45,545 bases of DNA. It comes from a virus. This document shows, piece after piece, positions 1 through 45,545 of this stretch. Position 1 is the stretch's first letter; each line of letters begins with the position of its first letter. A model generated the notes under the pieces. The model saw only the letters and a list, made by a program, of their open reading frames with translations, did not search any database and had not been told where the DNA came from. Location: IMG/VR virus record IMGVR_UViG_3300033141_004712, positions 1 through 45,545 of that record, one strand, 5' to 3'. Position numbers and translations under genes: made by a program.

Positions 1-83
1 GAAATGTGGTTGGTAAATTCTATATCAGTTCATTTGCCAATACCCCTAAAAATATATATTACTATCAAGAAGTAAACTTATGA
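1..83 (+). CDS. 3' end of the gene cut at the right edge of the window (if circular)
   Basis: Joined to the last base of the window, this stretch reads as 27 open codons ending in TGA at 81-83, in the same frame as the gene starting at 45386. No start codon with a ribosome site lies inside it, so it is best read as the C-terminal part of that gene, about 80 residues in total. The product is not recognised. The join is an inference, since an open stretch of this length could occur by chance. Confidence 0.5.
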   Translation, partial: NVVGKFYISSFANTPKNIYYYQEVNL

Positions 84-103
84 ATAAATTGCGAGGAGGA
101 ACG

Positions 104-265
104 ATGAAAATAATTCGTGTTAGAAATTGCGAGGAATGTCCGTATCACCACTCTAAAGATTGGAGAAACGGGCAGAAAAAATATCTTTGCGTTAAGAGTG
201 ATATGGGTTTTATGATACGAGGTAAAGAAATCCCTGAATGGTGTCCACTGGAGGATGATAACTAA
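104..265 (+). CDS. small Cys-rich protein, CxxC...EWCPL family
   Basis: A 53-residue protein. The start at 104 is chosen because GAGGAGG lies just upstream; an ATG at 80 has no such site. Cysteines occur as C-E-E-C near residue 9, a single C in the middle, and a C-terminal E-W-C-P-L motif, suggesting a small metal-binding fold. The gene at 44317 has the same layout (C-x-x-C-P-Y, then IPEWCPL), so the two are paralogues near opposite edges of the window and close together if the genome is circular. Function unknown. Confidence 0.7.
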   Translation: MKIIRVRNCEECPYHHSKDWRNGQKKYLCVKSDMGFMIRGKEIPEWCPLEDDN

Positions 266-274
266 TTCCATAAT

Positions 275-291
275 TATACAATTTTTGTATA
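275..291. promoter_or_regulatory. short inverted repeat upstream of the 313 gene
   Basis: TATACAA and TTGTATA are separated by TTT. The site lies between two genes and overlaps a TATAGT hexamer that could act as a -10 box, but no convincing -35 is visible. It may be an operator, a weak promoter or chance in AT-rich DNA. Confidence 0.3.
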
Positions 292-312
292 GTAAAAGAA
301 ATAGGAGGTTTA

Positions 313-663
313 ATGAGTAAAGAAACTTTTAAGATAAAGAAAGGGAAAACATATAGAACAAAGGATTCTAATGTTATGAAGTGCCTAAAAGGGAAGAAAG
401 ATTGTAAGCCCTTAATTAGAAAAAGATATGCAGGTGAGCATTTTTTATGTTCGGGTTATGTTAAAAGACCTCGCAATAATTTAGCGGACAGAATAAGAAT
501 ATGCGACCATTATAGTTGGTTTGGGGATTTTACGCCTGATGAAGCATTGACATTTGCTAAATGCTTAATCCATTCAACCGAAACAATATTACTACACCAT
601 AATAAGCCATACAAAAAATGGCGCAAGGAGTGTTTTTTGAAAGATAAAAGGTATAAAAAATGA
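313..663 (+). CDS. hypothetical protein, 116 residues
   Basis: Start supported by an AGGAGG site just upstream. A lysine/arginine-rich protein with scattered Cys and His residues (cysteines near residues 24, 31, 46 and 63). These could bind metal, but no known finger is clear. The stop overlaps the start of the methyltransferase (ATGA), so the two are probably translationally coupled. A role accessory to the methyltransferase is only a guess from position. Confidence 0.7.
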   Translation: MSKETFKIKKGKTYRTKDSNVMKCLKGKKDCKPLIRKRYAGEHFLCSGYVKRPRNNLADRIRICDHYSWFGDFTPDEALTFAKCLIHSTETILLHHNKPYKKWRKECFLKDKRYKK

Positions 664-1769
664 AAGACACAATCATACAAGGAAATTGTTTAGAAGTGCT
701 AAAAACTTTACTTGATGAAAGCATTGATTGTTGTGTGACCTCTCCGCCTTATTGGTCGCTCCGGGATTATCAAGTTTCTGATTATATATGGGATGGGAAC
801 GATAATTGCGAACATACTTGGATTACACACATTAAAAAACCCACTGGCGGCAAGGGAGATAATGCCAATGTTGGTTCTAATAAAAATAATTTTGCTAATA
901 TGCGTGACCACAATATTGTTTCTAATTTCTGTTCTAAATGTGGTGCTTGGAAAGGAAGTTTAGGACTTGAGCCGACTTTTCAATTATATATAAAACATCT
1001 TTGCGATATTTTTGACGAAGTAAAAAGAGTGCTAAAAAAAGAAGGGACACTCTGGGTTAATCTTGGGGATACTTACTCTGTAAGTGGGGGCGCAGGAAGT
1101 CAATATAAGCCCAATAAATGGGAACGACAAAAAAAGATAGAGAGTGATAGCAGGCATTATGGAGGGCATATTTGTAAAGATTTACTCCCGAAATCCCTTT
1201 GTCAAATACCCCCACGATTCGCTATCGCTATGACTGAAAGAGGATGGATATTGAGAAATGAATTGATTTGGCATAAACCCAATTGTATGCCTTCTTCTAT
1301 TAAAGACCGCTTCACGGTGGATTTTGAAAAAATTTACTTTTTCACAAAAAGCCCTAAATATTATTTTGAAACGCAATATGAGCCATTGGCAGAAGCCACA
1401 AAAATACGATTAAAACATAGATTTAATCATACAAAAGGCGATATAGCAAGTGCTGTTAAGTCTACGGGAATTAGAAAATATCAGGAAAATTACAAAGGGG
1501 AGAAGGTGAAAGGAAGGATTAAACGATGTGTTTGGTCAATACCGACAAAAGGTTATAGCGAGGCGCATTATGCCGTATATCCTGAAGACCTTGTGGTTAC
1601 GCCTATAAAAGCAGGTTGCCCGGTTGGTGGTGTTGTTCTGGACCCGTTCTTCGGGTCGGGAACGACCGGGCTTGTAGCAAAGAAACTCCAGAGACACTAT
1701 CTTGGCATTGAACTTAATCCTACTTACATTGAAATAGCGAAGAGGCGTATAGGTGAGTTTCTATGGTAG
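660..1769 (+). CDS. DNA methyltransferase (N4-cytosine/N6-adenine type)
   Basis: A 369-residue S-adenosylmethionine-dependent DNA amino-methyltransferase. The catalytic motif T-S-P-P-Y-W is at residues 27-32 and the SAM-binding motif D-P-F-F-G-S-G-T-T at about 328-336. This catalytic-first order is that of the beta class. SPPY is common in m4C enzymes but also occurs in m6A enzymes, so the modified base is not settled. A pair of cysteines in C-S-K-C-G-A-W near residue 90, with an earlier C-x-H, suggests a small zinc site inserted between the motifs. No restriction endonuclease is adjacent, so it is probably an orphan enzyme protecting phage DNA or marking sites. The start overlaps the preceding stop (ATGA). 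Confidence 0.93.
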   Translation: MKDTIIQGNCLEVLKTLLDESIDCCVTSPPYWSLRDYQVSDYIWDGNDNCEHTWITHIKKPTGGKGDNANVGSNKNNFANMRDHNIVSNFCSKCGAWKGSLGLEPTFQLYIKHLCDIFDEVKRVLKKEGTLWVNLGDTYSVSGGAGSQYKPNKWERQKKIESDSRHYGGHICKDLLPKSLCQIPPRFAIAMTERGWILRNELIWHKPNCMPSSIKDRFTVDFEKIYFFTKSPKYYFETQYEPLAEATKIRLKHRFNHTKGDIASAVKSTGIRKYQENYKGEKVKGRIKRCVWSIPTKGYSEAHYAVYPEDLVVTPIKAGCPVGGVVLDPFFGSGTTGLVAKKLQRHYLGIELNPTYIEIAKRRIGEFLW

Positions 1770-1814
1770 ATAATTTGCCGGAAAAATTGGAGGGTATCCA
1801 ACGAAATTACTTTT

Positions 1815-2729
1815 ATGAATATTCTACTTATCAACATTGACAGCACCATACCAAATGTAGCCCTTAAAAAGATAGAACTCTATCATAAGCAGCGGGGGGA
1901 TAAAATAGTATGGGATATGCCACTATTCTCCGATTGGGCTGATAAAATTTATGTTTCCTGCGTGTTTGACTGGAATAGAGATAAATGCAAGCAATGGGAG
2001 AATATGGCGCATAAAGAGCAAATAGGCGGCACAGGGTATGATTTATATGTAAAATTACCGCCAGAGATAGAGCAAATGAAGCCAAAGATAAATTACGGCT
2101 TTACCACAAGGGGTTGTATAAGAAACTGCCCATTTTGCGTGGTGCCAAGAACAGAAGGTAAAATCCGGGCGGTGGGCGATATATACGATTTTTGGGATGG
2201 CAAAAGCAAAGAATTGTTTATAATGGACAATAACATTCTGGCATTGCCACAGCATTTTATGAAGATAGCGGATCAGATAATCAAGGAAAAACTTGTTGTG
2301 GATTTTAATCAGGGATTAGACCATAGATTATTAACAAATGAAATATGCCAGAAGTTATTTAAAATAAAACATAAATACGAAATTCGCCTTGCCTTTGATG
2401 ATATAAGATACTATCCCACTGTTAAAAAAGCAATGGCAATATTAAGAAATAATGGTTTAAAGGATTGGGGAACAAGGTGGTATGTATTTTCTGGATTACG
2501 TGATAATTTTGCTACTACTTACGAAAGATTGATTTATCTTAAAAACAATAAACAGTTGGGTTATGTTATGCGGGACCGCAGGATTTATGATAATAAAGAA
2601 ATAACGGCTTTGGCAGTATGGAGCCATTTACCTTCCACTTTCAAAATGGACTTTAAGGAATTTATCTCGGTAGTGCCAAGAGGAAAAATCTATTATCCCT
2701 ACATTAAAAAATACTGGGATATATTATAA
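1815..2729 (+). CDS. radical SAM enzyme with cobalamin-binding-like N-terminus
   Basis: A 304-residue protein. Residues 1-80 begin with a beta-strand/helix pattern (MNILLIN...) like the N-terminal part of B12-binding radical SAM proteins. The 4Fe-4S cluster motif is G-C-I-R-N-C-P-F-C with cysteines at 101, 105 and 108 (CX3CX2C), preceded by YGFTTRG. Such enzymes reductively cleave SAM to make a 5'-deoxyadenosyl radical. The substrate is unknown. It follows the methyltransferase, so a nucleic-acid target is possible but unproven. Shine-Dalgarno support is weak: GGAGGG lies about 20 nt upstream. The 3' end overlaps the convergent gene by 6 bp. Confidence 0.85.
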   Translation: MNILLINIDSTIPNVALKKIELYHKQRGDKIVWDMPLFSDWADKIYVSCVFDWNRDKCKQWENMAHKEQIGGTGYDLYVKLPPEIEQMKPKINYGFTTRGCIRNCPFCVVPRTEGKIRAVGDIYDFWDGKSKELFIMDNNILALPQHFMKIADQIIKEKLVVDFNQGLDHRLLTNEICQKLFKIKHKYEIRLAFDDIRYYPTVKKAMAILRNNGLKDWGTRWYVFSGLRDNFATTYERLIYLKNNKQLGYVMRDRRIYDNKEITALAVWSHLPSTFKMDFKEFISVVPRGKIYYPYIKKYWDIL

Positions 2730-3434
2730 AAACTTCTTTTGTATTATATCCACACATTGTGAAGCTGATTTTTTAATTTCAGTTTCTGTAAATCTGAATA
2801 CTGTATAACCTAAAAAATTAAGCCAATAATTTCTATTAAAATCTCTCTCTTTTATATGTGGTAAATTATGCCAATAATCCCCATCACAATAAATAATTAT
2901 TTTATTGGGCAAAAGAAAATCCACAATGGTTTTTGCTTCTTTTATTGGCACTTGTTCCATAAAAGGGATATTGCGGCTTTCTAATTCCTTTTTTATCGCT
3001 AATTCTATTTGAGTATTTTTATTTTTTTGATGTCTAAATTGATAGACTCTCGCACATAATAAAGAACAAAATTTGCCCCGTTGTTGTTTTAATCTATGCA
3101 TTCTTGTAAAAAATTCCTTACCACATTCTTGGCACTTAACTTTTATCTGCCTATTTTTGAAATTAGGATTATTTCTCCCATGCATAAATAATTTACGGCA
3201 CTTATCAGAACAAGTTTTATTGTTCCCTCTTTTCTCTAAATATTGAGGCAATTCATATTCCTTACCGCAATATTGACATCTTTTCTTTATATATTTAGTT
3301 CTTTTTTTGTGTTTTATAGTTTTATTATAAGAATACCAACAATGCGGGGAACAAAATTTGCCTCCTCCCCTTCTAATTTCAGATTTATATGTTGAAAACT
3401 TTTTCCCACAATGTAAACATTTTCTATCAATCAT
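2724..3434 (-). CDS. Vsr/EDxHD-like endonuclease with N-terminal zinc-finger repeats
   Basis: A 236-residue protein. The first 135 residues hold three similar units of the form C-x-x-C-G-K-x-[FY]...C-S-x-x-C at about 6-32, 53-80 and 100-127, probably zinc ribbons for DNA binding. The C-terminal 90 residues resemble the Vsr/DUF559 nuclease fold: IVDF, then CDGDYWH, then RDFNRNYWL, then GYTVFRFTETEI. This fits the very-short-patch-repair-like homing endonucleases known as EDxHD. Position at the tip of the late arm, convergent with the radical SAM gene, fits a free-standing homing endonuclease. Confidence 0.75.
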   Translation of the reverse strand: MIDRKCLHCGKKFSTYKSEIRRGGGKFCSPHCWYSYNKTIKHKKRTKYIKKRCQYCGKEYELPQYLEKRGNNKTCSDKCRKLFMHGRNNPNFKNRQIKVKCQECGKEFFTRMHRLKQQRGKFCSLLCARVYQFRHQKNKNTQIELAIKKELESRNIPFMEQVPIKEAKTIVDFLLPNKIIIYCDGDYWHNLPHIKERDFNRNYWLNFLGYTVFRFTETEIKKSASQCVDIIQKKFL

Positions 3435-3439
3435 ATAGA

Positions 3440-4183
3440 TTATTCTATTATATCCCCCATTGGTGTTATAATCTTGCCTTCAATTATATTTATTGTAAAA
3501 TCTTGGAAATTACCATTCTTCAATATATACCCAAAGAAAAAGGAATTTATCCAGCGATTCTGGATACCCTTCATATATTCAGGGTCATTAGTGCATAAAC
3601 ACCCAGCCGATTTTATTTCAGTTTTATCATTATCATCTATCGGCGAAGTTATCATATATGATTGATTTGTGTGATTGTGGAACAACCTGATATTTTTTCG
3701 GCAATTAACTGCCACTTTTTTTGTAAAGATGTCATTTTGATAACCATCTCCATGTATAAAATACAATTTACCCAATTTATACCATTTTCCAGCGGGAATA
3801 AAAATATATCCTCTTTCAATTAATTTTAATTTTTGTTTTACCCCCGCTTTCTTACCCTCTATTTGTGGATATTCCAAATAAAATTTATCTAATCTTTCCT
3901 CGTGATTCCCCATTAAAAATATTTTTTTGCTTTTGGCGGCCGCTCTATCTATTTTATCTAATATCCGATTAGCGATACGCAGTTCCCGATTTGTTTCATT
4001 GATACACCAATCAATCCCCCTGCTATGTCTTTTATGAGTATTAAATCTGCTTATTGCGTATAAATCAAGCAAATCCCCACCAATAATAACATAATGTGGC
4101 TTTGTCTTTTTAATAAATCTAATGAGTAAATTTATATATCTTTCATCGGAATGTATATCCGCAAAAGCAATATATCTAATCAT
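3440..4183 (-). CDS. calcineurin-like metallophosphoesterase
   Basis: A 247-residue protein with the ordered metal-ligand motifs of the family: D-x-H (FADIHSD, residues 7-13), G-G-D (35-37), G-N-H-E (91-94), H-G-D (143-145) and H-N-H (168-170). It hydrolyses phosphomonoesters or phosphodiesters; the substrate is not predictable. The start overlaps the preceding gene by 8 bp, placing it at the end of the lysis/late operon. Phage members of this family include protein phosphatases and nucleases, so either is possible. Confidence 0.9.
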   Translation of the reverse strand: MIRYIAFADIHSDERYINLLIRFIKKTKPHYVIIGGDLLDLYAISRFNTHKRHSRGIDWCINETNRELRIANRILDKIDRAAAKSKKIFLMGNHEERLDKFYLEYPQIEGKKAGVKQKLKLIERGYIFIPAGKWYKLGKLYFIHGDGYQNDIFTKKVAVNCRKNIRLFHNHTNQSYMITSPIDDNDKTEIKSAGCLCTNDPEYMKGIQNRWINSFFFGYILKNGNFQDFTINIIEGKIITPMGDIIE

Positions 4184-4364
4184 TCTTTAATATCTCCTTT
4201 ATTTCAGTTCTCTGGTAACCGAGACAATCAAGTAGTTTAAATACCATTGATTTTGCCTCTTGGATAGACAATTGTGTGTTATGCGGTAAATAAAAAAAGG
4301 TTAGTTCGCCATAACCCGGTAGATTTGCTTTTATTTCGTTATTTTCCTTTTGTATCTTTATCAC
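4176..4364 (-). CDS. small hypothetical protein related to the 5797-6084 product
   Basis: About 62 residues from a GTG start at 4364, preceded at some distance by GAGGGGG and overlapping the end of the gene before it. An ATG at 4439 in the same frame lacks a ribosome site. The C-terminal half (SIQEAKSMVFKLLDCLGY) resembles YKKAKEMIYFLLDILGLG in the product of 5797-6084, so the two may be diverged paralogues. Function unknown. Confidence 0.5.
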   Translation of the reverse strand: MIKIQKENNEIKANLPGYGELTFFYLPHNTQLSIQEAKSMVFKLLDCLGYQRTEIKEILKND

Positions 4365-4596
4365 TTTTGTCTTCTTTTTCCCCCTCAAAGAAATATACGG
4401 GTGAACCCTCAAGCAGGATAGAGTTATGCAAAATGACATTAAGCAATGCTATCATATATGCCATTTGTTGATTAGAAATGGCATATAACGCTATTGTTGT
4501 CTTTTCCACTATCACAGAAAAAGAGCAACCCTCAGGATACACCCGCATATTTATAACAATAGGGGGGAACAGTTTTTTTGCTTTTTCAATATCCAT
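4339..4596 (-). CDS. hypothetical protein, 85 residues
   Basis: Begins 16 bp after the holin stop with weak ribosome-site support and ends overlapping the next gene. The middle is moderately hydrophobic (SNQQMAYMIALLNVIL) and the C-terminus is charged and Lys/Asp/Glu-rich. No family recognised. Position in the lysis region is compatible with a small accessory lysis protein, but nothing in the sequence proves it. Confidence 0.6.
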   Translation of the reverse strand: MDIEKAKKLFPPIVINMRVYPEGCSFSVIVEKTTIALYAISNQQMAYMIALLNVILHNSILLEGSPVYFFEGEKEDKSDKDTKGK

Positions 4597-4612
4597 TTAC
4601 TTAATCACTTTA

Positions 4613-4852
4613 TTATTTCTTTTTCCCTTCCACAATAGCGACAATCTTTGCAAGCAGTTCATCATCCTTTTTTGAAGGCGTGAACTTCGCAATCGCTCTT
4701 GCAATACTGTATATCATCACAATTGCAGCCACTATCTTCGCCGAAATTTCAGGCGGTATTAGATTTTGAACTGCAAAATATATCGCCGCTACTGACGATA
4801 GAACCGACAACCAGAACTCCGTTGTTTTCCAACCTTCTTTTATTTCTTTCAT
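4613..4852 (-). CDS. putative holin
   Basis: A 79-residue protein with two hydrophobic segments, about residues 12-30 (FWLSVLSSVAAIYFAV) and 36-55 (ISAKIVAAIVMIYSIARAI), and a charged C-terminus. This is a typical holin layout. It lies close to the M15 endolysin. The start at 4852 has AAGGAGGTGA 5-6 nt upstream, an almost perfect anti-SD match. An in-frame ATG at 4918 also has a ribosome site (GGAAGG) and would add 22 basic residues, so a longer second form is possible. Confidence 0.7.
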   Translation of the reverse strand: MKEIKEGWKTTEFWLSVLSSVAAIYFAVQNLIPPEISAKIVAAIVMIYSIARAIAKFTPSKKDDELLAKIVAIVEGKKK

Positions 4853-4921
4853 CTTATTCACCTCCTTTTTAACCTTGAAGAACGCCTTAATCATTCGCCA
4901 CATTTGTTTGATTTTCATTTT

Positions 4922-5119
4922 CTACCTTCCCTTTTGTTTTCTCTTTTTCTTCTTTTTAGCAATCTTATCACCAATTTTATTATCGGTGTAAGGGGGAACG
5001 TCATTACTCCCTTCCTGCTCATCCATCTCTTTTTCCACCTTTTTAACTCTCTTTCCATAGTCCCAAACATACACTGTCCTTTTAGCAGATTTTGATTTTC
5101 TTTTCTTCATATTTCCCAT
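4922..5119 (-). CDS. small basic protein, 65 residues
   Basis: Lysine/arginine-rich at both ends with an acidic middle (EKEMDEQEG). An AGGAG site precedes the start. It sits between the endolysin and the holin and overlaps the endolysin 3' end. No hydrophobic segment, so it is not a holin or spanin by itself. No family recognised. Confidence 0.6.
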   Translation of the reverse strand: MGNMKKRKSKSAKRTVYVWDYGKRVKKVEKEMDEQEGSNDVPPYTDNKIGDKIAKKKKKRKQKGR

Positions 5120-5564
5120 CCACTCCTAAAAAGATTTTTCTTTCCGTCGTGCCACCCGAGATATGAAGCCAACGCTTGCGTGGTTTAGTCCTCTTCTCAA
5201 TTATTATTCTATGAAACGGCAGCCCTTCTTTAACGGCGAAAATGATAATATCCTCTATCCCTGTTTCAAAGTCATCGTAGTCCCAAGAGGGTTGAACAAT
5301 GTCCACCGCTAAACCTCTGGTATGCCTGCTATTTGTTGCACCACCGACCCGAGAATTGAGTTTTTTACCCCGAAACCCACTTGAAATTATGAACTTACCA
5401 AACCTATCGGATAGTGGGTCTATCACTGCTTTGAGAAAATCGTGCAATGGAATAATGAACGGTATTGTCTCTATTCTGTTTATATCTTGCAAATCTCTGT
5501 GGTTAGTGCCAGAGACCTCGTAATAGGTATAATACCGGGAAACCTTAAAATCAGGGACAATCAC
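5082..5564 (-). CDS. endolysin, M15-family peptidase
   Basis: A 160-residue enzyme of the VanY/Peptidase_M15 type that cuts peptide cross-links of peptidoglycan. The core is SGFRGKKLN (62-70), then SRHTRGLAVDI with zinc ligands H81 and D88, then RWLHIS with H134. This is the H-x6-D...H arrangement of the family. No signal peptide, so release depends on a holin, which is encoded nearby. The start is a GTG that overlaps the preceding stop (GTGA) with GGGAG upstream. Confidence 0.9.
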   Translation of the reverse strand: MIVPDFKVSRYYTYYEVSGTNHRDLQDINRIETIPFIIPLHDFLKAVIDPLSDRFGKFIISSGFRGKKLNSRVGGATNSRHTRGLAVDIVQPSWDYDDFETGIEDIIIFAVKEGLPFHRIIIEKRTKPRKRWLHISGGTTERKIFLGVDGKYEEKKIKIC

Positions 5565-5800
5565 GGCAATATTCTCCCTACAATTTTTTCTGCAACTATG
5601 GTTGCTATTATAGCAATTATTGAAGCACCGAGAGTAACCTTTAGTGCTAATGTATCAAATTTGCGTAAAAGCCCTTTACGACCTTCATCACCGTAGATAG
5701 TTTTTTCGTGTTTATCCACAAGTGCTTTGATATAAGATATGTCCTTCTGTATCCTGACAATATTTATCTTTATTTCGCCGATGTCTTTATTTACGCTCAT
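5561..5800 (-). CDS. XhlA-like/holin-like small membrane protein
   Basis: A 79-residue protein with an N-terminal coiled-coil-like stretch (about residues 5-45, IGEIKINIVRIQKDISYIK) followed by one hydrophobic segment (ALKVTLGASIIAIIATIVA) and a short tail. This is the layout of XhlA-type proteins that act with holins. It directly precedes the endolysin with overlapping GTGA, and its own start overlaps the previous gene (ATGA). Confidence 0.65.
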   Translation of the reverse strand: MSVNKDIGEIKINIVRIQKDISYIKALVDKHEKTIYGDEGRKGLLRKFDTLALKVTLGASIIAIIATIVAEKIVGRILP

Positions 5801-6084
5801 TCGTCATCATCTCCTTTGCAGATTGCGCATTTTTTATCACCACACTCGTATTTATGCCCGTGAACAATTTTTAATGCGATATTCTTCTTGGCAAACTTAT
5901 TATGCCCCAGTCCCAGAATGTCAAGAAGAAAATATATCATCTCTTTTGCTTTTTTATAGTCCAATTCATCATAATCATCTTTAGTCTCAAAAACATATTT
6001 TTGGCAAATAACCTCGCCATTTTCCAATTCTTCTTTTTCAATTATAATGTAACCGTTAATCGCTTTTTCTATCATTATTTTCAT
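5797..6084 (-). CDS. hypothetical protein with C-terminal Cys cluster
   Basis: A 95-residue protein. The ATG at 6084 is preferred over a GTG at 6093 because GGTGGAG lies between. Two visible parts are an acidic, amphipathic central region (YKKAKEMIYFLLDILGLG) resembling that of 4176-4364, and a C-terminus with C-G-D-K-K-C-A-I-C-K, a likely metal site. First gene of the overlapping lysis cluster. Function unknown. Confidence 0.65.
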   Translation of the reverse strand: MKIMIEKAINGYIIIEKEELENGEVICQKYVFETKDDYDELDYKKAKEMIYFLLDILGLGHNKFAKKNIALKIVHGHKYECGDKKCAICKGDDDE

Positions 6085-6156
6085 AAACTCCACCGCCTTT
6101 TATGTATCCAGATTTAGCCATACCTAAATATCCTTGCATACTTTATCTCAAATCGC

Positions 6157-6205
6157 TACCCGCCCAAAATGCGCATTAACCTTTCGGTCAGAGGCGTGGC
6201 GGGTA
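6157..6205 (-). ncRNA. structured leader RNA candidate upstream of the lysis cluster
   Basis: Read on the minus strand, 8-nt arms TACCCGCC and GGCGGGTA close an element that contains an inner 5-bp hairpin with a GAAA tetraloop (arms 6186-6190 and 6177-6181). It is GC-richer than its surroundings and lies in the 130-nt gap before the lysis genes. No known riboswitch class is recognised. It could be a leader, a small RNA or a processing site. Confidence 0.35.
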
Positions 6206-6217
6206 TGTTATACAGAA

Positions 6218-6325
6218 CTATCTCTTTTTAGGATGACGGCATACACTTGTTTTGTTCCTGCCTCTGCCACCCGACAGCCAACCTCTGCGACTGCCGTCCT
6301 TTCTTCCAAAGCCACTTCTTCGCAT
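6218..6325 (-). CDS. Gly/Arg-rich micro-protein, 35 residues
   Basis: Short gene with a strong ribosome site (AGGAGGTAAT directly before ATG). The product is basic and glycine-rich (GFGRKDGSRRG, SGGRGRN) and ends C-R-H-P-K-K-R. Placed between the fibre and lysis genes and flanked on both sides by GC-rich, structured DNA. No family recognised with confidence. Confidence 0.5.
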   Translation of the reverse strand: MRRSGFGRKDGSRRGWLSGGRGRNKTSVCRHPKKR

Positions 6326-6384
6326 ATTACCTCCTAAACTATGGACGGGTTTTGTTCATTTGTCCCGCCCTGCAACGACTCCGC

Positions 6385-6442
6385 AGAGCCGTCCCATTGA
6401 GTCCGCTAAATAAACGGCGAGAGTATTCGCTTAATCGGCTCT
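6385..6442 (-). ncRNA. structured, GC-richer segment after the fibre gene
   Basis: On the minus strand, AGAGCCG and CGGCTCT (7-nt arms) enclose two smaller hairpins, GCGA/TCGC and CCG/CGG. The whole element is 58 nt, too short for a normal tRNA. It lies directly downstream of the fibre gene stop and upstream of the 35-residue gene. It could be a stabilising 3' structure or a small RNA. Confidence 0.3.
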
Positions 6443-6467
6443 AAAAGTAGAAAAAAGATTAAATATA

Positions 6468-9400
6468 TCATGGTATCTCTAAACAATTTAATATTAAAGT
6501 TCCTGTAAAATTACTATTTATATCAAATACTATTGATGTTATTTTTGTAGTGCTATACCACCCACCATTATGAATTTGAGAGCCATAACGGTCACTGCTT
6601 ACAGCACCGATATTAGAATAGATTGCATGCCAATTTTGACGATAATTTTGAATATTAATTTCACCATTTATTTCATAAGAACTTCCAAATGGGTCTCTAA
6701 AAAAGAAAAAATTTGATGTAGTTCCTCTATCAATATTAACTGTATCCCAACTAACTCCAGTATGAACAAAAGATTGCAAAATAGTGCCATGATAATTATT
6801 GCCAGTATCTCCATTTAAATGATACCTAATTCCATAATATTGGGGGGAAGTTATAGCTCCAAATATATTTATTTTTATCATATCACACCAATCAGGAATT
6901 GTTAAAGTATAAGAGGAACTATTTATTAAATTTGTAGAAGATGCTATTGAAAATTGCCCTTTGTTTCTTATATATCCACTTGTGCTAACACTCAACACAT
7001 ACCCATCGCTCGTGTCAGAATTGCTGTCAATTGTCAGGGCATAGGTTTCAGAACTATTGGCATTTATTGTCATTGAACTTGACAACGTCATTCCACCTGC
7101 CACATCTATATTGCTTCCGCTTTCTGTCATTATGCTATCACCGACGGCATTGGCGGAAGTAAATTTAGCAATCTTGCCAGTAGTGCCAGAACCGCCTACA
7201 CCTGCAGCGGCACTTGTCTGCTTTGTGCCGTCTGGAAATATTATACCACCTGAATATGTGGAAGAAGATAAAATGATATTGCCATCTTTCACATCAAGTT
7301 TCTCGGAAGGCGAAGTCGTCCCTATGCCGACATTGCCATTATCACTGATTAACATTAAATCTTTAGAATTTTTATTGCTATAAAACCGAAAACCATAATC
7401 CCCCCAATATAAAAACTGGGCTTTTAACACATCGCCTATTTTGAATGAAATATAATCATTGTAGCCCACCGCACTATTTAGAAATAATTGTGTGTGTCCA
7501 GAGGCGGGACGATTTATTGAAACATCGCCATTTTCAACTTCTAACTTATAAGAAGGCGAATTTGTTCCAATCCCAACCTTTCCCCCACTCACCACAAAAG
7601 TAGAGCCACCGACGGAAAAGTCGCTGTTTTGGAAGGTTACCGAAGAGGTTTCAGTGAGGTCAATTTTATCACCTAAAGCGGATTGTATGTCGCTGTTTAT
7701 GCCAGAAGTGTTCTGTATGTCGCCGTAAATACTCCCAGAGGCGTTTATATTGCCGGTGTTTAACTCTGTTGTGTCTATTATCCCATTATCGCTTATCGTA
7801 GTGCAAGGCGGAGCTCCGCAACCATCGCCTATACCAATAACATCATTAAAAGTAGTAGAACTCTGGAAGGTATGAACCCCTGTCCAGTTATAGTTAGCCG
7901 ATTGGTCTGCCGTTAATCCTGTTAAATTTGAACCATCGCCATAATATGTTGCATTAGTAATTAAATTGCCATTCATATCTAAATCAGTGCCAAAAATAGA
8001 ACCGCCAGAAGATAATCCAAGAATTTGACTGCCGCCAGCATAAAGTCGCAAATAACTTGACTCGTTATTTCTTATGACCGCACCTAAAGCATTGTCATAA
8101 TATATGCGTAAACCGTCATTTATGGTATTGCCCTCTAAAGCATTTGTAAATAAAAGGGACTTTGAACATGAAGCCCCGTGTAATTGAATTGTGCCAGCAG
8201 CAGGCGTGGCAATATTATACCCCATAGCGCCTGCACCGCTAATATATAATTGGCTGGAAGTCTTTAATTGGTAATTACCTAAATCCACTTCGCCTGTCGC
8301 TCCAGAATAAGGAACTTTATCCGCCTCAAGCGTAGCGGTAGAAGTCTCAAGGTCGTCAATGTCAGAAGCATTGGTAGATACATTTCCTGCTATTGTGGTA
8401 GTATCAGTCGCTATGGCATTATCAGCCGCTTGCCTGTCGGCTATTTCCTGATTTAGGTTTGCTTCCAGCGTGGCAGTGGAACTCTCAAGATTGGCAATAT
8501 CAGTATCATTTGAGGTAATTTCAGTTTGCAAATCTCCTGTTGATACCTGCAAATTGTAAATATCAGTATCATTGCTGTCAATTTGGCTTTGAAGATTTGC
8601 AGTAGATGTCTTCAAATCTGCCACATCATTTTGCAGCACCACTATTTGTGGAGTGAGGTTTGAAGCGGGTATGGCAACATTGGAAGGGGAAGTCCCGCCA
8701 AAATATATCTCAATGTCAGGCGAACCCCCATTGCCATAAACATAAGCGTATCCCGCCACTTCTACCCTGTCGCCGTCGTCTAATTTAATATCGGTTGAAG
8801 AAGTAATCAAATCATACAATTGCGGCGTGGATTGTAATTCCCCCGAGTAACCAGTGGTTGAAATAACAATTTCTTCCCCGCCTGATTTGCGAATAGTGAT
8901 AACGCCATACAATCTGACATTTTTATTACCAGAAGTTTTTGCGCCGTAAATCTTTATATCCCATTGCCCAGCGACAATATCCCTTGTAAGCGGAAAGCCG
9001 TCATTCGTAACCCACCGACCAAGTAACGTGTTTCCGTCAGATAGTGAATTGTAGGTAATCGTTGAAACAGAGGAAAGTGTGTTACTTGAATACATTACAT
9101 AGTGCCCGCCGATGTCGGAGGTGTCGTTTGTGAAGTAGTAATTCTCAACGCCTGAAACAGAGGGCGCGTCCCAATACATCGTTCCGTCGGTAGAAATGTT
9201 TAGAACATACCCCTTCCCCACTTTCCCGTTGAATGGCGGTAAGTAATAGGTGAAACTTGAAACTTGATTTCCCGCGTTAATTATAACATTGTAAGTGCCT
9301 GTTGAAAAAATCAAATCAGCATTATTCAAAATAAGGTTTCCTGTCATCGTATCGCCTGATTTAAGAACATTTTGAGAGGCATAACCACCTTCAATATTTA

Positions 9401-9917
9401 TCCCACCTGAAATGTTGCCAGCACCGTCCAATAAAACCAACTGCCCTGCACTGTTAAAAGAGTTCCCTTGCAAAGTAATAGAAGAAGATAATAATGTTAA
9501 GGGATCGCCTACCGTGCCATCTCCTGTAAATTGAGCAGCATCCGAGACAATAGCCACAGAACCAACTCCAGCGGAAGTTTGGCAGGTCCCATCTGGAAAG
9601 CATATCCCTTGCACTGTGCCATCTGTGGTAGAGATATAAATTGTTACATTTTCTAACTTTATTTTTTTATTGTGTTTATCAACGCAAAAAATGGTATTAC
9701 CAATACACTCCTGATATTTAGGAGGCACATCGCCTATTGACAATAAATCAGTGTCATCCGCCAAACTTCTGAAATTTTGGTTTATTGCGCCCACATCTAT
9801 TGTGGTTTTGACATCAGTAGGGTAGTAAGGGACTTCATCCCCCGCACGCAATTCTTGTAATTGGGGGATGATGATAAAGAAAACCAAAACCTTCGCTAAA
9901 GTCTTCAAAGTCCCCAT
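6468..9917 (-). CDS. tail fibre/spike protein with signal-peptide-like N-terminus
   Basis: A 1149-residue repetitive protein, probably the receptor-binding fibre. Residues 1-25 form a signal-like segment: lysines, the hydrophobic core VLVFFIIIPQL, then LRA-GD. Two copies of a fibre motif (GIGTNSPSYKLEV and GIGTTSPSEKLDV) and two FPDGT-Q-TSA motifs follow. A coiled-coil heptad-like stretch lies around residues 430-540 (repeats of SNDTDI and ESSTATLEA). The C-terminal 150 residues are non-repetitive and rich in aromatic residues and Asn, probably the tip. It follows the largest ejection protein, the T7 gp17 position. The start overlaps the preceding gene; ribosome site weak. Confidence 0.85.
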   Translation of the reverse strand: MGTLKTLAKVLVFFIIIPQLQELRAGDEVPYYPTDVKTTIDVGAINQNFRSLADDTDLLSIGDVPPKYQECIGNTIFCVDKHNKKIKLENVTIYISTTDGTVQGICFPDGTCQTSAGVGSVAIVSDAAQFTGDGTVGDPLTLLSSSITLQGNSFNSAGQLVLLDGAGNISGGINIEGGYASQNVLKSGDTMTGNLILNNADLIFSTGTYNVIINAGNQVSSFTYYLPPFNGKVGKGYVLNISTDGTMYWDAPSVSGVENYYFTNDTSDIGGHYVMYSSNTLSSVSTITYNSLSDGNTLLGRWVTNDGFPLTRDIVAGQWDIKIYGAKTSGNKNVRLYGVITIRKSGGEEIVISTTGYSGELQSTPQLYDLITSSTDIKLDDGDRVEVAGYAYVYGNGGSPDIEIYFGGTSPSNVAIPASNLTPQIVVLQNDVADLKTSTANLQSQIDSNDTDIYNLQVSTGDLQTEITSNDTDIANLESSTATLEANLNQEIADRQAADNAIATDTTTIAGNVSTNASDIDDLETSTATLEADKVPYSGATGEVDLGNYQLKTSSQLYISGAGAMGYNIATPAAGTIQLHGASCSKSLLFTNALEGNTINDGLRIYYDNALGAVIRNNESSYLRLYAGGSQILGLSSGGSIFGTDLDMNGNLITNATYYGDGSNLTGLTADQSANYNWTGVHTFQSSTTFNDVIGIGDGCGAPPCTTISDNGIIDTTELNTGNINASGSIYGDIQNTSGINSDIQSALGDKIDLTETSSVTFQNSDFSVGGSTFVVSGGKVGIGTNSPSYKLEVENGDVSINRPASGHTQLFLNSAVGYNDYISFKIGDVLKAQFLYWGDYGFRFYSNKNSKDLMLISDNGNVGIGTTSPSEKLDVKDGNIILSSSTYSGGIIFPDGTKQTSAAAGVGGSGTTGKIAKFTSANAVGDSIMTESGSNIDVAGGMTLSSSMTINANSSETYALTIDSNSDTSDGYVLSVSTSGYIRNKGQFSIASSTNLINSSSYTLTIPDWCDMIKINIFGAITSPQYYGIRYHLNGDTGNNYHGTILQSFVHTGVSWDTVNIDRGTTSNFFFFRDPFGSSYEINGEINIQNYRQNWHAIYSNIGAVSSDRYGSQIHNGGWYSTTKITSIVFDINSNFTGTLILNCLEIP

Positions 9918-12900
9918 TTTTTTCTATTCCTTTTTATTGTATCACCAACTGATTGGTAATACTTTTTCATTTTCTCATAATCACCTTTTTCTCTTGCTTC
10001 TTTTGCCTTTTTAAGTCTTTTTCGTATATAATTAGTGTAGTAATATCTCATTCTTCTCAATACTCCCCGTTCTTTAGGGGTTATCTTTTTGCCACTATAT
10101 TTTTCTTGTAATTCTGTAAATTTTTCAAAGAAATCTCTTATATGCCGTGATGGTGTATGTGGAGACTGAACAAAGAGAGATTTGATTAAGGGAAAATCTC
10201 TTGCCAATAGTGTCTCGCTAAATTTACTAAAATCCAATTGCTCAAAAAAACCGCCAGTGCTGCTTTTAATTATATGCTGCACCTGAACAGGGGAAAGTTT
10301 AACCCCAAATGCAACAAGCCCTTTGGAAAGTATTTTAGAAATTTCCCAAGTATCCGCTTTATATCGTTGTTCTATAGGTTTTCTTTTCATACCCTCTGTT
10401 TCTATTGGTGTCCCAAAGTAGGTGCGGTTGGCTTCTATGGATTGAATAATCTCCAACACATTGGGAATAATAGGTGGTTTAAGACCTCGCAGAAGTTCCT
10501 TGCTGGCTTCTTTTATGGGTTTTATCTCTTTTTCATCCATACTGCACAAAGCAGCAAGAGGCAGAGAGATAAAAATGCCACCTAATGTAAATGGTATTGG
10601 TAATGCTGTTATATTTTCATCATTTACTTTAATAAACCAATGTGTTAATTTGTAACCCCAATCCATATCTTTATACCAATCCTCGTTTCTGTATGTAAGA
10701 TGTTGCACCACAGCCGGGACTGTCATATATATCAAACTCTTTGAAATAACCTGTTGAGGATTACGCTTTAATTCCCTCATTAGTTTACTTATATCTTGCA
10801 CATTGGCATTAAAAAATGCTGAAATTTGATTAACATATTTGCCAACCCTACCTGCCCTGCTAAAATTGATTGTTAAATCCTGCCCGGATACAAAAGCATA
10901 CATTGCTTTTTCATAATCAGTCCACTTGGGTCTTTCTTTCTCAAGTATTTCCAGCATTTTCTTAAATTCTGTGGCTCTCGGCCCCAATTCTGGAATACCT
11001 ATTACACCTCTTGTCCATTGCATAAAGGCGTGCATAGATTTAATCGGATGATTGATAAATTTTAGTCTTTTACCAGTCTTTTTAAATACAAGGTCAGAAA
11101 AAGCATTCTGCGCCGCTATCATATCAGCGCCAGCTACATAACTCATTGACCCGCCCATTGCTTCAAATCTGCGTAATACATTTTCAGGAGCAGCGGTGTG
11201 GACTTTAAATATCCCTGTTAATGCCTCTCTAAAACCCAAACCAGTCTTGCTATATGCGATAGCACTTAATATATCCCTTGCAGGATTTTTAATAAGAAAG
11301 GCAAGTTTTGCCTGTGTAGCCCCCCACCTAATCATACGGGGAAGAGCGGCTAAAACTTTCATTGCTTCTCTCACCATAGCCCCATTTATATCGGATAATG
11401 AGTTATACAATTGTGTGTCCGCAATTTCAAAATACCGCCTTTTATAACCTTTATCAGTTTTGTGCAAGACAGAAATAACCTTTTGTGTGCCGGGAACATA
11501 CCCATTGGCATCAGTAAAAAGAGTTAACAAGGTATCTTTGTGAGTTTTTAATAATCTTTCATCAAAACCCAACGAAGCCAATTGGTCTTCTAACTTTGAT
11601 AAATGGAACTTTTTGACTTGTGCGGGATATATTTCTTTAAAATATTTCAAAATATACCGGTTGCCTGCTATTTTATAAGAATTATCATATAACTCCGCTA
11701 TTGCCTGTGAAATGCGAGTTCTATGCTCCCTTGTCAGCATTTCAGTGGCATAAGACATTAAAGATTCTATGGCGCCTTCAATTGGCACATTATGCCCTCT
11801 TCTTGCTTTTAAACGAGAAGGGGCAAACTTCCCCGCTGCTCCTGTGGCTTTGGCAGCCACATATTCAGAGGGTAATTGTGCCGCCTGCTCTGGTATACGC
11901 ATAGTGCGGACAGGAATAAAGAAAGGATTTGCCTTTCTCATCCTTAGTAAATCATTTTTGCTTAATCCGCCCGCTTCTGCTAACCTTTCTACAAATTGCC
12001 AAGCCCAATTATTTACTTCTTTGGCAGTATGTGACCATACAGAATTTTCATATTTTTGAATAAAAGCAAGCGCCTCTTCTTCAGGCATAATATGCCGCAA
12101 GCCACGCTTGGCATAAACTAAAGCGTTGAGAGCGTGTAAATAATCAGAAAATAGAGCTAATTGCTCGCCCGGTATTGGCTCTAAAATTTTTTTGAGTGAA
12201 GGGCCAACATATCTGCCCACACTATCAACAGAAGCAACATTTATCATATGATCTGCTATGGCAGCTGCCTTGTTTCTTACTCCTGTCATGGTATAATAAA
12301 CGCTGGCAGTAATTGGTATGCGCTTTTCTTCAAAATATCCCTTACCATAAACCCCTTCTTCTATCCATTTCCAAGAAATTATCTCATCTTCAAAATTTGT
12401 CCGAAGGAATTTCTTTCCTGCTTCAGTATATCCCTTAATGCCTTTTGTCGCCACTAACCTACCACCAACATTAGTATAAGAGGCAATGCGGTCTTCCACT
12501 CCTTGTGTTATATACCGCCGTATCATATTTTTTAATTCACTTAAATTAAGGGCTATACTTCGGTCTTTATCTATGAGATAATTAAAAAATACCTGAGTAA
12601 ATGTATCTTTTTCATCTGTCTTCTTACCTAAAAGCCAACCCTTCAACCATTCAGCAAAACCTTCGTTAAATCGTCCCTTTTTGGCATAATCCTTGCTGGC
12701 TATACGGTCTAACATGGCATTATAATTACGAGCCGTGCCCTTATAATAAGGCATTAGTTCTCTTGCTGTTTTAGCAAGTGAACGCCCAACATTATTAAGT
12801 TTAGAAGCGATATCGTGCGCAATTTCGTGGGATAAATACTCATAATCCAATACATCTCTGGCAATAATCGTCCCACTTTCAAGAGGCATTTTAGCGGCGA

Positions 12901-14365
12901 CATCTTTGCCCAATCTCTTCCTTTTTGGGCCATAAATAGTAATAGAAAATCTATCTTTTATAAATTGCTGTATTTGTATAGGTGTTACAATGCCCTCTTT
13001 CCCCAATGCTTCAGAAGTTTCCTCTAAAAATTTTCTTTCAGCAGCCGCTTGCTCTGACCGCATAACCATTGCTTCTTCTATATCCTTTTTACATCTTGCT
13101 TGCACAGTCTCTTTTGGAGGAATAGCAGCCCCTGTTTTCTCTTTATTTTCCTCTAATTTTCTCATTAAATATTCAGAATAATATTCTTTTTCACTCTTTG
13201 AAGCTTCTAATGGCTTCATCATATCATCAAGTTCTCTTGCTATCTTGGAGTCGTGGATTGCCACATCTTTTTTTATTTTATTAAGCGTATGTTCTGCTTT
13301 GGCTATTTGGGTTCGCAATGGCAAACTTTTATCCTTTTCAGAGGCAATTGTAAGATTTACCAATTTTTGATATATTTGCTTAAATTTATACTTTTTTAAC
13401 CCAATTTCGGCATTTTTCTTTAAATCGGCGAGAACCCCCTTTGTCCATTGCTGGAATTTACTTATATCAATCCCAGAATGCTCCAATATCTCCTTGATAG
13501 TAGGATTTTTTACCATAAACTTTTTATCGGTAAAAGTTTTAAAAAATTGCCTACCATAAATTTCCGTCGTAGCAGCCGCAGTCGGCGCTGCTTTTGCTCC
13601 CCAAGCAGAAAGCCCACCAGAAGCAATCACAGCTGCTAAAAAATGCCCCACCCGTATGGCTTTTTTCTCAATATCAGTGGCGCCTTCTCTTATAAATTTT
13701 TCAGGTGGTAAATATTTATCAATGGCTAAAAATGTTCCTAAATCAAGAACTGTTAATAGGGGATTAGTATACACAGCATATCCCAAAGCAGCAAAGGTCC
13801 CTAATTTCAATGCGCCCATACCTGTATCTTTAGCCAAATCTTTTAATCTGGGGTCTGGCTCTCGTCCCAAATTATCAACAACCCATTTAGTTACATAATC
13901 CTCTTCATTTTCTATGACTTCTTTGATTGGCACATTATATGTCTTTGCCATATCATTTATTAAAGTGGCCTTTGCTATTTCACTTTCAGAACTACCCGGT
14001 AAAGCCGTTTTTAATTTTTCAAGTGCTATATCCCATAAAGTCCTTTTTGGCATAGGTTTAAGTTCAGGGATTACTTTACCGGTAAAGGGGTCTCTTTTTA
14101 ATGTTAATGAGGGCTTTGGCCGTTCAAAAGCACCAAGAAGGTCTGTTTTTATCTCCGTCTTTTCTGGAATAAAAATAGGCAGCTCTTTTTTTGTTTTTTC
14201 TATTTCGCCAAATTCTATATCTTTGGCAAATTGCGGGTAATTCATTATAATTGCTTTAGATAATTCATAATCCCCAAATTTGCGTAAAGCAGGATATTTT
14301 TGTTTTATTTGCTGCGCAAAATCAGAAAAATTGATTTTTTCAGTTTTAGTATTATTGGGTGGCAT
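9905..14365 (-). CDS. large internal/ejected virion protein with metallopeptidase motif
   Basis: A 1486-residue protein in the position of T7 gp16. It contains a gluzincin-like zinc peptidase signature, S-H-E-I-A-H (H513, E514, H517) followed by N-E-G-F-A-E-W (566-573), where a downstream Glu would be the third ligand. The region after about residue 1040 (NPARDILSAIAYSKTGLGF) resembles domains found in phage polyvalent proteins. Long helical, Lys/Glu-rich stretches suit an ejection protein. No transglycosylase motif is seen, so the peptidase may replace it for cell-wall or inner-protein processing. Start overlaps the previous gene. Confidence 0.75.
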   Translation of the reverse strand: MPPNNTKTEKINFSDFAQQIKQKYPALRKFGDYELSKAIIMNYPQFAKDIEFGEIEKTKKELPIFIPEKTEIKTDLLGAFERPKPSLTLKRDPFTGKVIPELKPMPKRTLWDIALEKLKTALPGSSESEIAKATLINDMAKTYNVPIKEVIENEEDYVTKWVVDNLGREPDPRLKDLAKDTGMGALKLGTFAALGYAVYTNPLLTVLDLGTFLAIDKYLPPEKFIREGATDIEKKAIRVGHFLAAVIASGGLSAWGAKAAPTAAATTEIYGRQFFKTFTDKKFMVKNPTIKEILEHSGIDISKFQQWTKGVLADLKKNAEIGLKKYKFKQIYQKLVNLTIASEKDKSLPLRTQIAKAEHTLNKIKKDVAIHDSKIARELDDMMKPLEASKSEKEYYSEYLMRKLEENKEKTGAAIPPKETVQARCKKDIEEAMVMRSEQAAAERKFLEETSEALGKEGIVTPIQIQQFIKDRFSITIYGPKRKRLGKDVAAKMPLESGTIIARDVLDYEYLSHEIAHDIASKLNNVGRSLAKTARELMPYYKGTARNYNAMLDRIASKDYAKKGRFNEGFAEWLKGWLLGKKTDEKDTFTQVFFNYLIDKDRSIALNLSELKNMIRRYITQGVEDRIASYTNVGGRLVATKGIKGYTEAGKKFLRTNFEDEIISWKWIEEGVYGKGYFEEKRIPITASVYYTMTGVRNKAAAIADHMINVASVDSVGRYVGPSLKKILEPIPGEQLALFSDYLHALNALVYAKRGLRHIMPEEEALAFIQKYENSVWSHTAKEVNNWAWQFVERLAEAGGLSKNDLLRMRKANPFFIPVRTMRIPEQAAQLPSEYVAAKATGAAGKFAPSRLKARRGHNVPIEGAIESLMSYATEMLTREHRTRISQAIAELYDNSYKIAGNRYILKYFKEIYPAQVKKFHLSKLEDQLASLGFDERLLKTHKDTLLTLFTDANGYVPGTQKVISVLHKTDKGYKRRYFEIADTQLYNSLSDINGAMVREAMKVLAALPRMIRWGATQAKLAFLIKNPARDILSAIAYSKTGLGFREALTGIFKVHTAAPENVLRRFEAMGGSMSYVAGADMIAAQNAFSDLVFKKTGKRLKFINHPIKSMHAFMQWTRGVIGIPELGPRATEFKKMLEILEKERPKWTDYEKAMYAFVSGQDLTINFSRAGRVGKYVNQISAFFNANVQDISKLMRELKRNPQQVISKSLIYMTVPAVVQHLTYRNEDWYKDMDWGYKLTHWFIKVNDENITALPIPFTLGGIFISLPLAALCSMDEKEIKPIKEASKELLRGLKPPIIPNVLEIIQSIEANRTYFGTPIETEGMKRKPIEQRYKADTWEISKILSKGLVAFGVKLSPVQVQHIIKSSTGGFFEQLDFSKFSETLLARDFPLIKSLFVQSPHTPSRHIRDFFEKFTELQEKYSGKKITPKERGVLRRMRYYYTNYIRKRLKKAKEAREKGDYEKMKKYYQSVGDTIKRNRKKWGL

Positions 14366-15308
14366 TGGCTTCCCTAATTTTCTTGATGGTGGTTTCTATT
14401 TCTTTTACAAATGGGTTTATTGGTTGCGCCGTGCTTGGTATCGTGTCTGGTGCCCCACCTGCCCCACCTACTGCTCTGCCTACGCCCGCTTCTGCTACAT
14501 CGGCTGATTTTCTAAAAGGAGCTGTGATAAATTCTTTAAATAATTCCCAAAAACTTGTTTTATTTTCTCCCTCTATTTTGCCTTTTCCTTTTAAAAGCTC
14601 TTCTAACTGCTTTTTAAGTCCTTCAGCAAAAATCTTGTCATCTGTATTTATAGCAGGATTTTTAAGAAAAGCATTGATAATGTTTAATGTTTCTTTGGCT
14701 GTTTCTATTGTAAGTTCTCCATCTCTATATGCTTGTATTACTTTCCCAAAACTCTTTTTTATTTCACTTTGTCCTTTTCCAGAAAATCCCCCATAATAAT
14801 TAACTAAATGAGTTTTTAATGTGTTAATATTTATCGCTTTTACAGTTTTCCCTCTTATTGTAGCATCTTGAACAAGAGTAGGGAATTGTTTGATAATTCC
14901 GGGCGCTGTTATCCATTGTTTTTCTTGCGCAAATCCCAATTTATTTGCTGCCAAATCAGCGAGAAATTGCTTATAGGATATTTTTTTACCTTCTGGCGTT
15001 CTAACGAAACCCCTTTCAAATTCCGCTTGGCTTAAATCTGCCTTAATTTTTTGTGATTTTGCGGTTGCTAATGCTCTGTAAACATTAAGAGGAACTTCGG
15101 GTGCGCTTATATTAAACCATTCCTTCATTTCATCGGTTAACGGCACCATATCTTTCTTTTTGGCGTATTTGGCTGTCGCAACCTGTGCTAACCCCTTAGC
15201 AAGAGCGGATAAAAATCCTTGCTCCGGGTTAGGATATTTTGCTTCTATCGCTTTCATCGCTATTTGAAAAGCAGCGTTTAAATCGGGTTCTGGTATAAAT
15301 TTAGCCAT
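14352..15308 (-). CDS. putative internal virion/ejection protein (gp15-like position)
   Basis: A 318-residue protein starting at MAKFIPEPD. The start is set by AGGAGG upstream and by a TAATG overlap with the previous stop. Mostly helical, Ala/Lys-rich, with a Gly/Ala-rich low-complexity segment near residue 280. No catalytic motif visible. Its place between two other ejection-type proteins suggests an internal core protein. Function is inferred from gene order only. Confidence 0.6.
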   Translation of the reverse strand: MAKFIPEPDLNAAFQIAMKAIEAKYPNPEQGFLSALAKGLAQVATAKYAKKKDMVPLTDEMKEWFNISAPEVPLNVYRALATAKSQKIKADLSQAEFERGFVRTPEGKKISYKQFLADLAANKLGFAQEKQWITAPGIIKQFPTLVQDATIRGKTVKAININTLKTHLVNYYGGFSGKGQSEIKKSFGKVIQAYRDGELTIETAKETLNIINAFLKNPAINTDDKIFAEGLKKQLEELLKGKGKIEGENKTSFWELFKEFITAPFRKSADVAEAGVGRAVGGAGGAPDTIPSTAQPINPFVKEIETTIKKIREANATQ

Positions 15309-15919
15309 TACTTGCCTCCTAAGAAATATGCAGCACCTATTTTGGCGGCCGCTCCGAGAACATCGCCCCAAAGACCAGCTTGAGATTGCTCTTTCATTGC
15401 GTCTTTGTATGCTTTCAATTGTTGTTGTGTTAATTCAATCTTCTTTTGCAAAGCATATTGCTCCCCCAACGCTTGCGCTAAGGCATAATACATCTGCCTG
15501 TTGGCTTGAATATCAAATCCTCTGGCCTTCATTATCGCTTCCGCCATATATTGCGCCTTTTGCATAGCCACTTTGGCAATCATTTGCTCTTTTAATGCGG
15601 CGGCTTTTTCCCTCGCCCCTGCTATGGCGGCGGCTTCAATATCGCTACCCCGCAAACCTCTCGCAGCTATATCGGATTGTGCGGCCGCTGCTAAACCTTC
15701 CCCCTGTTGTGTTATTTGCTCTAAAAACGGCTTTAGCAATGGGCCTTGCGCCGCTAATTGCTGTTGCACATAAGGCAAAGCAGAACTCATCGTTTCTGTT
15801 TGCGATTGTCTGATTAAATCAAATATATTTTTAGGTGTAGCAGCAACCTGCTCTGGTATCCTAAAATCAAAACTCGGTAATCCCGGCAACCCGGGCAATC
15901 CGCCTGTCCCGTCACTCAT
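15308..15919 (-). CDS. putative internal virion/ejection protein (gp14-like position)
   Basis: A 203-residue protein that starts after GAGGAGG. The N-terminus has a GLPGLPGLP repeat. The rest is Ala/Gln-rich and strongly helical (AAAAQSDIAARGLRGSDIE, QKKIELTQQQLKAYKDAM), ending with a small Gly/Ala hydrophobic stretch. The composition and place after the nozzle gene match small ejection proteins of podoviruses that insert in the host envelope. No catalytic motif. Confidence 0.6.
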   Translation of the reverse strand: MSDGTGGLPGLPGLPSFDFRIPEQVAATPKNIFDLIRQSQTETMSSALPYVQQQLAAQGPLLKPFLEQITQQGEGLAAAAQSDIAARGLRGSDIEAAAIAGAREKAAALKEQMIAKVAMQKAQYMAEAIMKARGFDIQANRQMYYALAQALGEQYALQKKIELTQQQLKAYKDAMKEQSQAGLWGDVLGAAAKIGAAYFLGGK

Positions 15920-15977
15920 AATGCCTCCTCATATCTCTATATTATAAATATAATATACTAACATTTCAATATACTTA

Positions 15978-18911
15978 TTATTCCCAGCCCTTAATACTAT
16001 ACACTACTCTTATACCATAGACTTCCACTGGCCCTTGGTCACCCGTGTATGAAATCCCCAAAGACAACCAATGGAATGTGGCTGCTTGATTATTTGGGAC
16101 TGGGAACTCCGCCACAAAATAACCTTCTTCTAATGCTTCACTTAAATCAACTGAACTTAAAGAATAAGCCGTTGTGCTGCCGTCAATATAATAATTAAGT
16201 GTTAAATCTATGTTTTGGTTTGGCAATTCTTCCGATTTGAGTAAAAGGTAAATTCGTTTTAAAAGTTTACGCTCCAAAGGATTGCCAAAATCATAATCGG
16301 AAGTTTTAAATGAAAAATCAAAATCATTACCAGCATCATCAAGACCAATATTTTGTTTGTAAATATACCCAGTATCTTTGCTATCTCCTGTATAAAATTC
16401 ATTACGATAAATAGCAGCACTTCTGGCATAAATATCATCAAATAATGTCCATCTATCGTTTTTATCTAAAATGAGTGCGTGGTCATTATACGGATCACCC
16501 ACTGTATTGGTAGTATAAAATAACCAATATCTGTCATCATAAAGCCCGGAAGCGACGGGGGGTCTGTTCGCCCCTTCATTCCATTCTACTGTTAATGCAT
16601 CCACCCGGACGGTTTCTGTCGCCGCAGTGGGATTTAATACGAATTTAGCACCTAAATATGGTGATGTAGAAACAGAGATTGAGGTATTGGCAATCTGAGA
16701 AACCCAATTTGCTGTAGACCTTGTTACTTCATTACAAGTTGTGCCTGTGGAAATATAATAAGATATACTGGAATTGCCGTCTATGTATTGTGAAGGCCTA
16801 AAATTGCCCCAAGAGGTTATACCAGAAGCGTCCACACAATCTGTGATAAAGTAACCTGTGGACATCGCTTTTAAAGAATAATCATATAAAATCGGCGTTG
16901 TTGTGCTATATGTTGTTGTAAAACTGGACACAAATTGCCAATATCTTTTTGTAAAATCAAAAGATTGTATTTCTTCTTGTGTCGCCAAATCAACCCAATT
17001 ATCCCAAGAAGAACCATCATTGCTTTGCCTGACTGCAAAGGATAAATCTGTCCCTTTAGAAGAAGAAGTAGAAAAATTACTTGAGAATGCTCCGATAACT
17101 GTTTTGTCTAATGAAGTATCTAATGCTTCTGACATATAATAACCAGAATCATAATATATGCCTGTATTATAAATATTATCTATATAAACATGGGGCGCAC
17201 TACCTGTGGCATAACCATCGTATATATATATATTTCTGTAAGTGTTTTGAGAATAGGTGTCATCAGAAGCAGTAATACTGGGTGAACTTTCATCATCAAA
17301 ATAGACACTAAAATCACCATTTTCCTCTCTCTCCACTCTAAACCAAATAGCATCTTTAGAACCCGAAGTAGCACTGCCAATTTCTACTAAAGAGCCATTG
17401 TCAACCCTATATAATTTAACAACCTCATCAGCTGGATAGGTGCCTACTGAACTTTCAAGGCAATAACCATTAGTTGAAGAGTAATCTGATTTGTTTGATA
17501 TAAAATAATATCTCACTTTTGTATTTTCATAAGTATAGATATAAAACTTCCATTTCCCAAAACCTCTTGAATCATCTTGACTATAAAAATTAGCGCTTGC
17601 TGAAACATCATCATTTCTATATACTTCTAAATACCCTGAAGATGCTCTCGCATAAGAACAATCACCACTACAAACCCAAGTGGGATTATCAGTATAATTA
17701 CCATCTGAAAAATCATCATATAACACCAAACTTCCTGAATAATCCAATGTTAAAGCGCCATTCACTATTTCAGTTGTAACTTTTACTAAAGTGCCATCAT
17801 CAAATTGATAACTTTCTGTTATTGTTATCCCCCAAGTAGAAGGAACAATGCTACCCGGATATATTGTAGTAGATGTCCACTCGCCGTTTGAAAGCCCCGC
17901 TTCCCATTCCGCTTGAGTATTATATGTCTTTGTCCTCTTATTACCTGCCGATTTTATCAATTCATCTATATTCTCTTTTATCGGGTCTGAAACTCTGGTT
18001 ATTTTAGTGCCACAAAGTTTTTCTATACCTCTGTTAGATAGCCAAATAAGGCAATTATCTTTAAATTGCACGCTATTATTGTCAATACACCCCACTTCCC
18101 CGCTTATTTTGCGTAATTTAAAATTACGCCTATCACTGCCATATAAAGCCCATAAATCATATTCTCTGCCAATAAAAAATGCTCCTTGATATTCGCCCAT
18201 TAAACAGGTTACATTATTGCCATCATTGAGACCAGAAATATCAATAGAAGCAGGGGTTGTGGACTTGCCGGGGACTTTTAAATCCCAGTCTGTGCCATCG
18301 CCTTCACCAGAGAGAAGTATCCTTGTCTTTTTGCCCGCTATATCCGCTGCCACTATTCTATTGGCGAAGGTGGACACAAGTTCCGCCAAAGGAAAATCCG
18401 CCACAGTGCTGGTGGATGTCCCATCCCAATAAAACGGAGTATCAATACCATTGGAACACCACAATTTACCCAGCGCCTGCACACAAGAGAAATCATTTTC
18501 CGTGTTAAAGCCAGAAAGCCCATCTATTGCGGTGCAGTCGCCGATACCGGTACTATAAAAGAAACTTTGGCTGGAGTTTATTACAAGATATTGGCGCCCA
18601 TCTGTCGCATTAAACGCCCAAAGCCCTCTTATCGCTTTCTGGTCCTGACAAGGAGTAGCATTGTATTTCGCATAACCCTTTCTTCGTGAAATAGAAAGAT
18701 TTTCATCGTAATATATGTTAAGGGCTTCTTTTAAACAAGAGGGGGGGATTTTAATCGGGGAATATTGGGTAACTAATCCGCATTGAGAAAATTCAGGGTA
18801 TATAAAACTTTTTTCAACTTCTGTCGGCTGTTTAGCACATACTCCTATTGCCAATATTGCTTGAATTATTGGCATTATCATTAAAATATTTAATCTGTAA
18901 AACCATTTCAT
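15978..18911 (-). CDS. tail nozzle protein (gp12-like) with signal-peptide-like N-terminus
   Basis: A 977-residue protein. The ATG at 18911 follows AAGGATTG and is preferred over an in-frame TTG at 18917. Residues 1-28 look like a signal peptide: basic start, hydrophobic ILMIMPIIQAILAIGV, then V-C-A before K, a good type I cleavage site. The N-terminal mature region has the nozzle-like pattern of an N-I-Y-Y-D-E-N segment followed by S-R-R-K-G-Y-A-K-Y-N. The rest is beta-rich with many Ser/Thr/Tyr/Asp residues. It lies next to the adaptor gene, as in T7-like tails. The repeated TATGGATTAAAA segment lies upstream. Confidence 0.75.
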   Translation of the reverse strand: MKWFYRLNILMIMPIIQAILAIGVCAKQPTEVEKSFIYPEFSQCGLVTQYSPIKIPPSCLKEALNIYYDENLSISRRKGYAKYNATPCQDQKAIRGLWAFNATDGRQYLVINSSQSFFYSTGIGDCTAIDGLSGFNTENDFSCVQALGKLWCSNGIDTPFYWDGTSTSTVADFPLAELVSTFANRIVAADIAGKKTRILLSGEGDGTDWDLKVPGKSTTPASIDISGLNDGNNVTCLMGEYQGAFFIGREYDLWALYGSDRRNFKLRKISGEVGCIDNNSVQFKDNCLIWLSNRGIEKLCGTKITRVSDPIKENIDELIKSAGNKRTKTYNTQAEWEAGLSNGEWTSTTIYPGSIVPSTWGITITESYQFDDGTLVKVTTEIVNGALTLDYSGSLVLYDDFSDGNYTDNPTWVCSGDCSYARASSGYLEVYRNDDVSASANFYSQDDSRGFGKWKFYIYTYENTKVRYYFISNKSDYSSTNGYCLESSVGTYPADEVVKLYRVDNGSLVEIGSATSGSKDAIWFRVEREENGDFSVYFDDESSPSITASDDTYSQNTYRNIYIYDGYATGSAPHVYIDNIYNTGIYYDSGYYMSEALDTSLDKTVIGAFSSNFSTSSSKGTDLSFAVRQSNDGSSWDNWVDLATQEEIQSFDFTKRYWQFVSSFTTTYSTTTPILYDYSLKAMSTGYFITDCVDASGITSWGNFRPSQYIDGNSSISYYISTGTTCNEVTRSTANWVSQIANTSISVSTSPYLGAKFVLNPTAATETVRVDALTVEWNEGANRPPVASGLYDDRYWLFYTTNTVGDPYNDHALILDKNDRWTLFDDIYARSAAIYRNEFYTGDSKDTGYIYKQNIGLDDAGNDFDFSFKTSDYDFGNPLERKLLKRIYLLLKSEELPNQNIDLTLNYYIDGSTTAYSLSSVDLSEALEEGYFVAEFPVPNNQAATFHWLSLGISYTGDQGPVEVYGIRVVYSIKGWE

Positions 18912-18924
18912 TTTCAATCCTTTT

Positions 18925-18969
18925 AACTCTTTTATAGACCATATTTTAATCCATATTTTAATCCATATT
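18925..18969 (-). repeat. tandem repeat in the adaptor-nozzle gap
   Basis: About three copies of a 12-bp unit (minus strand TATGGATTAAAA and variants) fill the space between the adaptor stop and the nozzle start. It is one of several junction repeats in this window. No other signal is visible. Confidence 0.7.
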
Positions 18970-19704
18970 CTAATCTGTATTCAATTTACCATATCCTGCT
19001 GGCATTAAATTGGGTAAATAATTTGGTCTATTTACGCATACACCCCGCATATTTTGCACTAAAGAACCGAACATTTGAAAAAACAATTGTGCGTCTTTTG
19101 CATTTTCATCCATTATACTCATTTTATAGGCACAATAATAAACCAAAGCGTAGTGGAAAGCGTCAAATTCATTAACAGCGTCAAACGGTTCATCGCTGTC
19201 ACTTGACATTTCAGTAGAATAGGCAATATAATCCACTTTTATTGTTTCAGTATCTGTGGCGACACCCGGGAAGGGATATATACCTATCACTCCTCTTGTG
19301 GTAAAATCTACAAAATATTTCAACGGAGAACCTGTATCAGTATCCCAAGTGGGATTTTTATCAAGCGCAGCCAAAGAAACTTCAGGCAAAGGCATATCCT
19401 CGTATTTTACCCTCATTGTTGTTATAAAATCAGAGGGCATAGCATAATAGGTTGTGCCAACTATGGTATCAAATTCATATCGTTTACGCTGGCATTGGCT
19501 TAAAACATCTATCAATTTTTGTCCTTCATTTGCCCAAGAGGTTATTTGTGTATCGGTATATCTTTGGCGGGTAGATTGTGCGTCATTGACAAGGTATCTT
19601 GCCTCTGCTCTAATTTGTGATAATGTTAACGCTTCTAAAATTACGGGATTTGCGAAAAAGAAATTAAATATACCTAAAAAGATTAGAAAAATAATATATC
19701 TCAT
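18970..19704 (-). CDS. tail adaptor (gp11-like) with signal-peptide-like N-terminus
   Basis: A 244-residue protein. Residues 1-26 are strongly hydrophobic (IIFLIFLGIFNFFF) after an Arg, followed by A-N-P and L-E-A-L-T, which suits export. The mature part starts with LSQIRAEARYLVND and TDTQITSWANEGQKLID, an all-helical pattern like podovirus head-tail adaptors, then a beta region (YYAMPSDFITTMRVKYEDMPL). Position between capsid genes and the nozzle supports the adaptor call. Ribosome site weak. Confidence 0.7.
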   Translation of the reverse strand: MRYIIFLIFLGIFNFFFANPVILEALTLSQIRAEARYLVNDAQSTRQRYTDTQITSWANEGQKLIDVLSQCQRKRYEFDTIVGTTYYAMPSDFITTMRVKYEDMPLPEVSLAALDKNPTWDTDTGSPLKYFVDFTTRGVIGIYPFPGVATDTETIKVDYIAYSTEMSSDSDEPFDAVNEFDAFHYALVYYCAYKMSIMDENAKDAQLFFQMFGSLVQNMRGVCVNRPNYLPNLMPAGYGKLNTD

Positions 19705-19719
19705 TTTTCTTAATCACCA

Positions 19720-20154
19720 TCAATCGCCACTATCATATTCTTCTTCGCCACGAAGATATACAGTCCCTCCTACCCCGTCCTGAAGTCTACCATATAAAAT
19801 GGCTTCCGAATGATTTTCTAAAATTGAAAGGGATTGTCCAATAACCATACCTTTAGTATCATCTTTACATAAAACGCCTGAAGTCGTAGTGGTAGATAAG
19901 CAAATATACCCTGCCATAGCAGTAGAAGTGGTTTGTATAACTGCATATCTCCTTTTCGCTCTTTTAGGTAAAACCTGTGTCCACGAAGTAGAAGTGATGG
20001 AAATATTGAACGGCAATCTTGTGTCGCCATTATTTATGGAAATTTTATCAACAAATATCTTGCCTCTCGGTGCGGAATTGGTGTAAACACTGCCCAATAA
20101 TCCTATGGCGATAACACCCATAAGAAAAAGAAAATACTTTTTCATTACATTCAT
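19720..20154 (-). CDS. small secreted-type virion protein
   Basis: A 144-residue protein whose first 30 residues are signal-like (KKYFLFLMGVIAIGLLGSVY, then TNSAP). The remainder is beta-rich (SITSTSWTQVLPKRAKRRYAVI, TAMAGYICLSTTT), which suggests a small jelly-roll-like or decoration fold, but no family is recognised. Upstream, a 10-bp unit (TAGTGAGGTA) is repeated three times and its last copy supplies the ribosome site. Confidence 0.65.
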   Translation of the reverse strand: MNVMKKYFLFLMGVIAIGLLGSVYTNSAPRGKIFVDKISINNGDTRLPFNISITSTSWTQVLPKRAKRRYAVIQTTSTAMAGYICLSTTTTSGVLCKDDTKGMVIGQSLSILENHSEAILYGRLQDGVGGTVYLRGEEEYDSGD

Positions 20155-20156
20155 TG

Positions 20157-20190
20157 TTATACCTCGCTATACCTCACTATACCTCACTAT
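20157..20190 (-). repeat. triplicated ribosome-site segment
   Basis: Three adjacent 10-bp copies (minus strand TAGTGAGGTA, TAGTGAGGTA, TAGCGAGGTA) lie directly upstream of the gene starting at 20154. Each contains GAGGT, so the ribosome binding site itself has been multiplied. Confidence 0.8.
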
Positions 20191-20197
20191 ATCTCTT

Positions 20198-20695
20198 TTA
20201 ATTGAGGGCTACCCAATCGCCGCTATCATTAACCGTAGCCGTAGCCACATAAACTTTATGAGTCCCGGTGATATACAAAATAGACCCTTCTGAATAACCG
20301 CTTGTAGGTAAAGACGCTTTAGAGCCATAAAGTTTAAGGGGAACTCCCGTAGAAGCAGTGGATATACTAACTCCTACTGAAGTAGTGGTGATAGAAACAC
20401 TATCAGAACCAGTATAAGAGCCAGTATTTGTTATCCCCTCTCCTGTATAGGAGCCAGAATTGGTTATGCTTGTCCCAATATAAAGTTTTCTTACTTGATA
20501 AGATGCGGAACCTATATCAAGCGTGTTATCAACACCGGGAATAAAATGCTTGCTGGAATTAACACGCCAAAGGGAATAACCGTTCTCCATATCATAACCC
20601 ATAGTGCTATAATCCCCTGATTCACTGGCAATTTTGAGATAACCAAAAGAAGCAATTACTGCTAATATTCCCAAACAAAAAAGCAATTTTTTCAT
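20198..20695 (-). CDS. secreted-type fibre-like virion protein
   Basis: A 165-residue protein. The second of two adjacent ATGs (20695) is preferred for spacing to GGAGG. Residues 1-26 are signal-like (KK, then LLFCLGILAVIASFGYL, then IASES). The mature part has a fibre-type motif LDIGSASYQVRKLYIG and the repeats SGSYTGEG and TGSYTGSD, plus Ser/Thr-rich beta sequence. Perhaps a short collar or head fibre. It lies between capsid-region and tail genes. Confidence 0.65.
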   Translation of the reverse strand: MKKLLFCLGILAVIASFGYLKIASESGDYSTMGYDMENGYSLWRVNSSKHFIPGVDNTLDIGSASYQVRKLYIGTSITNSGSYTGEGITNTGSYTGSDSVSITTTSVGVSISTASTGVPLKLYGSKASLPTSGYSEGSILYITGTHKVYVATATVNDSGDWVALN

Positions 20696-20772
20696 CATAC
20701 CTCCATATTCTGACATATTCTAATGAAAGTCAAAAAGCTTTCTAAATTACTAAACTGCTTTAACTACTTTAA

Positions 20773-21279
20773 TTACCTGACTTTTCTTAACTTGTCAAGG
20801 TCGTTAATAGTAGGGTCGTCGGGCTCAAGCATAAGCCCCAATTCACGCCATTGGCGGATATAATGGTCTACTTCATGCCGCTTTAAAGCTTTTTGATAAG
20901 CCGACCGCCAATTTGGGTCAGTCCTGCTAACCACATTCATTTCGTTAAATGTCTCCAGATACGGAGCAAATCTCCTCTCAAGGTCAGCCCGCAATCGTTT
21001 AATCTTATCCCGCTTAACAGGGTCGTTTTCCCGTTTTGGGGAATAATTATCCAATTGCGATTTAAGTTTGCTTATTTCCTTCTTAATTTTCTCTTTATTT
21101 ATAGTAATAGATTCAAGTTCAGCAGCGACAAACTTGTCTTCTCTTACTTGTTTTTCAGCGTTTGCCATGTCTTCCAAACTTGAAATATTACTCTTTATTG
21201 ATTCCACCTCTCGGGGAGTTAGAACCATTTTTTTAGTAGATTCTTGTTCCGTATCTCTTGGGGTTTTTCTTGCAGCCAT
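20773..21279 (-). CDS. hypothetical charged coiled-coil protein
   Basis: A 168-residue protein, Lys/Glu/Arg-rich, with a likely coiled coil at about residues 25-85 (KEKIKKEISKLKSQLD) and a second helical region. GGAGGG lies upstream of the start. It directly follows the capsid gene. It could be a head-tail completion or assembly protein. No family recognised. Confidence 0.65.
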   Translation of the reverse strand: MAARKTPRDTEQESTKKMVLTPREVESIKSNISSLEDMANAEKQVREDKFVAAELESITINKEKIKKEISKLKSQLDNYSPKRENDPVKRDKIKRLRADLERRFAPYLETFNEMNVVSRTDPNWRSAYQKALKRHEVDHYIRQWRELGLMLEPDDPTINDLDKLRKVR

Positions 21280-21325
21280 AGCTTGAGCCCTCCGATTACT
21301 ATTAGTTTTGATTAACTATAATTAG

Positions 21326-22210
21326 TTATACTTGATGGCCATATATCCAGCGCCAATCAAGCGCCGAAATGGCAAAAGAAGTATAACCTGCGACCTTTGT
21401 TGATAAAGTATCAAACTCACCATCTCTGAAAAACTGGGTAGGTTCCCATTCCCTGAAGATAAGCTCTTCCTTCATCCGCTTGGAATTAACCATAAACCAG
21501 TTTGTAGAACTTTCAAGAAAGTTATCCCATATAATAACATTAAACTGCCCTTCCAGAAAGTTCTTGTTATTAAGGTCAGTATCCACTTTACCCATAGAGC
21601 GCAATATCTCATAAGCTTTTTCCTCTAAATCCATAGGGATTATCAGAGTATCAGGAATGTTATACATAATGTTGTCCCTATTGGTTTTGAGTTTTTTAAA
21701 GTTAAGTCTCGTGGTGGCTATGTTAGGCGCAGTAAACGCTAAAGAACCAACATTTGACTGGTTGCTGCCACCAACTTTTGAGGTATGCGCAGAATAGCAG
21801 AGAGGATTGCCATCGCCCACAGTGAAAGAGCCAAAAGCGTTATTAAATACATACGCTCCCATGCTCTCCCTTAAAGCCCTGAAAGCAACGGCTAATTCCT
21901 TTACCTTTCTTTCTATCACGCCATACAAGTCATTGCGAAGTAGTCTCCTCGTGATTTTAAGACCATAGGCATATTCCCTCTCACTGACCGACTTTGAGTA
22001 TCCTTCCCGGAAGTCATCGTATGGAATTTCCCCATTAAATTGAGGAACCGTTCCCAAATCTCCCGTTTCAAGGTCCGTTTCAACAGCTTGCTCGGCATCC
22101 TTGAACCTAAAGATATAAGGGAGCATAGAAACAAAGTCTCTGTAAGACTTTATAAACACTACAGAAAGCCCCTTAACTACTATTGAGGGCCATTTACCTT
22201 GTGTTATCAT
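21326..22210 (-). CDS. major capsid protein
   Basis: A 294-residue protein with the features of an HK97-fold capsid subunit: an extended N-terminal arm, a helix region (EREYAYGLKITRRLLRNDLYGVIERKVKEL), then a beta domain (DTLIIPMDLEEKAYEIL and QFNVIIWDNFLE). It resembles Mu gpT-like capsids in the NPLCYSAHTSK and NWFMV segments. Location after scaffold and portal genes supports it. Start preceded by AAAGGAGAT. Confidence 0.8.
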   Translation of the reverse strand: MITQGKWPSIVVKGLSVVFIKSYRDFVSMLPYIFRFKDAEQAVETDLETGDLGTVPQFNGEIPYDDFREGYSKSVSEREYAYGLKITRRLLRNDLYGVIERKVKELAVAFRALRESMGAYVFNNAFGSFTVGDGNPLCYSAHTSKVGGSNQSNVGSLAFTAPNIATTRLNFKKLKTNRDNIMYNIPDTLIIPMDLEEKAYEILRSMGKVDTDLNNKNFLEGQFNVIIWDNFLESSTNWFMVNSKRMKEELIFREWEPTQFFRDGEFDTLSTKVAGYTSFAISALDWRWIYGHQV

Positions 22211-22308
22211 TACTATCTCCTTTAAAGTTAAAAGTAATCAAAATGGTAAATCTTGTGTGCTAATTCGTGTTAATTTCTGTTATCTAAATTACGTTATATT
22301 ATGCTATA

Positions 22309-23094
22309 TTATGCTATCGGGTTCAAAGCAGTATCAATTAACTGAAGAACCGCATATAATTCAAACTGGCTGAGGTCATCCAAATCAGCGAGACCGCCGT
22401 GAGTATCCGGGTCAAGCAACTCGGTAACGCCATTTCTTACAATATACCTCTCCAGTATTGAAGCCCTGCCTGAACCAGCGGCAGCCGTTGTGCCAATTTT
22501 CGTTCCAGCAGTAGCAGAAGGCACTGTCCAAACTACCAATTGATGGAACAAAGGCAGAATTTTTACCACATCGGAAGTATTATCCAAGTCTGTGGCAAAT
22601 GCGCTTTCTACTTCACATTCGCCTGAAGCTGAAGTTTTTATAAACTCCAACTGCCCTTTTCCCGTCCCGGCTACCACATACAAAAAGCCAGTATCTATAT
22701 TATCTTCCAGATTTGTTATGGTAACAGTCCCGGAAGAATAACTTGCCACATCAGCTTTAGAACTGCCAGACAAGTCATAATCTACCCTCATTAAAGTAGC
22801 CCCATCGCATACTTCTATGAGTTTTGAGGGGTATTCATCAGGATCACCGCCGAAAGGGGCAAACCACTTCTCAGAACCATCCACATTGGCATCGCCGCTG
22901 ACACTATAATCGTGTAATTCCTGCAACACACCCAGCGCATCGGCATTAGAAGCAGCAGTATTTTTTATGGCAACACCCAAGTCTGTCTCGGCAGTTGCCC
23001 CTCTCATCATCAGAGACCCAATAGCCACATCAGCGCCCCCACCATATATAGGGACCCTAACGAGTCTTGATTTTAACGAATGTAATACTTTCAT
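22309..23094 (-). CDS. putative capsid-associated/decoration protein
   Basis: A 261-residue protein starting after AGAGGAG. Rich in Ala, Gly, Ser, Thr and Asp, with beta-type sequence (GTVTITNLEDNIDTGFLYVVAGTG). Encoded directly upstream of the capsid gene. Glycine and small residues in the N-terminal part (YGGGADVAIGSLMMRGATA) fit a head surface protein. No family recognised; role inferred from position. Confidence 0.6.
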   Translation of the reverse strand: MKVLHSLKSRLVRVPIYGGGADVAIGSLMMRGATAETDLGVAIKNTAASNADALGVLQELHDYSVSGDANVDGSEKWFAPFGGDPDEYPSKLIEVCDGATLMRVDYDLSGSSKADVASYSSGTVTITNLEDNIDTGFLYVVAGTGKGQLEFIKTSASGECEVESAFATDLDNTSDVVKILPLFHQLVVWTVPSATAGTKIGTTAAAGSGRASILERYIVRNGVTELLDPDTHGGLADLDDLSQFELYAVLQLIDTALNPIA

Positions 23095-23162
23095 TTAATC
23101 TCCTCTTTTAAATTTCAGTGCTCAAAATTGTTTATCAGAAAGTAATATCAAGATGTTTTTAT

Positions 23163-23558
23163 TTACTTCATACCATTTTTAGAGCCGCAAAAAGGGCAAC
23201 CCTGACCTTTCCGCACCGTTTGCTCTCCATACGGCTCTGAAAAACTTTGTCGCAATCCAAATGGCACTTGCACGCTGTCTGTCCCGGTAGTTACAGAACC
23301 ATAACCGCCTTTCCCTGTTCTGGTGCCACCTGAAACATCATTTTTGCGATAGTCAAAATAAAACCCGCATTGCTTGCATTGTATCTTGACTTTGTAATTG
23401 GTATTGGAGGGGGAACCCTGCTCCGTGCCAAGCACTATGTTGTTTTTACATATAGAGCCAGTCCCTTTAGTCTGGGTGGGATGTAAATTCTTGCCGAATT
23501 TTATTTTATCACTATGTTTATAACCTTTTTCGTTACCGAAATAAATTTTTTTCTTCAA
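23163..23558 (-). CDS. zinc-ribbon-like protein in the head cluster
   Basis: A 131-residue protein with two cysteine pairs, C-K-Q-C-G near residue 81 and C-P-F-C-G near residue 122, separated by a glycine-rich linker (SGGTRTGKGGYGSV). A zinc ribbon is likely. The start is a TTG at 23558 with AAGGGAG upstream; no ATG is available. It lies between scaffold and capsid-associated genes. Function unknown. Confidence 0.65.
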   Translation of the reverse strand: MKKKIYFGNEKGYKHSDKIKFGKNLHPTQTKGTGSICKNNIVLGTEQGSPSNTNYKVKIQCKQCGFYFDYRKNDVSGGTRTGKGGYGSVTTGTDSVQVPFGLRQSFSEPYGEQTVRKGQGCPFCGSKNGMK

Positions 23559-23572
23559 TTTATTACTCCCTT

Positions 23573-24505
23573 TTACTTTCTTCTTTTTCTATTTTCAACT
23601 GCTTGCCATTCATCATTGCCACTTATCATTACTCCATCAAGGCCTTTTAAATCGTGGCTATGTTGTTTTAGCAATTTAAAATCTTCCTTTTTAGGCGTTA
23701 TTTTTTCTATCAATGCCTTTTCGTAGTTACGCAATCCAGAAGTATCAGGGACTAATGTGTCTTCTTCTGTTTCGCTGACATTGTCATCATCTCTACCAAA
23801 TTTATTGCCAAACCTGTTGCCCGAAGAAACATTTTTATTTGTTTTATCCATAATCCCCGCCTTTCCTTTAATGTAAAATTCCGCCGATTTCATAACCTTT
23901 GTTAATTTCTCGCTATCCTCATAAACATCAGGCGGAAATTGCTGAACAAAACTATCTATATCCGCTTCATACTTAGCAAGAGCAGGGTTTTGTTTAAAAA
24001 ACTTTTCTTTTGTTTTTTCATACAAACTCTTGGTTTCAAAAGATTTAAACTTTTCCTCCGCCTGTCTTGCTTTTTCTTGCGCTTCTTTCAACTTCGCTTC
24101 AAATTCACTTTTGGTTCTATCGGCGTATGCTTTTGCCAAGTTATCCATTATCAGCAATTGTTCTTTTGTCAAACCCGTTTTCTCTTCTAAATCTTCCCAT
24201 TGCTCCTTTGTTAAAGTAGAAGTAGATTGGTCGCCTGCTATCTTTTTTTGCTCTTCAGATATTTTCTTTTGCGCTTCTAAAAACGCTTCTGCTTTGGCTT
24301 TTTCTATTTCTGCTTCTTTTTTGAGCCGCTCTACCTCTTCCCTTTCTCTGGCTATCTGCTCTTCCATCTCTTTGAGTTTTTGGGCTTCGTCTTTATCTAC
24401 TTCATTCTGCTCGTTCTGCTCATCTTGCTCATTTTGTTCATTTTGTTCATTTTGTTCATTTTGTTCATTCTGTTCATTCTGTTCATTTTGCTCTTTTATT
24501 GTCAT
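23573..24505 (-). CDS. scaffolding protein with N-terminal EQN repeat
   Basis: A 310-residue, highly charged, helical protein. The N-terminus holds about ten E-Q-N triplets encoded by a 9-bp-type DNA repeat. A long coiled coil follows at about 45-165 (EEQIAREREEVERLKKEAE), then a C-terminal region with basic residues. Composition and position between portal and capsid genes are those of a scaffold protein. The start overlaps the preceding stop (ATGA). Confidence 0.75.
   Translation of the reverse strand: MTIKEQNEQNEQNEQNEQNEQNEQNEQDEQNEQNEVDKDEAQKLKEMEEQIAREREEVERLKKEAEIEKAKAEAFLEAQKKISEEQKKIAGDQSTSTLTKEQWEDLEEKTGLTKEQLLIMDNLAKAYADRTKSEFEAKLKEAQEKARQAEEKFKSFETKSLYEKTKEKFFKQNPALAKYEADIDSFVQQFPPDVYEDSEKLTKVMKSAEFYIKGKAGIMDKTNKNVSSGNRFGNKFGRDDDNVSETEEDTLVPDTSGLRNYEKALIEKITPKKEDFKLLKQHSHDLKGLDGVMISGNDEWQAVENRKRRK
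24408..24492 (-). repeat. 9-bp tandem repeat in the scaffold gene
   Basis: About nine imperfect copies of a 9-bp unit (plus strand TTCATTTTG and TTCATTCTG forms) encode the E-Q-N tripeptide. Copy number is likely to vary by slippage without frameshift, because the unit is a multiple of three. Confidence 0.85.
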
Positions 24506-24882
24506 ATTACCCTCTCTCCTGTCTGTCTATTTACTTTTTCTACAACTTTTTTTCTTTCTTCTTGCAACCGCTTCATTTCAGTCGTGGCGATGTCCAAAAA
24601 TCTATCGTTTTTCTCCACTATCTCTATTATATCATAAAGCGCAGAAGACATACCCCGATAAAATTTCAGCTCGTGAATTGATGTTCCATCGGTATTGGAA
24701 GATAAAATGGCATTTATCTTATCCTGACACCGGGATATAGTAGTTTGGATAAATTCTTTGAGACTATTCCAAAATTCCGTCTTGTCATTTGTGGAATATT
24801 TTTTCAAAGAACGAATTAATTTTTCCTGCATTTGTATTCTCTGGTCTATATTCTTGACGCTCTCTTGAGTGTATTTTAACAT
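24502..24882 (-). CDS. hypothetical coiled-coil protein
   Basis: A 126-residue helical protein (ESVKNIDQRIQMQEKLIRSL at the N-terminus and MKRLQEERKKVVEKVNRQ at the C-terminus). The start has AGGAGG upstream. First gene downstream of a strong promoter at 24929-24957 and overlapping the scaffold start. Could be an assembly factor. No family recognised. Confidence 0.65.
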   Translation of the reverse strand: MLKYTQESVKNIDQRIQMQEKLIRSLKKYSTNDKTEFWNSLKEFIQTTISRCQDKINAILSSNTDGTSIHELKFYRGMSSALYDIIEIVEKNDRFLDIATTEMKRLQEERKKVVEKVNRQTGERVI

Positions 24883-24928
24883 TATGCCTCCTGTGTATGT
24901 TTTTCTTTGTTTTTAAAAACTCAATTAA

Positions 24929-24957
24929 AGTATAACAAATTTTTTCTCTTTTGTCAA
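24929..24957 (-). promoter_or_regulatory. sigma70-type promoter for the scaffold-capsid genes
   Basis: On the minus strand, TTGACA and TATACT are separated by exactly 17 bp; the start point would be near 24922. Just upstream (to about 24995) the CTTGACA/CTTGGCA unit is repeated. The promoter lies in the only sizeable gap of the head cluster, between the portal and the 24882 gene, and would raise scaffold and capsid expression. Confidence 0.75.
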
Positions 24958-25033
24958 GTTTTACCAAGTTTTTGCCAAGTTTTGTCAAGTTTAATAAACA
25001 TATAATCAAATCTTATCTAAATTGTAAAATATT

Positions 25034-27196
25034 TTAAACATTTTTTAATGGTGATTTTTCAGAAGTAGAAACAACTTGCTGATTGAGAGGTTGCATATTA
25101 GAGCTTGACGCCCCCGTAACATTTCCCCCACCAATGCCGCCCCCACCCGCCTTGCCTTCTGCTCCACCTTCTGAACTTTCACCGCTTTCAGCTCTCTGTA
25201 ATAATGCTATTTCTTCAGGAGTTAAACCTGCCTGCCTTGCTAATCGCAACATCAATTCCTTTTGGGCTTGTTGGGCTTGGCCGGGACCGCCTAAATCATC
25301 GCCTATCGGGATAATAAGTTTTTCTTTATTGGGCTCGCCAGACGCCACCACCATTCTGTTCCAAATCTCTATCGCTATTTTATCTCTTTGCTGTAATAGT
25401 GGCAATAACTGTGCATAAACTTGCATAAGCCCGCCCAATCTTTGCATTGCAAATTCAGGCGATAAGGTAACTGAACGCCTTTTGGCTATCCAGTTAATAT
25501 CCGCTACTTCAAGTTCTTTTCTTTCTAACTCTTGTGACTTTATTTTGCCGTCCACTTCTATTTTATATTTTATTTTCTCTGGTGCATATTGAACAAGCAA
25601 GGAATAATGCAATTTCGCTAATTCTGGTAAACTGCGTCTAAATTCATCCAGATAATCATCTATTCTTAAATTGGCTTGTTGCAAGAGAGCTATCACTTTG
25701 CCCATAGGAGCGCGTGGGTCAGAAGGAGTTTCTTTGCCTGATAATGCTTGTGTTGGGCCAAGCGTAAACTCTATGTATCTGTTTAGCAATTCTTCTTCAT
25801 CTCTGGAATTGCCGGGTTGGTCAAGATTTTGTAAAACTAATTGTTTTATGGCATTATCAGGATTATCAACCCAAAATGTATTGCCGGGTTGTATTAAATT
25901 CTCAGGGCGCCAAGGGTCAAGATTTTCTTTTTCCCGTTTATTCGCTAACATTATTGGCCCAGCGACAAGCATACGAATATTGTTTCTATGTCTATGTATT
26001 GCGTCTAAAAGTTCTATCTTATCTTGGGCGTCCCCAAGTAATGACGGCGCTAAAAATCTGTCTTCTCTGCGTAAATAACGAAAATCCACACAAAAATCAA
26101 TGTTTTTCCGCAGAAAATAATATTGCAACGAAAGAAGTGCTTTATAATCTGGAGCATATTCAGCAAAATATTTTTCCCGTATCCCATCCCCATCTAAGTC
26201 TATTTTTATCACACAACTTATAACTTTTATCGGCTTTTCTTCTTTCTCTTCATTCGTTTCATAGGCAATGCCTTCTATTATATTTTTAGAACTATCCCAA
26301 CTGGCATTTCCCATTTCCACATCTTTTTCTAAAATCTCTTTTTCTCTCTTATAATACCTGCCCCGTTTTATGTTTTCTTTTAGTGTCTCTCTTGATATGA
26401 TAAATTCTTTGCCATAAAAATCCATCTCATTTATAGATTGAGCATATACTGGCGAAAAAACAAATTTAGCCAATGGTATTATCTCGTAATATGGATTGTC
26501 ATAAGTCACATAATCATACTCAAAATCGGCTATCAGAAAAAAATCTGGTTCTACAAAAAATTTATCAATTATCTCGTTATATCTTTCTATTTCCAACCCC
26601 GCTTCTAATGCATTAGGATAGTCTGCCACAAATTCTTCTCTTGAGGTGTAAACCTTGCTTTCATAGCAATGTTCTATCTCCCGTTTCCAATATCCTGAAA
26701 TAATAAGTACCCCATCTCTAAAGCATGGGATAGTGCCATTTTTAAGCGTGTCCAAGCCATTAGTGCCAGTATGAAAAGAATAATTTACCCCTGATTCTAT
26801 TCTCTGTAATTTCATTTCATCGCTTACTATATCAGAGGTGGCTGTAAAAATATCCGGGTCTTTGTAAGCAGTGTTATTAAATGTTGCCCTGAATGTCCGG
26901 GCAATGCCTGCGGCATAACCGATTGTTATATTAGAAGCCCCATCAAATGGAAAATTTGTTTCTTCTACAACACCCTCTAATATATCATTTAATTCTATCA
27001 ACCTTTCCCGTAATTCTTTTGTGCGATTTTTCCAATTATCATATTTTTTAGAAATAAATTCCACCACTTTTTTGCGTATTTCTTGAGTTATATCAATATT
27101 GTAACTTTCTATTAAACGCTTTATCCTTTGGGTATCTTTTGTGATTGTTTGCGCAAAAGCAACCGGCGGTTTTAACTTTAAACGCATGGATTCCAT
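25034..27196 (-). CDS. portal protein
   Basis: A 720-residue protein. The N-terminus has the portal hallmark F-P-F-D-G-A-S-N near residue 82, followed by a long helical/beta body, and ends with a Gly/Ser-rich tail (about 665-690) and a Gln-rich segment. It forms the dodecameric DNA channel of the head. Upstream are terminase genes and downstream is the scaffold. AGGGAG precedes the start. The length is like P22-type portals rather than the shorter Siphovirus type. Confidence 0.85.
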   Translation of the reverse strand: MESMRLKLKPPVAFAQTITKDTQRIKRLIESYNIDITQEIRKKVVEFISKKYDNWKNRTKELRERLIELNDILEGVVEETNFPFDGASNITIGYAAGIARTFRATFNNTAYKDPDIFTATSDIVSDEMKLQRIESGVNYSFHTGTNGLDTLKNGTIPCFRDGVLIISGYWKREIEHCYESKVYTSREEFVADYPNALEAGLEIERYNEIIDKFFVEPDFFLIADFEYDYVTYDNPYYEIIPLAKFVFSPVYAQSINEMDFYGKEFIISRETLKENIKRGRYYKREKEILEKDVEMGNASWDSSKNIIEGIAYETNEEKEEKPIKVISCVIKIDLDGDGIREKYFAEYAPDYKALLSLQYYFLRKNIDFCVDFRYLRREDRFLAPSLLGDAQDKIELLDAIHRHRNNIRMLVAGPIMLANKREKENLDPWRPENLIQPGNTFWVDNPDNAIKQLVLQNLDQPGNSRDEEELLNRYIEFTLGPTQALSGKETPSDPRAPMGKVIALLQQANLRIDDYLDEFRRSLPELAKLHYSLLVQYAPEKIKYKIEVDGKIKSQELERKELEVADINWIAKRRSVTLSPEFAMQRLGGLMQVYAQLLPLLQQRDKIAIEIWNRMVVASGEPNKEKLIIPIGDDLGGPGQAQQAQKELMLRLARQAGLTPEEIALLQRAESGESSEGGAEGKAGGGGIGGGNVTGASSSNMQPLNQQVVSTSEKSPLKNV

Positions 27197-27205
27197 TGTT
27201 TCTCC

Positions 27206-27451
27206 CTATCTTTTTCTTTTTACCATTTCAAACATTGTTTTTGTATTGCAAATGGGGCAATGTCTGCTTCTTTCCTCAAAAATTCTATGACAATTACCAC
27301 AAAAATAAAGTTTTTTTTGCTGCCCCTCGTAGTCTCCTGATTTTATTCTTTTTTCTCTTTCTTTTGCTTGCTTATTTATTGAGATAAGTTCCGACATCCG
27401 TATTTCACTCTCAAATCGTTCCCTACGGATGTCGGAATTAAACTGCTTCAT
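27206..27451 (-). CDS. small zinc-ribbon protein
   Basis: An 81-residue protein. The first half is charged and helical, and the second half has F-C-G-N-C-H near residue 51 and H-C-P-I-C-N near residue 65, a rubredoxin-like zinc ribbon. The start overlaps the preceding stop (ATGA) and the stop lies 9 bp before the portal. Probably DNA- or protein-binding. Function unknown. Confidence 0.7.
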   Translation of the reverse strand: MKQFNSDIRRERFESEIRMSELISINKQAKEREKRIKSGDYEGQQKKLYFCGNCHRIFEERSRHCPICNTKTMFEMVKRKR

Positions 27452-27576
27452 TCAACGCCCTTTTGTCTTGGCATTTTTCTGAGATAATCATTCGGCGTAG
27501 AAGTCTTTTTATACTTAGTGCTAACCTTTTTGCCCTTTCCAGCGCTATGCAGAAAAGTGCTTTTTTTCTTTGCCAT
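27448..27576 (-). CDS. 42-residue basic protein
   Basis: A short gene that is well supported: AAAGGAGG lies 5 bp before the ATG, and the stop overlaps the next start (ATGA). The product is Lys-rich (MAKKKSTFLHSAGKGKK, then STPNDYLRKMPRQKGVE). It overlaps the 3' end of the preceding gene by about 32 bp. Unknown function; position suggests a minor virion or packaging component. Confidence 0.7.
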   Translation of the reverse strand: MAKKKSTFLHSAGKGKKVSTKYKKTSTPNDYLRKMPRQKGVE

Positions 27577-27886
27577 TATATCCTCCTTTAATTAGTAACT
27601 TTTTTCGTATAACCTGCGCTGCTTCAAAAGCACGCATATAAACCATTTTTAATGAGTCTAAAAAAAATCCCGCTACTATTGGGGACATTGCATCAACCGG
27701 GATTGCGATATAAAATGTTCTTGTTTCGTTTTGATATTTTGCAAGAGGCGCAGCGACGGAAGGGAAATTGATTTTATCCAATTCCTCTTTTAGTTTTTGC
27801 TCTTCAGTTTGTTCTTCAGTCCGCTCTTTAGTTTGTTCTTTAGTTTGTTCTATGTTTTGGGTATTATCTTTAGTATCTTCAAACAT
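27545..27886 (-). CDS. hypothetical protein with Glu/Gln/Thr-rich N-terminus
   Basis: A 113-residue protein. The first 38 residues are low complexity with T-K-E-Q-T repeats; the rest is a compact domain (RTFYIAIPVDAMSPIVAGFFLDSLKMVY). The start at 27886 has GGGAGG upstream and overlaps the co-chaperonin stop. No family recognised. Confidence 0.65.
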   Translation of the reverse strand: MFEDTKDNTQNIEQTKEQTKERTEEQTEEQKLKEELDKINFPSVAAPLAKYQNETRTFYIAIPVDAMSPIVAGFFLDSLKMVYMRAFEAAQVIRKKLLIKGGYNGKEKKHFSA

Positions 27887-28280
27887 TATCTTTCCTCCCT
27901 GTCTCTTCTACAATCACTGCCACTAAATCATCGGGCATAACAATTGTGTATTTTTGTAAATTACCTTGCTCATCTCTACACCAAATAGAAGGGCAATCAA
28001 TTGCGACAGGTTCAACAAAAACTATATCGCCAATTTTTAATCTATACTTAAAATCAGATTCGTCAACTGTGTCACCAAAACTTATTACTTCTCCTCTCCA
28101 AGCCCTTCCTGATTTGACTTTCATCCTTGCGTTATCAGGGATATAAATATTGCCTTTTTTTTCTTGTTCTCCAAGAAACTTAACCAATACTCTTTTACCC
28201 CTTAATTTCACTCTATCTATGAGTGTCATTTCTGTTTTCTGTGTAGTTTTCTGTGTGGTTTTCTGTGTAGTCTCTTCCAT
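27879..28280 (-). CDS. GroES-like co-chaperonin
   Basis: A 133-residue protein. After a Thr/Gln/Lys repeat at residues 1-16, residues about 25-125 follow the Cpn10 plan: RGKRVLVKFL, then KKGNIYIPDNARMK, then GRAWRGEVISFGD, then LKIGDIVFVEP, then a C-terminal LVAVIVEE strand. Cpn10 proteins cap the GroEL ring. Phage versions such as T4 gp31 help fold the capsid protein with host GroEL. The insert at 105-115 (CPSIWCRDEQGN) is longer than in bacterial GroES. Own promoter upstream and GGAGG before the start. Confidence 0.85.
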   Translation of the reverse strand: MEETTQKTTQKTTQKTEMTLIDRVKLRGKRVLVKFLGEQEKKGNIYIPDNARMKVKSGRAWRGEVISFGDTVDESDFKYRLKIGDIVFVEPVAIDCPSIWCRDEQGNLQKYTIVMPDDLVAVIVEETGRKDNV

Positions 28281-28282
28281 AA

Positions 28283-28375
28283 CGCCTCCTTTTTTTGCCT
28301 ATTTATTGCCTCTTTTTGCCTATTTTTTGCCTATTTTTTGCTTATTTATTGCCTATTTATTGCCTATTTATTTGT
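28283..28375 (-). repeat. tandem repeat filling the groES-like leader
   Basis: Eight or so copies of a 10-12 bp unit (minus strand AAATAGGCAAT and AAAATAGGCAA types) occupy nearly the whole segment between the promoter start point and the ribosome site. Many copies contain AGGCA. No ORF is present. The repeat could tune translation or result from slippage. Confidence 0.8.
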
Positions 28376-28377
28376 AT

Positions 28378-28406
28378 AGTATAGATAATTATTAAAAATT
28401 TGTCAA
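28378..28406 (-). promoter_or_regulatory. sigma70-type promoter for the groES-like/portal genes
   Basis: On the minus strand, TTGACA and TATACT are separated by 17 bp, immediately after the large-terminase stop codon. The predicted start point is near 28371, at the edge of the repeat leader. Confidence 0.75.
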
Positions 28407-28412
28407 GTTTAA

Positions 28413-30059
28413 TCAGGTTTCTTTGTAGACTTGACGAACTCCGTATTTTTTCCCATACCATTGTGGTTTATTGTAGTTTCTGCGTTTGTGTAAATATTTA
28501 TCTTTGAAGGTAATGGGATTTTCCGCCTCCTCGTAATCTAACTCTTTATAGATTTTAAAAGCTATGCCGCAAGCGATAACTCTATCAGAAAAACACCCTT
28601 CTTGCGGCACCATCTTTTCCCCGTCATAAACGAAGGATTTAAATTCATCTATAAGACCGAAAGACTTGATTTTTATTTCAAATTTTTTTAGTCCTTCAGA
28701 AAGATTATAAATCATCAACGGCTTTGTTTTTTTTGTAGTTTCCCATCCCCATAATTGCTCATCTGTTTTATTGGAATATTTGCTCTTTTGCCTTTTATAT
28801 AAATTGGGATAATTTAAATCCACTAATTTTACCATAGTAGTGCCACCCGGTCCCGGCCATGCTTCAGGGCATATAAGCGCCCAATTGTAGTAAGCGCCAA
28901 GATTATATAAAACCTCACCAAATTCATCGGGCGGTATATGTCCATGCCATTCAGCCACTTGCTCACAATCAAAAGTATCCAAAACAAAGGCGGCGGAATA
29001 AGCACCATCTTCTATGCCTTCTGCTATATCCGCACCAATAATATACCGGTGGTCATTTTGAGGAATCCGCCAAACACTTAAATTCGCCTTGCGGTTTGGC
29101 TCGGCAGGAGTAAAAATATATTTATCAAACATCTCTCTTATCCAACCACGATATTTGGGCTGCTGTGTTAATTTTTCGTGATTGACAAGCGTTAACCAGT
29201 CAAAAACCATAGTCTTTTTACTAACAAACGCTTCCTCAGCCGTCGCCGGATACTCCTGTGGAAAATACTCTGGCATTGACATATCTTTTATCTTTTTTCT
29301 ACGCCACGCAATTTGTGCTGGCGTTAAATCAAACGCCTCTATCAATTTTCTCTCTTCGGGAGTATAACTTGGTAATGCTGTCACATAACTTAATTGATAT
29401 GTTTCATCAAAGAACCAAGGAATAAATATTGCTTTGTAACGAGATTGTTTATTCACCGCATTTTTCCAACTTTTATGAGCAAAATTTATTCCATTAGCAG
29501 TCGTTTCGATAACACCCCAAGCATTATCCATTAACGCTTCTTCAATGCCAGTTAAAACATCGGGGTTATCCCAATGCGCAAATTCAGAAGCATGAAACAT
29601 TGTAATATCCGAGCCCCTACCGAAACTCTTGCTCCCCGCAGTGCCAATATAATAAGTGCTTTTAGTATCTAAAAATTCAATAAGCCCTTCTGATTTATTG
29701 ATATTAACATTAAACTTAAACTCGCTATTTTCTATCAAAGGGATAACACGCTCTTTTAACATCTTTTTAGTAGCATCTTCGTTTTGGCATAATAAAACCG
29801 CTCTTTCGTTGTTATAAAAAGCGCAACGATGCAGAAAAAGAGCAATAACCAAAGTGGAAATACCCCCCTTTCTGGATTTAATGATAAAATTAAATTTATC
29901 CCTTTCGGTATAAAAAAAATGCTGGATTTTATTAAGTTTAAATCTTATAAACCTGTTTGTTTGCTTATCTATGATATGAAAGGACTTTTCTATAAAAAAG
30001 ACAGGTTCGTCCCGTAATCTTTTTAGAAGTTTTTCTTTTTTGCTTTCGGATAATTGCAT
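28413..30059 (-). CDS. terL: terminase large subunit
   Basis: A 548-residue DNA-packaging ATPase/nuclease. The ATPase part has a Walker A-like K-S-R-K-G-G-I-S-T (61-69) and a Walker B-like region ITMFHASE near residue 150. The nuclease part has GADIAEG (an early Asp in an RNase H-like fold) near residue 345 and a late S-D-R-V-I-A-C-G-I-A motif near 500. It follows TerS and the SpoVG-like gene. The leader has three GATAAATAGC repeats and no clear ribosome site. Confidence 0.9.
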   Translation of the reverse strand: MQLSESKKEKLLKRLRDEPVFFIEKSFHIIDKQTNRFIRFKLNKIQHFFYTERDKFNFIIKSRKGGISTLVIALFLHRCAFYNNERAVLLCQNEDATKKMLKERVIPLIENSEFKFNVNINKSEGLIEFLDTKSTYYIGTAGSKSFGRGSDITMFHASEFAHWDNPDVLTGIEEALMDNAWGVIETTANGINFAHKSWKNAVNKQSRYKAIFIPWFFDETYQLSYVTALPSYTPEERKLIEAFDLTPAQIAWRRKKIKDMSMPEYFPQEYPATAEEAFVSKKTMVFDWLTLVNHEKLTQQPKYRGWIREMFDKYIFTPAEPNRKANLSVWRIPQNDHRYIIGADIAEGIEDGAYSAAFVLDTFDCEQVAEWHGHIPPDEFGEVLYNLGAYYNWALICPEAWPGPGGTTMVKLVDLNYPNLYKRQKSKYSNKTDEQLWGWETTKKTKPLMIYNLSEGLKKFEIKIKSFGLIDEFKSFVYDGEKMVPQEGCFSDRVIACGIAFKIYKELDYEEAENPITFKDKYLHKRRNYNKPQWYGKKYGVRQVYKET

Positions 30060-30061
30060 TT

Positions 30062-30090
30062 ACTTTATTTATCGCTATTTATCGCTATTT
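30062..30090 (-). repeat. 10-bp tandem repeat before the large terminase
   Basis: Three near-copies of the unit GATAAATAGC (minus strand) fill the gap between the SpoVG-like stop and the TerL start. No ribosome site is visible in it. Confidence 0.7.
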
Positions 30091-30363
30091 ATCGGGGACG
30101 ATAAGATTTTCAATCATGGAAGAATAATGCTCTAAAATCGCTTTTTCTATTTTTTTTCTAAATTGATGATTTATAGGGTGACAAACATCCGCATAATTAT
30201 TGTTTTTAGTCTTCATAGAAGGCATAAAAATCTGGAATTTATCCTTTCTCTCTATTATCCTAATCTTGCGGACAATGAAACAATTATCAAAAACCACTGA
30301 GCAATATGCTTTAACCGGTTCCTCATCTAAAGCAAGTTTGATATTGATTGAAGTTATCTGCAT
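30085..30363 (-). CDS. SpoVG-family protein
   Basis: A 92-residue protein that matches SpoVG along its length: ITSINIKLA, then KAYCSVVFDNCFIVRKIRII, then FQIFMPSMKTKNN, then CHPINHQFRKKIEKAILEHY. SpoVG proteins bind DNA and RNA and act as global regulators in several bacterial phyla. Presence in a phage between the two terminase subunits is unusual; it may act on late gene expression or host mRNA. The start is preceded by a duplicated AGGAGATAAT. Confidence 0.9.
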   Translation of the reverse strand: MQITSINIKLALDEEPVKAYCSVVFDNCFIVRKIRIIERKDKFQIFMPSMKTKNNNYADVCHPINHQFRKKIEKAILEHYSSMIENLIVPDK

Positions 30364-30365
30364 AT

Positions 30366-30388
30366 TATCTCCTATTATCTCCTATAAT
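30366..30388 (-). repeat. duplicated ribosome-site segment before the SpoVG-like gene
   Basis: Two adjacent 10-bp copies of AGGAGATAAT (minus strand) precede the ATG, so two candidate ribosome sites sit at different distances from the start. Confidence 0.75.
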
Positions 30389-30391
30389 CTT

Positions 30392-30901
30392 TTATAATTT
30401 TTCCCCGTCTTCTTCCATATTCTTGAGTATCTTCGCCAGACTTGCGTCAATACTTAATTTATCCCCCTCTTCCTCTATAAACTCTTTCCATAATTTAATT
30501 CTTGCGGCATCCCCCTCTTTCATTATTTGCTCATATAACTTACCAACAACATTAGGAGTAAGATCCTTAGCCCACTCTTTAAATTTGCGCTTGTAATGTC
30601 CACTGTTTTTTGCCTCTTCTCTCCATTTATGAAGCGTTTGAATAGTAACGCCAATTTTTGAGGAAAACTCTTTTAAATTCTTAATGGCGACCAAATCTAT
30701 TAAATCATTGTCCAATCCCATATTTTTTAATTCCTGAGGGGTTTTTAATTTATAAATATTAGGCATATTAAGCCAAGTAACAAAAAGAGAATACTCTTTT
30801 TCAAATTTATCCCTGTAAAACTCCTTACTCAAATCCTCGTTTATCTTATCTTTCTCATTATTGTTTTTGTCCATTCCTTCTTTCTCATTCATTTCGCTCA
30901 T
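30392..30901 (-). CDS. terS: terminase small subunit
   Basis: A 169-residue protein. After a charged N-terminal 40 residues, a helix-turn-helix region at about 75-105 (NLKEFSSKIGVTIQTLHKWREEA) matches small terminases that bind the packaging site. A C-terminal helix follows. AAAGGAGAG lies before the start. Its place upstream of TerL supports the call. Confidence 0.75.
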   Translation of the reverse strand: MSEMNEKEGMDKNNNEKDKINEDLSKEFYRDKFEKEYSLFVTWLNMPNIYKLKTPQELKNMGLDNDLIDLVAIKNLKEFSSKIGVTIQTLHKWREEAKNSGHYKRKFKEWAKDLTPNVVGKLYEQIMKEGDAARIKLWKEFIEEEGDKLSIDASLAKILKNMEEDGEKL

Positions 30902-30941
30902 TTTCCCTCTCCTTTAAAAATCATTTTTAATATATATATAT

Positions 30942-31817
30942 TTATCTGTTTTCTTTTTCTTTGTCTTTTTCTTTGTCCTTTTCCTGGTCCTTTTCTTGTT
31001 CTTTTTCTTGTTCTTGTTCCTTTTCTTCAAGGGTATCTATACCCTTTGGATACTCTTTGGATACTCTTTCTTTTTCTCCCTTTAAAGAGCCCATCTCATG
31101 TTTAACGTGGATTGGCCTCTCAAAAACGACTGCTCTATCCATCGGTAGATCAAGACCATAACCATTTATAGAGGTCAAAACATCGGGGACATTTATATCT
31201 TCGTCATTTTCCGCCTTTTCTATCACTTGCAGCATTGTCTCTTTGAAATCATCTAAATTTTGCCCCCAAAGAGCAAATCCTTTATGTGAATACCCGCACC
31301 AACCCTGAAAATCTGTAAATACATAATGCCGTAGAGAAACACAGGGAAACTTTAGCCCGTCAAATAACCCCATTTTTGTGCTTACACGATATTCCGAAGT
31401 GCTCCGGTAAGGTATACGAAATTGTAATTTATAATCCTCGCCAAAATCATCTTCTTTAAAGTTACACATTAAATTATAGAGCTTTTTAAAGTTCTCTAAA
31501 CTCATCCTAAAGCCGCACCGGGTGGGATACTCGGCTTTTTTACTAACAACAAAAAGGCGTATATCAATCATCCCCATTATAACTTTTTCACGGGGACTTT
31601 GGCTATCCTTGCCTTCTATTTTAACTATATCCGTCTTCCCCCCCCTTGTATCCAATAAAAAGGCGGAAACCACCTTACTAAACCTAATAAATCTACTATT
31701 GGTATAAACTATGGAGAACCAGGGCTGCCTATTAAAGACCTTTGACTTATATTGAGTATATTTTTTCTTCAATTGTCTCTCCGCTTGTTTGCTTAGTTTT
31801 CTTGGTGCAAAATACAT
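30942..31817 (-). CDS. hypothetical protein with KE/EKD-repeat tail shared with the initiator
   Basis: About 291 residues from MYFAPRKL (31817). The earlier start at 31952 lacks support and overlaps the upstream gene. The N-terminal 240 residues contain a possible globular domain (RCGFRMSLENFKKLYNLM, DFQGWCGYSHKGFALWG) without known relatives. The last 40 residues (YPKGIDTLEEKE then an E/K/Q/D repeat) match a linker of the replication initiator at 41050. Second gene of the late arm; role unknown. Confidence 0.65.
   Translation of the reverse strand: MYFAPRKLSKQAERQLKKKYTQYKSKVFNRQPWFSIVYTNSRFIRFSKVVSAFLLDTRGGKTDIVKIEGKDSQSPREKVIMGMIDIRLFVVSKKAEYPTRCGFRMSLENFKKLYNLMCNFKEDDFGEDYKLQFRIPYRSTSEYRVSTKMGLFDGLKFPCVSLRHYVFTDFQGWCGYSHKGFALWGQNLDDFKETMLQVIEKAENDEDINVPDVLTSINGYGLDLPMDRAVVFERPIHVKHEMGSLKGEKERVSKEYPKGIDTLEEKEQEQEKEQEKDQEKDKEKDKEKENR
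30952..31064 (-). repeat. shared segment, late-arm copy (11-bp repeats + palindrome + KE repeat)
   Basis: Nearly identical to 41369-41490 on the other strand. It has two GTATCCAAAGR units 11 bp apart (31064, 31053), then the palindrome GGGTATAGATACCC (31031-31044), then an AAAGAAAAGGAC-type repeat. Because 11 bp is not a codon multiple, the DNA repeat is read in different frames, which points to a DNA-level origin or role. Confidence 0.85.
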
Positions 31818-31839
31818 ATCTACAACTTCTCTACAACTT

Positions 31840-32001
31840 TTATCTTCGTTTCTTCCTTTTACGATGCTTTTTCTGATGTTTCGGCACCCAGCCGGTCCTT
31901 CGTAGAGTGCCGTATATATACCTTCTCGCCCTCTTGCTTGTCGTAGAACCAAATCTCTTTCGTGCCTGCCTCTTTAATTTTCGTTCCAACCTTTTAGGCA
32001 T
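31840..32001 (-). CDS. 53-residue very basic protein
   Basis: From ATG at 32001 (MPKRLERKLKRQ...), ending with HQKKHRKRKKRR; almost half the residues are Lys or Arg. The predicted start point of the promoter at 32009-32037 is 32002, so the mRNA would be essentially leaderless and lacks an SD site. The in-frame ATG at 32049 lies upstream of the promoter and is not used. Possibly a nucleic-acid binding protein; reality of the gene is moderate. Confidence 0.5.
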   Translation of the reverse strand: MPKRLERKLKRQARKRFGSTTSKRARRYIYGTLRRTGWVPKHQKKHRKRKKRR

Positions 32002-32008
32002 ACTGTAT

Positions 32009-32037
32009 AGTATACAAAATTTACGAAAGCATGTCAA
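32009..32037 (-). promoter_or_regulatory. sigma70-type promoter of the leftward (late) arm
   Basis: On the minus strand, TTGACA and TATACT are separated by 17 bp, a near-consensus promoter placed at the head of all leftward genes. It borders the repeat region; the predicted start point is about 32002. Confidence 0.8.
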
Positions 32038-32063
32038 GTCTAATACCAAAAGTTACTAACACT

Positions 32064-32105
32064 TTATCCACAATTGTTGATAAACTGTTAATAAACTGTT
32101 AATAA
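32064..32105 (-). repeat. DnaA-box-like cluster, minus orientation
   Basis: A consensus DnaA box TTATCCACA is on the plus strand at 32064-32072. Minus-strand 9-mers TTATCAACA (32075-32083), TTATTAACA (32086-32094) and TTATTAACA (32097-32105) follow at exactly 11-bp spacing, so they face the same side of the helix. Confidence 0.8.
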
Positions 32106-32195
32106 CTTTCATACCAACTAATATCCTTCCTAAAAGATAGATTAGACTAATTAAGTTTAGACTGGAACCTCATTATAGGGAAAATATGGATTTTT

Positions 32196-32228
32196 ATATT
32201 TTCCTTTGGTAAACTTAAAGGAAAATAT
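32196..32228. repeat. 12-bp inverted repeat
   Basis: ATATTTTCCTTT (32196-32207) and AAAGGAAAATAT (32217-32228) are perfectly complementary, with a 9-nt spacer. GGAAAATAT also occurs at 32179-32187. Could be an operator or part of the origin. Confidence 0.8.
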
Positions 32229-32291
32229 GACACTTCTAAACCTTGTTCTAATTATTAAACGGCGGGGAAAACACCACCCCTTACCCCACTT

Positions 32292-32334
32292 GTTACCATA
32301 CCACCCCTACATCCTACCACACCACGATGGTAAC
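32292..32334. repeat. 8-bp inverted repeat flanking a C-rich segment
   Basis: GTTACCAT (32292-32299) and ATGGTAAC (32327-32334) form a perfect inverted repeat around a strongly strand-biased ACC-rich stretch. Confidence 0.5.
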
Positions 32335-32337
32335 TAC

Positions 32338-32376
32338 CTAATAATTACTAATTAAACTGCTAATAATTACTAATTA
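32338..32376 (+). repeat. 22-bp tandem repeat
   Basis: CTAATAATTACTAATTA occurs at 32338-32354 and again at 32360-32376. The period is 22 bp, two helical turns of the 11-bp spacing used by neighbouring arrays. Confidence 0.8.
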
Positions 32377-32565
32377 CACTACCAAATGCTGGATAAGAAG
32401 TGAATAAATGGCAAAGTGGAAAAGGATAGTGCTTGAAAATTGAGTGCGAGTTGCGGGGGGATAGTAACTTTAACCCTTAATATAATCAATCTTGGCTGGT
32501 GGGTATGCAATGACAATGATATAGACATCTATAATAATATCAATAATGACATCTATATTATGCAG

Positions 32566-32620
32566 TTATCAACAGTTTTACCAACAAGATACTAACAGGG
32601 ATACCAACAGGATACTAACA
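32566..32620 (+). repeat. iteron array I (DnaA-box-like, 11-12 bp spacing)
   Basis: Five 9-mers of the form [TA]TA[TC][CT]AACA start at 32566, 32578, 32589, 32601 and 32612, spaced 12, 11, 12 and 11 bp. They resemble relaxed DnaA boxes on one helical face. Confidence 0.85.
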
Positions 32621-32700
32621 GATTTTGGTAATTGGTATATTTTGACATTGAAATTAGCAAATTCGCAAATTATGCTTATTTGGCAAGCACTTTTGGCAAG

Positions 32701-32776
32701 TTATCAACAGGTTATCAACAGAGTTACTAACAGGCAAATGCGGAGTTACCAACACTTTACTAACAGGTTATTAACA
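32701..32776 (+). repeat. iteron array II (DnaA-box-like, 11-bp spacing)
   Basis: Six copies of TTA[TC][CT]AACA start at 32701, 32712, 32724, 32746, 32757 and 32768; spacing is 11-12 bp, with one gap of 22. Most are followed by GG or G. The same motif as array I. Confidence 0.85.
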
Positions 32777-32810
32777 GGTTGCTGATAGGTGTGGAATTTA
32801 CTCCACATTT

Positions 32811-32850
32811 TTGTAACAAAATTGTAACCAAAATGTAACCAAATTGTACC
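32811..32850 (+). repeat. TTGTAACC array, 11-bp spacing
   Basis: Four copies of TTGTAACCAAA-like units begin at 32811, 32822, 32833 and 32844, exactly 11 bp apart. Confidence 0.8.
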
Positions 32851-32870
32851 GGTAATCCATACATACACTA

Positions 32871-32968
32871 TTAGCAAATCTTATAAGGTATTAGCAAAAC
32901 TTATAAGCATAGTAAATCTACTGGCATTATTAGCAAATCTTATATACCTTTTGGGATATTAGTAAAAC
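32871..32968 (+). repeat. 20-bp iterons (TTAGCAAATCTTATA type)
   Basis: Clear copies start at 32871, 32891, 32930 and 32959, with a degenerate one near 32911, giving a period near 20 bp for the first four. Typical of replication iterons or repressor arrays. Confidence 0.75.
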
Positions 32969-32994
32969 TTATGGGGGTAGAGGATAGCCCCCCC

Positions 32995-33106
32995 TTGACA
33001 ATCCTTGACAAGGCAAGGCATAGGGTCTTGACACTAAGACTTGACACCGGTATTGACAAAGCAATACATAGGACTTGACAAAAATTTGACCAGTCAACCC
33101 TTGACA
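32995..33106 (+). repeat. CTTGACA array
   Basis: TTGACA occurs at 32995, 33005, 33028, 33041, 33053, 33075 and 33101, plus TTGACC at 33086. It is the same hexamer used as -35 in all the promoters of this window. No matching -10 boxes are seen for most copies, so they may be protein-binding sites or decoy -35s. Confidence 0.8.
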
Positions 33107-33165
33107 AAAAAATAAAAAAATAATACTAAAAAATAAGCATTTTTTGAGATTTTTGGCGCAAACGA

Positions 33166-33194
33166 TTGACAAAAATATAAGGAAATAATATACT
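33166..33194 (+). promoter_or_regulatory. sigma70-type promoter of the rightward (early) arm
   Basis: TTGACA (33166-33171) and TATACT (33189-33194) are separated by 17 bp, with a start point near 33201. The leader carries a strong hairpin before the first gene. Confidence 0.85.
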
Positions 33195-33231
33195 AAAATC
33201 ATAGGCAAGGTCTTTGATAATCAATCCAAAA

Positions 33232-33258
33232 CCGGGACCGGGGCCTATACCGGCCCGG
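33232..33258 (+). promoter_or_regulatory. GC-rich hairpin in the early leader
   Basis: CCGGGACCGG and CCGGCCCGG pair with one bulged A around an 8-nt loop. The stem ends 7 nt before the ribosome site of the 33278 gene. No T-run follows, so it is more likely translational or RNA-stability control than a terminator. Confidence 0.65.
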
Positions 33259-33277
33259 ATAAAAATGGAGGCAAAAA

Positions 33278-33736
33278 ATGCATGAGCAAAAAAAGGTAAT
33301 GATAGCCAGCATATTGCAGGCCGCACCGGCCGGAGCCGGCCGCACAAGTACGCCATATGGAGTATCGATCGGCGCACTTATAAAAGCCGGAGAGGCGGCT
33401 AATATAAGTTCCTTATATGTGGTCAAGGCCGCCGATATTACACCGGCCGCGCGGGCCGCGGCCCTTGCAACCGCGTATGCGAGGGCTTTAAACCGCATAA
33501 TCAGGTTTAGCGGTAAAAGCATCCTGCTGATAGATCGTAACAACGGCAACCGGCACGAGCTCAAGATCCCGGATACGACAACCTGGGATCAGGCAATCAG
33601 GCAACATGTGGAGTTTCTCTGGTCCCATGTATCCCGGATCGCATTGGCCTGTCATTGGGCTTCCGACGGTACGCGGACATACCTTGTATGCCAAAACCGG
33701 AAAGGTTCGGTCAAGATCATTGGCACAACTGCTTGA
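33278..33736 (+). CDS. early protein of alien composition, 152 residues
   Basis: First gene of the rightward arm; TGGAGG lies before the ATG. The protein is Ala-rich in its middle (PAARAAALATAYARALNRII) and the coding sequence is much richer in G+C than its neighbours, using GCC, CGG and CCG codons. C-terminal half: RHELKIPDTTTWDQAI and HVEFLWSHVSRIALAC. No family recognised. With its own promoter, leader hairpin and terminator it behaves as an independent cassette, perhaps a recently acquired early or anti-host gene. Confidence 0.7.
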   Translation: MHEQKKVMIASILQAAPAGAGRTSTPYGVSIGALIKAGEAANISSLYVVKAADITPAARAAALATAYARALNRIIRFSGKSILLIDRNNGNRHELKIPDTTTWDQAIRQHVEFLWSHVSRIALACHWASDGTRTYLVCQNRKGSVKIIGTTA

Positions 33737-33747
33737 TTGTGCAATAT

Positions 33748-33786
33748 GCGCCGGGCGCATAATAGCGCCCGGCGTATTTTTATTTT
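33748..33786 (+). terminator. rho-independent terminator after the first early gene
   Basis: A 10-bp GC stem (CGCCGGGCGC, loop ATAATA, GCGCCCGGCG) is followed by TATTTTTATTTT. It closes the 33278 unit. Confidence 0.85.
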
Positions 33787-33836
33787 CCATCATCCCATAG
33801 AAGAAAGTTTTTAATCCTCTATGGTATGATGGAAAA
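33783..33836. repeat. 18-bp inverted repeat
   Basis: The arms 33783-33800 and 33819-33836 are complementary except at one position, around an 18-nt loop. A second stem, GGAAAAGAT/ATCTTTTCC, follows at 33849-33873. Together they fill the gap to the 33896 gene. Possible terminator on the other strand or an RNA element. Confidence 0.7.
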
Positions 33837-33895
33837 TGGAAAATGGTAGGAAAAGATGGCGCAAATCTTTTCCGAAATGGTAAAGGAGGCAAAGC

Positions 33896-34075
33896 ATGAA
33901 GAAGTGTATTTACTGTGGAAGCAAAAAGGTAATGTATCACTCTTTCATTACAAATGGCGCCTTATGCGCCAAGTGTATGAAAGAGGAAATTGATTGCAGG
34001 ATATTGTATCCTACAATCACTCCCGAAGAGCTGAAGCAGCTCGTCCGGGAAATGCGGGGGGTAGCAGTTAGGTGA
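33896..34075 (+). CDS. 59-residue zinc-ribbon protein
   Basis: Starts after AAAGGAGG. C-I-Y-C at residues 4-7 and C-A-K-C at about 25-28 form a likely zinc ribbon, with a helical, charged C-terminus (PEELKQLVREMRG). Unknown function; small early-type protein. Confidence 0.75.
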   Translation: MKKCIYCGSKKVMYHSFITNGALCAKCMKEEIDCRILYPTITPEELKQLVREMRGVAVR

Positions 34076-34143
34076 AGAAAGAAGGGAAAGGATAATTCCC
34101 CCCTTTCTTTTAAAATGATAGGAAAAGATGGTTGGAGGAAAAC

Positions 34144-34419
34144 ATGGAAATAATTGTAATGAATGGCGGTAAAAAGAAGCCAAGAGTCGCAAAGATTCTT
34201 GGCTTGAATAAAAAATCCGGGTTTCGGAGGGAATATCTTACGTCAACTCTTGTGGAGGACCAAGGAAAAAAGTATAGGTTCTCGATTAGAGAAACAGGAA
34301 TTTATGAAGTTTTCGTACCCTGGCATCAAAACACCACTAAGTATTTTTGTTATAAAAATGGGATGTTAAGAAGGATATCCCATAAGGAAGCAATCGTAAT
34401 TGCAATAACTCAACAATAA
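34144..34419 (+). CDS. hypothetical protein, 91 residues
   Basis: The ATG at 34144 follows TTGGAGGAAAA and is preferred over the TTG at 34132. A basic, beta-rich protein (KKYRFSIRETGIYEVFVPWHQ). It is two genes upstream of the amidoligase. No family recognised. It could be a partner or substrate of that system, by position only. Confidence 0.65.
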   Translation: MEIIVMNGGKKKPRVAKILGLNKKSGFRREYLTSTLVEDQGKKYRFSIRETGIYEVFVPWHQNTTKYFCYKNGMLRRISHKEAIVIAITQQ

Positions 34420-34446
34420 CTCAAGGAGGAAAGTAAGGAGGAAAGT
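34420..34446 (+). repeat. duplicated ribosome-site segment
   Basis: AAGGAGGAAAGT occurs twice in tandem directly before the ATG at 34447. Confidence 0.85.
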
Positions 34447-34830
34447 ATGGAAGAAAAGAAAAATGAAATCGGAAAAATAAGTTGCGTTAGAAATAAAAAT
34501 GGCGTAACAATAAACATCAGTTCTGCCTTGATACACGAGTATCTTAAAGGGACAGAATTGACAGATGAAAATGTGCGGCTTCTCACGGGCCGCGTGTGCT
34601 ATGGAAACAACTATTTTCGTGTGGAAATGGATGAAATTATCCAAAAGTTGCACGAAAGTAGTGAGATTAGTATAACGAAACCCGGTCTTATTCAGAGAGG
34701 CGTGCTCTCGGAAATCATCTATAAGATCGGGGTAAAGCTGAAAGACATATATAAAGACTTCCTAAAAAAGGTGGAAATGGAGGTTGTGATTAAAAACGGC
34801 GAGGCCGAAAGGGGGGAAAATGGAAGATAG
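34447..34830 (+). CDS. hypothetical protein, 127 residues
   Basis: Preceded by a duplicated AAGGAGGAAAGT, and overlapping the amidoligase start by 11 bp, so probably translated together with it. Mixed alpha/beta sequence with a Lys/Glu-rich C-terminus. No family recognised. Confidence 0.65.
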   Translation: MEEKKNEIGKISCVRNKNGVTINISSALIHEYLKGTELTDENVRLLTGRVCYGNNYFRVEMDEIIQKLHESSEISITKPGLIQRGVLSEIIYKIGVKLKDIYKDFLKKVEMEVVIKNGEAERGENGR

Positions 34831-35596
34831 TTTCTCCTTTATACGGGGGGTAGGGATAGAGATGGAGGGTCTCTACAAGAGAGATGAGAACGATGAAGAA
34901 GAAATCGTCGTGCGGGGTGACTTCACGATGGATAGGGAAAACTATTTCCTTATGGATGAAATAAAGGGGGATAGTTCTATTCGTTGGCAAGAAGGTTACC
35001 GTGCACGGGAAATTACTTCCCGCGTTCTCAAAAAGCGGAGTGAAGTAGAAAGATTTATAAATTACTTTACTCCTGCACTTACCAATGAATCTTGCGGAAT
35101 GCACATCCATATTTCGCTTGATAATCTCAACATAAATGTGTTAGTAAACGAGAAGTCATTCCGCCGGGAGTTTTATTCTTTCTTAAGAGAATTTGCTTCG
35201 GAGAGAGATTGGCGACGCTTGAAAGAGAGAGTAGAAGGAAGAAATCATTATTGCTTAAGGGGAAGCAATTTCGGCGATGTGGAGTCTCGGTACTCTTCAA
35301 GGAGTAGATACAGAATACTCAATATTCACTCCTATCTTGAGCATAAGACAATGGAATGCAGAGTTTTTCCTTGCTATTCTGTGGTAAAGAAAAATATGGA
35401 GATGGCATTTGCCTATTTGGACTTCGTAGAGGGATATTTTTCTCGGTTGTATGCTTCCAAGCGGAGTCGCAATAGACTTCTCAAACTATATCTCCTACCA
35501 ATTGAAACAAAGGTAGAAGAAGATGAAGAGGAGATGCCGAAGCACTTAAGAGAAATTATACATCAAGAAGCGCCGCCATTGGTGTTGACTGTTTAA
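34820..35596 (+). CDS. amidoligase-like enzyme
   Basis: A 258-residue protein with the motif order of the Amidoligase_2 family, a glutamine-synthetase-like fold: G-I-E-M-E (12-16), D-S-S-I (51-54), an E-I-T segment at 64-66, N-E-S-C-G-M-H-I-H (89-97), and R-Y-R-I-L-N followed by T-M-E-C-R (163-181). These enzymes are predicted to form amide or isopeptide bonds using ATP. The next gene encodes a glutamine amidotransferase, which would supply ammonia. Substrate unknown. AAAGGGGGG precedes the start. Confidence 0.75.
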   Translation: MEDSFSFIRGVGIEMEGLYKRDENDEEEIVVRGDFTMDRENYFLMDEIKGDSSIRWQEGYRAREITSRVLKKRSEVERFINYFTPALTNESCGMHIHISLDNLNINVLVNEKSFRREFYSFLREFASERDWRRLKERVEGRNHYCLRGSNFGDVESRYSSRSRYRILNIHSYLEHKTMECRVFPCYSVVKKNMEMAFAYLDFVEGYFSRLYASKRSRNRLLKLYLLPIETKVEEDEEEMPKHLREIIHQEAPPLVLTV

Positions 35597-35644
35597 AAGG
35601 AGAAAAGAATGAGGAAAGTAAAAAGAAAGAAAAAAGGAGGAAAA

Positions 35645-36364
35645 ATGTGTGTGATAGTGGTTTGCAAGGAGAGAAGAGAGACGTTAGAAAATATGCGCAG
35701 ACAAGAGTTCCATAATAGCGATGGAAATGGAATTGCTTGGCTGGAAAATGGTGAGGTTCATTGGAGAAAAGGCATTAACTTTGAGAAATTGGCACATATC
35801 AGTTCTAATGTAAAATTGCCGTATGTAATGCACTTTCGTATTGCGACGGCAGGCGGGAAAGGCAAAGAATTATGCCATCCGTTTCCTGTGGACCACATCA
35901 ATAATGGGGTAAGAGGGACTGCTAAGAAAGTGCTTTTTCACAATGGCCATTATTCCAATTGGGCAGAAGACTTACGGATGTTAATGCTTCTGGGCCGCCT
36001 TAAGGATATTCCCGAAGGTGATATAGGCGATACTAGGGCCTTATCTATAATCACTCACGTTGTGGGTGATTCCTATCTTTCTGCCATAGATGGTAATAAT
36101 AAATTCTGCTTGTTTGGGACAGAGTGCATAAAGTTCTTCGGGTATTGGCAGGAAGAAAGAGGTATTTATTACTCCAATAAGAATTGGGAAACTCCTGCAT
36201 ATTGGGGAACGCTGGGCCGACAATACAGCTTAGGCGAAGAATACGAACCCGTCACTGCGCAAGAGCTGGGGGCAGAAGCAGACCCGTTATTTCAAGGGAG
36301 TCTTTTTGCCAAAAGGAAGAAAAAAAGAAGGAGGAATAGGTTCTTAAATGTTGGTAGCGTTTAA
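35645..36364 (+). CDS. class II glutamine amidotransferase (Ntn hydrolase)
   Basis: A 239-residue protein. Start chosen at ATG 35645, directly after AAGGAGG, so that Cys2 becomes the N-terminal nucleophile. Further family motifs: N-S-D-G-N-G (24-29), H-F-R-I-A-T (63-68), H-P-F (78-80), F-H-N-G (98-101) and G-D-T (128-130). It hydrolyses glutamine to ammonia and glutamate. No synthetase domain is fused. The preceding amidoligase is the likely ammonia acceptor partner. A 3' tail is Lys/Arg-rich. Confidence 0.85.
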   Translation: MCVIVVCKERRETLENMRRQEFHNSDGNGIAWLENGEVHWRKGINFEKLAHISSNVKLPYVMHFRIATAGGKGKELCHPFPVDHINNGVRGTAKKVLFHNGHYSNWAEDLRMLMLLGRLKDIPEGDIGDTRALSIITHVVGDSYLSAIDGNNKFCLFGTECIKFFGYWQEERGIYYSNKNWETPAYWGTLGRQYSLGEEYEPVTAQELGAEADPLFQGSLFAKRKKKRRRNRFLNVGSV

Positions 36365-36378
36365 GGAACAGCAGAGCC

Positions 36379-36398
36379 GCCCGGGCGAAAGCCCGGGC
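36379..36398 (+). promoter_or_regulatory. GC-rich hairpin with GAAA tetraloop, third copy at the ribosome site
   Basis: GCCCGGGC at 36379-36386 and 36391-36398 pair perfectly around GAAA. A third GCCCGGGC at 36421-36428 lies directly before AAGGAGG of the next gene and can pair with either copy, because the unit is self-complementary. No T-run follows. Possible RNA switch or processing signal. Confidence 0.6.
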
Positions 36399-36440
36399 TA
36401 ATGCGCAAGCCCGGTGGCAAGCCCGGGCGAAGGAGGAAAA

Positions 36441-36620
36441 ATGAAACCAGAAGAAATATTGGAAAGAGAACTCAAAAAACTAAAGGAGTATTGTGAAGGT
36501 AACCCGGACTTTGTGAGGGAATTGGTGAAAGTATTGGAGAGAGAATACGCCAAAGGATACAATATGGGTTATAAAGATGGCTACGACGCTTTGGTCTTAG
36601 GAGAAGAGGAGGGAAAATGA
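36441..36620 (+). CDS. 59-residue hypothetical protein
   Basis: AAGGAGG before the ATG. Acidic, helical (EEILERELKKLKEYCEG, VREL, VLEREYAKGYNMGYKDG). Overlaps the following gene (ATGA). Unknown function. Confidence 0.7.
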   Translation: MKPEEILERELKKLKEYCEGNPDFVRELVKVLEREYAKGYNMGYKDGYDALVLGEEEGK

Positions 36621-37018
36621 AAGTAAAAAGTCTAAAAGTAATGAAAGATGTAATGAAAAACTCCAATGGAATTAAAAGAGAAGTGATAAAAGACGCTTTG
36701 GAGGTTGCTTCAAATATAGAAGACTTTGTCTCTTATTTGAAGGACGTGTCAGAGCACGGGTGTGTTTCTGGCATCTGCACTTCCCTCATAGCATATGCTG
36801 ACACAGAAAAGTTTTATGATACATATGAGGAAGAAATAGAGGATATGCTGGAAGAATATCGCGTGGTTTTTGGTGCCAAAAATCGGCTTGAACTAATTTC
36901 TACGTTTAATGGAGCGGAAAATGTGGGTAGTGTGCTCCAAGAGAAAAATCTTCTGGCATGGTTTGCTTACGAGGAACGGGCAAGACAGATTCTGAAGGAG
37001 TATTTTGATTACGAATAA
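36617..37018 (+). CDS. hypothetical protein, 133 residues
   Basis: Coupled to the previous gene by ATGA with GAGGAGG upstream. Helical and acidic (DALEVASNIEDFVSYLKDVSE, YDTYEEEIEDMLEEYRVV). No family recognised. Confidence 0.7.
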   Translation: MKVKSLKVMKDVMKNSNGIKREVIKDALEVASNIEDFVSYLKDVSEHGCVSGICTSLIAYADTEKFYDTYEEEIEDMLEEYRVVFGAKNRLELISTFNGAENVGSVLQEKNLLAWFAYEERARQILKEYFDYE

Positions 37019-37038
37019 AAACGACGGAGGAAAATCAA

Positions 37039-37398
37039 ATGGCAATGAAGTTTGAAAGAAAAGGATTGATTATCCCAAGAAAACACAACCGTAGGTGTAA
37101 AATCACTGAAGCCGATAAATCAAAGGTTATAGAACTTTACGCTTATGGCTTGCCGATCCGTGCGATAGCCAGAGCATTTAAGCATAAGTTTTCAAGAAGA
37201 AGTATTCAGTTTATACTTTTCCCCGAGCGACGTGAGCGTGTTTCTCGTATCAGAAAAGCAAAGGGGCAAAAGTATTACAAGACTGAAAAACACAAGGAAT
37301 ATATGCGACGGCATAGGCATTGGAAATACACTTTATGGAAAAGAGGAGAATTGCGCAAAAGAAAGATTGATGACTTAAAAACAATGGCAAGAGATTGA
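37039..37398 (+). CDS. basic helix-turn-helix protein
   Basis: A 119-residue Lys/Arg-rich protein starting after GGAGG. Residues 22-55 (ITEADKSKVIELYAYGLPIRAIARAF then SRRSIQFIL) have the pattern of a helix-turn-helix of the resolvase/Hin type, a likely DNA-binding regulator of the early genes. The C-terminal half is strongly basic (KEYMRRHRHWKYTLWKRG). Confidence 0.65.
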   Translation: MAMKFERKGLIIPRKHNRRCKITEADKSKVIELYAYGLPIRAIARAFKHKFSRRSIQFILFPERRERVSRIRKAKGQKYYKTEKHKEYMRRHRHWKYTLWKRGELRKRKIDDLKTMARD

Positions 37399-37416
37399 GG
37401 ATTAAAAGGAGGTATA

Positions 37417-38175
37417 ATGAAAAAAAGTGAAGAAATAAAAAACCTTGCTAAGGCGTTGAGCAAGGCACAAAAAGAAGTGGAAATAGTGGCAAAAAATAAG
37501 TTAAACCCATATTTCAATTCGAAGTATGCGGACTTGCCATCTCTGTGGAAGGAATACAAGAAGGTTTTTTTGGCAAACGACCTTCTCGTGATACAAGGTG
37601 GAGAAGAAGGTGAGGGGCAGAATATGAAGTTGTCTACCCTACTCGTCCATGTTCCTTCAGGGGAATGGATAGAAGGCACAATGTCCGTTCCTCTTGTCGC
37701 CAACACCCCACAAGCCACAATGAGTGCCGTGACCTATGCCAGAAGGTATGGATTGGAAGCGATATGTGGCATTGTGACAGAGGACAGCGATGATGATGGG
37801 AATAGTGCGACCTTTGTGAAGAGAATATCACAACCGCAAACACAACCACAAACACAACCACAAACACAGTCACAAGCACAACCGCAAACACAAGATAATA
37901 AATACATCAGTGGAGTGGCGAAAGTGCAGAAAGTTACACGCACAAAAAGCAAAAACTTCTTCAGTATTTTGTTTGATAATGGAGTGAAAACCACCTTCCC
38001 ACTTGCTATGAAAGAGGATGTCTTAGCGGCGATGAAAAGCGGGAAAGTTCGTTACGAATTAAAGAAGGATGGAAAGTTCTCCACATTAAAGTCTATTGCG
38101 CCCCTTCAAGAAAGAAGTTTAGAGGATGTGGCAAACTTTTTAGCAGAAGAGGCGCCCCGGATAGATGAGGAATAA
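37417..38175 (+). CDS. ERF-family single-strand annealing protein
   Basis: A 252-residue recombination protein. The N-terminal 140 residues match the ERF plan (LAKALSKAQKEVE, NPYFNSKYADLPSLW, MSAVTYARRYGLEAICGI, VTEDSDDDGN). A Q-T-Q-P repeat follows at about 142-164, and a C-terminal domain (GVKTTFPLAMKEDVLAAM). It anneals complementary strands together with the nuclease encoded next. AAAGGAGG precedes the start. Confidence 0.9.
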   Translation: MKKSEEIKNLAKALSKAQKEVEIVAKNKLNPYFNSKYADLPSLWKEYKKVFLANDLLVIQGGEEGEGQNMKLSTLLVHVPSGEWIEGTMSVPLVANTPQATMSAVTYARRYGLEAICGIVTEDSDDDGNSATFVKRISQPQTQPQTQPQTQSQAQPQTQDNKYISGVAKVQKVTRTKSKNFFSILFDNGVKTTFPLAMKEDVLAAMKSGKVRYELKKDGKFSTLKSIAPLQERSLEDVANFLAEEAPRIDEE

Positions 38176-38187
38176 ACGGAGGAAATG

Positions 38188-39105
38188 ATGATTACAAACA
38201 AATTGGGATTGCCTGAAAGTTACGAAAAGGCAATTAGGACTAATTTATATGACAAGCCGTTGGATAAGACGACGCTTACTGCTTCTATGTTCAGCAAGAG
38301 TGCGACAGAGATTATTCTTTCGCACCGTCATAACCACGAAATTGAGGAAGATGTGGCAGACCTATTTTGGGTTTTGCTTGGTTCTTCTATCCACTCGGTA
38401 ATGGATAGAATTACCGGAAAGATAGCGGGTAAACCCACAATAAAAGAAAAACGCATGGAAGAAAAATTAGATGGGTTTACTATCAGCGGGAAACCTGACC
38501 TTGTGTATGGTGATACCATAGAGGATTACAAGATTACTTCGGTTTACACTTATGTATTTAATCCTCTCGGAAAAATGGAGTGGGAAACGCAATTGAATAT
38601 CTACGCTTGGCTATACGCTAAGAAGGGTATTAAAATCAATCACCTAAATATTATAGCGATGTTCAGGGACTGGAAGCAGCGCAACAGTCAAGAAGTTGAT
38701 TATCCTTCCGCCCCTGTGGTTTCCATCCCTTTATCTTGCTGGGACACCCGTGAGACGGAGAAGATAATCAAGGCGAAAATCTTTACTCTCAAGGCAATGG
38801 AAAAGATGAAGGATGAGGATTTACCGCCTTGCAGTAAAGAAAATCGTTGGCGGACCACAGATACTTTTGCGGTGCGAAAGAAAAACCGTAAAACCGCTGT
38901 CAAGGTTTTTATGGACAAAGAAGAAGCGGAGCAGTTTATAAGATACCAAAATTCCATCCCGACTAAGGAAGACAAAGGTTGGTATATTGAGGAGCGAAAG
39001 GGTGAAGATAGAAAGTGCTTACAATACTGCCGGGTAGCGAGATTTTGCCCTTACTATCAAAAAATTGCTACAATAGCAGGAATAGCAGGAATAGAGCGGG
39101 TGTAA
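38188..39105 (+). CDS. RecB/Cas4-like PD-(D/E)XK nuclease
   Basis: A 305-residue nuclease. The second of two adjacent ATGs (38188) is preferred for its spacing to GGAGG at 38178. Motifs: G-S-S-I-H near 65-69 (His), S-G-K-P-D near 100-104 (Asp), and E-D-Y-K near 112-115. C-terminal C-L-Q-Y-C...F-C-P-Y-Y may hold a cluster or zinc. With ERF it forms a two-gene exonuclease/annealing recombination pair, like lambda Exo-Bet in logic. Confidence 0.85.
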   Translation: MITNKLGLPESYEKAIRTNLYDKPLDKTTLTASMFSKSATEIILSHRHNHEIEEDVADLFWVLLGSSIHSVMDRITGKIAGKPTIKEKRMEEKLDGFTISGKPDLVYGDTIEDYKITSVYTYVFNPLGKMEWETQLNIYAWLYAKKGIKINHLNIIAMFRDWKQRNSQEVDYPSAPVVSIPLSCWDTRETEKIIKAKIFTLKAMEKMKDEDLPPCSKENRWRTTDTFAVRKKNRKTAVKVFMDKEEAEQFIRYQNSIPTKEDKGWYIEERKGEDRKCLQYCRVARFCPYYQKIATIAGIAGIERV

Positions 39106-39175
39106 GAAATATGGAAGAAATATGGTGCTGCCACAGGGTTATCATGCTACCCCTCCACGCACATCAGAGGCACTT

Positions 39176-39205
39176 CTTCCCGGTGAGTGTGGCATAGCCG
39201 GGAAG
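39176..39205 (+). promoter_or_regulatory. 8-bp hairpin in the 130-nt gap after the nuclease
   Basis: CTTCCCGG and CCGGGAAG pair perfectly around a 14-nt loop. No T-run follows, so it is not a clear terminator. The rest of the gap (39106-39234) has no supported gene or RNA. Confidence 0.5.
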
Positions 39206-39234
39206 CAGATTTAATAAATGATAAGGAGAGTGCA

Positions 39235-39456
39235 ATGAGTTCATTAAGATTTTTTGAAGATGAAAACGACGATATTTATAAGGAAGAGGTTGAGGAAATG
39301 CTGCGCAAAATTATGATAATAAAGTTTTACAGACCATTAAGCACAATTATACCTTCCTATACTGCAAAGTATATAAAACCGATAAAAAAGAAACCAAAAA
39401 CAATGCGGTTGTTGAGGGAATTAGAAAAATACTATAATCAATTAGATAAAAAATAA
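39235..39456 (+). CDS. hypothetical protein, 73 residues
   Basis: ATG at 39235 after AAGGAGAG; an in-frame start at 39187 is not supported. Acidic N-terminus (DENDDIYKEEVEEML) and basic C-terminus (KPIKKKPKTMRLLREL). Unknown. Confidence 0.65.
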   Translation: MSSLRFFEDENDDIYKEEVEEMLRKIMIIKFYRPLSTIIPSYTAKYIKPIKKKPKTMRLLRELEKYYNQLDKK

Positions 39457-39471
39457 GGAGGAAAAAGAGGG

Positions 39472-39669
39472 ATGAAGTTAAAAGTTTACCAAGTGGATTA
39501 TCTTGTAACTTTTAGGCGAAAAGGACGAAAAGGAAGGGAAATTACAGTGGAACGGGGGTTTGTATTGCCTGCTCCCTCAAAAGAGCACGCAATTGAAAAT
39601 TTCAAGGCACTCTTTGATGAACATTTAGCACATATCCATATACTTGGCGCGGGGAAGGTGACAGAATGA
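39472..39669 (+). CDS. hypothetical protein, 65 residues
   Basis: Preceded by AAGGAGG; overlaps the next start (ATGA). Beta-rich N-terminal half (LKVYQVDYLVTF...EITVERGFVLPA), then a helix (KEHAIENFKALFDEHL). The pattern is like small proteins that carry one alpha/beta domain. Unknown. Confidence 0.7.
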   Translation: MKLKVYQVDYLVTFRRKGRKGREITVERGFVLPAPSKEHAIENFKALFDEHLAHIHILGAGKVTE

Positions 39670-40067
39670 AAAAAACATTAACATTTGAGCAGTGGGTTTC
39701 GGAAAATACAAAAGAGTTCCAATATATATCAAGTTTGCTTAACAAAAAATTAAGCGACGATCCTGTCATGTTGTCAGAACAATTGATAAAATGTGAAGCA
39801 TGGCACGCACGCATTAACTATCTCTTATCTTGGAGTGATTACTACCTTGACAAAGCGGAAATGCAGGCATTAAACGAAGTAAACGCAGTAAAATCAGAAA
39901 ATCCTAAGAAAATGACAGATTTGGATAGGGGGATAATTTTAAGAGATAAATGCAAAGAAGAAAGAAAGATACGAGATATTTTGCGGGGGTTTTCTAAAGC
40001 AATAGACAATCGCTTGGTTTTGGGGATGAGTCTAATGAAAAGACATTACAGCGAAAATAAATTATAA
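39666..40067 (+). CDS. hypothetical protein, 133 residues
   Basis: Coupled to the previous gene by ATGA. Helical, with W-H-A-R-I-N-Y-L-L-S-W-S-D-Y-Y-L-D-K in the middle, as seen in small phage recombination accessory proteins, but no firm family match. Lies between the nuclease and the NinG-like gene. Confidence 0.65.
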   Translation: MKKTLTFEQWVSENTKEFQYISSLLNKKLSDDPVMLSEQLIKCEAWHARINYLLSWSDYYLDKAEMQALNEVNAVKSENPKKMTDLDRGIILRDKCKEERKIRDILRGFSKAIDNRLVLGMSLMKRHYSENKL

Positions 40068-40085
40068 GAAGAGTAAGGAGAAGCC

Positions 40086-40562
40086 ATGACAATTAAAAAT
40101 ACAAAGAAAAAAACCAAGATAAAAACCAAAAGCGCAAGGAAAAGAAGACAAAAAGTAAAACGAAGAATGAGCCGTAAAAGTTTAATAAGGAAAGCGGATG
40201 CTATTTTCTCAAAATACATCCGTGCCAGAGATAGTCTTTTATACGACGGGAAATGTGTGTTTTGCGGAAAACGGGAAATCAATCAGGTTTTCCATATCAT
40301 TACTCGCAGCAAATATTCAGTCCGTTGGGATGAGGATAATGCTTTTGGAAGCTGCGGGCGATGTAACTTAGTTAATGAGTTTAATCCACATCCATTCATC
40401 GCAAAATATATAAAAATGAAAGGCCTTGAGCAATATAAAAAACTTGTGGAGCTATCAAATGTTACGACCGTATTTGATGATTATACCTTAGGCGAAATAA
40501 TTGTCGCTTATACACGAAAATTACAAAATTTAAGACAGCGCAATATTATGGGGGAAATATGA
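40086..40562 (+). CDS. NinG/Rap-like recombination protein
   Basis: A 158-residue protein. The first 38 residues are almost pure Lys/Arg/Thr/Ser. The domain (about 40-125) has R-K-A-D-A-I-F-S-K-Y-I-R-A-R-D, then C-V-F-C-G, then H-I-I-T-R-S-K-Y-S-V-R-W-D-E-D-N, then C-G-R-C. This is the NinG/Rap pattern with a Cys4 zinc site and an HNH-like core. NinG proteins act on recombination intermediates such as Holliday junctions. AAGGAG precedes the start. Confidence 0.8.
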   Translation: MTIKNTKKKTKIKTKSARKRRQKVKRRMSRKSLIRKADAIFSKYIRARDSLLYDGKCVFCGKREINQVFHIITRSKYSVRWDEDNAFGSCGRCNLVNEFNPHPFIAKYIKMKGLEQYKKLVELSNVTTVFDDYTLGEIIVAYTRKLQNLRQRNIMGEI

Positions 40563-40900
40563 AATTGAAACAATTAAATAGTGAGTATTATCGTTTGGAA
40601 ACTCCTGAGGGTTTTTTACATATCCATATTGATTACGACGATAATAAAAAAATTCACAACATCTTTTTGCGCAAGCCGCCTATTGGGACCACAATAAATA
40701 GTCTTACTTCTTTTTTGGGCGTGGCATTATCAAAATACTTTCGTTTGGGTGGCACAATACAAGGGATAGCAAAGCACTTACGGAGTGTTAAGTCCTCTAA
40801 AAAAATTATCGTTAACGAAAACACACATATTGAGAGTATCCCACAGGCGATTGAGTATGCGCTGCGGGATTTTGAAAATAAAATTAGCAAAAAGACTTGA
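40559..40900 (+). CDS. stand-alone TSCPD-like protein
   Basis: A 113-residue protein overlapping the previous stop (ATGA). The pattern NIFLRKPPIGTTINSLTSF, then LSKYFRLGGTIQGIAKHL, then IESIPQAIEYAL resembles the TSCPD domain at the C-terminus of class II ribonucleotide reductases. No reductase is encoded here, so it may bind nucleotide or act in regulation. Identity is moderate. Confidence 0.55.
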   Translation: MKLKQLNSEYYRLETPEGFLHIHIDYDDNKKIHNIFLRKPPIGTTINSLTSFLGVALSKYFRLGGTIQGIAKHLRSVKSSKKIIVNENTHIESIPQAIEYALRDFENKISKKT

Positions 40901-40916
40901 TAGAACTTGATAGGAC

Positions 40917-40945
40917 TTGACAAATTTCGTAAAATATGTTAAACT
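40917..40945 (+). promoter_or_regulatory. sigma70-like promoter of the initiator leader
   Basis: TTGACA (40917-40922) and TAAACT (40940-40945) are 17 bp apart; the start point is near 40952. Just upstream the unit ACTTGATA is repeated twice before ACTTGACA. Confidence 0.65.
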
Positions 40946-40951
40946 AAAAAT

Positions 40952-41008
40952 ATGAAATATGCCCGACGGGAAAAATCAGAATCAAATTTGGGCGGACATC
41001 TTTCCTAA
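40952..41008 (+). CDS. 18-codon upstream ORF in the initiator leader
   Basis: ATG at 40952, at or next to the predicted transcription start, so possibly leaderless. TAA at 41006-41008 lies one base before arm A' of the structure. The peptide (MKYARREKSESNLGGHLS) has no recognisable function. A leader peptide linked to attenuation is the likely role if it is translated. Confidence 0.4.
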   Translation: MKYARREKSESNLGGHLS

Positions 41009-41031
41009 TCCCGTTGGGCAAATGTCCGCCC
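40961..41031 (+). promoter_or_regulatory. interleaved A-B-A'-B' RNA structure (pseudoknot/attenuator)
   Basis: Arm A (GCCCGACGGGA, 40961-40971) pairs with A' (TCCCGTTGGGC, 41009-41019), 11 bp with one G-U. Arm B (GGGCGGACAT, 40990-40999) pairs with B' (ATGTCCGCCC, 41022-41031), 10 bp perfect. The order allows an H-type pseudoknot or two competing hairpins. B:B' is followed by CTGTTTTTGG, a weak T-run, so it may act as a terminator. It precedes the initiator gene by 19 bp. Confidence 0.75.
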
Positions 41032-41049
41032 CTGTTTTTGGAGGTTTCT

Positions 41050-41901
41050 ATGTCAAAGCGTTTTACCGCCACTGAAAAATGGCAGGACCCTTGGTTCTGC
41101 TCATTAACGGATAACGAAAAGTTATTCTGGCTATTTTTGTTAGACAATTGCGATAACGCTGGAGTTTGGCAAGTGAACTGGTTTTTATTTAGCGCCTACG
41201 TCAAAAACTTTAAATTCAATCCCGATAAGTTTAAAAAGCGAGTTATATTTTTAAGTGAAGATAAATGGTTTATTCCCAAATTTATAGAGTTTCAATATGG
41301 GGAGTTGCGGGAAGACTGCAAGCCCCACTTATCGGTTATAAGAACACTTAAACGGCATAATTTATGGCCTATCCAAAGGGTATCCAAAGGGTATCCAAAG
41401 GGTATAGATACCCTTGAAGAAAAGGAAAAGGAAAAAGAACAAGAAAAGGACCAAGAAAAAGACAAAGAAAAAGATAAAGAAAAAGAAAAGAAGAAAAGAT
41501 TTAAAAAACCCACTGTACAAGAGATAGAGATGTATTGTAAAGAGCGTAACAACTCCATAGATGCGCAAAAATTCTACGATTATTACGAGTCTAATGGTTG
41601 GCGCATAGGGGGCAAGGCGCCAATGAAGGATTGGAAAGCGACTATCCGTACGTGGGAACATAACCAAAGGGAGCGGGGCGGCGCCCGTGAAACCCGGGAA
41701 GTCCGTGAAAAGGGGCTACCTGTCGTTGGGCAAGATAAAAATCTGGATGCATACCTAAAAAAGATAGAGCAAGAAGAAGAAGCATACCGGGCTAAATATA
41801 AGGGGTTAAGCGAAGAGGAAATAGAAAAAAAGCGCATTGAGGACGCTGAAAGGAATAAACAAACTATTTTAAAATATATGGAGGTATTAAATGAGCAGTA
41901 A
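41050..41901 (+). CDS. replication initiator/helicase-loader-like protein
   Basis: About 283 residues from ATG 41050, which follows TGGAGG. N-terminal 100 residues (WQDPWFCSLTDNEKLFWLFLLDN, GVWQVNW, FIPKFIEFQYGEL) resemble winged-helix domains of phage replisome organisers. A linker of E/K/D repeats spans about 115-155. The C-terminal domain (FYDYYESNGWRIGGKAPMKDWKATIRTWEHN) is typical of phage replication proteins that load DnaB. It overlaps the helicase gene downstream, and the DNA of the linker carries repeats that may be an origin. Confidence 0.75.
   Translation: MSKRFTATEKWQDPWFCSLTDNEKLFWLFLLDNCDNAGVWQVNWFLFSAYVKNFKFNPDKFKKRVIFLSEDKWFIPKFIEFQYGELREDCKPHLSVIRTLKRHNLWPIQRVSKGYPKGIDTLEEKEKEKEQEKDQEKDKEKDKEKEKKKRFKKPTVQEIEMYCKERNNSIDAQKFYDYYESNGWRIGGKAPMKDWKATIRTWEHNQRERGGARETREVREKGLPVVGQDKNLDAYLKKIEQEEEAYRAKYKGLSEEEIEKKRIEDAERNKQTILKYMEVLNEQ
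41369..41490 (+). repeat. shared segment, initiator copy (11-bp iterons + palindrome + KE repeat)
   Basis: Three TATCCAAAGG units begin at 41369, 41380 and 41391 (11-bp period), followed by GGGTATAGATACCC (41400-41413) and an AAGAAAAGGAC-type repeat. Nearly identical to 30952-31064 on the opposite strand. An origin inside the initiator gene, as in lambda O, is a reasonable reading. Confidence 0.8.
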
Positions 41902-43177
41902 AATAGAAAGCGTTATTGTCGGTTCTTTATTTGTCAATGAGGCGGCCCGGCAAAAGGCGTTAACTTGCAAATCATATTGGCTATTTGACAAGAACCTGCG
42001 GGAAATATTTGAGCAATTTAAGATTTCCTATGAAAAAGACAGAGTAGAATTTGACCAAAATATCTTTTTCGCTGAACTACCAGAAGCACAAAAAAAGATG
42101 CTCTCTGGGGCCATCATAAAGGCGACAGAAATTAAGAATTTAGATAGATACATTAAGGCAGCAAGGGAAATTGCTATAAAGCGTAGTCTCAAATTATTTG
42201 AACCATTTCGTTTTAAGAAAATAGACATTCCCACATATTTATCGGCGTTAAAATCTTCTATCTCTAAATTTGAGGAAGACCAGCCAAAAACAGCGGAAGC
42301 AAAAAATGTGTATACCGATGTATTAGAGGAGTATTATTCCCTGCAAAAACGTGGTAAGGAATTACAAACACTTTTCCCGTCTTTCGACCGCATAACAGGT
42401 GGGTTTAGAAGAGGACGGTTATATATTTTAGGCGGATCAGCCGGGTCCGGGAAGACAAGTTTTAGTCTTTTTTTAGCACAATTGTTCGCCTTCCGGGAAA
42501 CTAAACAAGTCCTTTTCTTTTCTTTAGAGATGTCATTATTTGATATGATAGGCAGATTGGCTTCTATGTTATACGGAGTTTCTAACAGGAAAATTCAGCA
42601 ACCATGGCTCCTTGATGACAAAGATTTGGAAAATCTAAAAAATACAGTAAACAAAATATATAAATCAAATCTCAGCATACTAACCGATGAATACTCTATA
42701 AATGAGATTATCTCGGAAATCAAAGCAAGAAAAGCGGATATAGTCTTTATTGACCATCTGCAATACATTCCGCAGCAAAATCGGGGGCAGGAAAAGTCTT
42801 ATGAGATTTTGGGCAAATTTATCAAGCAGTTACGGGACTTAGCAAAGCAAGAGAATATTAATATTTGTCTGCTTTCGCAAACAAGGCGAAAAGATAGAGT
42901 GAAGGCAAAACCCACTCTACACGACTTTTCCGGGTCTTCAGAGATTGAGAGGCAAGCGGATTTGTGTATGATAATTTGGCGGGACTATGAAGACACGGCG
43001 CAGGAACAAACCTTTTGGGAACTTCACATCGTCAAAAACAGAAACGGCGTAATGGGTGTAATACCAATGATTTTTGATGTTGCTACTTTGAAATATAAAG
43101 AAAGGGATAGCATGGAAACCATAAAAAAAATAGAGGTAGAAAAAAATGAAGATAAACTTGCTTGGCAGGACTTGTGA
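41891..43177 (+). CDS. DnaB-like replicative helicase
   Basis: A 428-residue hexameric 5'-3' helicase. The N-terminal domain (residues 1-130) resembles the DnaB N-domain. The RecA-like domain has Walker A G-G-S-A-G-S-G-K-T-S (181-190), Walker B D-I-V-F-I-D-H-L-Q-Y near 285, a sensor-type L-L-S-Q-T-R-R, and S-G-S-S-E-I-E-R-Q-A-D. It overlaps the initiator 3' end. Walker A and B are intact. Confidence 0.92.
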   Translation: MSSKIESVIVGSLFVNEAARQKALTCKSYWLFDKNLREIFEQFKISYEKDRVEFDQNIFFAELPEAQKKMLSGAIIKATEIKNLDRYIKAAREIAIKRSLKLFEPFRFKKIDIPTYLSALKSSISKFEEDQPKTAEAKNVYTDVLEEYYSLQKRGKELQTLFPSFDRITGGFRRGRLYILGGSAGSGKTSFSLFLAQLFAFRETKQVLFFSLEMSLFDMIGRLASMLYGVSNRKIQQPWLLDDKDLENLKNTVNKIYKSNLSILTDEYSINEIISEIKARKADIVFIDHLQYIPQQNRGQEKSYEILGKFIKQLRDLAKQENINICLLSQTRRKDRVKAKPTLHDFSGSSEIERQADLCMIIWRDYEDTAQEQTFWELHIVKNRNGVMGVIPMIFDVATLKYKERDSMETIKKIEVEKNEDKLAWQDL

Positions 43178-43319
43178 TAATTGCAAACATCTTGGATATG
43201 TAAAAGATAATTACACACGGGATTTTGTTTGCAAGTGGGCGTTGAATTTTGATTATAAAACTTATCGCTACGATAATGAGTTTGCGAAAAAATGCGAAAA
43301 GTTCGAGGAGGCGAAATGA
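43146..43319 (+). CDS. 57-residue Cys-rich protein
   Basis: Overlaps the helicase 3' end by 32 bp and the next start (ATGA). R-T-C-D-N-C-K-H at residues 8-15, then single cysteines at about 29 and 51. It is similar to the start of the 43754 product (RTCDNCIYAGYLKK), suggesting one small metal-binding family. Confidence 0.65.
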   Translation: MKINLLGRTCDNCKHLGYVKDNYTRDFVCKWALNFDYKTYRYDNEFAKKCEKFEEAK

Positions 43320-43615
43320 AAAAGGGAATAGTAAAACACATTCGTATTGTAAATATTGATAAAAAAGACACTTTGTTTGTGTTCCAAGTCCCAATATCAG
43401 AGCAATACCATGTGCACGAAATATACGCACATCTAAAAAAGATAAAACTTTTTTCAGATAAAAAATACAATAACCATCTCTTGATTGCCACTGTGAAATT
43501 AGATGTTAAAAGTTTTATTGAGAAAGAAATAGAAGAATTTGGATTAAAATGGGCAGGAAGGAGGTACAATGACCACAAAAATAAAACTGACAAAAAAGTG
43601 GCAAAAAATCTTTGA
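43316..43615 (+). CDS. hypothetical protein, 99 residues
   Basis: ATG at 43316 after CGAGGAGG; the earlier in-frame start at 43292 is not supported. Beta-rich (KHIRIVNIDKKDTLFVFQVP), with a Lys-rich C-terminus. The stop overlaps the next gene by 47 bp. Unknown. Confidence 0.65.
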   Translation: MKKGIVKHIRIVNIDKKDTLFVFQVPISEQYHVHEIYAHLKKIKLFSDKKYNNHLLIATVKLDVKSFIEKEIEEFGLKWAGRRYNDHKNKTDKKVAKNL

Positions 43616-43757
43616 CGATACAAGCAAAGAGGACTTGATGACAAAGGCGGTAAATACCATATATTTTTTGGCATTCCGCTATACAACACCGACGCAGAAA
43701 CTTGGCAGAGAGATAATAAAAATGATATTGAAAGAGGATATTGGGGGGAAGAAATGA
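43569..43757 (+). CDS. hypothetical protein, 62 residues
   Basis: AAGGAGG precedes the start. Helical, basic (KIKLTKKWQKIF, GREIIKMILKEDI). It overlaps both neighbours. Unknown. Confidence 0.6.
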   Translation: MTTKIKLTKKWQKIFDDTSKEDLMTKAVNTIYFLAFRYTTPTQKLGREIIKMILKEDIGGKK

Positions 43758-44068
43758 AAAACAAAATGAAATATGTTATCGTCCGCACTTGTGATAATTG
43801 TATTTATGCGGGGTATCTTAAAAAGAAGAAATACAACGAGGTCGTTCTAATGAAATGCCGACAAATAAAAACTTTTGACTACTATATGTACGGCTATATT
43901 GTCTTGTCACAATTGGCTATGGAAGGCGCGATAAATATAAAACATCCCCAATTTAGCATTGAAACGGATAATCATACAATTCTCAATGTGGGCGAAATTA
44001 TCCCTACGACTGAAAAAGCAAAAAAAAGTATCCAAAATTTCCCAAAATGGAGAAGTGAGAATAAATAA
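43754..44068 (+). CDS. Cys-rich hypothetical protein, 104 residues
   Basis: ATGA overlap with the previous gene and GGGGGG upstream. N-terminal V-R-T-C-D-N-C-I-Y and one later Cys (M-K-C-R) resemble the 43146 product; the rest is longer (SIETDNHTILNVGEIIPTTE). Probably a metal-binding small protein. Unknown function. Confidence 0.65.
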   Translation: MKNKMKYVIVRTCDNCIYAGYLKKKKYNEVVLMKCRQIKTFDYYMYGYIVLSQLAMEGAINIKHPQFSIETDNHTILNVGEIIPTTEKAKKSIQNFPKWRSENK

Positions 44069-44089
44069 AGAGAAAGAAAGGGAGGGCAA

Positions 44090-44329
44090 ATGAAAACTGA
44101 ATTATGCCATACAAGCGGTGCAGTGGAAATATTTTTTATCGCAGAAACTCAAATGGAAGAATTTGTGCTGGGGTGCATCGTAAGTTATCTTCTCAATGCT
44201 CTTAATGGTAAACAATACTGTGGTGCGATAACTATATTACCAACTTATTCTCCAGAATTAAAAAATTGCGTAAAATTGCTCGTCCTTATAAACAAAACCC
44301 CACCGAAGGAGGGCAAATGGGGACAATAA
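44090..44329 (+). CDS. hypothetical protein, 79 residues
   Basis: GGGAGGG precedes the start. A mixed sequence with a hydrophobic middle (FVLGCIVSYLLNAL) and single Cys residues. It overlaps the 44317 start by 13 bp. Unknown. Confidence 0.6.
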   Translation: MKTELCHTSGAVEIFFIAETQMEEFVLGCIVSYLLNALNGKQYCGAITILPTYSPELKNCVKLLVLINKTPPKEGKWGQ

Positions 44330-44502
44330 GAATTGGAAGTTGTAGGAAATGCCCATATTTAGAAAGTTATCGCCGCATTGGAGACTTATATTTTCGGTGT
44401 AGTAGAAAAAAATTAGTAATTACAGATATAGGTAAAATTCCCGAATGGTGTCCTTTAAGAGAAACAAACGTCATAATAAAATACTTACAGGAGGATAAAT
44501 GA
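44317..44502 (+). CDS. small Cys-rich protein, CxxC...EWCPL family
   Basis: 61 residues from ATG 44317 after GAAGGAGGG. C-R-K-C-P-Y near residue 9 and a later I-P-E-W-C-P-L-R motif; the same layout as 104-265. Likely a metal-binding paralogue. It overlaps the next gene. Confidence 0.7.
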   Translation: MGTIRIGSCRKCPYLESYRRIGDLYFRCSRKKLVITDIGKIPEWCPLRETNVIIKYLQEDK

Positions 44503-44639
44503 AGAAAATAAGTCAAAACAAGGAAATAGCAAAAAATATTAGAGACAACTTCACAGCTTTCCTAAACGCATTTCTTCCTGATTGGTATGAAATCGCTAAA
44601 CAATTGTTGGATAAATCAAAAAAACAGGAGAAAAAATGA
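44499..44639 (+). CDS. 46-residue hypothetical protein
   Basis: Starts in ATGA overlap after AGGAGG. Helical and charged (NKEIAKNIRDNFTAFLNAF). Unknown; part of a run of translationally linked micro-genes. Confidence 0.55.
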   Translation: MKKISQNKEIAKNIRDNFTAFLNAFLPDWYEIAKQLLDKSKKQEKK

Positions 44640-44815
44640 AGAAAAAGGTAAAACTAACAAAAAGCGAAGTTTTAAAAATTAAAAAACATTGGCCAGAACT
44701 AATAAAAAGGATGGAAGAACTTACAGCAATGGCATTTAGTCTGGGGCTCGGAAAAGATTTGTTGGAAGAGTTAAAAAGGAGAGGAGGAAAAATAAATGAA
44801 GAAAAAATACATTGA
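44636..44815 (+). CDS. 59-residue hypothetical protein
   Basis: Starts in ATGA overlap with CAGGAG upstream. Lys/Leu-rich helical protein (KIKKHWPELIKRMEELTAMAF). Overlaps the 44796 gene by 20 bp. Unknown. Confidence 0.55.
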   Translation: MKKKVKLTKSEVLKIKKHWPELIKRMEELTAMAFSLGLGKDLLEELKRRGGKINEEKIH

Positions 44816-44924
44816 AATAAAGGGGCTGTATCCCTATCAAATACAATCTCTTGCCAGAAAATCAGGTAAGCGGGTCATTACTTGGCGTATTAAGGGGAAA
44901 ACTTACGGTTATATATGGAGGTAG
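44796..44924 (+). CDS. 42-residue hypothetical protein
   Basis: GAGGAGG before the start. Basic with aromatic residues (GLYPYQIQSLARKSG, KGKTYGYIWR). Unknown. Confidence 0.55.
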   Translation: MKKKYIEIKGLYPYQIQSLARKSGKRVITWRIKGKTYGYIWR

Positions 44925-44926
44925 AG

Positions 44927-45166
44927 ATGCGAAAAAAGGATTTAGAAAACAAGATATATGCATACTATCTTGAATTGGAAGAAAAAATCAAACATTATGA
45001 AAATATTATCAACTTTTACAGAAAACAGGCGCTTTCCCCGCAAATATTGAGTTTTCTTTCTTTTTATGAAGGGATGCTGGATGCTTATCATAATATGCAG
45101 TTGAGTTATTGGATGTTCTTCCCGGAAACTATCAAAGAAAAATTAAAAAACGATAATCGGAGGTGA
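44927..45166 (+). CDS. hypothetical protein, 79 residues
   Basis: ATG at 44927 follows GGAGGT, which lies in the end of the preceding gene. Helical with a coiled-coil-like start (KDLENKIYAYYLELEEKIKH). Unknown. Confidence 0.6.
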   Translation: MRKKDLENKIYAYYLELEEKIKHYENIINFYRKQALSPQILSFLSFYEGMLDAYHNMQLSYWMFFPETIKEKLKNDNRR

Positions 45167-45169
45167 AAA

Positions 45170-45334
45170 ATGATAACGGTAATGGTAATAATCTCATTCT
45201 TTAGTTTCTTGTTGGGGTTCTTTGTAGCGGCGATGTTTGCGGCCGCCGGTAGAAAGAAAATAATCCTTCTACCATCTGGCAAGAGAATGAGCAAGAAGAA
45301 AATAAGTGAAATTCTAATGAAGGGAGAGTTCTGA
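45170..45334 (+). CDS. 54-residue membrane protein
   Basis: GGAGGT precedes the start. One hydrophobic segment at about residues 3-25 (TVMVIISFFSFLLGFFVAAM), then a basic tail (GRKKIILLPSGKRMSKKK). An early inner-membrane micro-protein; role unknown. Confidence 0.65.
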   Translation: MITVMVIISFFSFLLGFFVAAMFAAAGRKKIILLPSGKRMSKKKISEILMKGEF

Positions 45335-45385
45335 AATCCCTAAAATACAGGGGAAAAATAAATTCCCTAAAATTCAGGAGGAAAT
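45335..45385 (+). repeat. duplicated junction segment
   Basis: TCCCTAAAATACAGG and TCCCTAAAATTCAGG are two near-copies about 28 bp apart; the second runs into the GGAGG of the 45386 gene. No gene is present here. Confidence 0.7.
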
Positions 45386-45545
45386 ATGAGCGAGATAAAG
45401 AAAGTAAATGAAAATTATTATAAAATCAGCATAGAGCCCTTTTGTTCGGTTTTTTTAGATGAGTATTTAATGTGGAAAGCCAATCGAATATTAAGTAAAT
45501 ACAAACAAGAAATATGGGCATTGCTTGAAAAGAATAAAGAGCATA
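45386..45545 (+). CDS. 5' part of hypothetical protein, cut by the window edge
   Basis: ATG after AGGAGG; 53 codons are visible before the edge. Sequence begins MSEIKKVNENYYKISIEPF and continues helically (WKANRILSKYKQEIWALLEKN). Continues in frame to 83 if the window is circular. Unknown. Confidence 0.6.
   Translation, partial: MSEIKKVNENYYKISIEPFCSVFLDEYLMWKANRILSKYKQEIWALLEKNKEH

Follow-up and report, generated by a model that had tools for sequence, protein, structure and literature searches.

The tail proteins of a short-tailed virus known from metagenomic sequence carry conserved signal peptides with cleavage motifs, its head proteins do not, and the cysteines of two of its tail proteins co-vary across relatives in the manner of disulfide bonds, as comparison of the sequences demonstrates. 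Export of the tail proteins by Sec, cleavage by signal peptidase I, disulfide folding in the periplasm, and joining of heads and tails at or after lysis together form what we judge to be the best explanation of this pattern and quite likely the right one. Further, that the virion is built in two compartments, with cytoplasmic heads and periplasmic, disulfide-bonded tails that are joined only at or after lysis, appears reasonably likely.

Signal peptides on five tail proteins

The window, that is, the whole 45,545-nucleotide stretch of DNA analysed, is a virus record that lacks terminal repeats. Its late genes form a minus-strand block running from ~32 kb down to 2.7 kb in the order terminase, portal, scaffold, decoration-like protein, major capsid protein, helical protein, two small proteins (small1 and small2), adaptor, and nozzle, followed by three ejection proteins, the fibre, holin-like genes, and an M15 endolysin. 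The roles of the scaffold, decoration, helical, and ejection proteins were assigned from gene order and composition.

The earlier note had described signal-peptide-like N-termini on five named tail proteins and their absence from the ejection, capsid, scaffold, and portal proteins, and both descriptions held. All five tail proteins, encoded on the minus strand, share a basic n-region, an uncharged hydrophobic core, and a small-residue c-region in the window translations, with signal peptide scores (see below) of +2.9 to +10.0. The first, small1 (20198..20698), is a predicted exported small tail/fibre-like protein with weak PHROG matches to tail fibre or spike; its signal peptide (~20624–20698) reads MMKKLLFCLGILAVIASFGYLKIAS and is followed after the predicted cleavage site by ESGDYS. 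Small1 scored +10.0, and all 11 copies of the gene scored between +7.6 and +14.1. The gene is present where the earlier note had placed it, although the start given there, 20695, shares first place with 20698, and a start at 20716 is also possible. The second, small2 (19720..20154; signal peptide ~20071–20154), begins MNVMKKYFLFLMGVIAIGLLGSVYTNS before APRG and scored +9.5, and 8/8 copies score. It is a predicted exported beta-sandwich protein: its AlphaFold model (pLDDT 75) is all beta, and its fold had no PDB match at E <= 0.001.

The head-to-tail adaptor (18970..19704) has its signal peptide at 19630–19704 and its mature part at 18973–19629, with MRYIIFLIFLGIFNFFFANPVILEA preceding LTLSQIR and a score of +4.9. 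In the nozzle (15978..18911; signal peptide 18834–18911, mature part 15981–18833), MKWFYRLNILMIMPIIQAILAIGVCA precedes KQPTEV and the score is +6.2. The tail fibre (6468..9917; signal peptide 9843–9917), in which MGTLKTLAKVLVFFIIIPQLQELRA precedes GDEVPYY, gave the lowest score of the five (+2.9), but the feature is kept in most of its homologues, and those of four relatives (L009, L005, L008, and L010) scored +2.7 to +5.9. Directly after the fibre signal peptide, the alignment revealed a conserved N-terminal domain, VPYY..D(I/V)GAINQNFR.L, which would be the attachment domain. We also considered a lipoprotein (signal peptidase II) reading of the nozzle and rejected it: the site, VCA before K, has its cysteine at −2 with no lipobox, and no lipobox of the form L-[AST]-[GA]-C with cysteine at +1 was found at the cleavage site of any of the five.

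The portal, scaffold, capsid, helical, and ejection proteins of the window, also encoded on the minus strand, scored about −48 to +1. These are the portal (25034..27196; Pfam SU10_portal, 3.4e-14; score −11.6), the scaffold-like protein (23573..24505; named from position and composition; strongly negative), the major capsid protein (21326..22210; Pfam Phage_capsid_4, 1.2e-11; −8.2), the helical protein between capsid and small1 (20773..21279; −24.1 at its own start and −15.6 at the best alternative), ejection protein 1 (15308..15919) and ejection protein 2 (14352..15308, starting at MAKF), neither of which contains cysteine, and the large ejection protein (9905..14365; Pfam LPD38). The helical protein keeps the same position in relatives, and from this position we infer that it is a candidate head-completion or plug protein. 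The minus-strand lysis genes (5082..5800) comprise an M15 peptidase endolysin (5082–5564; Peptidase_M15_3, 1.1e-11), which has no signal peptide, and a holin-like protein (5561–5800); the translation of 4613–4918 gives a further holin-like ORF.

That the adaptor and nozzle are true tail parts is established by their sequences. The AlphaFold model of the nozzle has a mean pLDDT of 69 and a pTM of 0.48, with values mostly of 85–90 in the propeller region, and its best Foldseek matches in the PDB (Pa223 at 5e-16, VP1, LME-1, Carin 1, cyanophage A4, P22 gp10, T7 gp12, and SU10) are all podophage nozzles or tail-tube proteins, as befits a beta-propeller nozzle. The adaptor, encoded after the capsid as in podophages of this type, matches by profile the virion structural protein of phage GP4 (PDB 8jov, 4e-8), and SU10_adaptor exceeded its curated cut-off in 10/10 relatives.

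Distribution among relatives and control phages

Relatives were collected by capsid, adaptor, and nozzle searches of IMG/VR and genome contigs. Their adaptors are 27–45% identical to that of the window, and their GC content varies widely (0.38 in L012, 0.60 in L016). N-termini were scored by a hand-built log-odds scheme for the n-, h-, and c-regions, not by SignalP, applied over all plausible starts. In calibration, scores ran from +6 to +15 for exported proteins of Escherichia coli and did not exceed −9 for cytosolic ones; the polytopic membrane protein LacY scored +4.8, so that some membrane segments are not told apart from signal peptides by the scorer.

We applied the scorer to 14 divergent phages; the tail could be read in 13 of them, and in the remaining one, L020, only small1 is present. 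The L008 adaptor was excluded because a frameshift within a run of Ts disrupts its signal region. At a threshold of at least +2, signal peptides were found in 59/62 tail-module genes compared with 2/96 head and ejection genes (Fisher p about 5e-37, a descriptive value only because the genes of related phages are not independent). The tail/head split that the earlier note had drawn within one genome thus extends to related metagenomic phages. Two of the three tail genes below the threshold, the L005 nozzle (MSLKS, later VVAKLLSLILLFPPSLALA before QAEEK) and the L014 fibre (AILWLAAAILMFMAAAGARA before AMPP), have a long n-region followed by a clear hydrophobic core, and the third, the L016 fibre, has an uncertain start.

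As controls we used nine phages: T7, P22, SU10, an Alcaligenes phage, three Manatee Spring phages, Roseobacter CRP-902, and Vibrio VPMS1. None of their 57 tail genes scored at or above +2.5, and 1 of their 61 head and ejection genes, T7 gp14, did so; because T7 gp14 passes, the score alone is no proof. Signal peptides are likewise absent from a distant contig, L019, with a nozzle that matches only weakly. The earlier note had held that homologues without the segment, starting downstream, would speak against its proposal; we found such homologues only among distant phages such as VPMS1 and not within the family.

In a tree of the major capsid protein, 12 signal-bearing phages fell on one side of a branch with 100/100 support, and L012 formed a long branch beside signal-less phages; the tree is compatible with one or two origins of the tail signals and does not decide between them. 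A tblastn search of 50,697 phage records returned only distant matches to the window adaptor and nozzle and none to the window fibre or to two divergent nozzles. The sole match in a genome was a 36-kb contig binned in a Verrucomicrobiota MAG, and we did not adopt Verrucomicrobiota as the host: the genes seen on that contig are all phage-like, and 388 Verrucomicrobiota genomes gave no other match.

Cleavage sites, start codons, and paired cysteines

The adaptor allowed a test of the cleavage site that is independent of the scorer. The SU10_adaptor domain (PF24175, 1.7e-24) matches the window adaptor from residue 27, at profile position 2. Consistent with this, the homologous adaptor of VPMS1 (NC_021776, CDS 6563–7477; 21% identical in the alignment) has no signal peptide and begins M-TRIAEILTRVRDSLADP, its start methionine lying at the position of the mature adaptor and its sequence aligning with the mature LTLSQIRAEARYLVND of the window. 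At the site thus fixed by homology, the residue at −1 in the 14 signal-bearing adaptors is A in 11, S in 2, and C in 1, and that at −3 is A in 8, V in 2, S in 2, G in 1, and L in 1, a distribution that fits the −3/−1 rule of signal peptidase I. The n-h-c layout and the small residues at −3 and −1 are those of a Sec and signal peptidase I substrate, and the signal sequences themselves diverge freely with their properties kept.

The next in-frame start of the window adaptor is codon 64, deep inside the SU10_adaptor domain, and the in-frame alternatives within 100 codons of the nozzle start all lie inside its signal peptide; neither gene has a start that would give a complete signal-less form. 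In relatives, many genes either overlap the gene before them slightly, by a few bases, or begin close to where it ends, and AGGAG-type sites precede several of the starts. These features support the starts of the tail genes.

Cysteine makes up 1.28% of mature tail proteins compared with 0.29% of head and ejection proteins in the family. We rejected overall cysteine content as proof of export because the control phages differ in the same direction (0.71% in tail compared with 0.19% in head proteins), and used a co-variation test instead. In an alignment of the nozzles of 11 phages, 16 of the 22 variable cysteine columns form eight pairs (52-67, 98-136, 154-163, 258-297, 309-323, 825-860, 840-916, and 972-986) that are jointly present or absent in every phage. 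The null was drawn 5000 times from columns of other residues with matched counts in the same alignment, so that relatedness was kept; the draws averaged 1.9 paired columns, with 10 as the highest value of any draw, short of the observed 16. In a T7-type set of 11 nozzles, T7 and ten others 22–69% identical to it, no co-varying cysteine pairs were found among nine variable columns. Small2 likewise has cysteine columns, 55-127 and 90-101, that are gained or lost together. We read the co-varying cysteines of the nozzle and small2 as disulfide bonds, and such pairs fit folding in an oxidising, periplasmic compartment.

A proposed assembly in two compartments

The earlier note had raised two options, membrane anchoring and export followed by completion of the tail beyond the cytoplasm, and the sequences favour export because the −3/−1 rule fits in the adaptors, the signals diverge with their properties kept, and the cysteine pairs co-vary. 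Were the segments instead uncleaved signal anchors, the tail would be built at the inner membrane, on its periplasmic side, and heads would dock there. The hydrophobic cores are indeed long in some members, including the window adaptor and small1, and the inner membrane is where some phages assemble their procapsids. Yet in 14 adaptors the residues preceding the mature start, as fixed by homology, fit cleavage, signal-less homologues show that the mature domain is complete without the segment, and the virion would be encumbered if its 12 adaptor and 6 nozzle subunits each kept a hydrophobic extension; we regard anchoring as unlikely. Retention of the hydrophobic N-termini in the mature virion for membrane penetration at DNA entry is a still weaker candidate, to which we give very little credence. 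Ejection proteins of other phages do insert into membranes, and T7 gp14 has a signal-peptide-like score, but here the ejection proteins lack the segment, its sequence and length are not conserved whereas the cleavage motifs are, and the cysteine pairing points to export.

Export could also serve an end other than the virion, such as a superinfection block, shielding of the host surface, or decoys, with cytoplasmic copies building the tail. Some phages export single proteins for such ends; however, the window gene list holds no second nozzle or fibre copy, the adaptor profile had a single match in 8 of the 10 relatives tested, and the adaptor and nozzle lack a start from which signal-less copies could be made, which leaves this use quite improbable. 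Finally, the low score of the window fibre and the three family members below the threshold might suggest chance hydrophobic N-termini or wrong starts. The split across 14 phages and the lack of usable alternative starts in the adaptor and nozzle make this scarcely credible, and for the set as a whole it is refuted.

For export and periplasmic folding of the tail, the genes suggest the following course, with Sec and Dsb in the host assumed. Heads, with their portal, capsid, and ejection proteins, would form in the cytoplasm and be filled with DNA there. Adaptor, nozzle, fibre, and both small proteins would be made as precursors, and their sequences strongly suggest that host Sec exports them, that signal peptidase I cleaves them, and that they form disulfide bonds in the periplasm. 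The tail proteins would then stay separated from the portal up to the moment at which the holin breaches the inner membrane, an event that probably comes late because the endolysin is signal-less and the genome has holin-like genes. At lysis, the adaptor would close on the portal, and the nozzle and fibres would follow. What we infer here is that the tail proteins are in fact exported, where and when the parts are assembled, and that full heads receive a plug in the cytoplasm; such a head would need to be closed temporarily, perhaps by the helical protein. In the textbook view, assembly of tailed phages is cytoplasmic and the tail seals the filled head. In the podophages known so far, closure of the filled head by adaptor and nozzle is taken to be a cytoplasmic step, which counts against assembly in two compartments, and an unsealed head might lose its DNA.

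The virus resembles SU10/P22/T7-type podophages in its adaptor family, SU10_portal, nozzle fold, and the order capsid, adaptor, nozzle, ejection proteins; it differs from them in the cysteine pairs of its nozzle and in the export signals on its tail module, which the cytoplasmic tails of that type lack. For SU10, portal, adaptor, nozzle, and fibres have been described as following one another in the same way (PMC9509320). Among exported phage proteins, SAR endolysins use host Sec (e.g. PMC10820202), but these and other exported lysis proteins are single lysis enzymes and not virion parts, and the endolysin of the window is signal-less.

In filamentous phages (Inoviridae), pIII and pVIII have Sec signal peptides and reside in the inner membrane or periplasm before assembly. 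Inoviridae, however, are non-lytic, with a single-stranded DNA filament extruded through the envelope and no head, portal, adaptor, or nozzle, whereas the window has terminase, portal, and capsid family matches and is predicted from its genes to be a double-stranded DNA phage of which only the tail half is exported. In line with the earlier note, which knew of no phage with this pattern over the whole tail, we found no paper in the open-licence PMC literature that describes a phage with signal peptides on its tail proteins as a set. Nor did we find the proposed way of building a tailed virus described there.

If true, a lineage that exports every tail part breaks the rule of cytoplasmic assembly, and its tail proteins would be kept away from empty procapsids and from cytoplasmic anti-phage sensors. 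It raises the questions of how the filled head is plugged, by what means portal and adaptor meet across a membrane, and whether export hides the tail proteins from intracellular defence or simply allows disulfides to form. Searching sequences for the signal peptides is also a simple way in which more such phages, and their hosts, may be found.

Signal peptides in the tail region of relatives

Among contigs from relatives of the window phage, L012 (9294-10702) and L032 (9246-10708) both have a tandem pair of adaptor genes, with a separate signal peptide on each gene. In L008, a one-base frameshift within a T run splits the adaptor signal peptide (9820-10320) and is probably an assembly error. 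Signal peptides are also present on tail-region genes outside the five families in L010 (7768-9871), L028 (7229-9968), and L012 (4569-14021), where a 1110-aa protein of this kind precedes the nozzle.

Head-side genes

A GroES-like co-chaperonin gene (window 27879-28280; Cpn10 match, 4.5e-7) sits between the terminase and portal genes; GroES/chaperonin-10 is also annotated close to the portal or capsid gene in several relatives without signal peptides. The terminase large subunit of L005 (1-2649) is split by an insert (CLAGDTLV ... VHN|C) that looks like an intein.

Other regions of the window

The divergent late and early modules are separated by ∼2.5 kb without convincing genes (31953-34446), at which the GC skew changes sign. 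A zinc-finger protein (2724-3434) contains a DUF559 nuclease-like domain. The large ejection protein (9905-14365) has a Pfam LPD38 domain as well as an HExxH-type motif (HEIAH) and may be a peptidase.

Follow-up and report, generated by a model that had tools for sequence, protein, structure and literature searches.

The locus raises the question of what a phage amidoligase and the stand-alone glutamine amidotransferase encoded next to it do together, and whether the small genes around them take part. The window, which is the whole stretch of DNA analysed, is a virus record of 45,545 bases in which the portal and terminase structural genes lie on the minus strand. The amidoligase/amidotransferase module forms the head of a plus-strand unit, just upstream of genes for an ERF recombinase, a phage exonuclease, and NinG-like and DnaB-like proteins, and fits two enzymes and one partner into about 1.9 kb (Table 1). 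Both enzyme open reading frames are found exactly where the sequence-only reading, an earlier interpretation of this DNA, had placed them. Amidoligase and amidotransferase genes have been annotated in phages since 2009, and the literature consulted still describes their role as suggested or as requiring investigation; neither an in vivo substrate of a phage amidoligase/amidotransferase nor biochemistry on this enzyme family was found there.

Table 1. Features of the module and its surroundings, in window coordinates.
Feature	Coordinates	Strand	Basis or remark
Strong hairpin resembling an intrinsic terminator	33746..33777	+	13-pair stem with 10 G-C pairs and a T-rich tail; pattern match only
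Small ORF at the head of the unit	34144..34419	+	Ribosome-binding site present; no conserved link to the module detected
Small upstream partner protein, 127 aa	34447..34830	+	Match to a profile built without the window; overlaps the amidoligase start by 11 bases
Amidoligase (Amidoligase_2 / PHROG 2443), 258 aa, P0001	34820..35596	+	Pfam, PHROG, conserved residues, AlphaFold2/Foldseek
Stand-alone class II (N-terminal nucleophile) glutamine amidotransferase, 239 aa, P0002, catalytic Cys2	35645..36364	+	Invariant residues, profile against the PDB, ribosome-binding site
Small ORF downstream of the amidotransferase	36441..36620	+	No conserved link to the module detected
DUF7222 phage protein	36617..37018	+	PF23864, 74 bits; no conserved link to the module detected

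The first enzyme of the pair is an amidoligase, as had been proposed from the sequence. It matches PF12224 (Amidoligase_2) with 27.1 bits, above the curated cut-off of 22, and PHROG 2443, annotated as "amidoligase enzyme", with an E-value of 7e-9. In an alignment of 28 sequences, E14, E16, D51, S53, E64, G93, H95, H97, R137, E179, and R181 are invariant, and the acidic and histidine columns of the metal-ATP site (GxExE, DxS, E, GxHxH, R..N, and TxExR) are invariant or nearly so. This is the conservation that an active glutamine-synthetase-like ligase should show, and such activity is predicted here. The AlphaFold2 model (pLDDT 80, pTM 0.78) returns YbdK as the top PDB matches in Foldseek (1tt4 and 1r8g, probabilities 1.00 and 0.99), followed by glutamine synthetase (0.69); the statistics are modest, with an E-value of 2.6e-3 and TM-scores of only about 0.4. 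The glutamine-synthetase-like fold on which the sequence-only reading had staked this assignment was thus obtained, and the modelled fold is supported but not tight. Used alone as a protein query, the amidoligase has no match in phage records; a search of bacterial genomes with the amidoligase finds one Lachnospira contig, without an amidotransferase.

The second enzyme is more easily recognized as a family than as a single protein. By itself, the amidotransferase matches GATase_6 with 15.7 bits, below the Pfam cut-off of 27, and a single-sequence query of IMG/VR gives no match, nor does a search of bacterial genomes. A profile of 24 relatives, in contrast, matches the glutaminase domains of GPATase and GlmS in the PDB with E-values of 1e-6 to 6e-5. 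Because the family profile finds these domains, and because the GATase_6 cut-off is a detection threshold rather than a defining feature, the protein is best classified from its sequence as a divergent member of the class II amidotransferases and not as a non-member. Nine positions are invariant across the 24 relatives (C2, H63, R65, G70, H78, N100, G101, D129, and N178); among them, the glutamine-binding R65, the oxyanion residues N100-G101, and D129 also align with structure 1ao0. The proposal of an Ntn-type enzyme carrying all key motifs is borne out by these residues and profile matches. The choice of a start that exposes Cys2 stands as well. The ribosome-binding site AAGGAGG lies directly 5' of this start and Cys2 is conserved in 24 of 24 relatives, which together argue that the start is correct. 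All relatives start at the cysteine, some of them from a GTG or TTG codon; translation from the alternative ATG at 35609, further upstream, would leave the catalytic cysteine buried.

The coupling of the two genes was followed across phages by retrieving contigs with each enzyme separately. At the DNA level, the module region has zero matches among 50,697 phage records, and no sister phages were found with the ERF gene of the window as a bridge. A two-sequence amidotransferase alignment retrieves 20 contigs, and 19 of these carry an amidoligase upstream on the same strand; the twentieth (L039) has instead an amidoligase-type gene of another kind upstream, a PF14395 ligase. In the reverse direction, a close pair of amidoligases (A4) retrieves eight contigs new to the amidoligase searches. 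An amidotransferase is present in seven, and the eighth contig ends 422 bp past its amidoligase. The broader set drawn with the amidoligase profile comprises 21 contigs, 10 of which contain an amidotransferase (E below 1e-5). The other 11 consist of ten with a more distant amidoligase and no amidotransferase hit, and one, L019, with a doubtful hit only. Since ten of the 21 contigs lack a recognizable amidotransferase beside their distant amidoligase, members of the broader family can, as far as gene content indicates, work without one. The retrieved sets overlap slightly, in that L031 is the L012 contig and L048 is the L043 contig.

In each of the 39 phage amidoligase/amidotransferase pairs compared, the two genes share a strand and the amidoligase precedes the amidotransferase; the intergenic gap in most is between -26 and +120 bp. 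Besides the two enzymes, no gene family was found to recur at more than 7 of the roughly 26 loci (one larger BLAST cluster in the neighbour analysis consists of antisense ORFs over the amidotransferase itself), so the pairing is not explained by general phage relatedness. Judged from gene order, the clustering of the two genes is far beyond chance. The sequence-only reading had treated the enzymes as functional partners that should co-occur in related phages, and the fixed order and the 19 of 20 contigs support that pairing. PADLOC reports nothing for the pair.

A third conserved gene is observed directly upstream of the amidoligase. Neighbour clustering places a small ORF just 5' of the amidoligase in several loci, and a profile was built from such ORFs of other phages, which adjoin the amidoligase or lie in its vicinity; the window sequence was never included. 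The upstream gene of the window scores 16.2-18.6 bits against this profile, with an E-value of 0.0028 in the first round and 5e-4 to 7e-4 thereafter. Among non-members it ranks top in the opening and closing rounds; in the round between them it is outranked only by an ORF of L044, which itself lies directly 5' of an amidoligase. In a shuffle control of the window protein, 0 of 4863 scored shuffles exceed 10.0 bits, compared with 18.3 bits (E 7e-4) for the real sequence. The profile thus weakly but significantly suggests that the upstream gene is part of a rapidly evolving family, represented alongside the amidoligase at about ten loci.

This assignment of homology is carried by one profile score, weak but significant. 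In a pairwise BLAST comparison with its counterpart in L012, the window protein shows no significant similarity, and the relation is seen only with a multi-sequence profile. Two members of the profile (L030 and L040) are not directly upstream of the enzyme pair but about 4 kb away. Visual comparison suggests that the counterparts in L034, L036, and L055 are similar, yet they score only 5 to 7 bits, so the limits of the family are uncertain. No Pfam or PHROG entry matched the family, and a search of an annotated phage collection with one member found nothing. AlphaFold2 models the window protein as a small alpha/beta fold with intermediate confidence (pLDDT 79, pTM 0.66), for which Foldseek finds no counterpart in the PDB.

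The pair had been described as embedded in four or five small genes. The part of that description that holds is the upstream gene, which shows evidence of belonging; the other small genes are not conserved with the module. The ORF at the head of the unit has no family match and no homologue near the amidoligase loci of the relatives, the ORF that follows the amidotransferase has no family match above noise and is absent from related loci, and the DUF7222 gene has no homologue in the retrieved amidoligase loci at a BLAST E-value of 1e-5. Hits of the small proteins to SUKH_5, ZapC, and DALR fall below the cut-offs and were disregarded.

The idea of such a module reportedly originates with Iyer et al. 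in 2009, who are said to have predicted a phiEco32-type peptide-ligase ("peptidoglycan modification") cassette. In phiEco32, this cassette comprises gp86-gp83, gp80, and gp77. Similar to the window, phiEco32 has a PF12224 protein (gp84) and a class II amidotransferase (gp83) encoded adjacently and in the same order, with a small gene of unknown function, gp85, directly 5' of the amidoligase. The gp85 protein (PHROG 4877) has no detectable relation to the upstream protein of the window. The whole arrangement is visible in relatives of the window such as L041, where the order PF14395, small gene, amidoligase, amidotransferase, and ATP-grasp equals gp86, gp85, gp84, gp83, and gp80 of phiEco32. 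Among the 22 records formed by the window and 21 relatives, PF14395 ("phiEco32-like COOH.NH2 ligase-type 2") occurs in seven, an R2K-type ATP-grasp ligase in five, and a gamma-glutamyl cyclotransferase in two. Unlike phiEco32, the window has none of these three that could be detected, in a record that may be incomplete and that fully covers the surroundings of the module. With the amidoligase and amidotransferase present and the extra ligases and cyclotransferase undetected, the gene content identifies the window as a reduced core of a kind of module already known from phages. The upstream partner gene is the main addition made here, and it may have been noticed earlier in the 2009 work.

Related arrangements have been described in other phages. 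A RIO1-like phage genome carries a seven-gene cassette of such a module (PMC5498523). The OM43 (Methylophilales) phages MEP401 and MEP402 have an adjacent amidoligase and GATase, described as PF12224 and PF13522 (PMC10580990). MEP402 shares the gene order of the window, with the amidoligase before the amidotransferase. The main differences between the OM43 phages and the window are that their amidotransferase is 28% identical, that their amidoligase is much longer (548 aa), and that no upstream partner of the window type was found in them. For LUZ24-like phages such as Pseudomonas phage tf, in which an amidoligase and a glutamine amidotransferase are annotated in the replication region (PMC3517423), the likeness to the window is drawn from annotation text alone.

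The reading that we favor, and hold to be moderately probable, is that the pair is the central part of a phage system for the glutamine-dependent amidation of a carboxylate. A glutaminase feeding ammonia to a synthetase is established chemistry in GlmS, PurF, asparagine synthetase B, and MurT/GatD. MurT adopts a Mur-ligase fold, and GatD is a class I amidotransferase. The pair of the window resembles MurT/GatD in mode of working only, with no homology; in that system, a separate glutaminase and an ATP-dependent synthetase carry out carboxylate amidation on peptidoglycan (PMC3267633). A synthetase/glutaminase mechanism is proposed for the window on the basis of what the two families catalyse and of their constant gene coupling. 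Removal of the initiator methionine would expose the cysteine of the amidotransferase, which would hydrolyse glutamine to glutamate and ammonia; the amidoligase would phosphorylate the acceptor carboxylate with ATP, and ammonia would attack the phosphorylated carboxylate to give the amide. The upstream protein would probably act as a third subunit or adaptor that positions the substrate or docks the two enzymes. From the peptide-ligase context of the relatives, we infer that the acceptor is a carboxylate of a peptide, a protein, or peptidoglycan, and by comparison with phiEco32 the likeliest would be a peptide carboxylate that is altered in the course of infection, for example one in a peptidoglycan stem peptide or on the side chain of a host protein. 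The transfer of ammonia between the two proteins and the benefit to the phage are likewise inferred. A more speculative extension, conceivable though doubtful, is that the small fast-evolving protein, the amidoligase, and the glutaminase constitute a three-protein machine in which the small protein is the specificity subunit or the peptide that is amidated; if this is true, phages could swap targets by changing the small protein while keeping the chemistry. As a small version of the cassette that lacks the extra ligases of phiEco32, the window offers a convenient set for finding the substrate, and the conserved upstream gene offers a concrete third component for that work.

Other uses of the same two enzymes have to be weighed against glutamine-dependent amidation of a peptide or protein. 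The pair could remodel peptides if the amidoligase attached an amino acid or a peptide to a carboxylate, gamma-glutamyl or otherwise, and the amidotransferase-like protein, as an amidase or a gamma-glutamyl hydrolase, cleaved off a group already in place. This division of labor, which we consider unlikely, draws on the annotation of the RIO1-like cassette, in which the amidotransferase and cyclotransferase are called degradative (PMC5498523), and on the further genes of close relatives (PF14395 and ATP-grasp ligases, in some cases also a gamma-glutamyl cyclotransferase), which point to peptides being built in several steps; the amidotransferase of L008 and L009 apparently carries a fused cyclotransferase-like domain. 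The window, however, yields neither a second ligase nor an ATP-grasp enzyme nor a cyclotransferase, and tight one-to-one coupling with a full set of glutamine-binding residues is what a synthetase/glutaminase pair predicts. Amidation of a small molecule, for example a nucleotide-type or secondary metabolite directed against host defence or towards host take-over, is a serious rival, if a rather unlikely one. No secretion or membrane feature was noticed on reading the three protein sequences by eye, and a secondary-metabolite role has been suggested for such genes in mycobacteriophage Marvin, as cited in PMC10580990. Linked metabolite enzymes were nevertheless not recognized in the window, and the PF14395 and ATP-grasp context of the relatives favors peptides.

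A base in the phage DNA is a much less probable acceptor. Amidation of a carboxylated base by the pair, for instance of 7-carboxy-7-deazaguanine, is very improbable, even though a distant group (L002 and L004-L006) has an amidoligase, a GlmS-like amidotransferase, and QueC in the same records, and L005 also has a QueE-like radical SAM gene. QueC is present in all four records of that group but absent from the window and from the records of the 21 relatives searched, some of which may be fragments, and deazaguanine modification was rejected for the clade of the window on this basis. That the genes are functionally unrelated neighbours or in decay would agree with the score of the lone amidotransferase, which falls under the Pfam cut-off, and can be given almost no credence. 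The catalytic residues are invariant, and the pairing keeps its order in 39 of 39 cases across otherwise dissimilar phages; decay and chance adjacency were rejected on these two grounds.

The module begins shortly 3' of the strong hairpin, which probably closes the preceding unit, so that the transcript of the module should start downstream of it. The position of the module, upstream of the recombination and replication genes, is consistent with early expression.

Directly downstream of the amidotransferase gene in the window, very GC-rich imperfect repeats form a strong hairpin (-37.6 kcal/mol; folding-energy z of -3.2 vs shuffles), whose 3' limit directly abuts the ribosome-binding site from which the following small ORF would be translated. 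No further copies of these repeats occur elsewhere in the window.

Among the related loci, the amidotransferases of contigs L008 and L009 seem to be fused at their C-terminus to a cyclotransferase-like domain. No recognisable amidotransferase accompanies the amidoligases of contigs L013, L015-L018, L021 and L023-L026, and an ERF recombinase gene lies near the amidoligase in several of these loci (L013, L016, L018, L021, L024 and L025). The 150-kb phage contig L028 holds three amidoligases, all within 4787-12451: this region comprises two consecutive sets, each of partner, amidoligase and amidotransferase, and the third amidoligase is located at 7115-7789.

A separate type of pair, an amidoligase with a GlmS-like amidotransferase, is found in records L002, L004, L005 and L006. 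Because QueC is encoded in all four of these records, with a QueE-like radical SAM gene also present in L005, this pair hints at an amidation step within deazaguanine DNA modification.

The window itself encodes a phage radical-SAM protein, which the product of 2512-3624 in the Lachnospira contig L056 resembles by eye; the latter gene is positioned a few kilobases upstream of that contig's amidoligase.

Coordinates of features in the window and in related contigs
Feature	Location	Remark
Amidotransferase	L008:5001-5897	annotated gamma-glutamyl cyclotransferase
Amidotransferase	L009:5001-6218	annotated gamma-glutamyl cyclotransferase
Imperfect repeats, AGCCCGGGC x3	window 36378-36430	very GC-rich, hairpin-forming
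Phage radical-SAM protein	window 1815-2729	PHROG 9298
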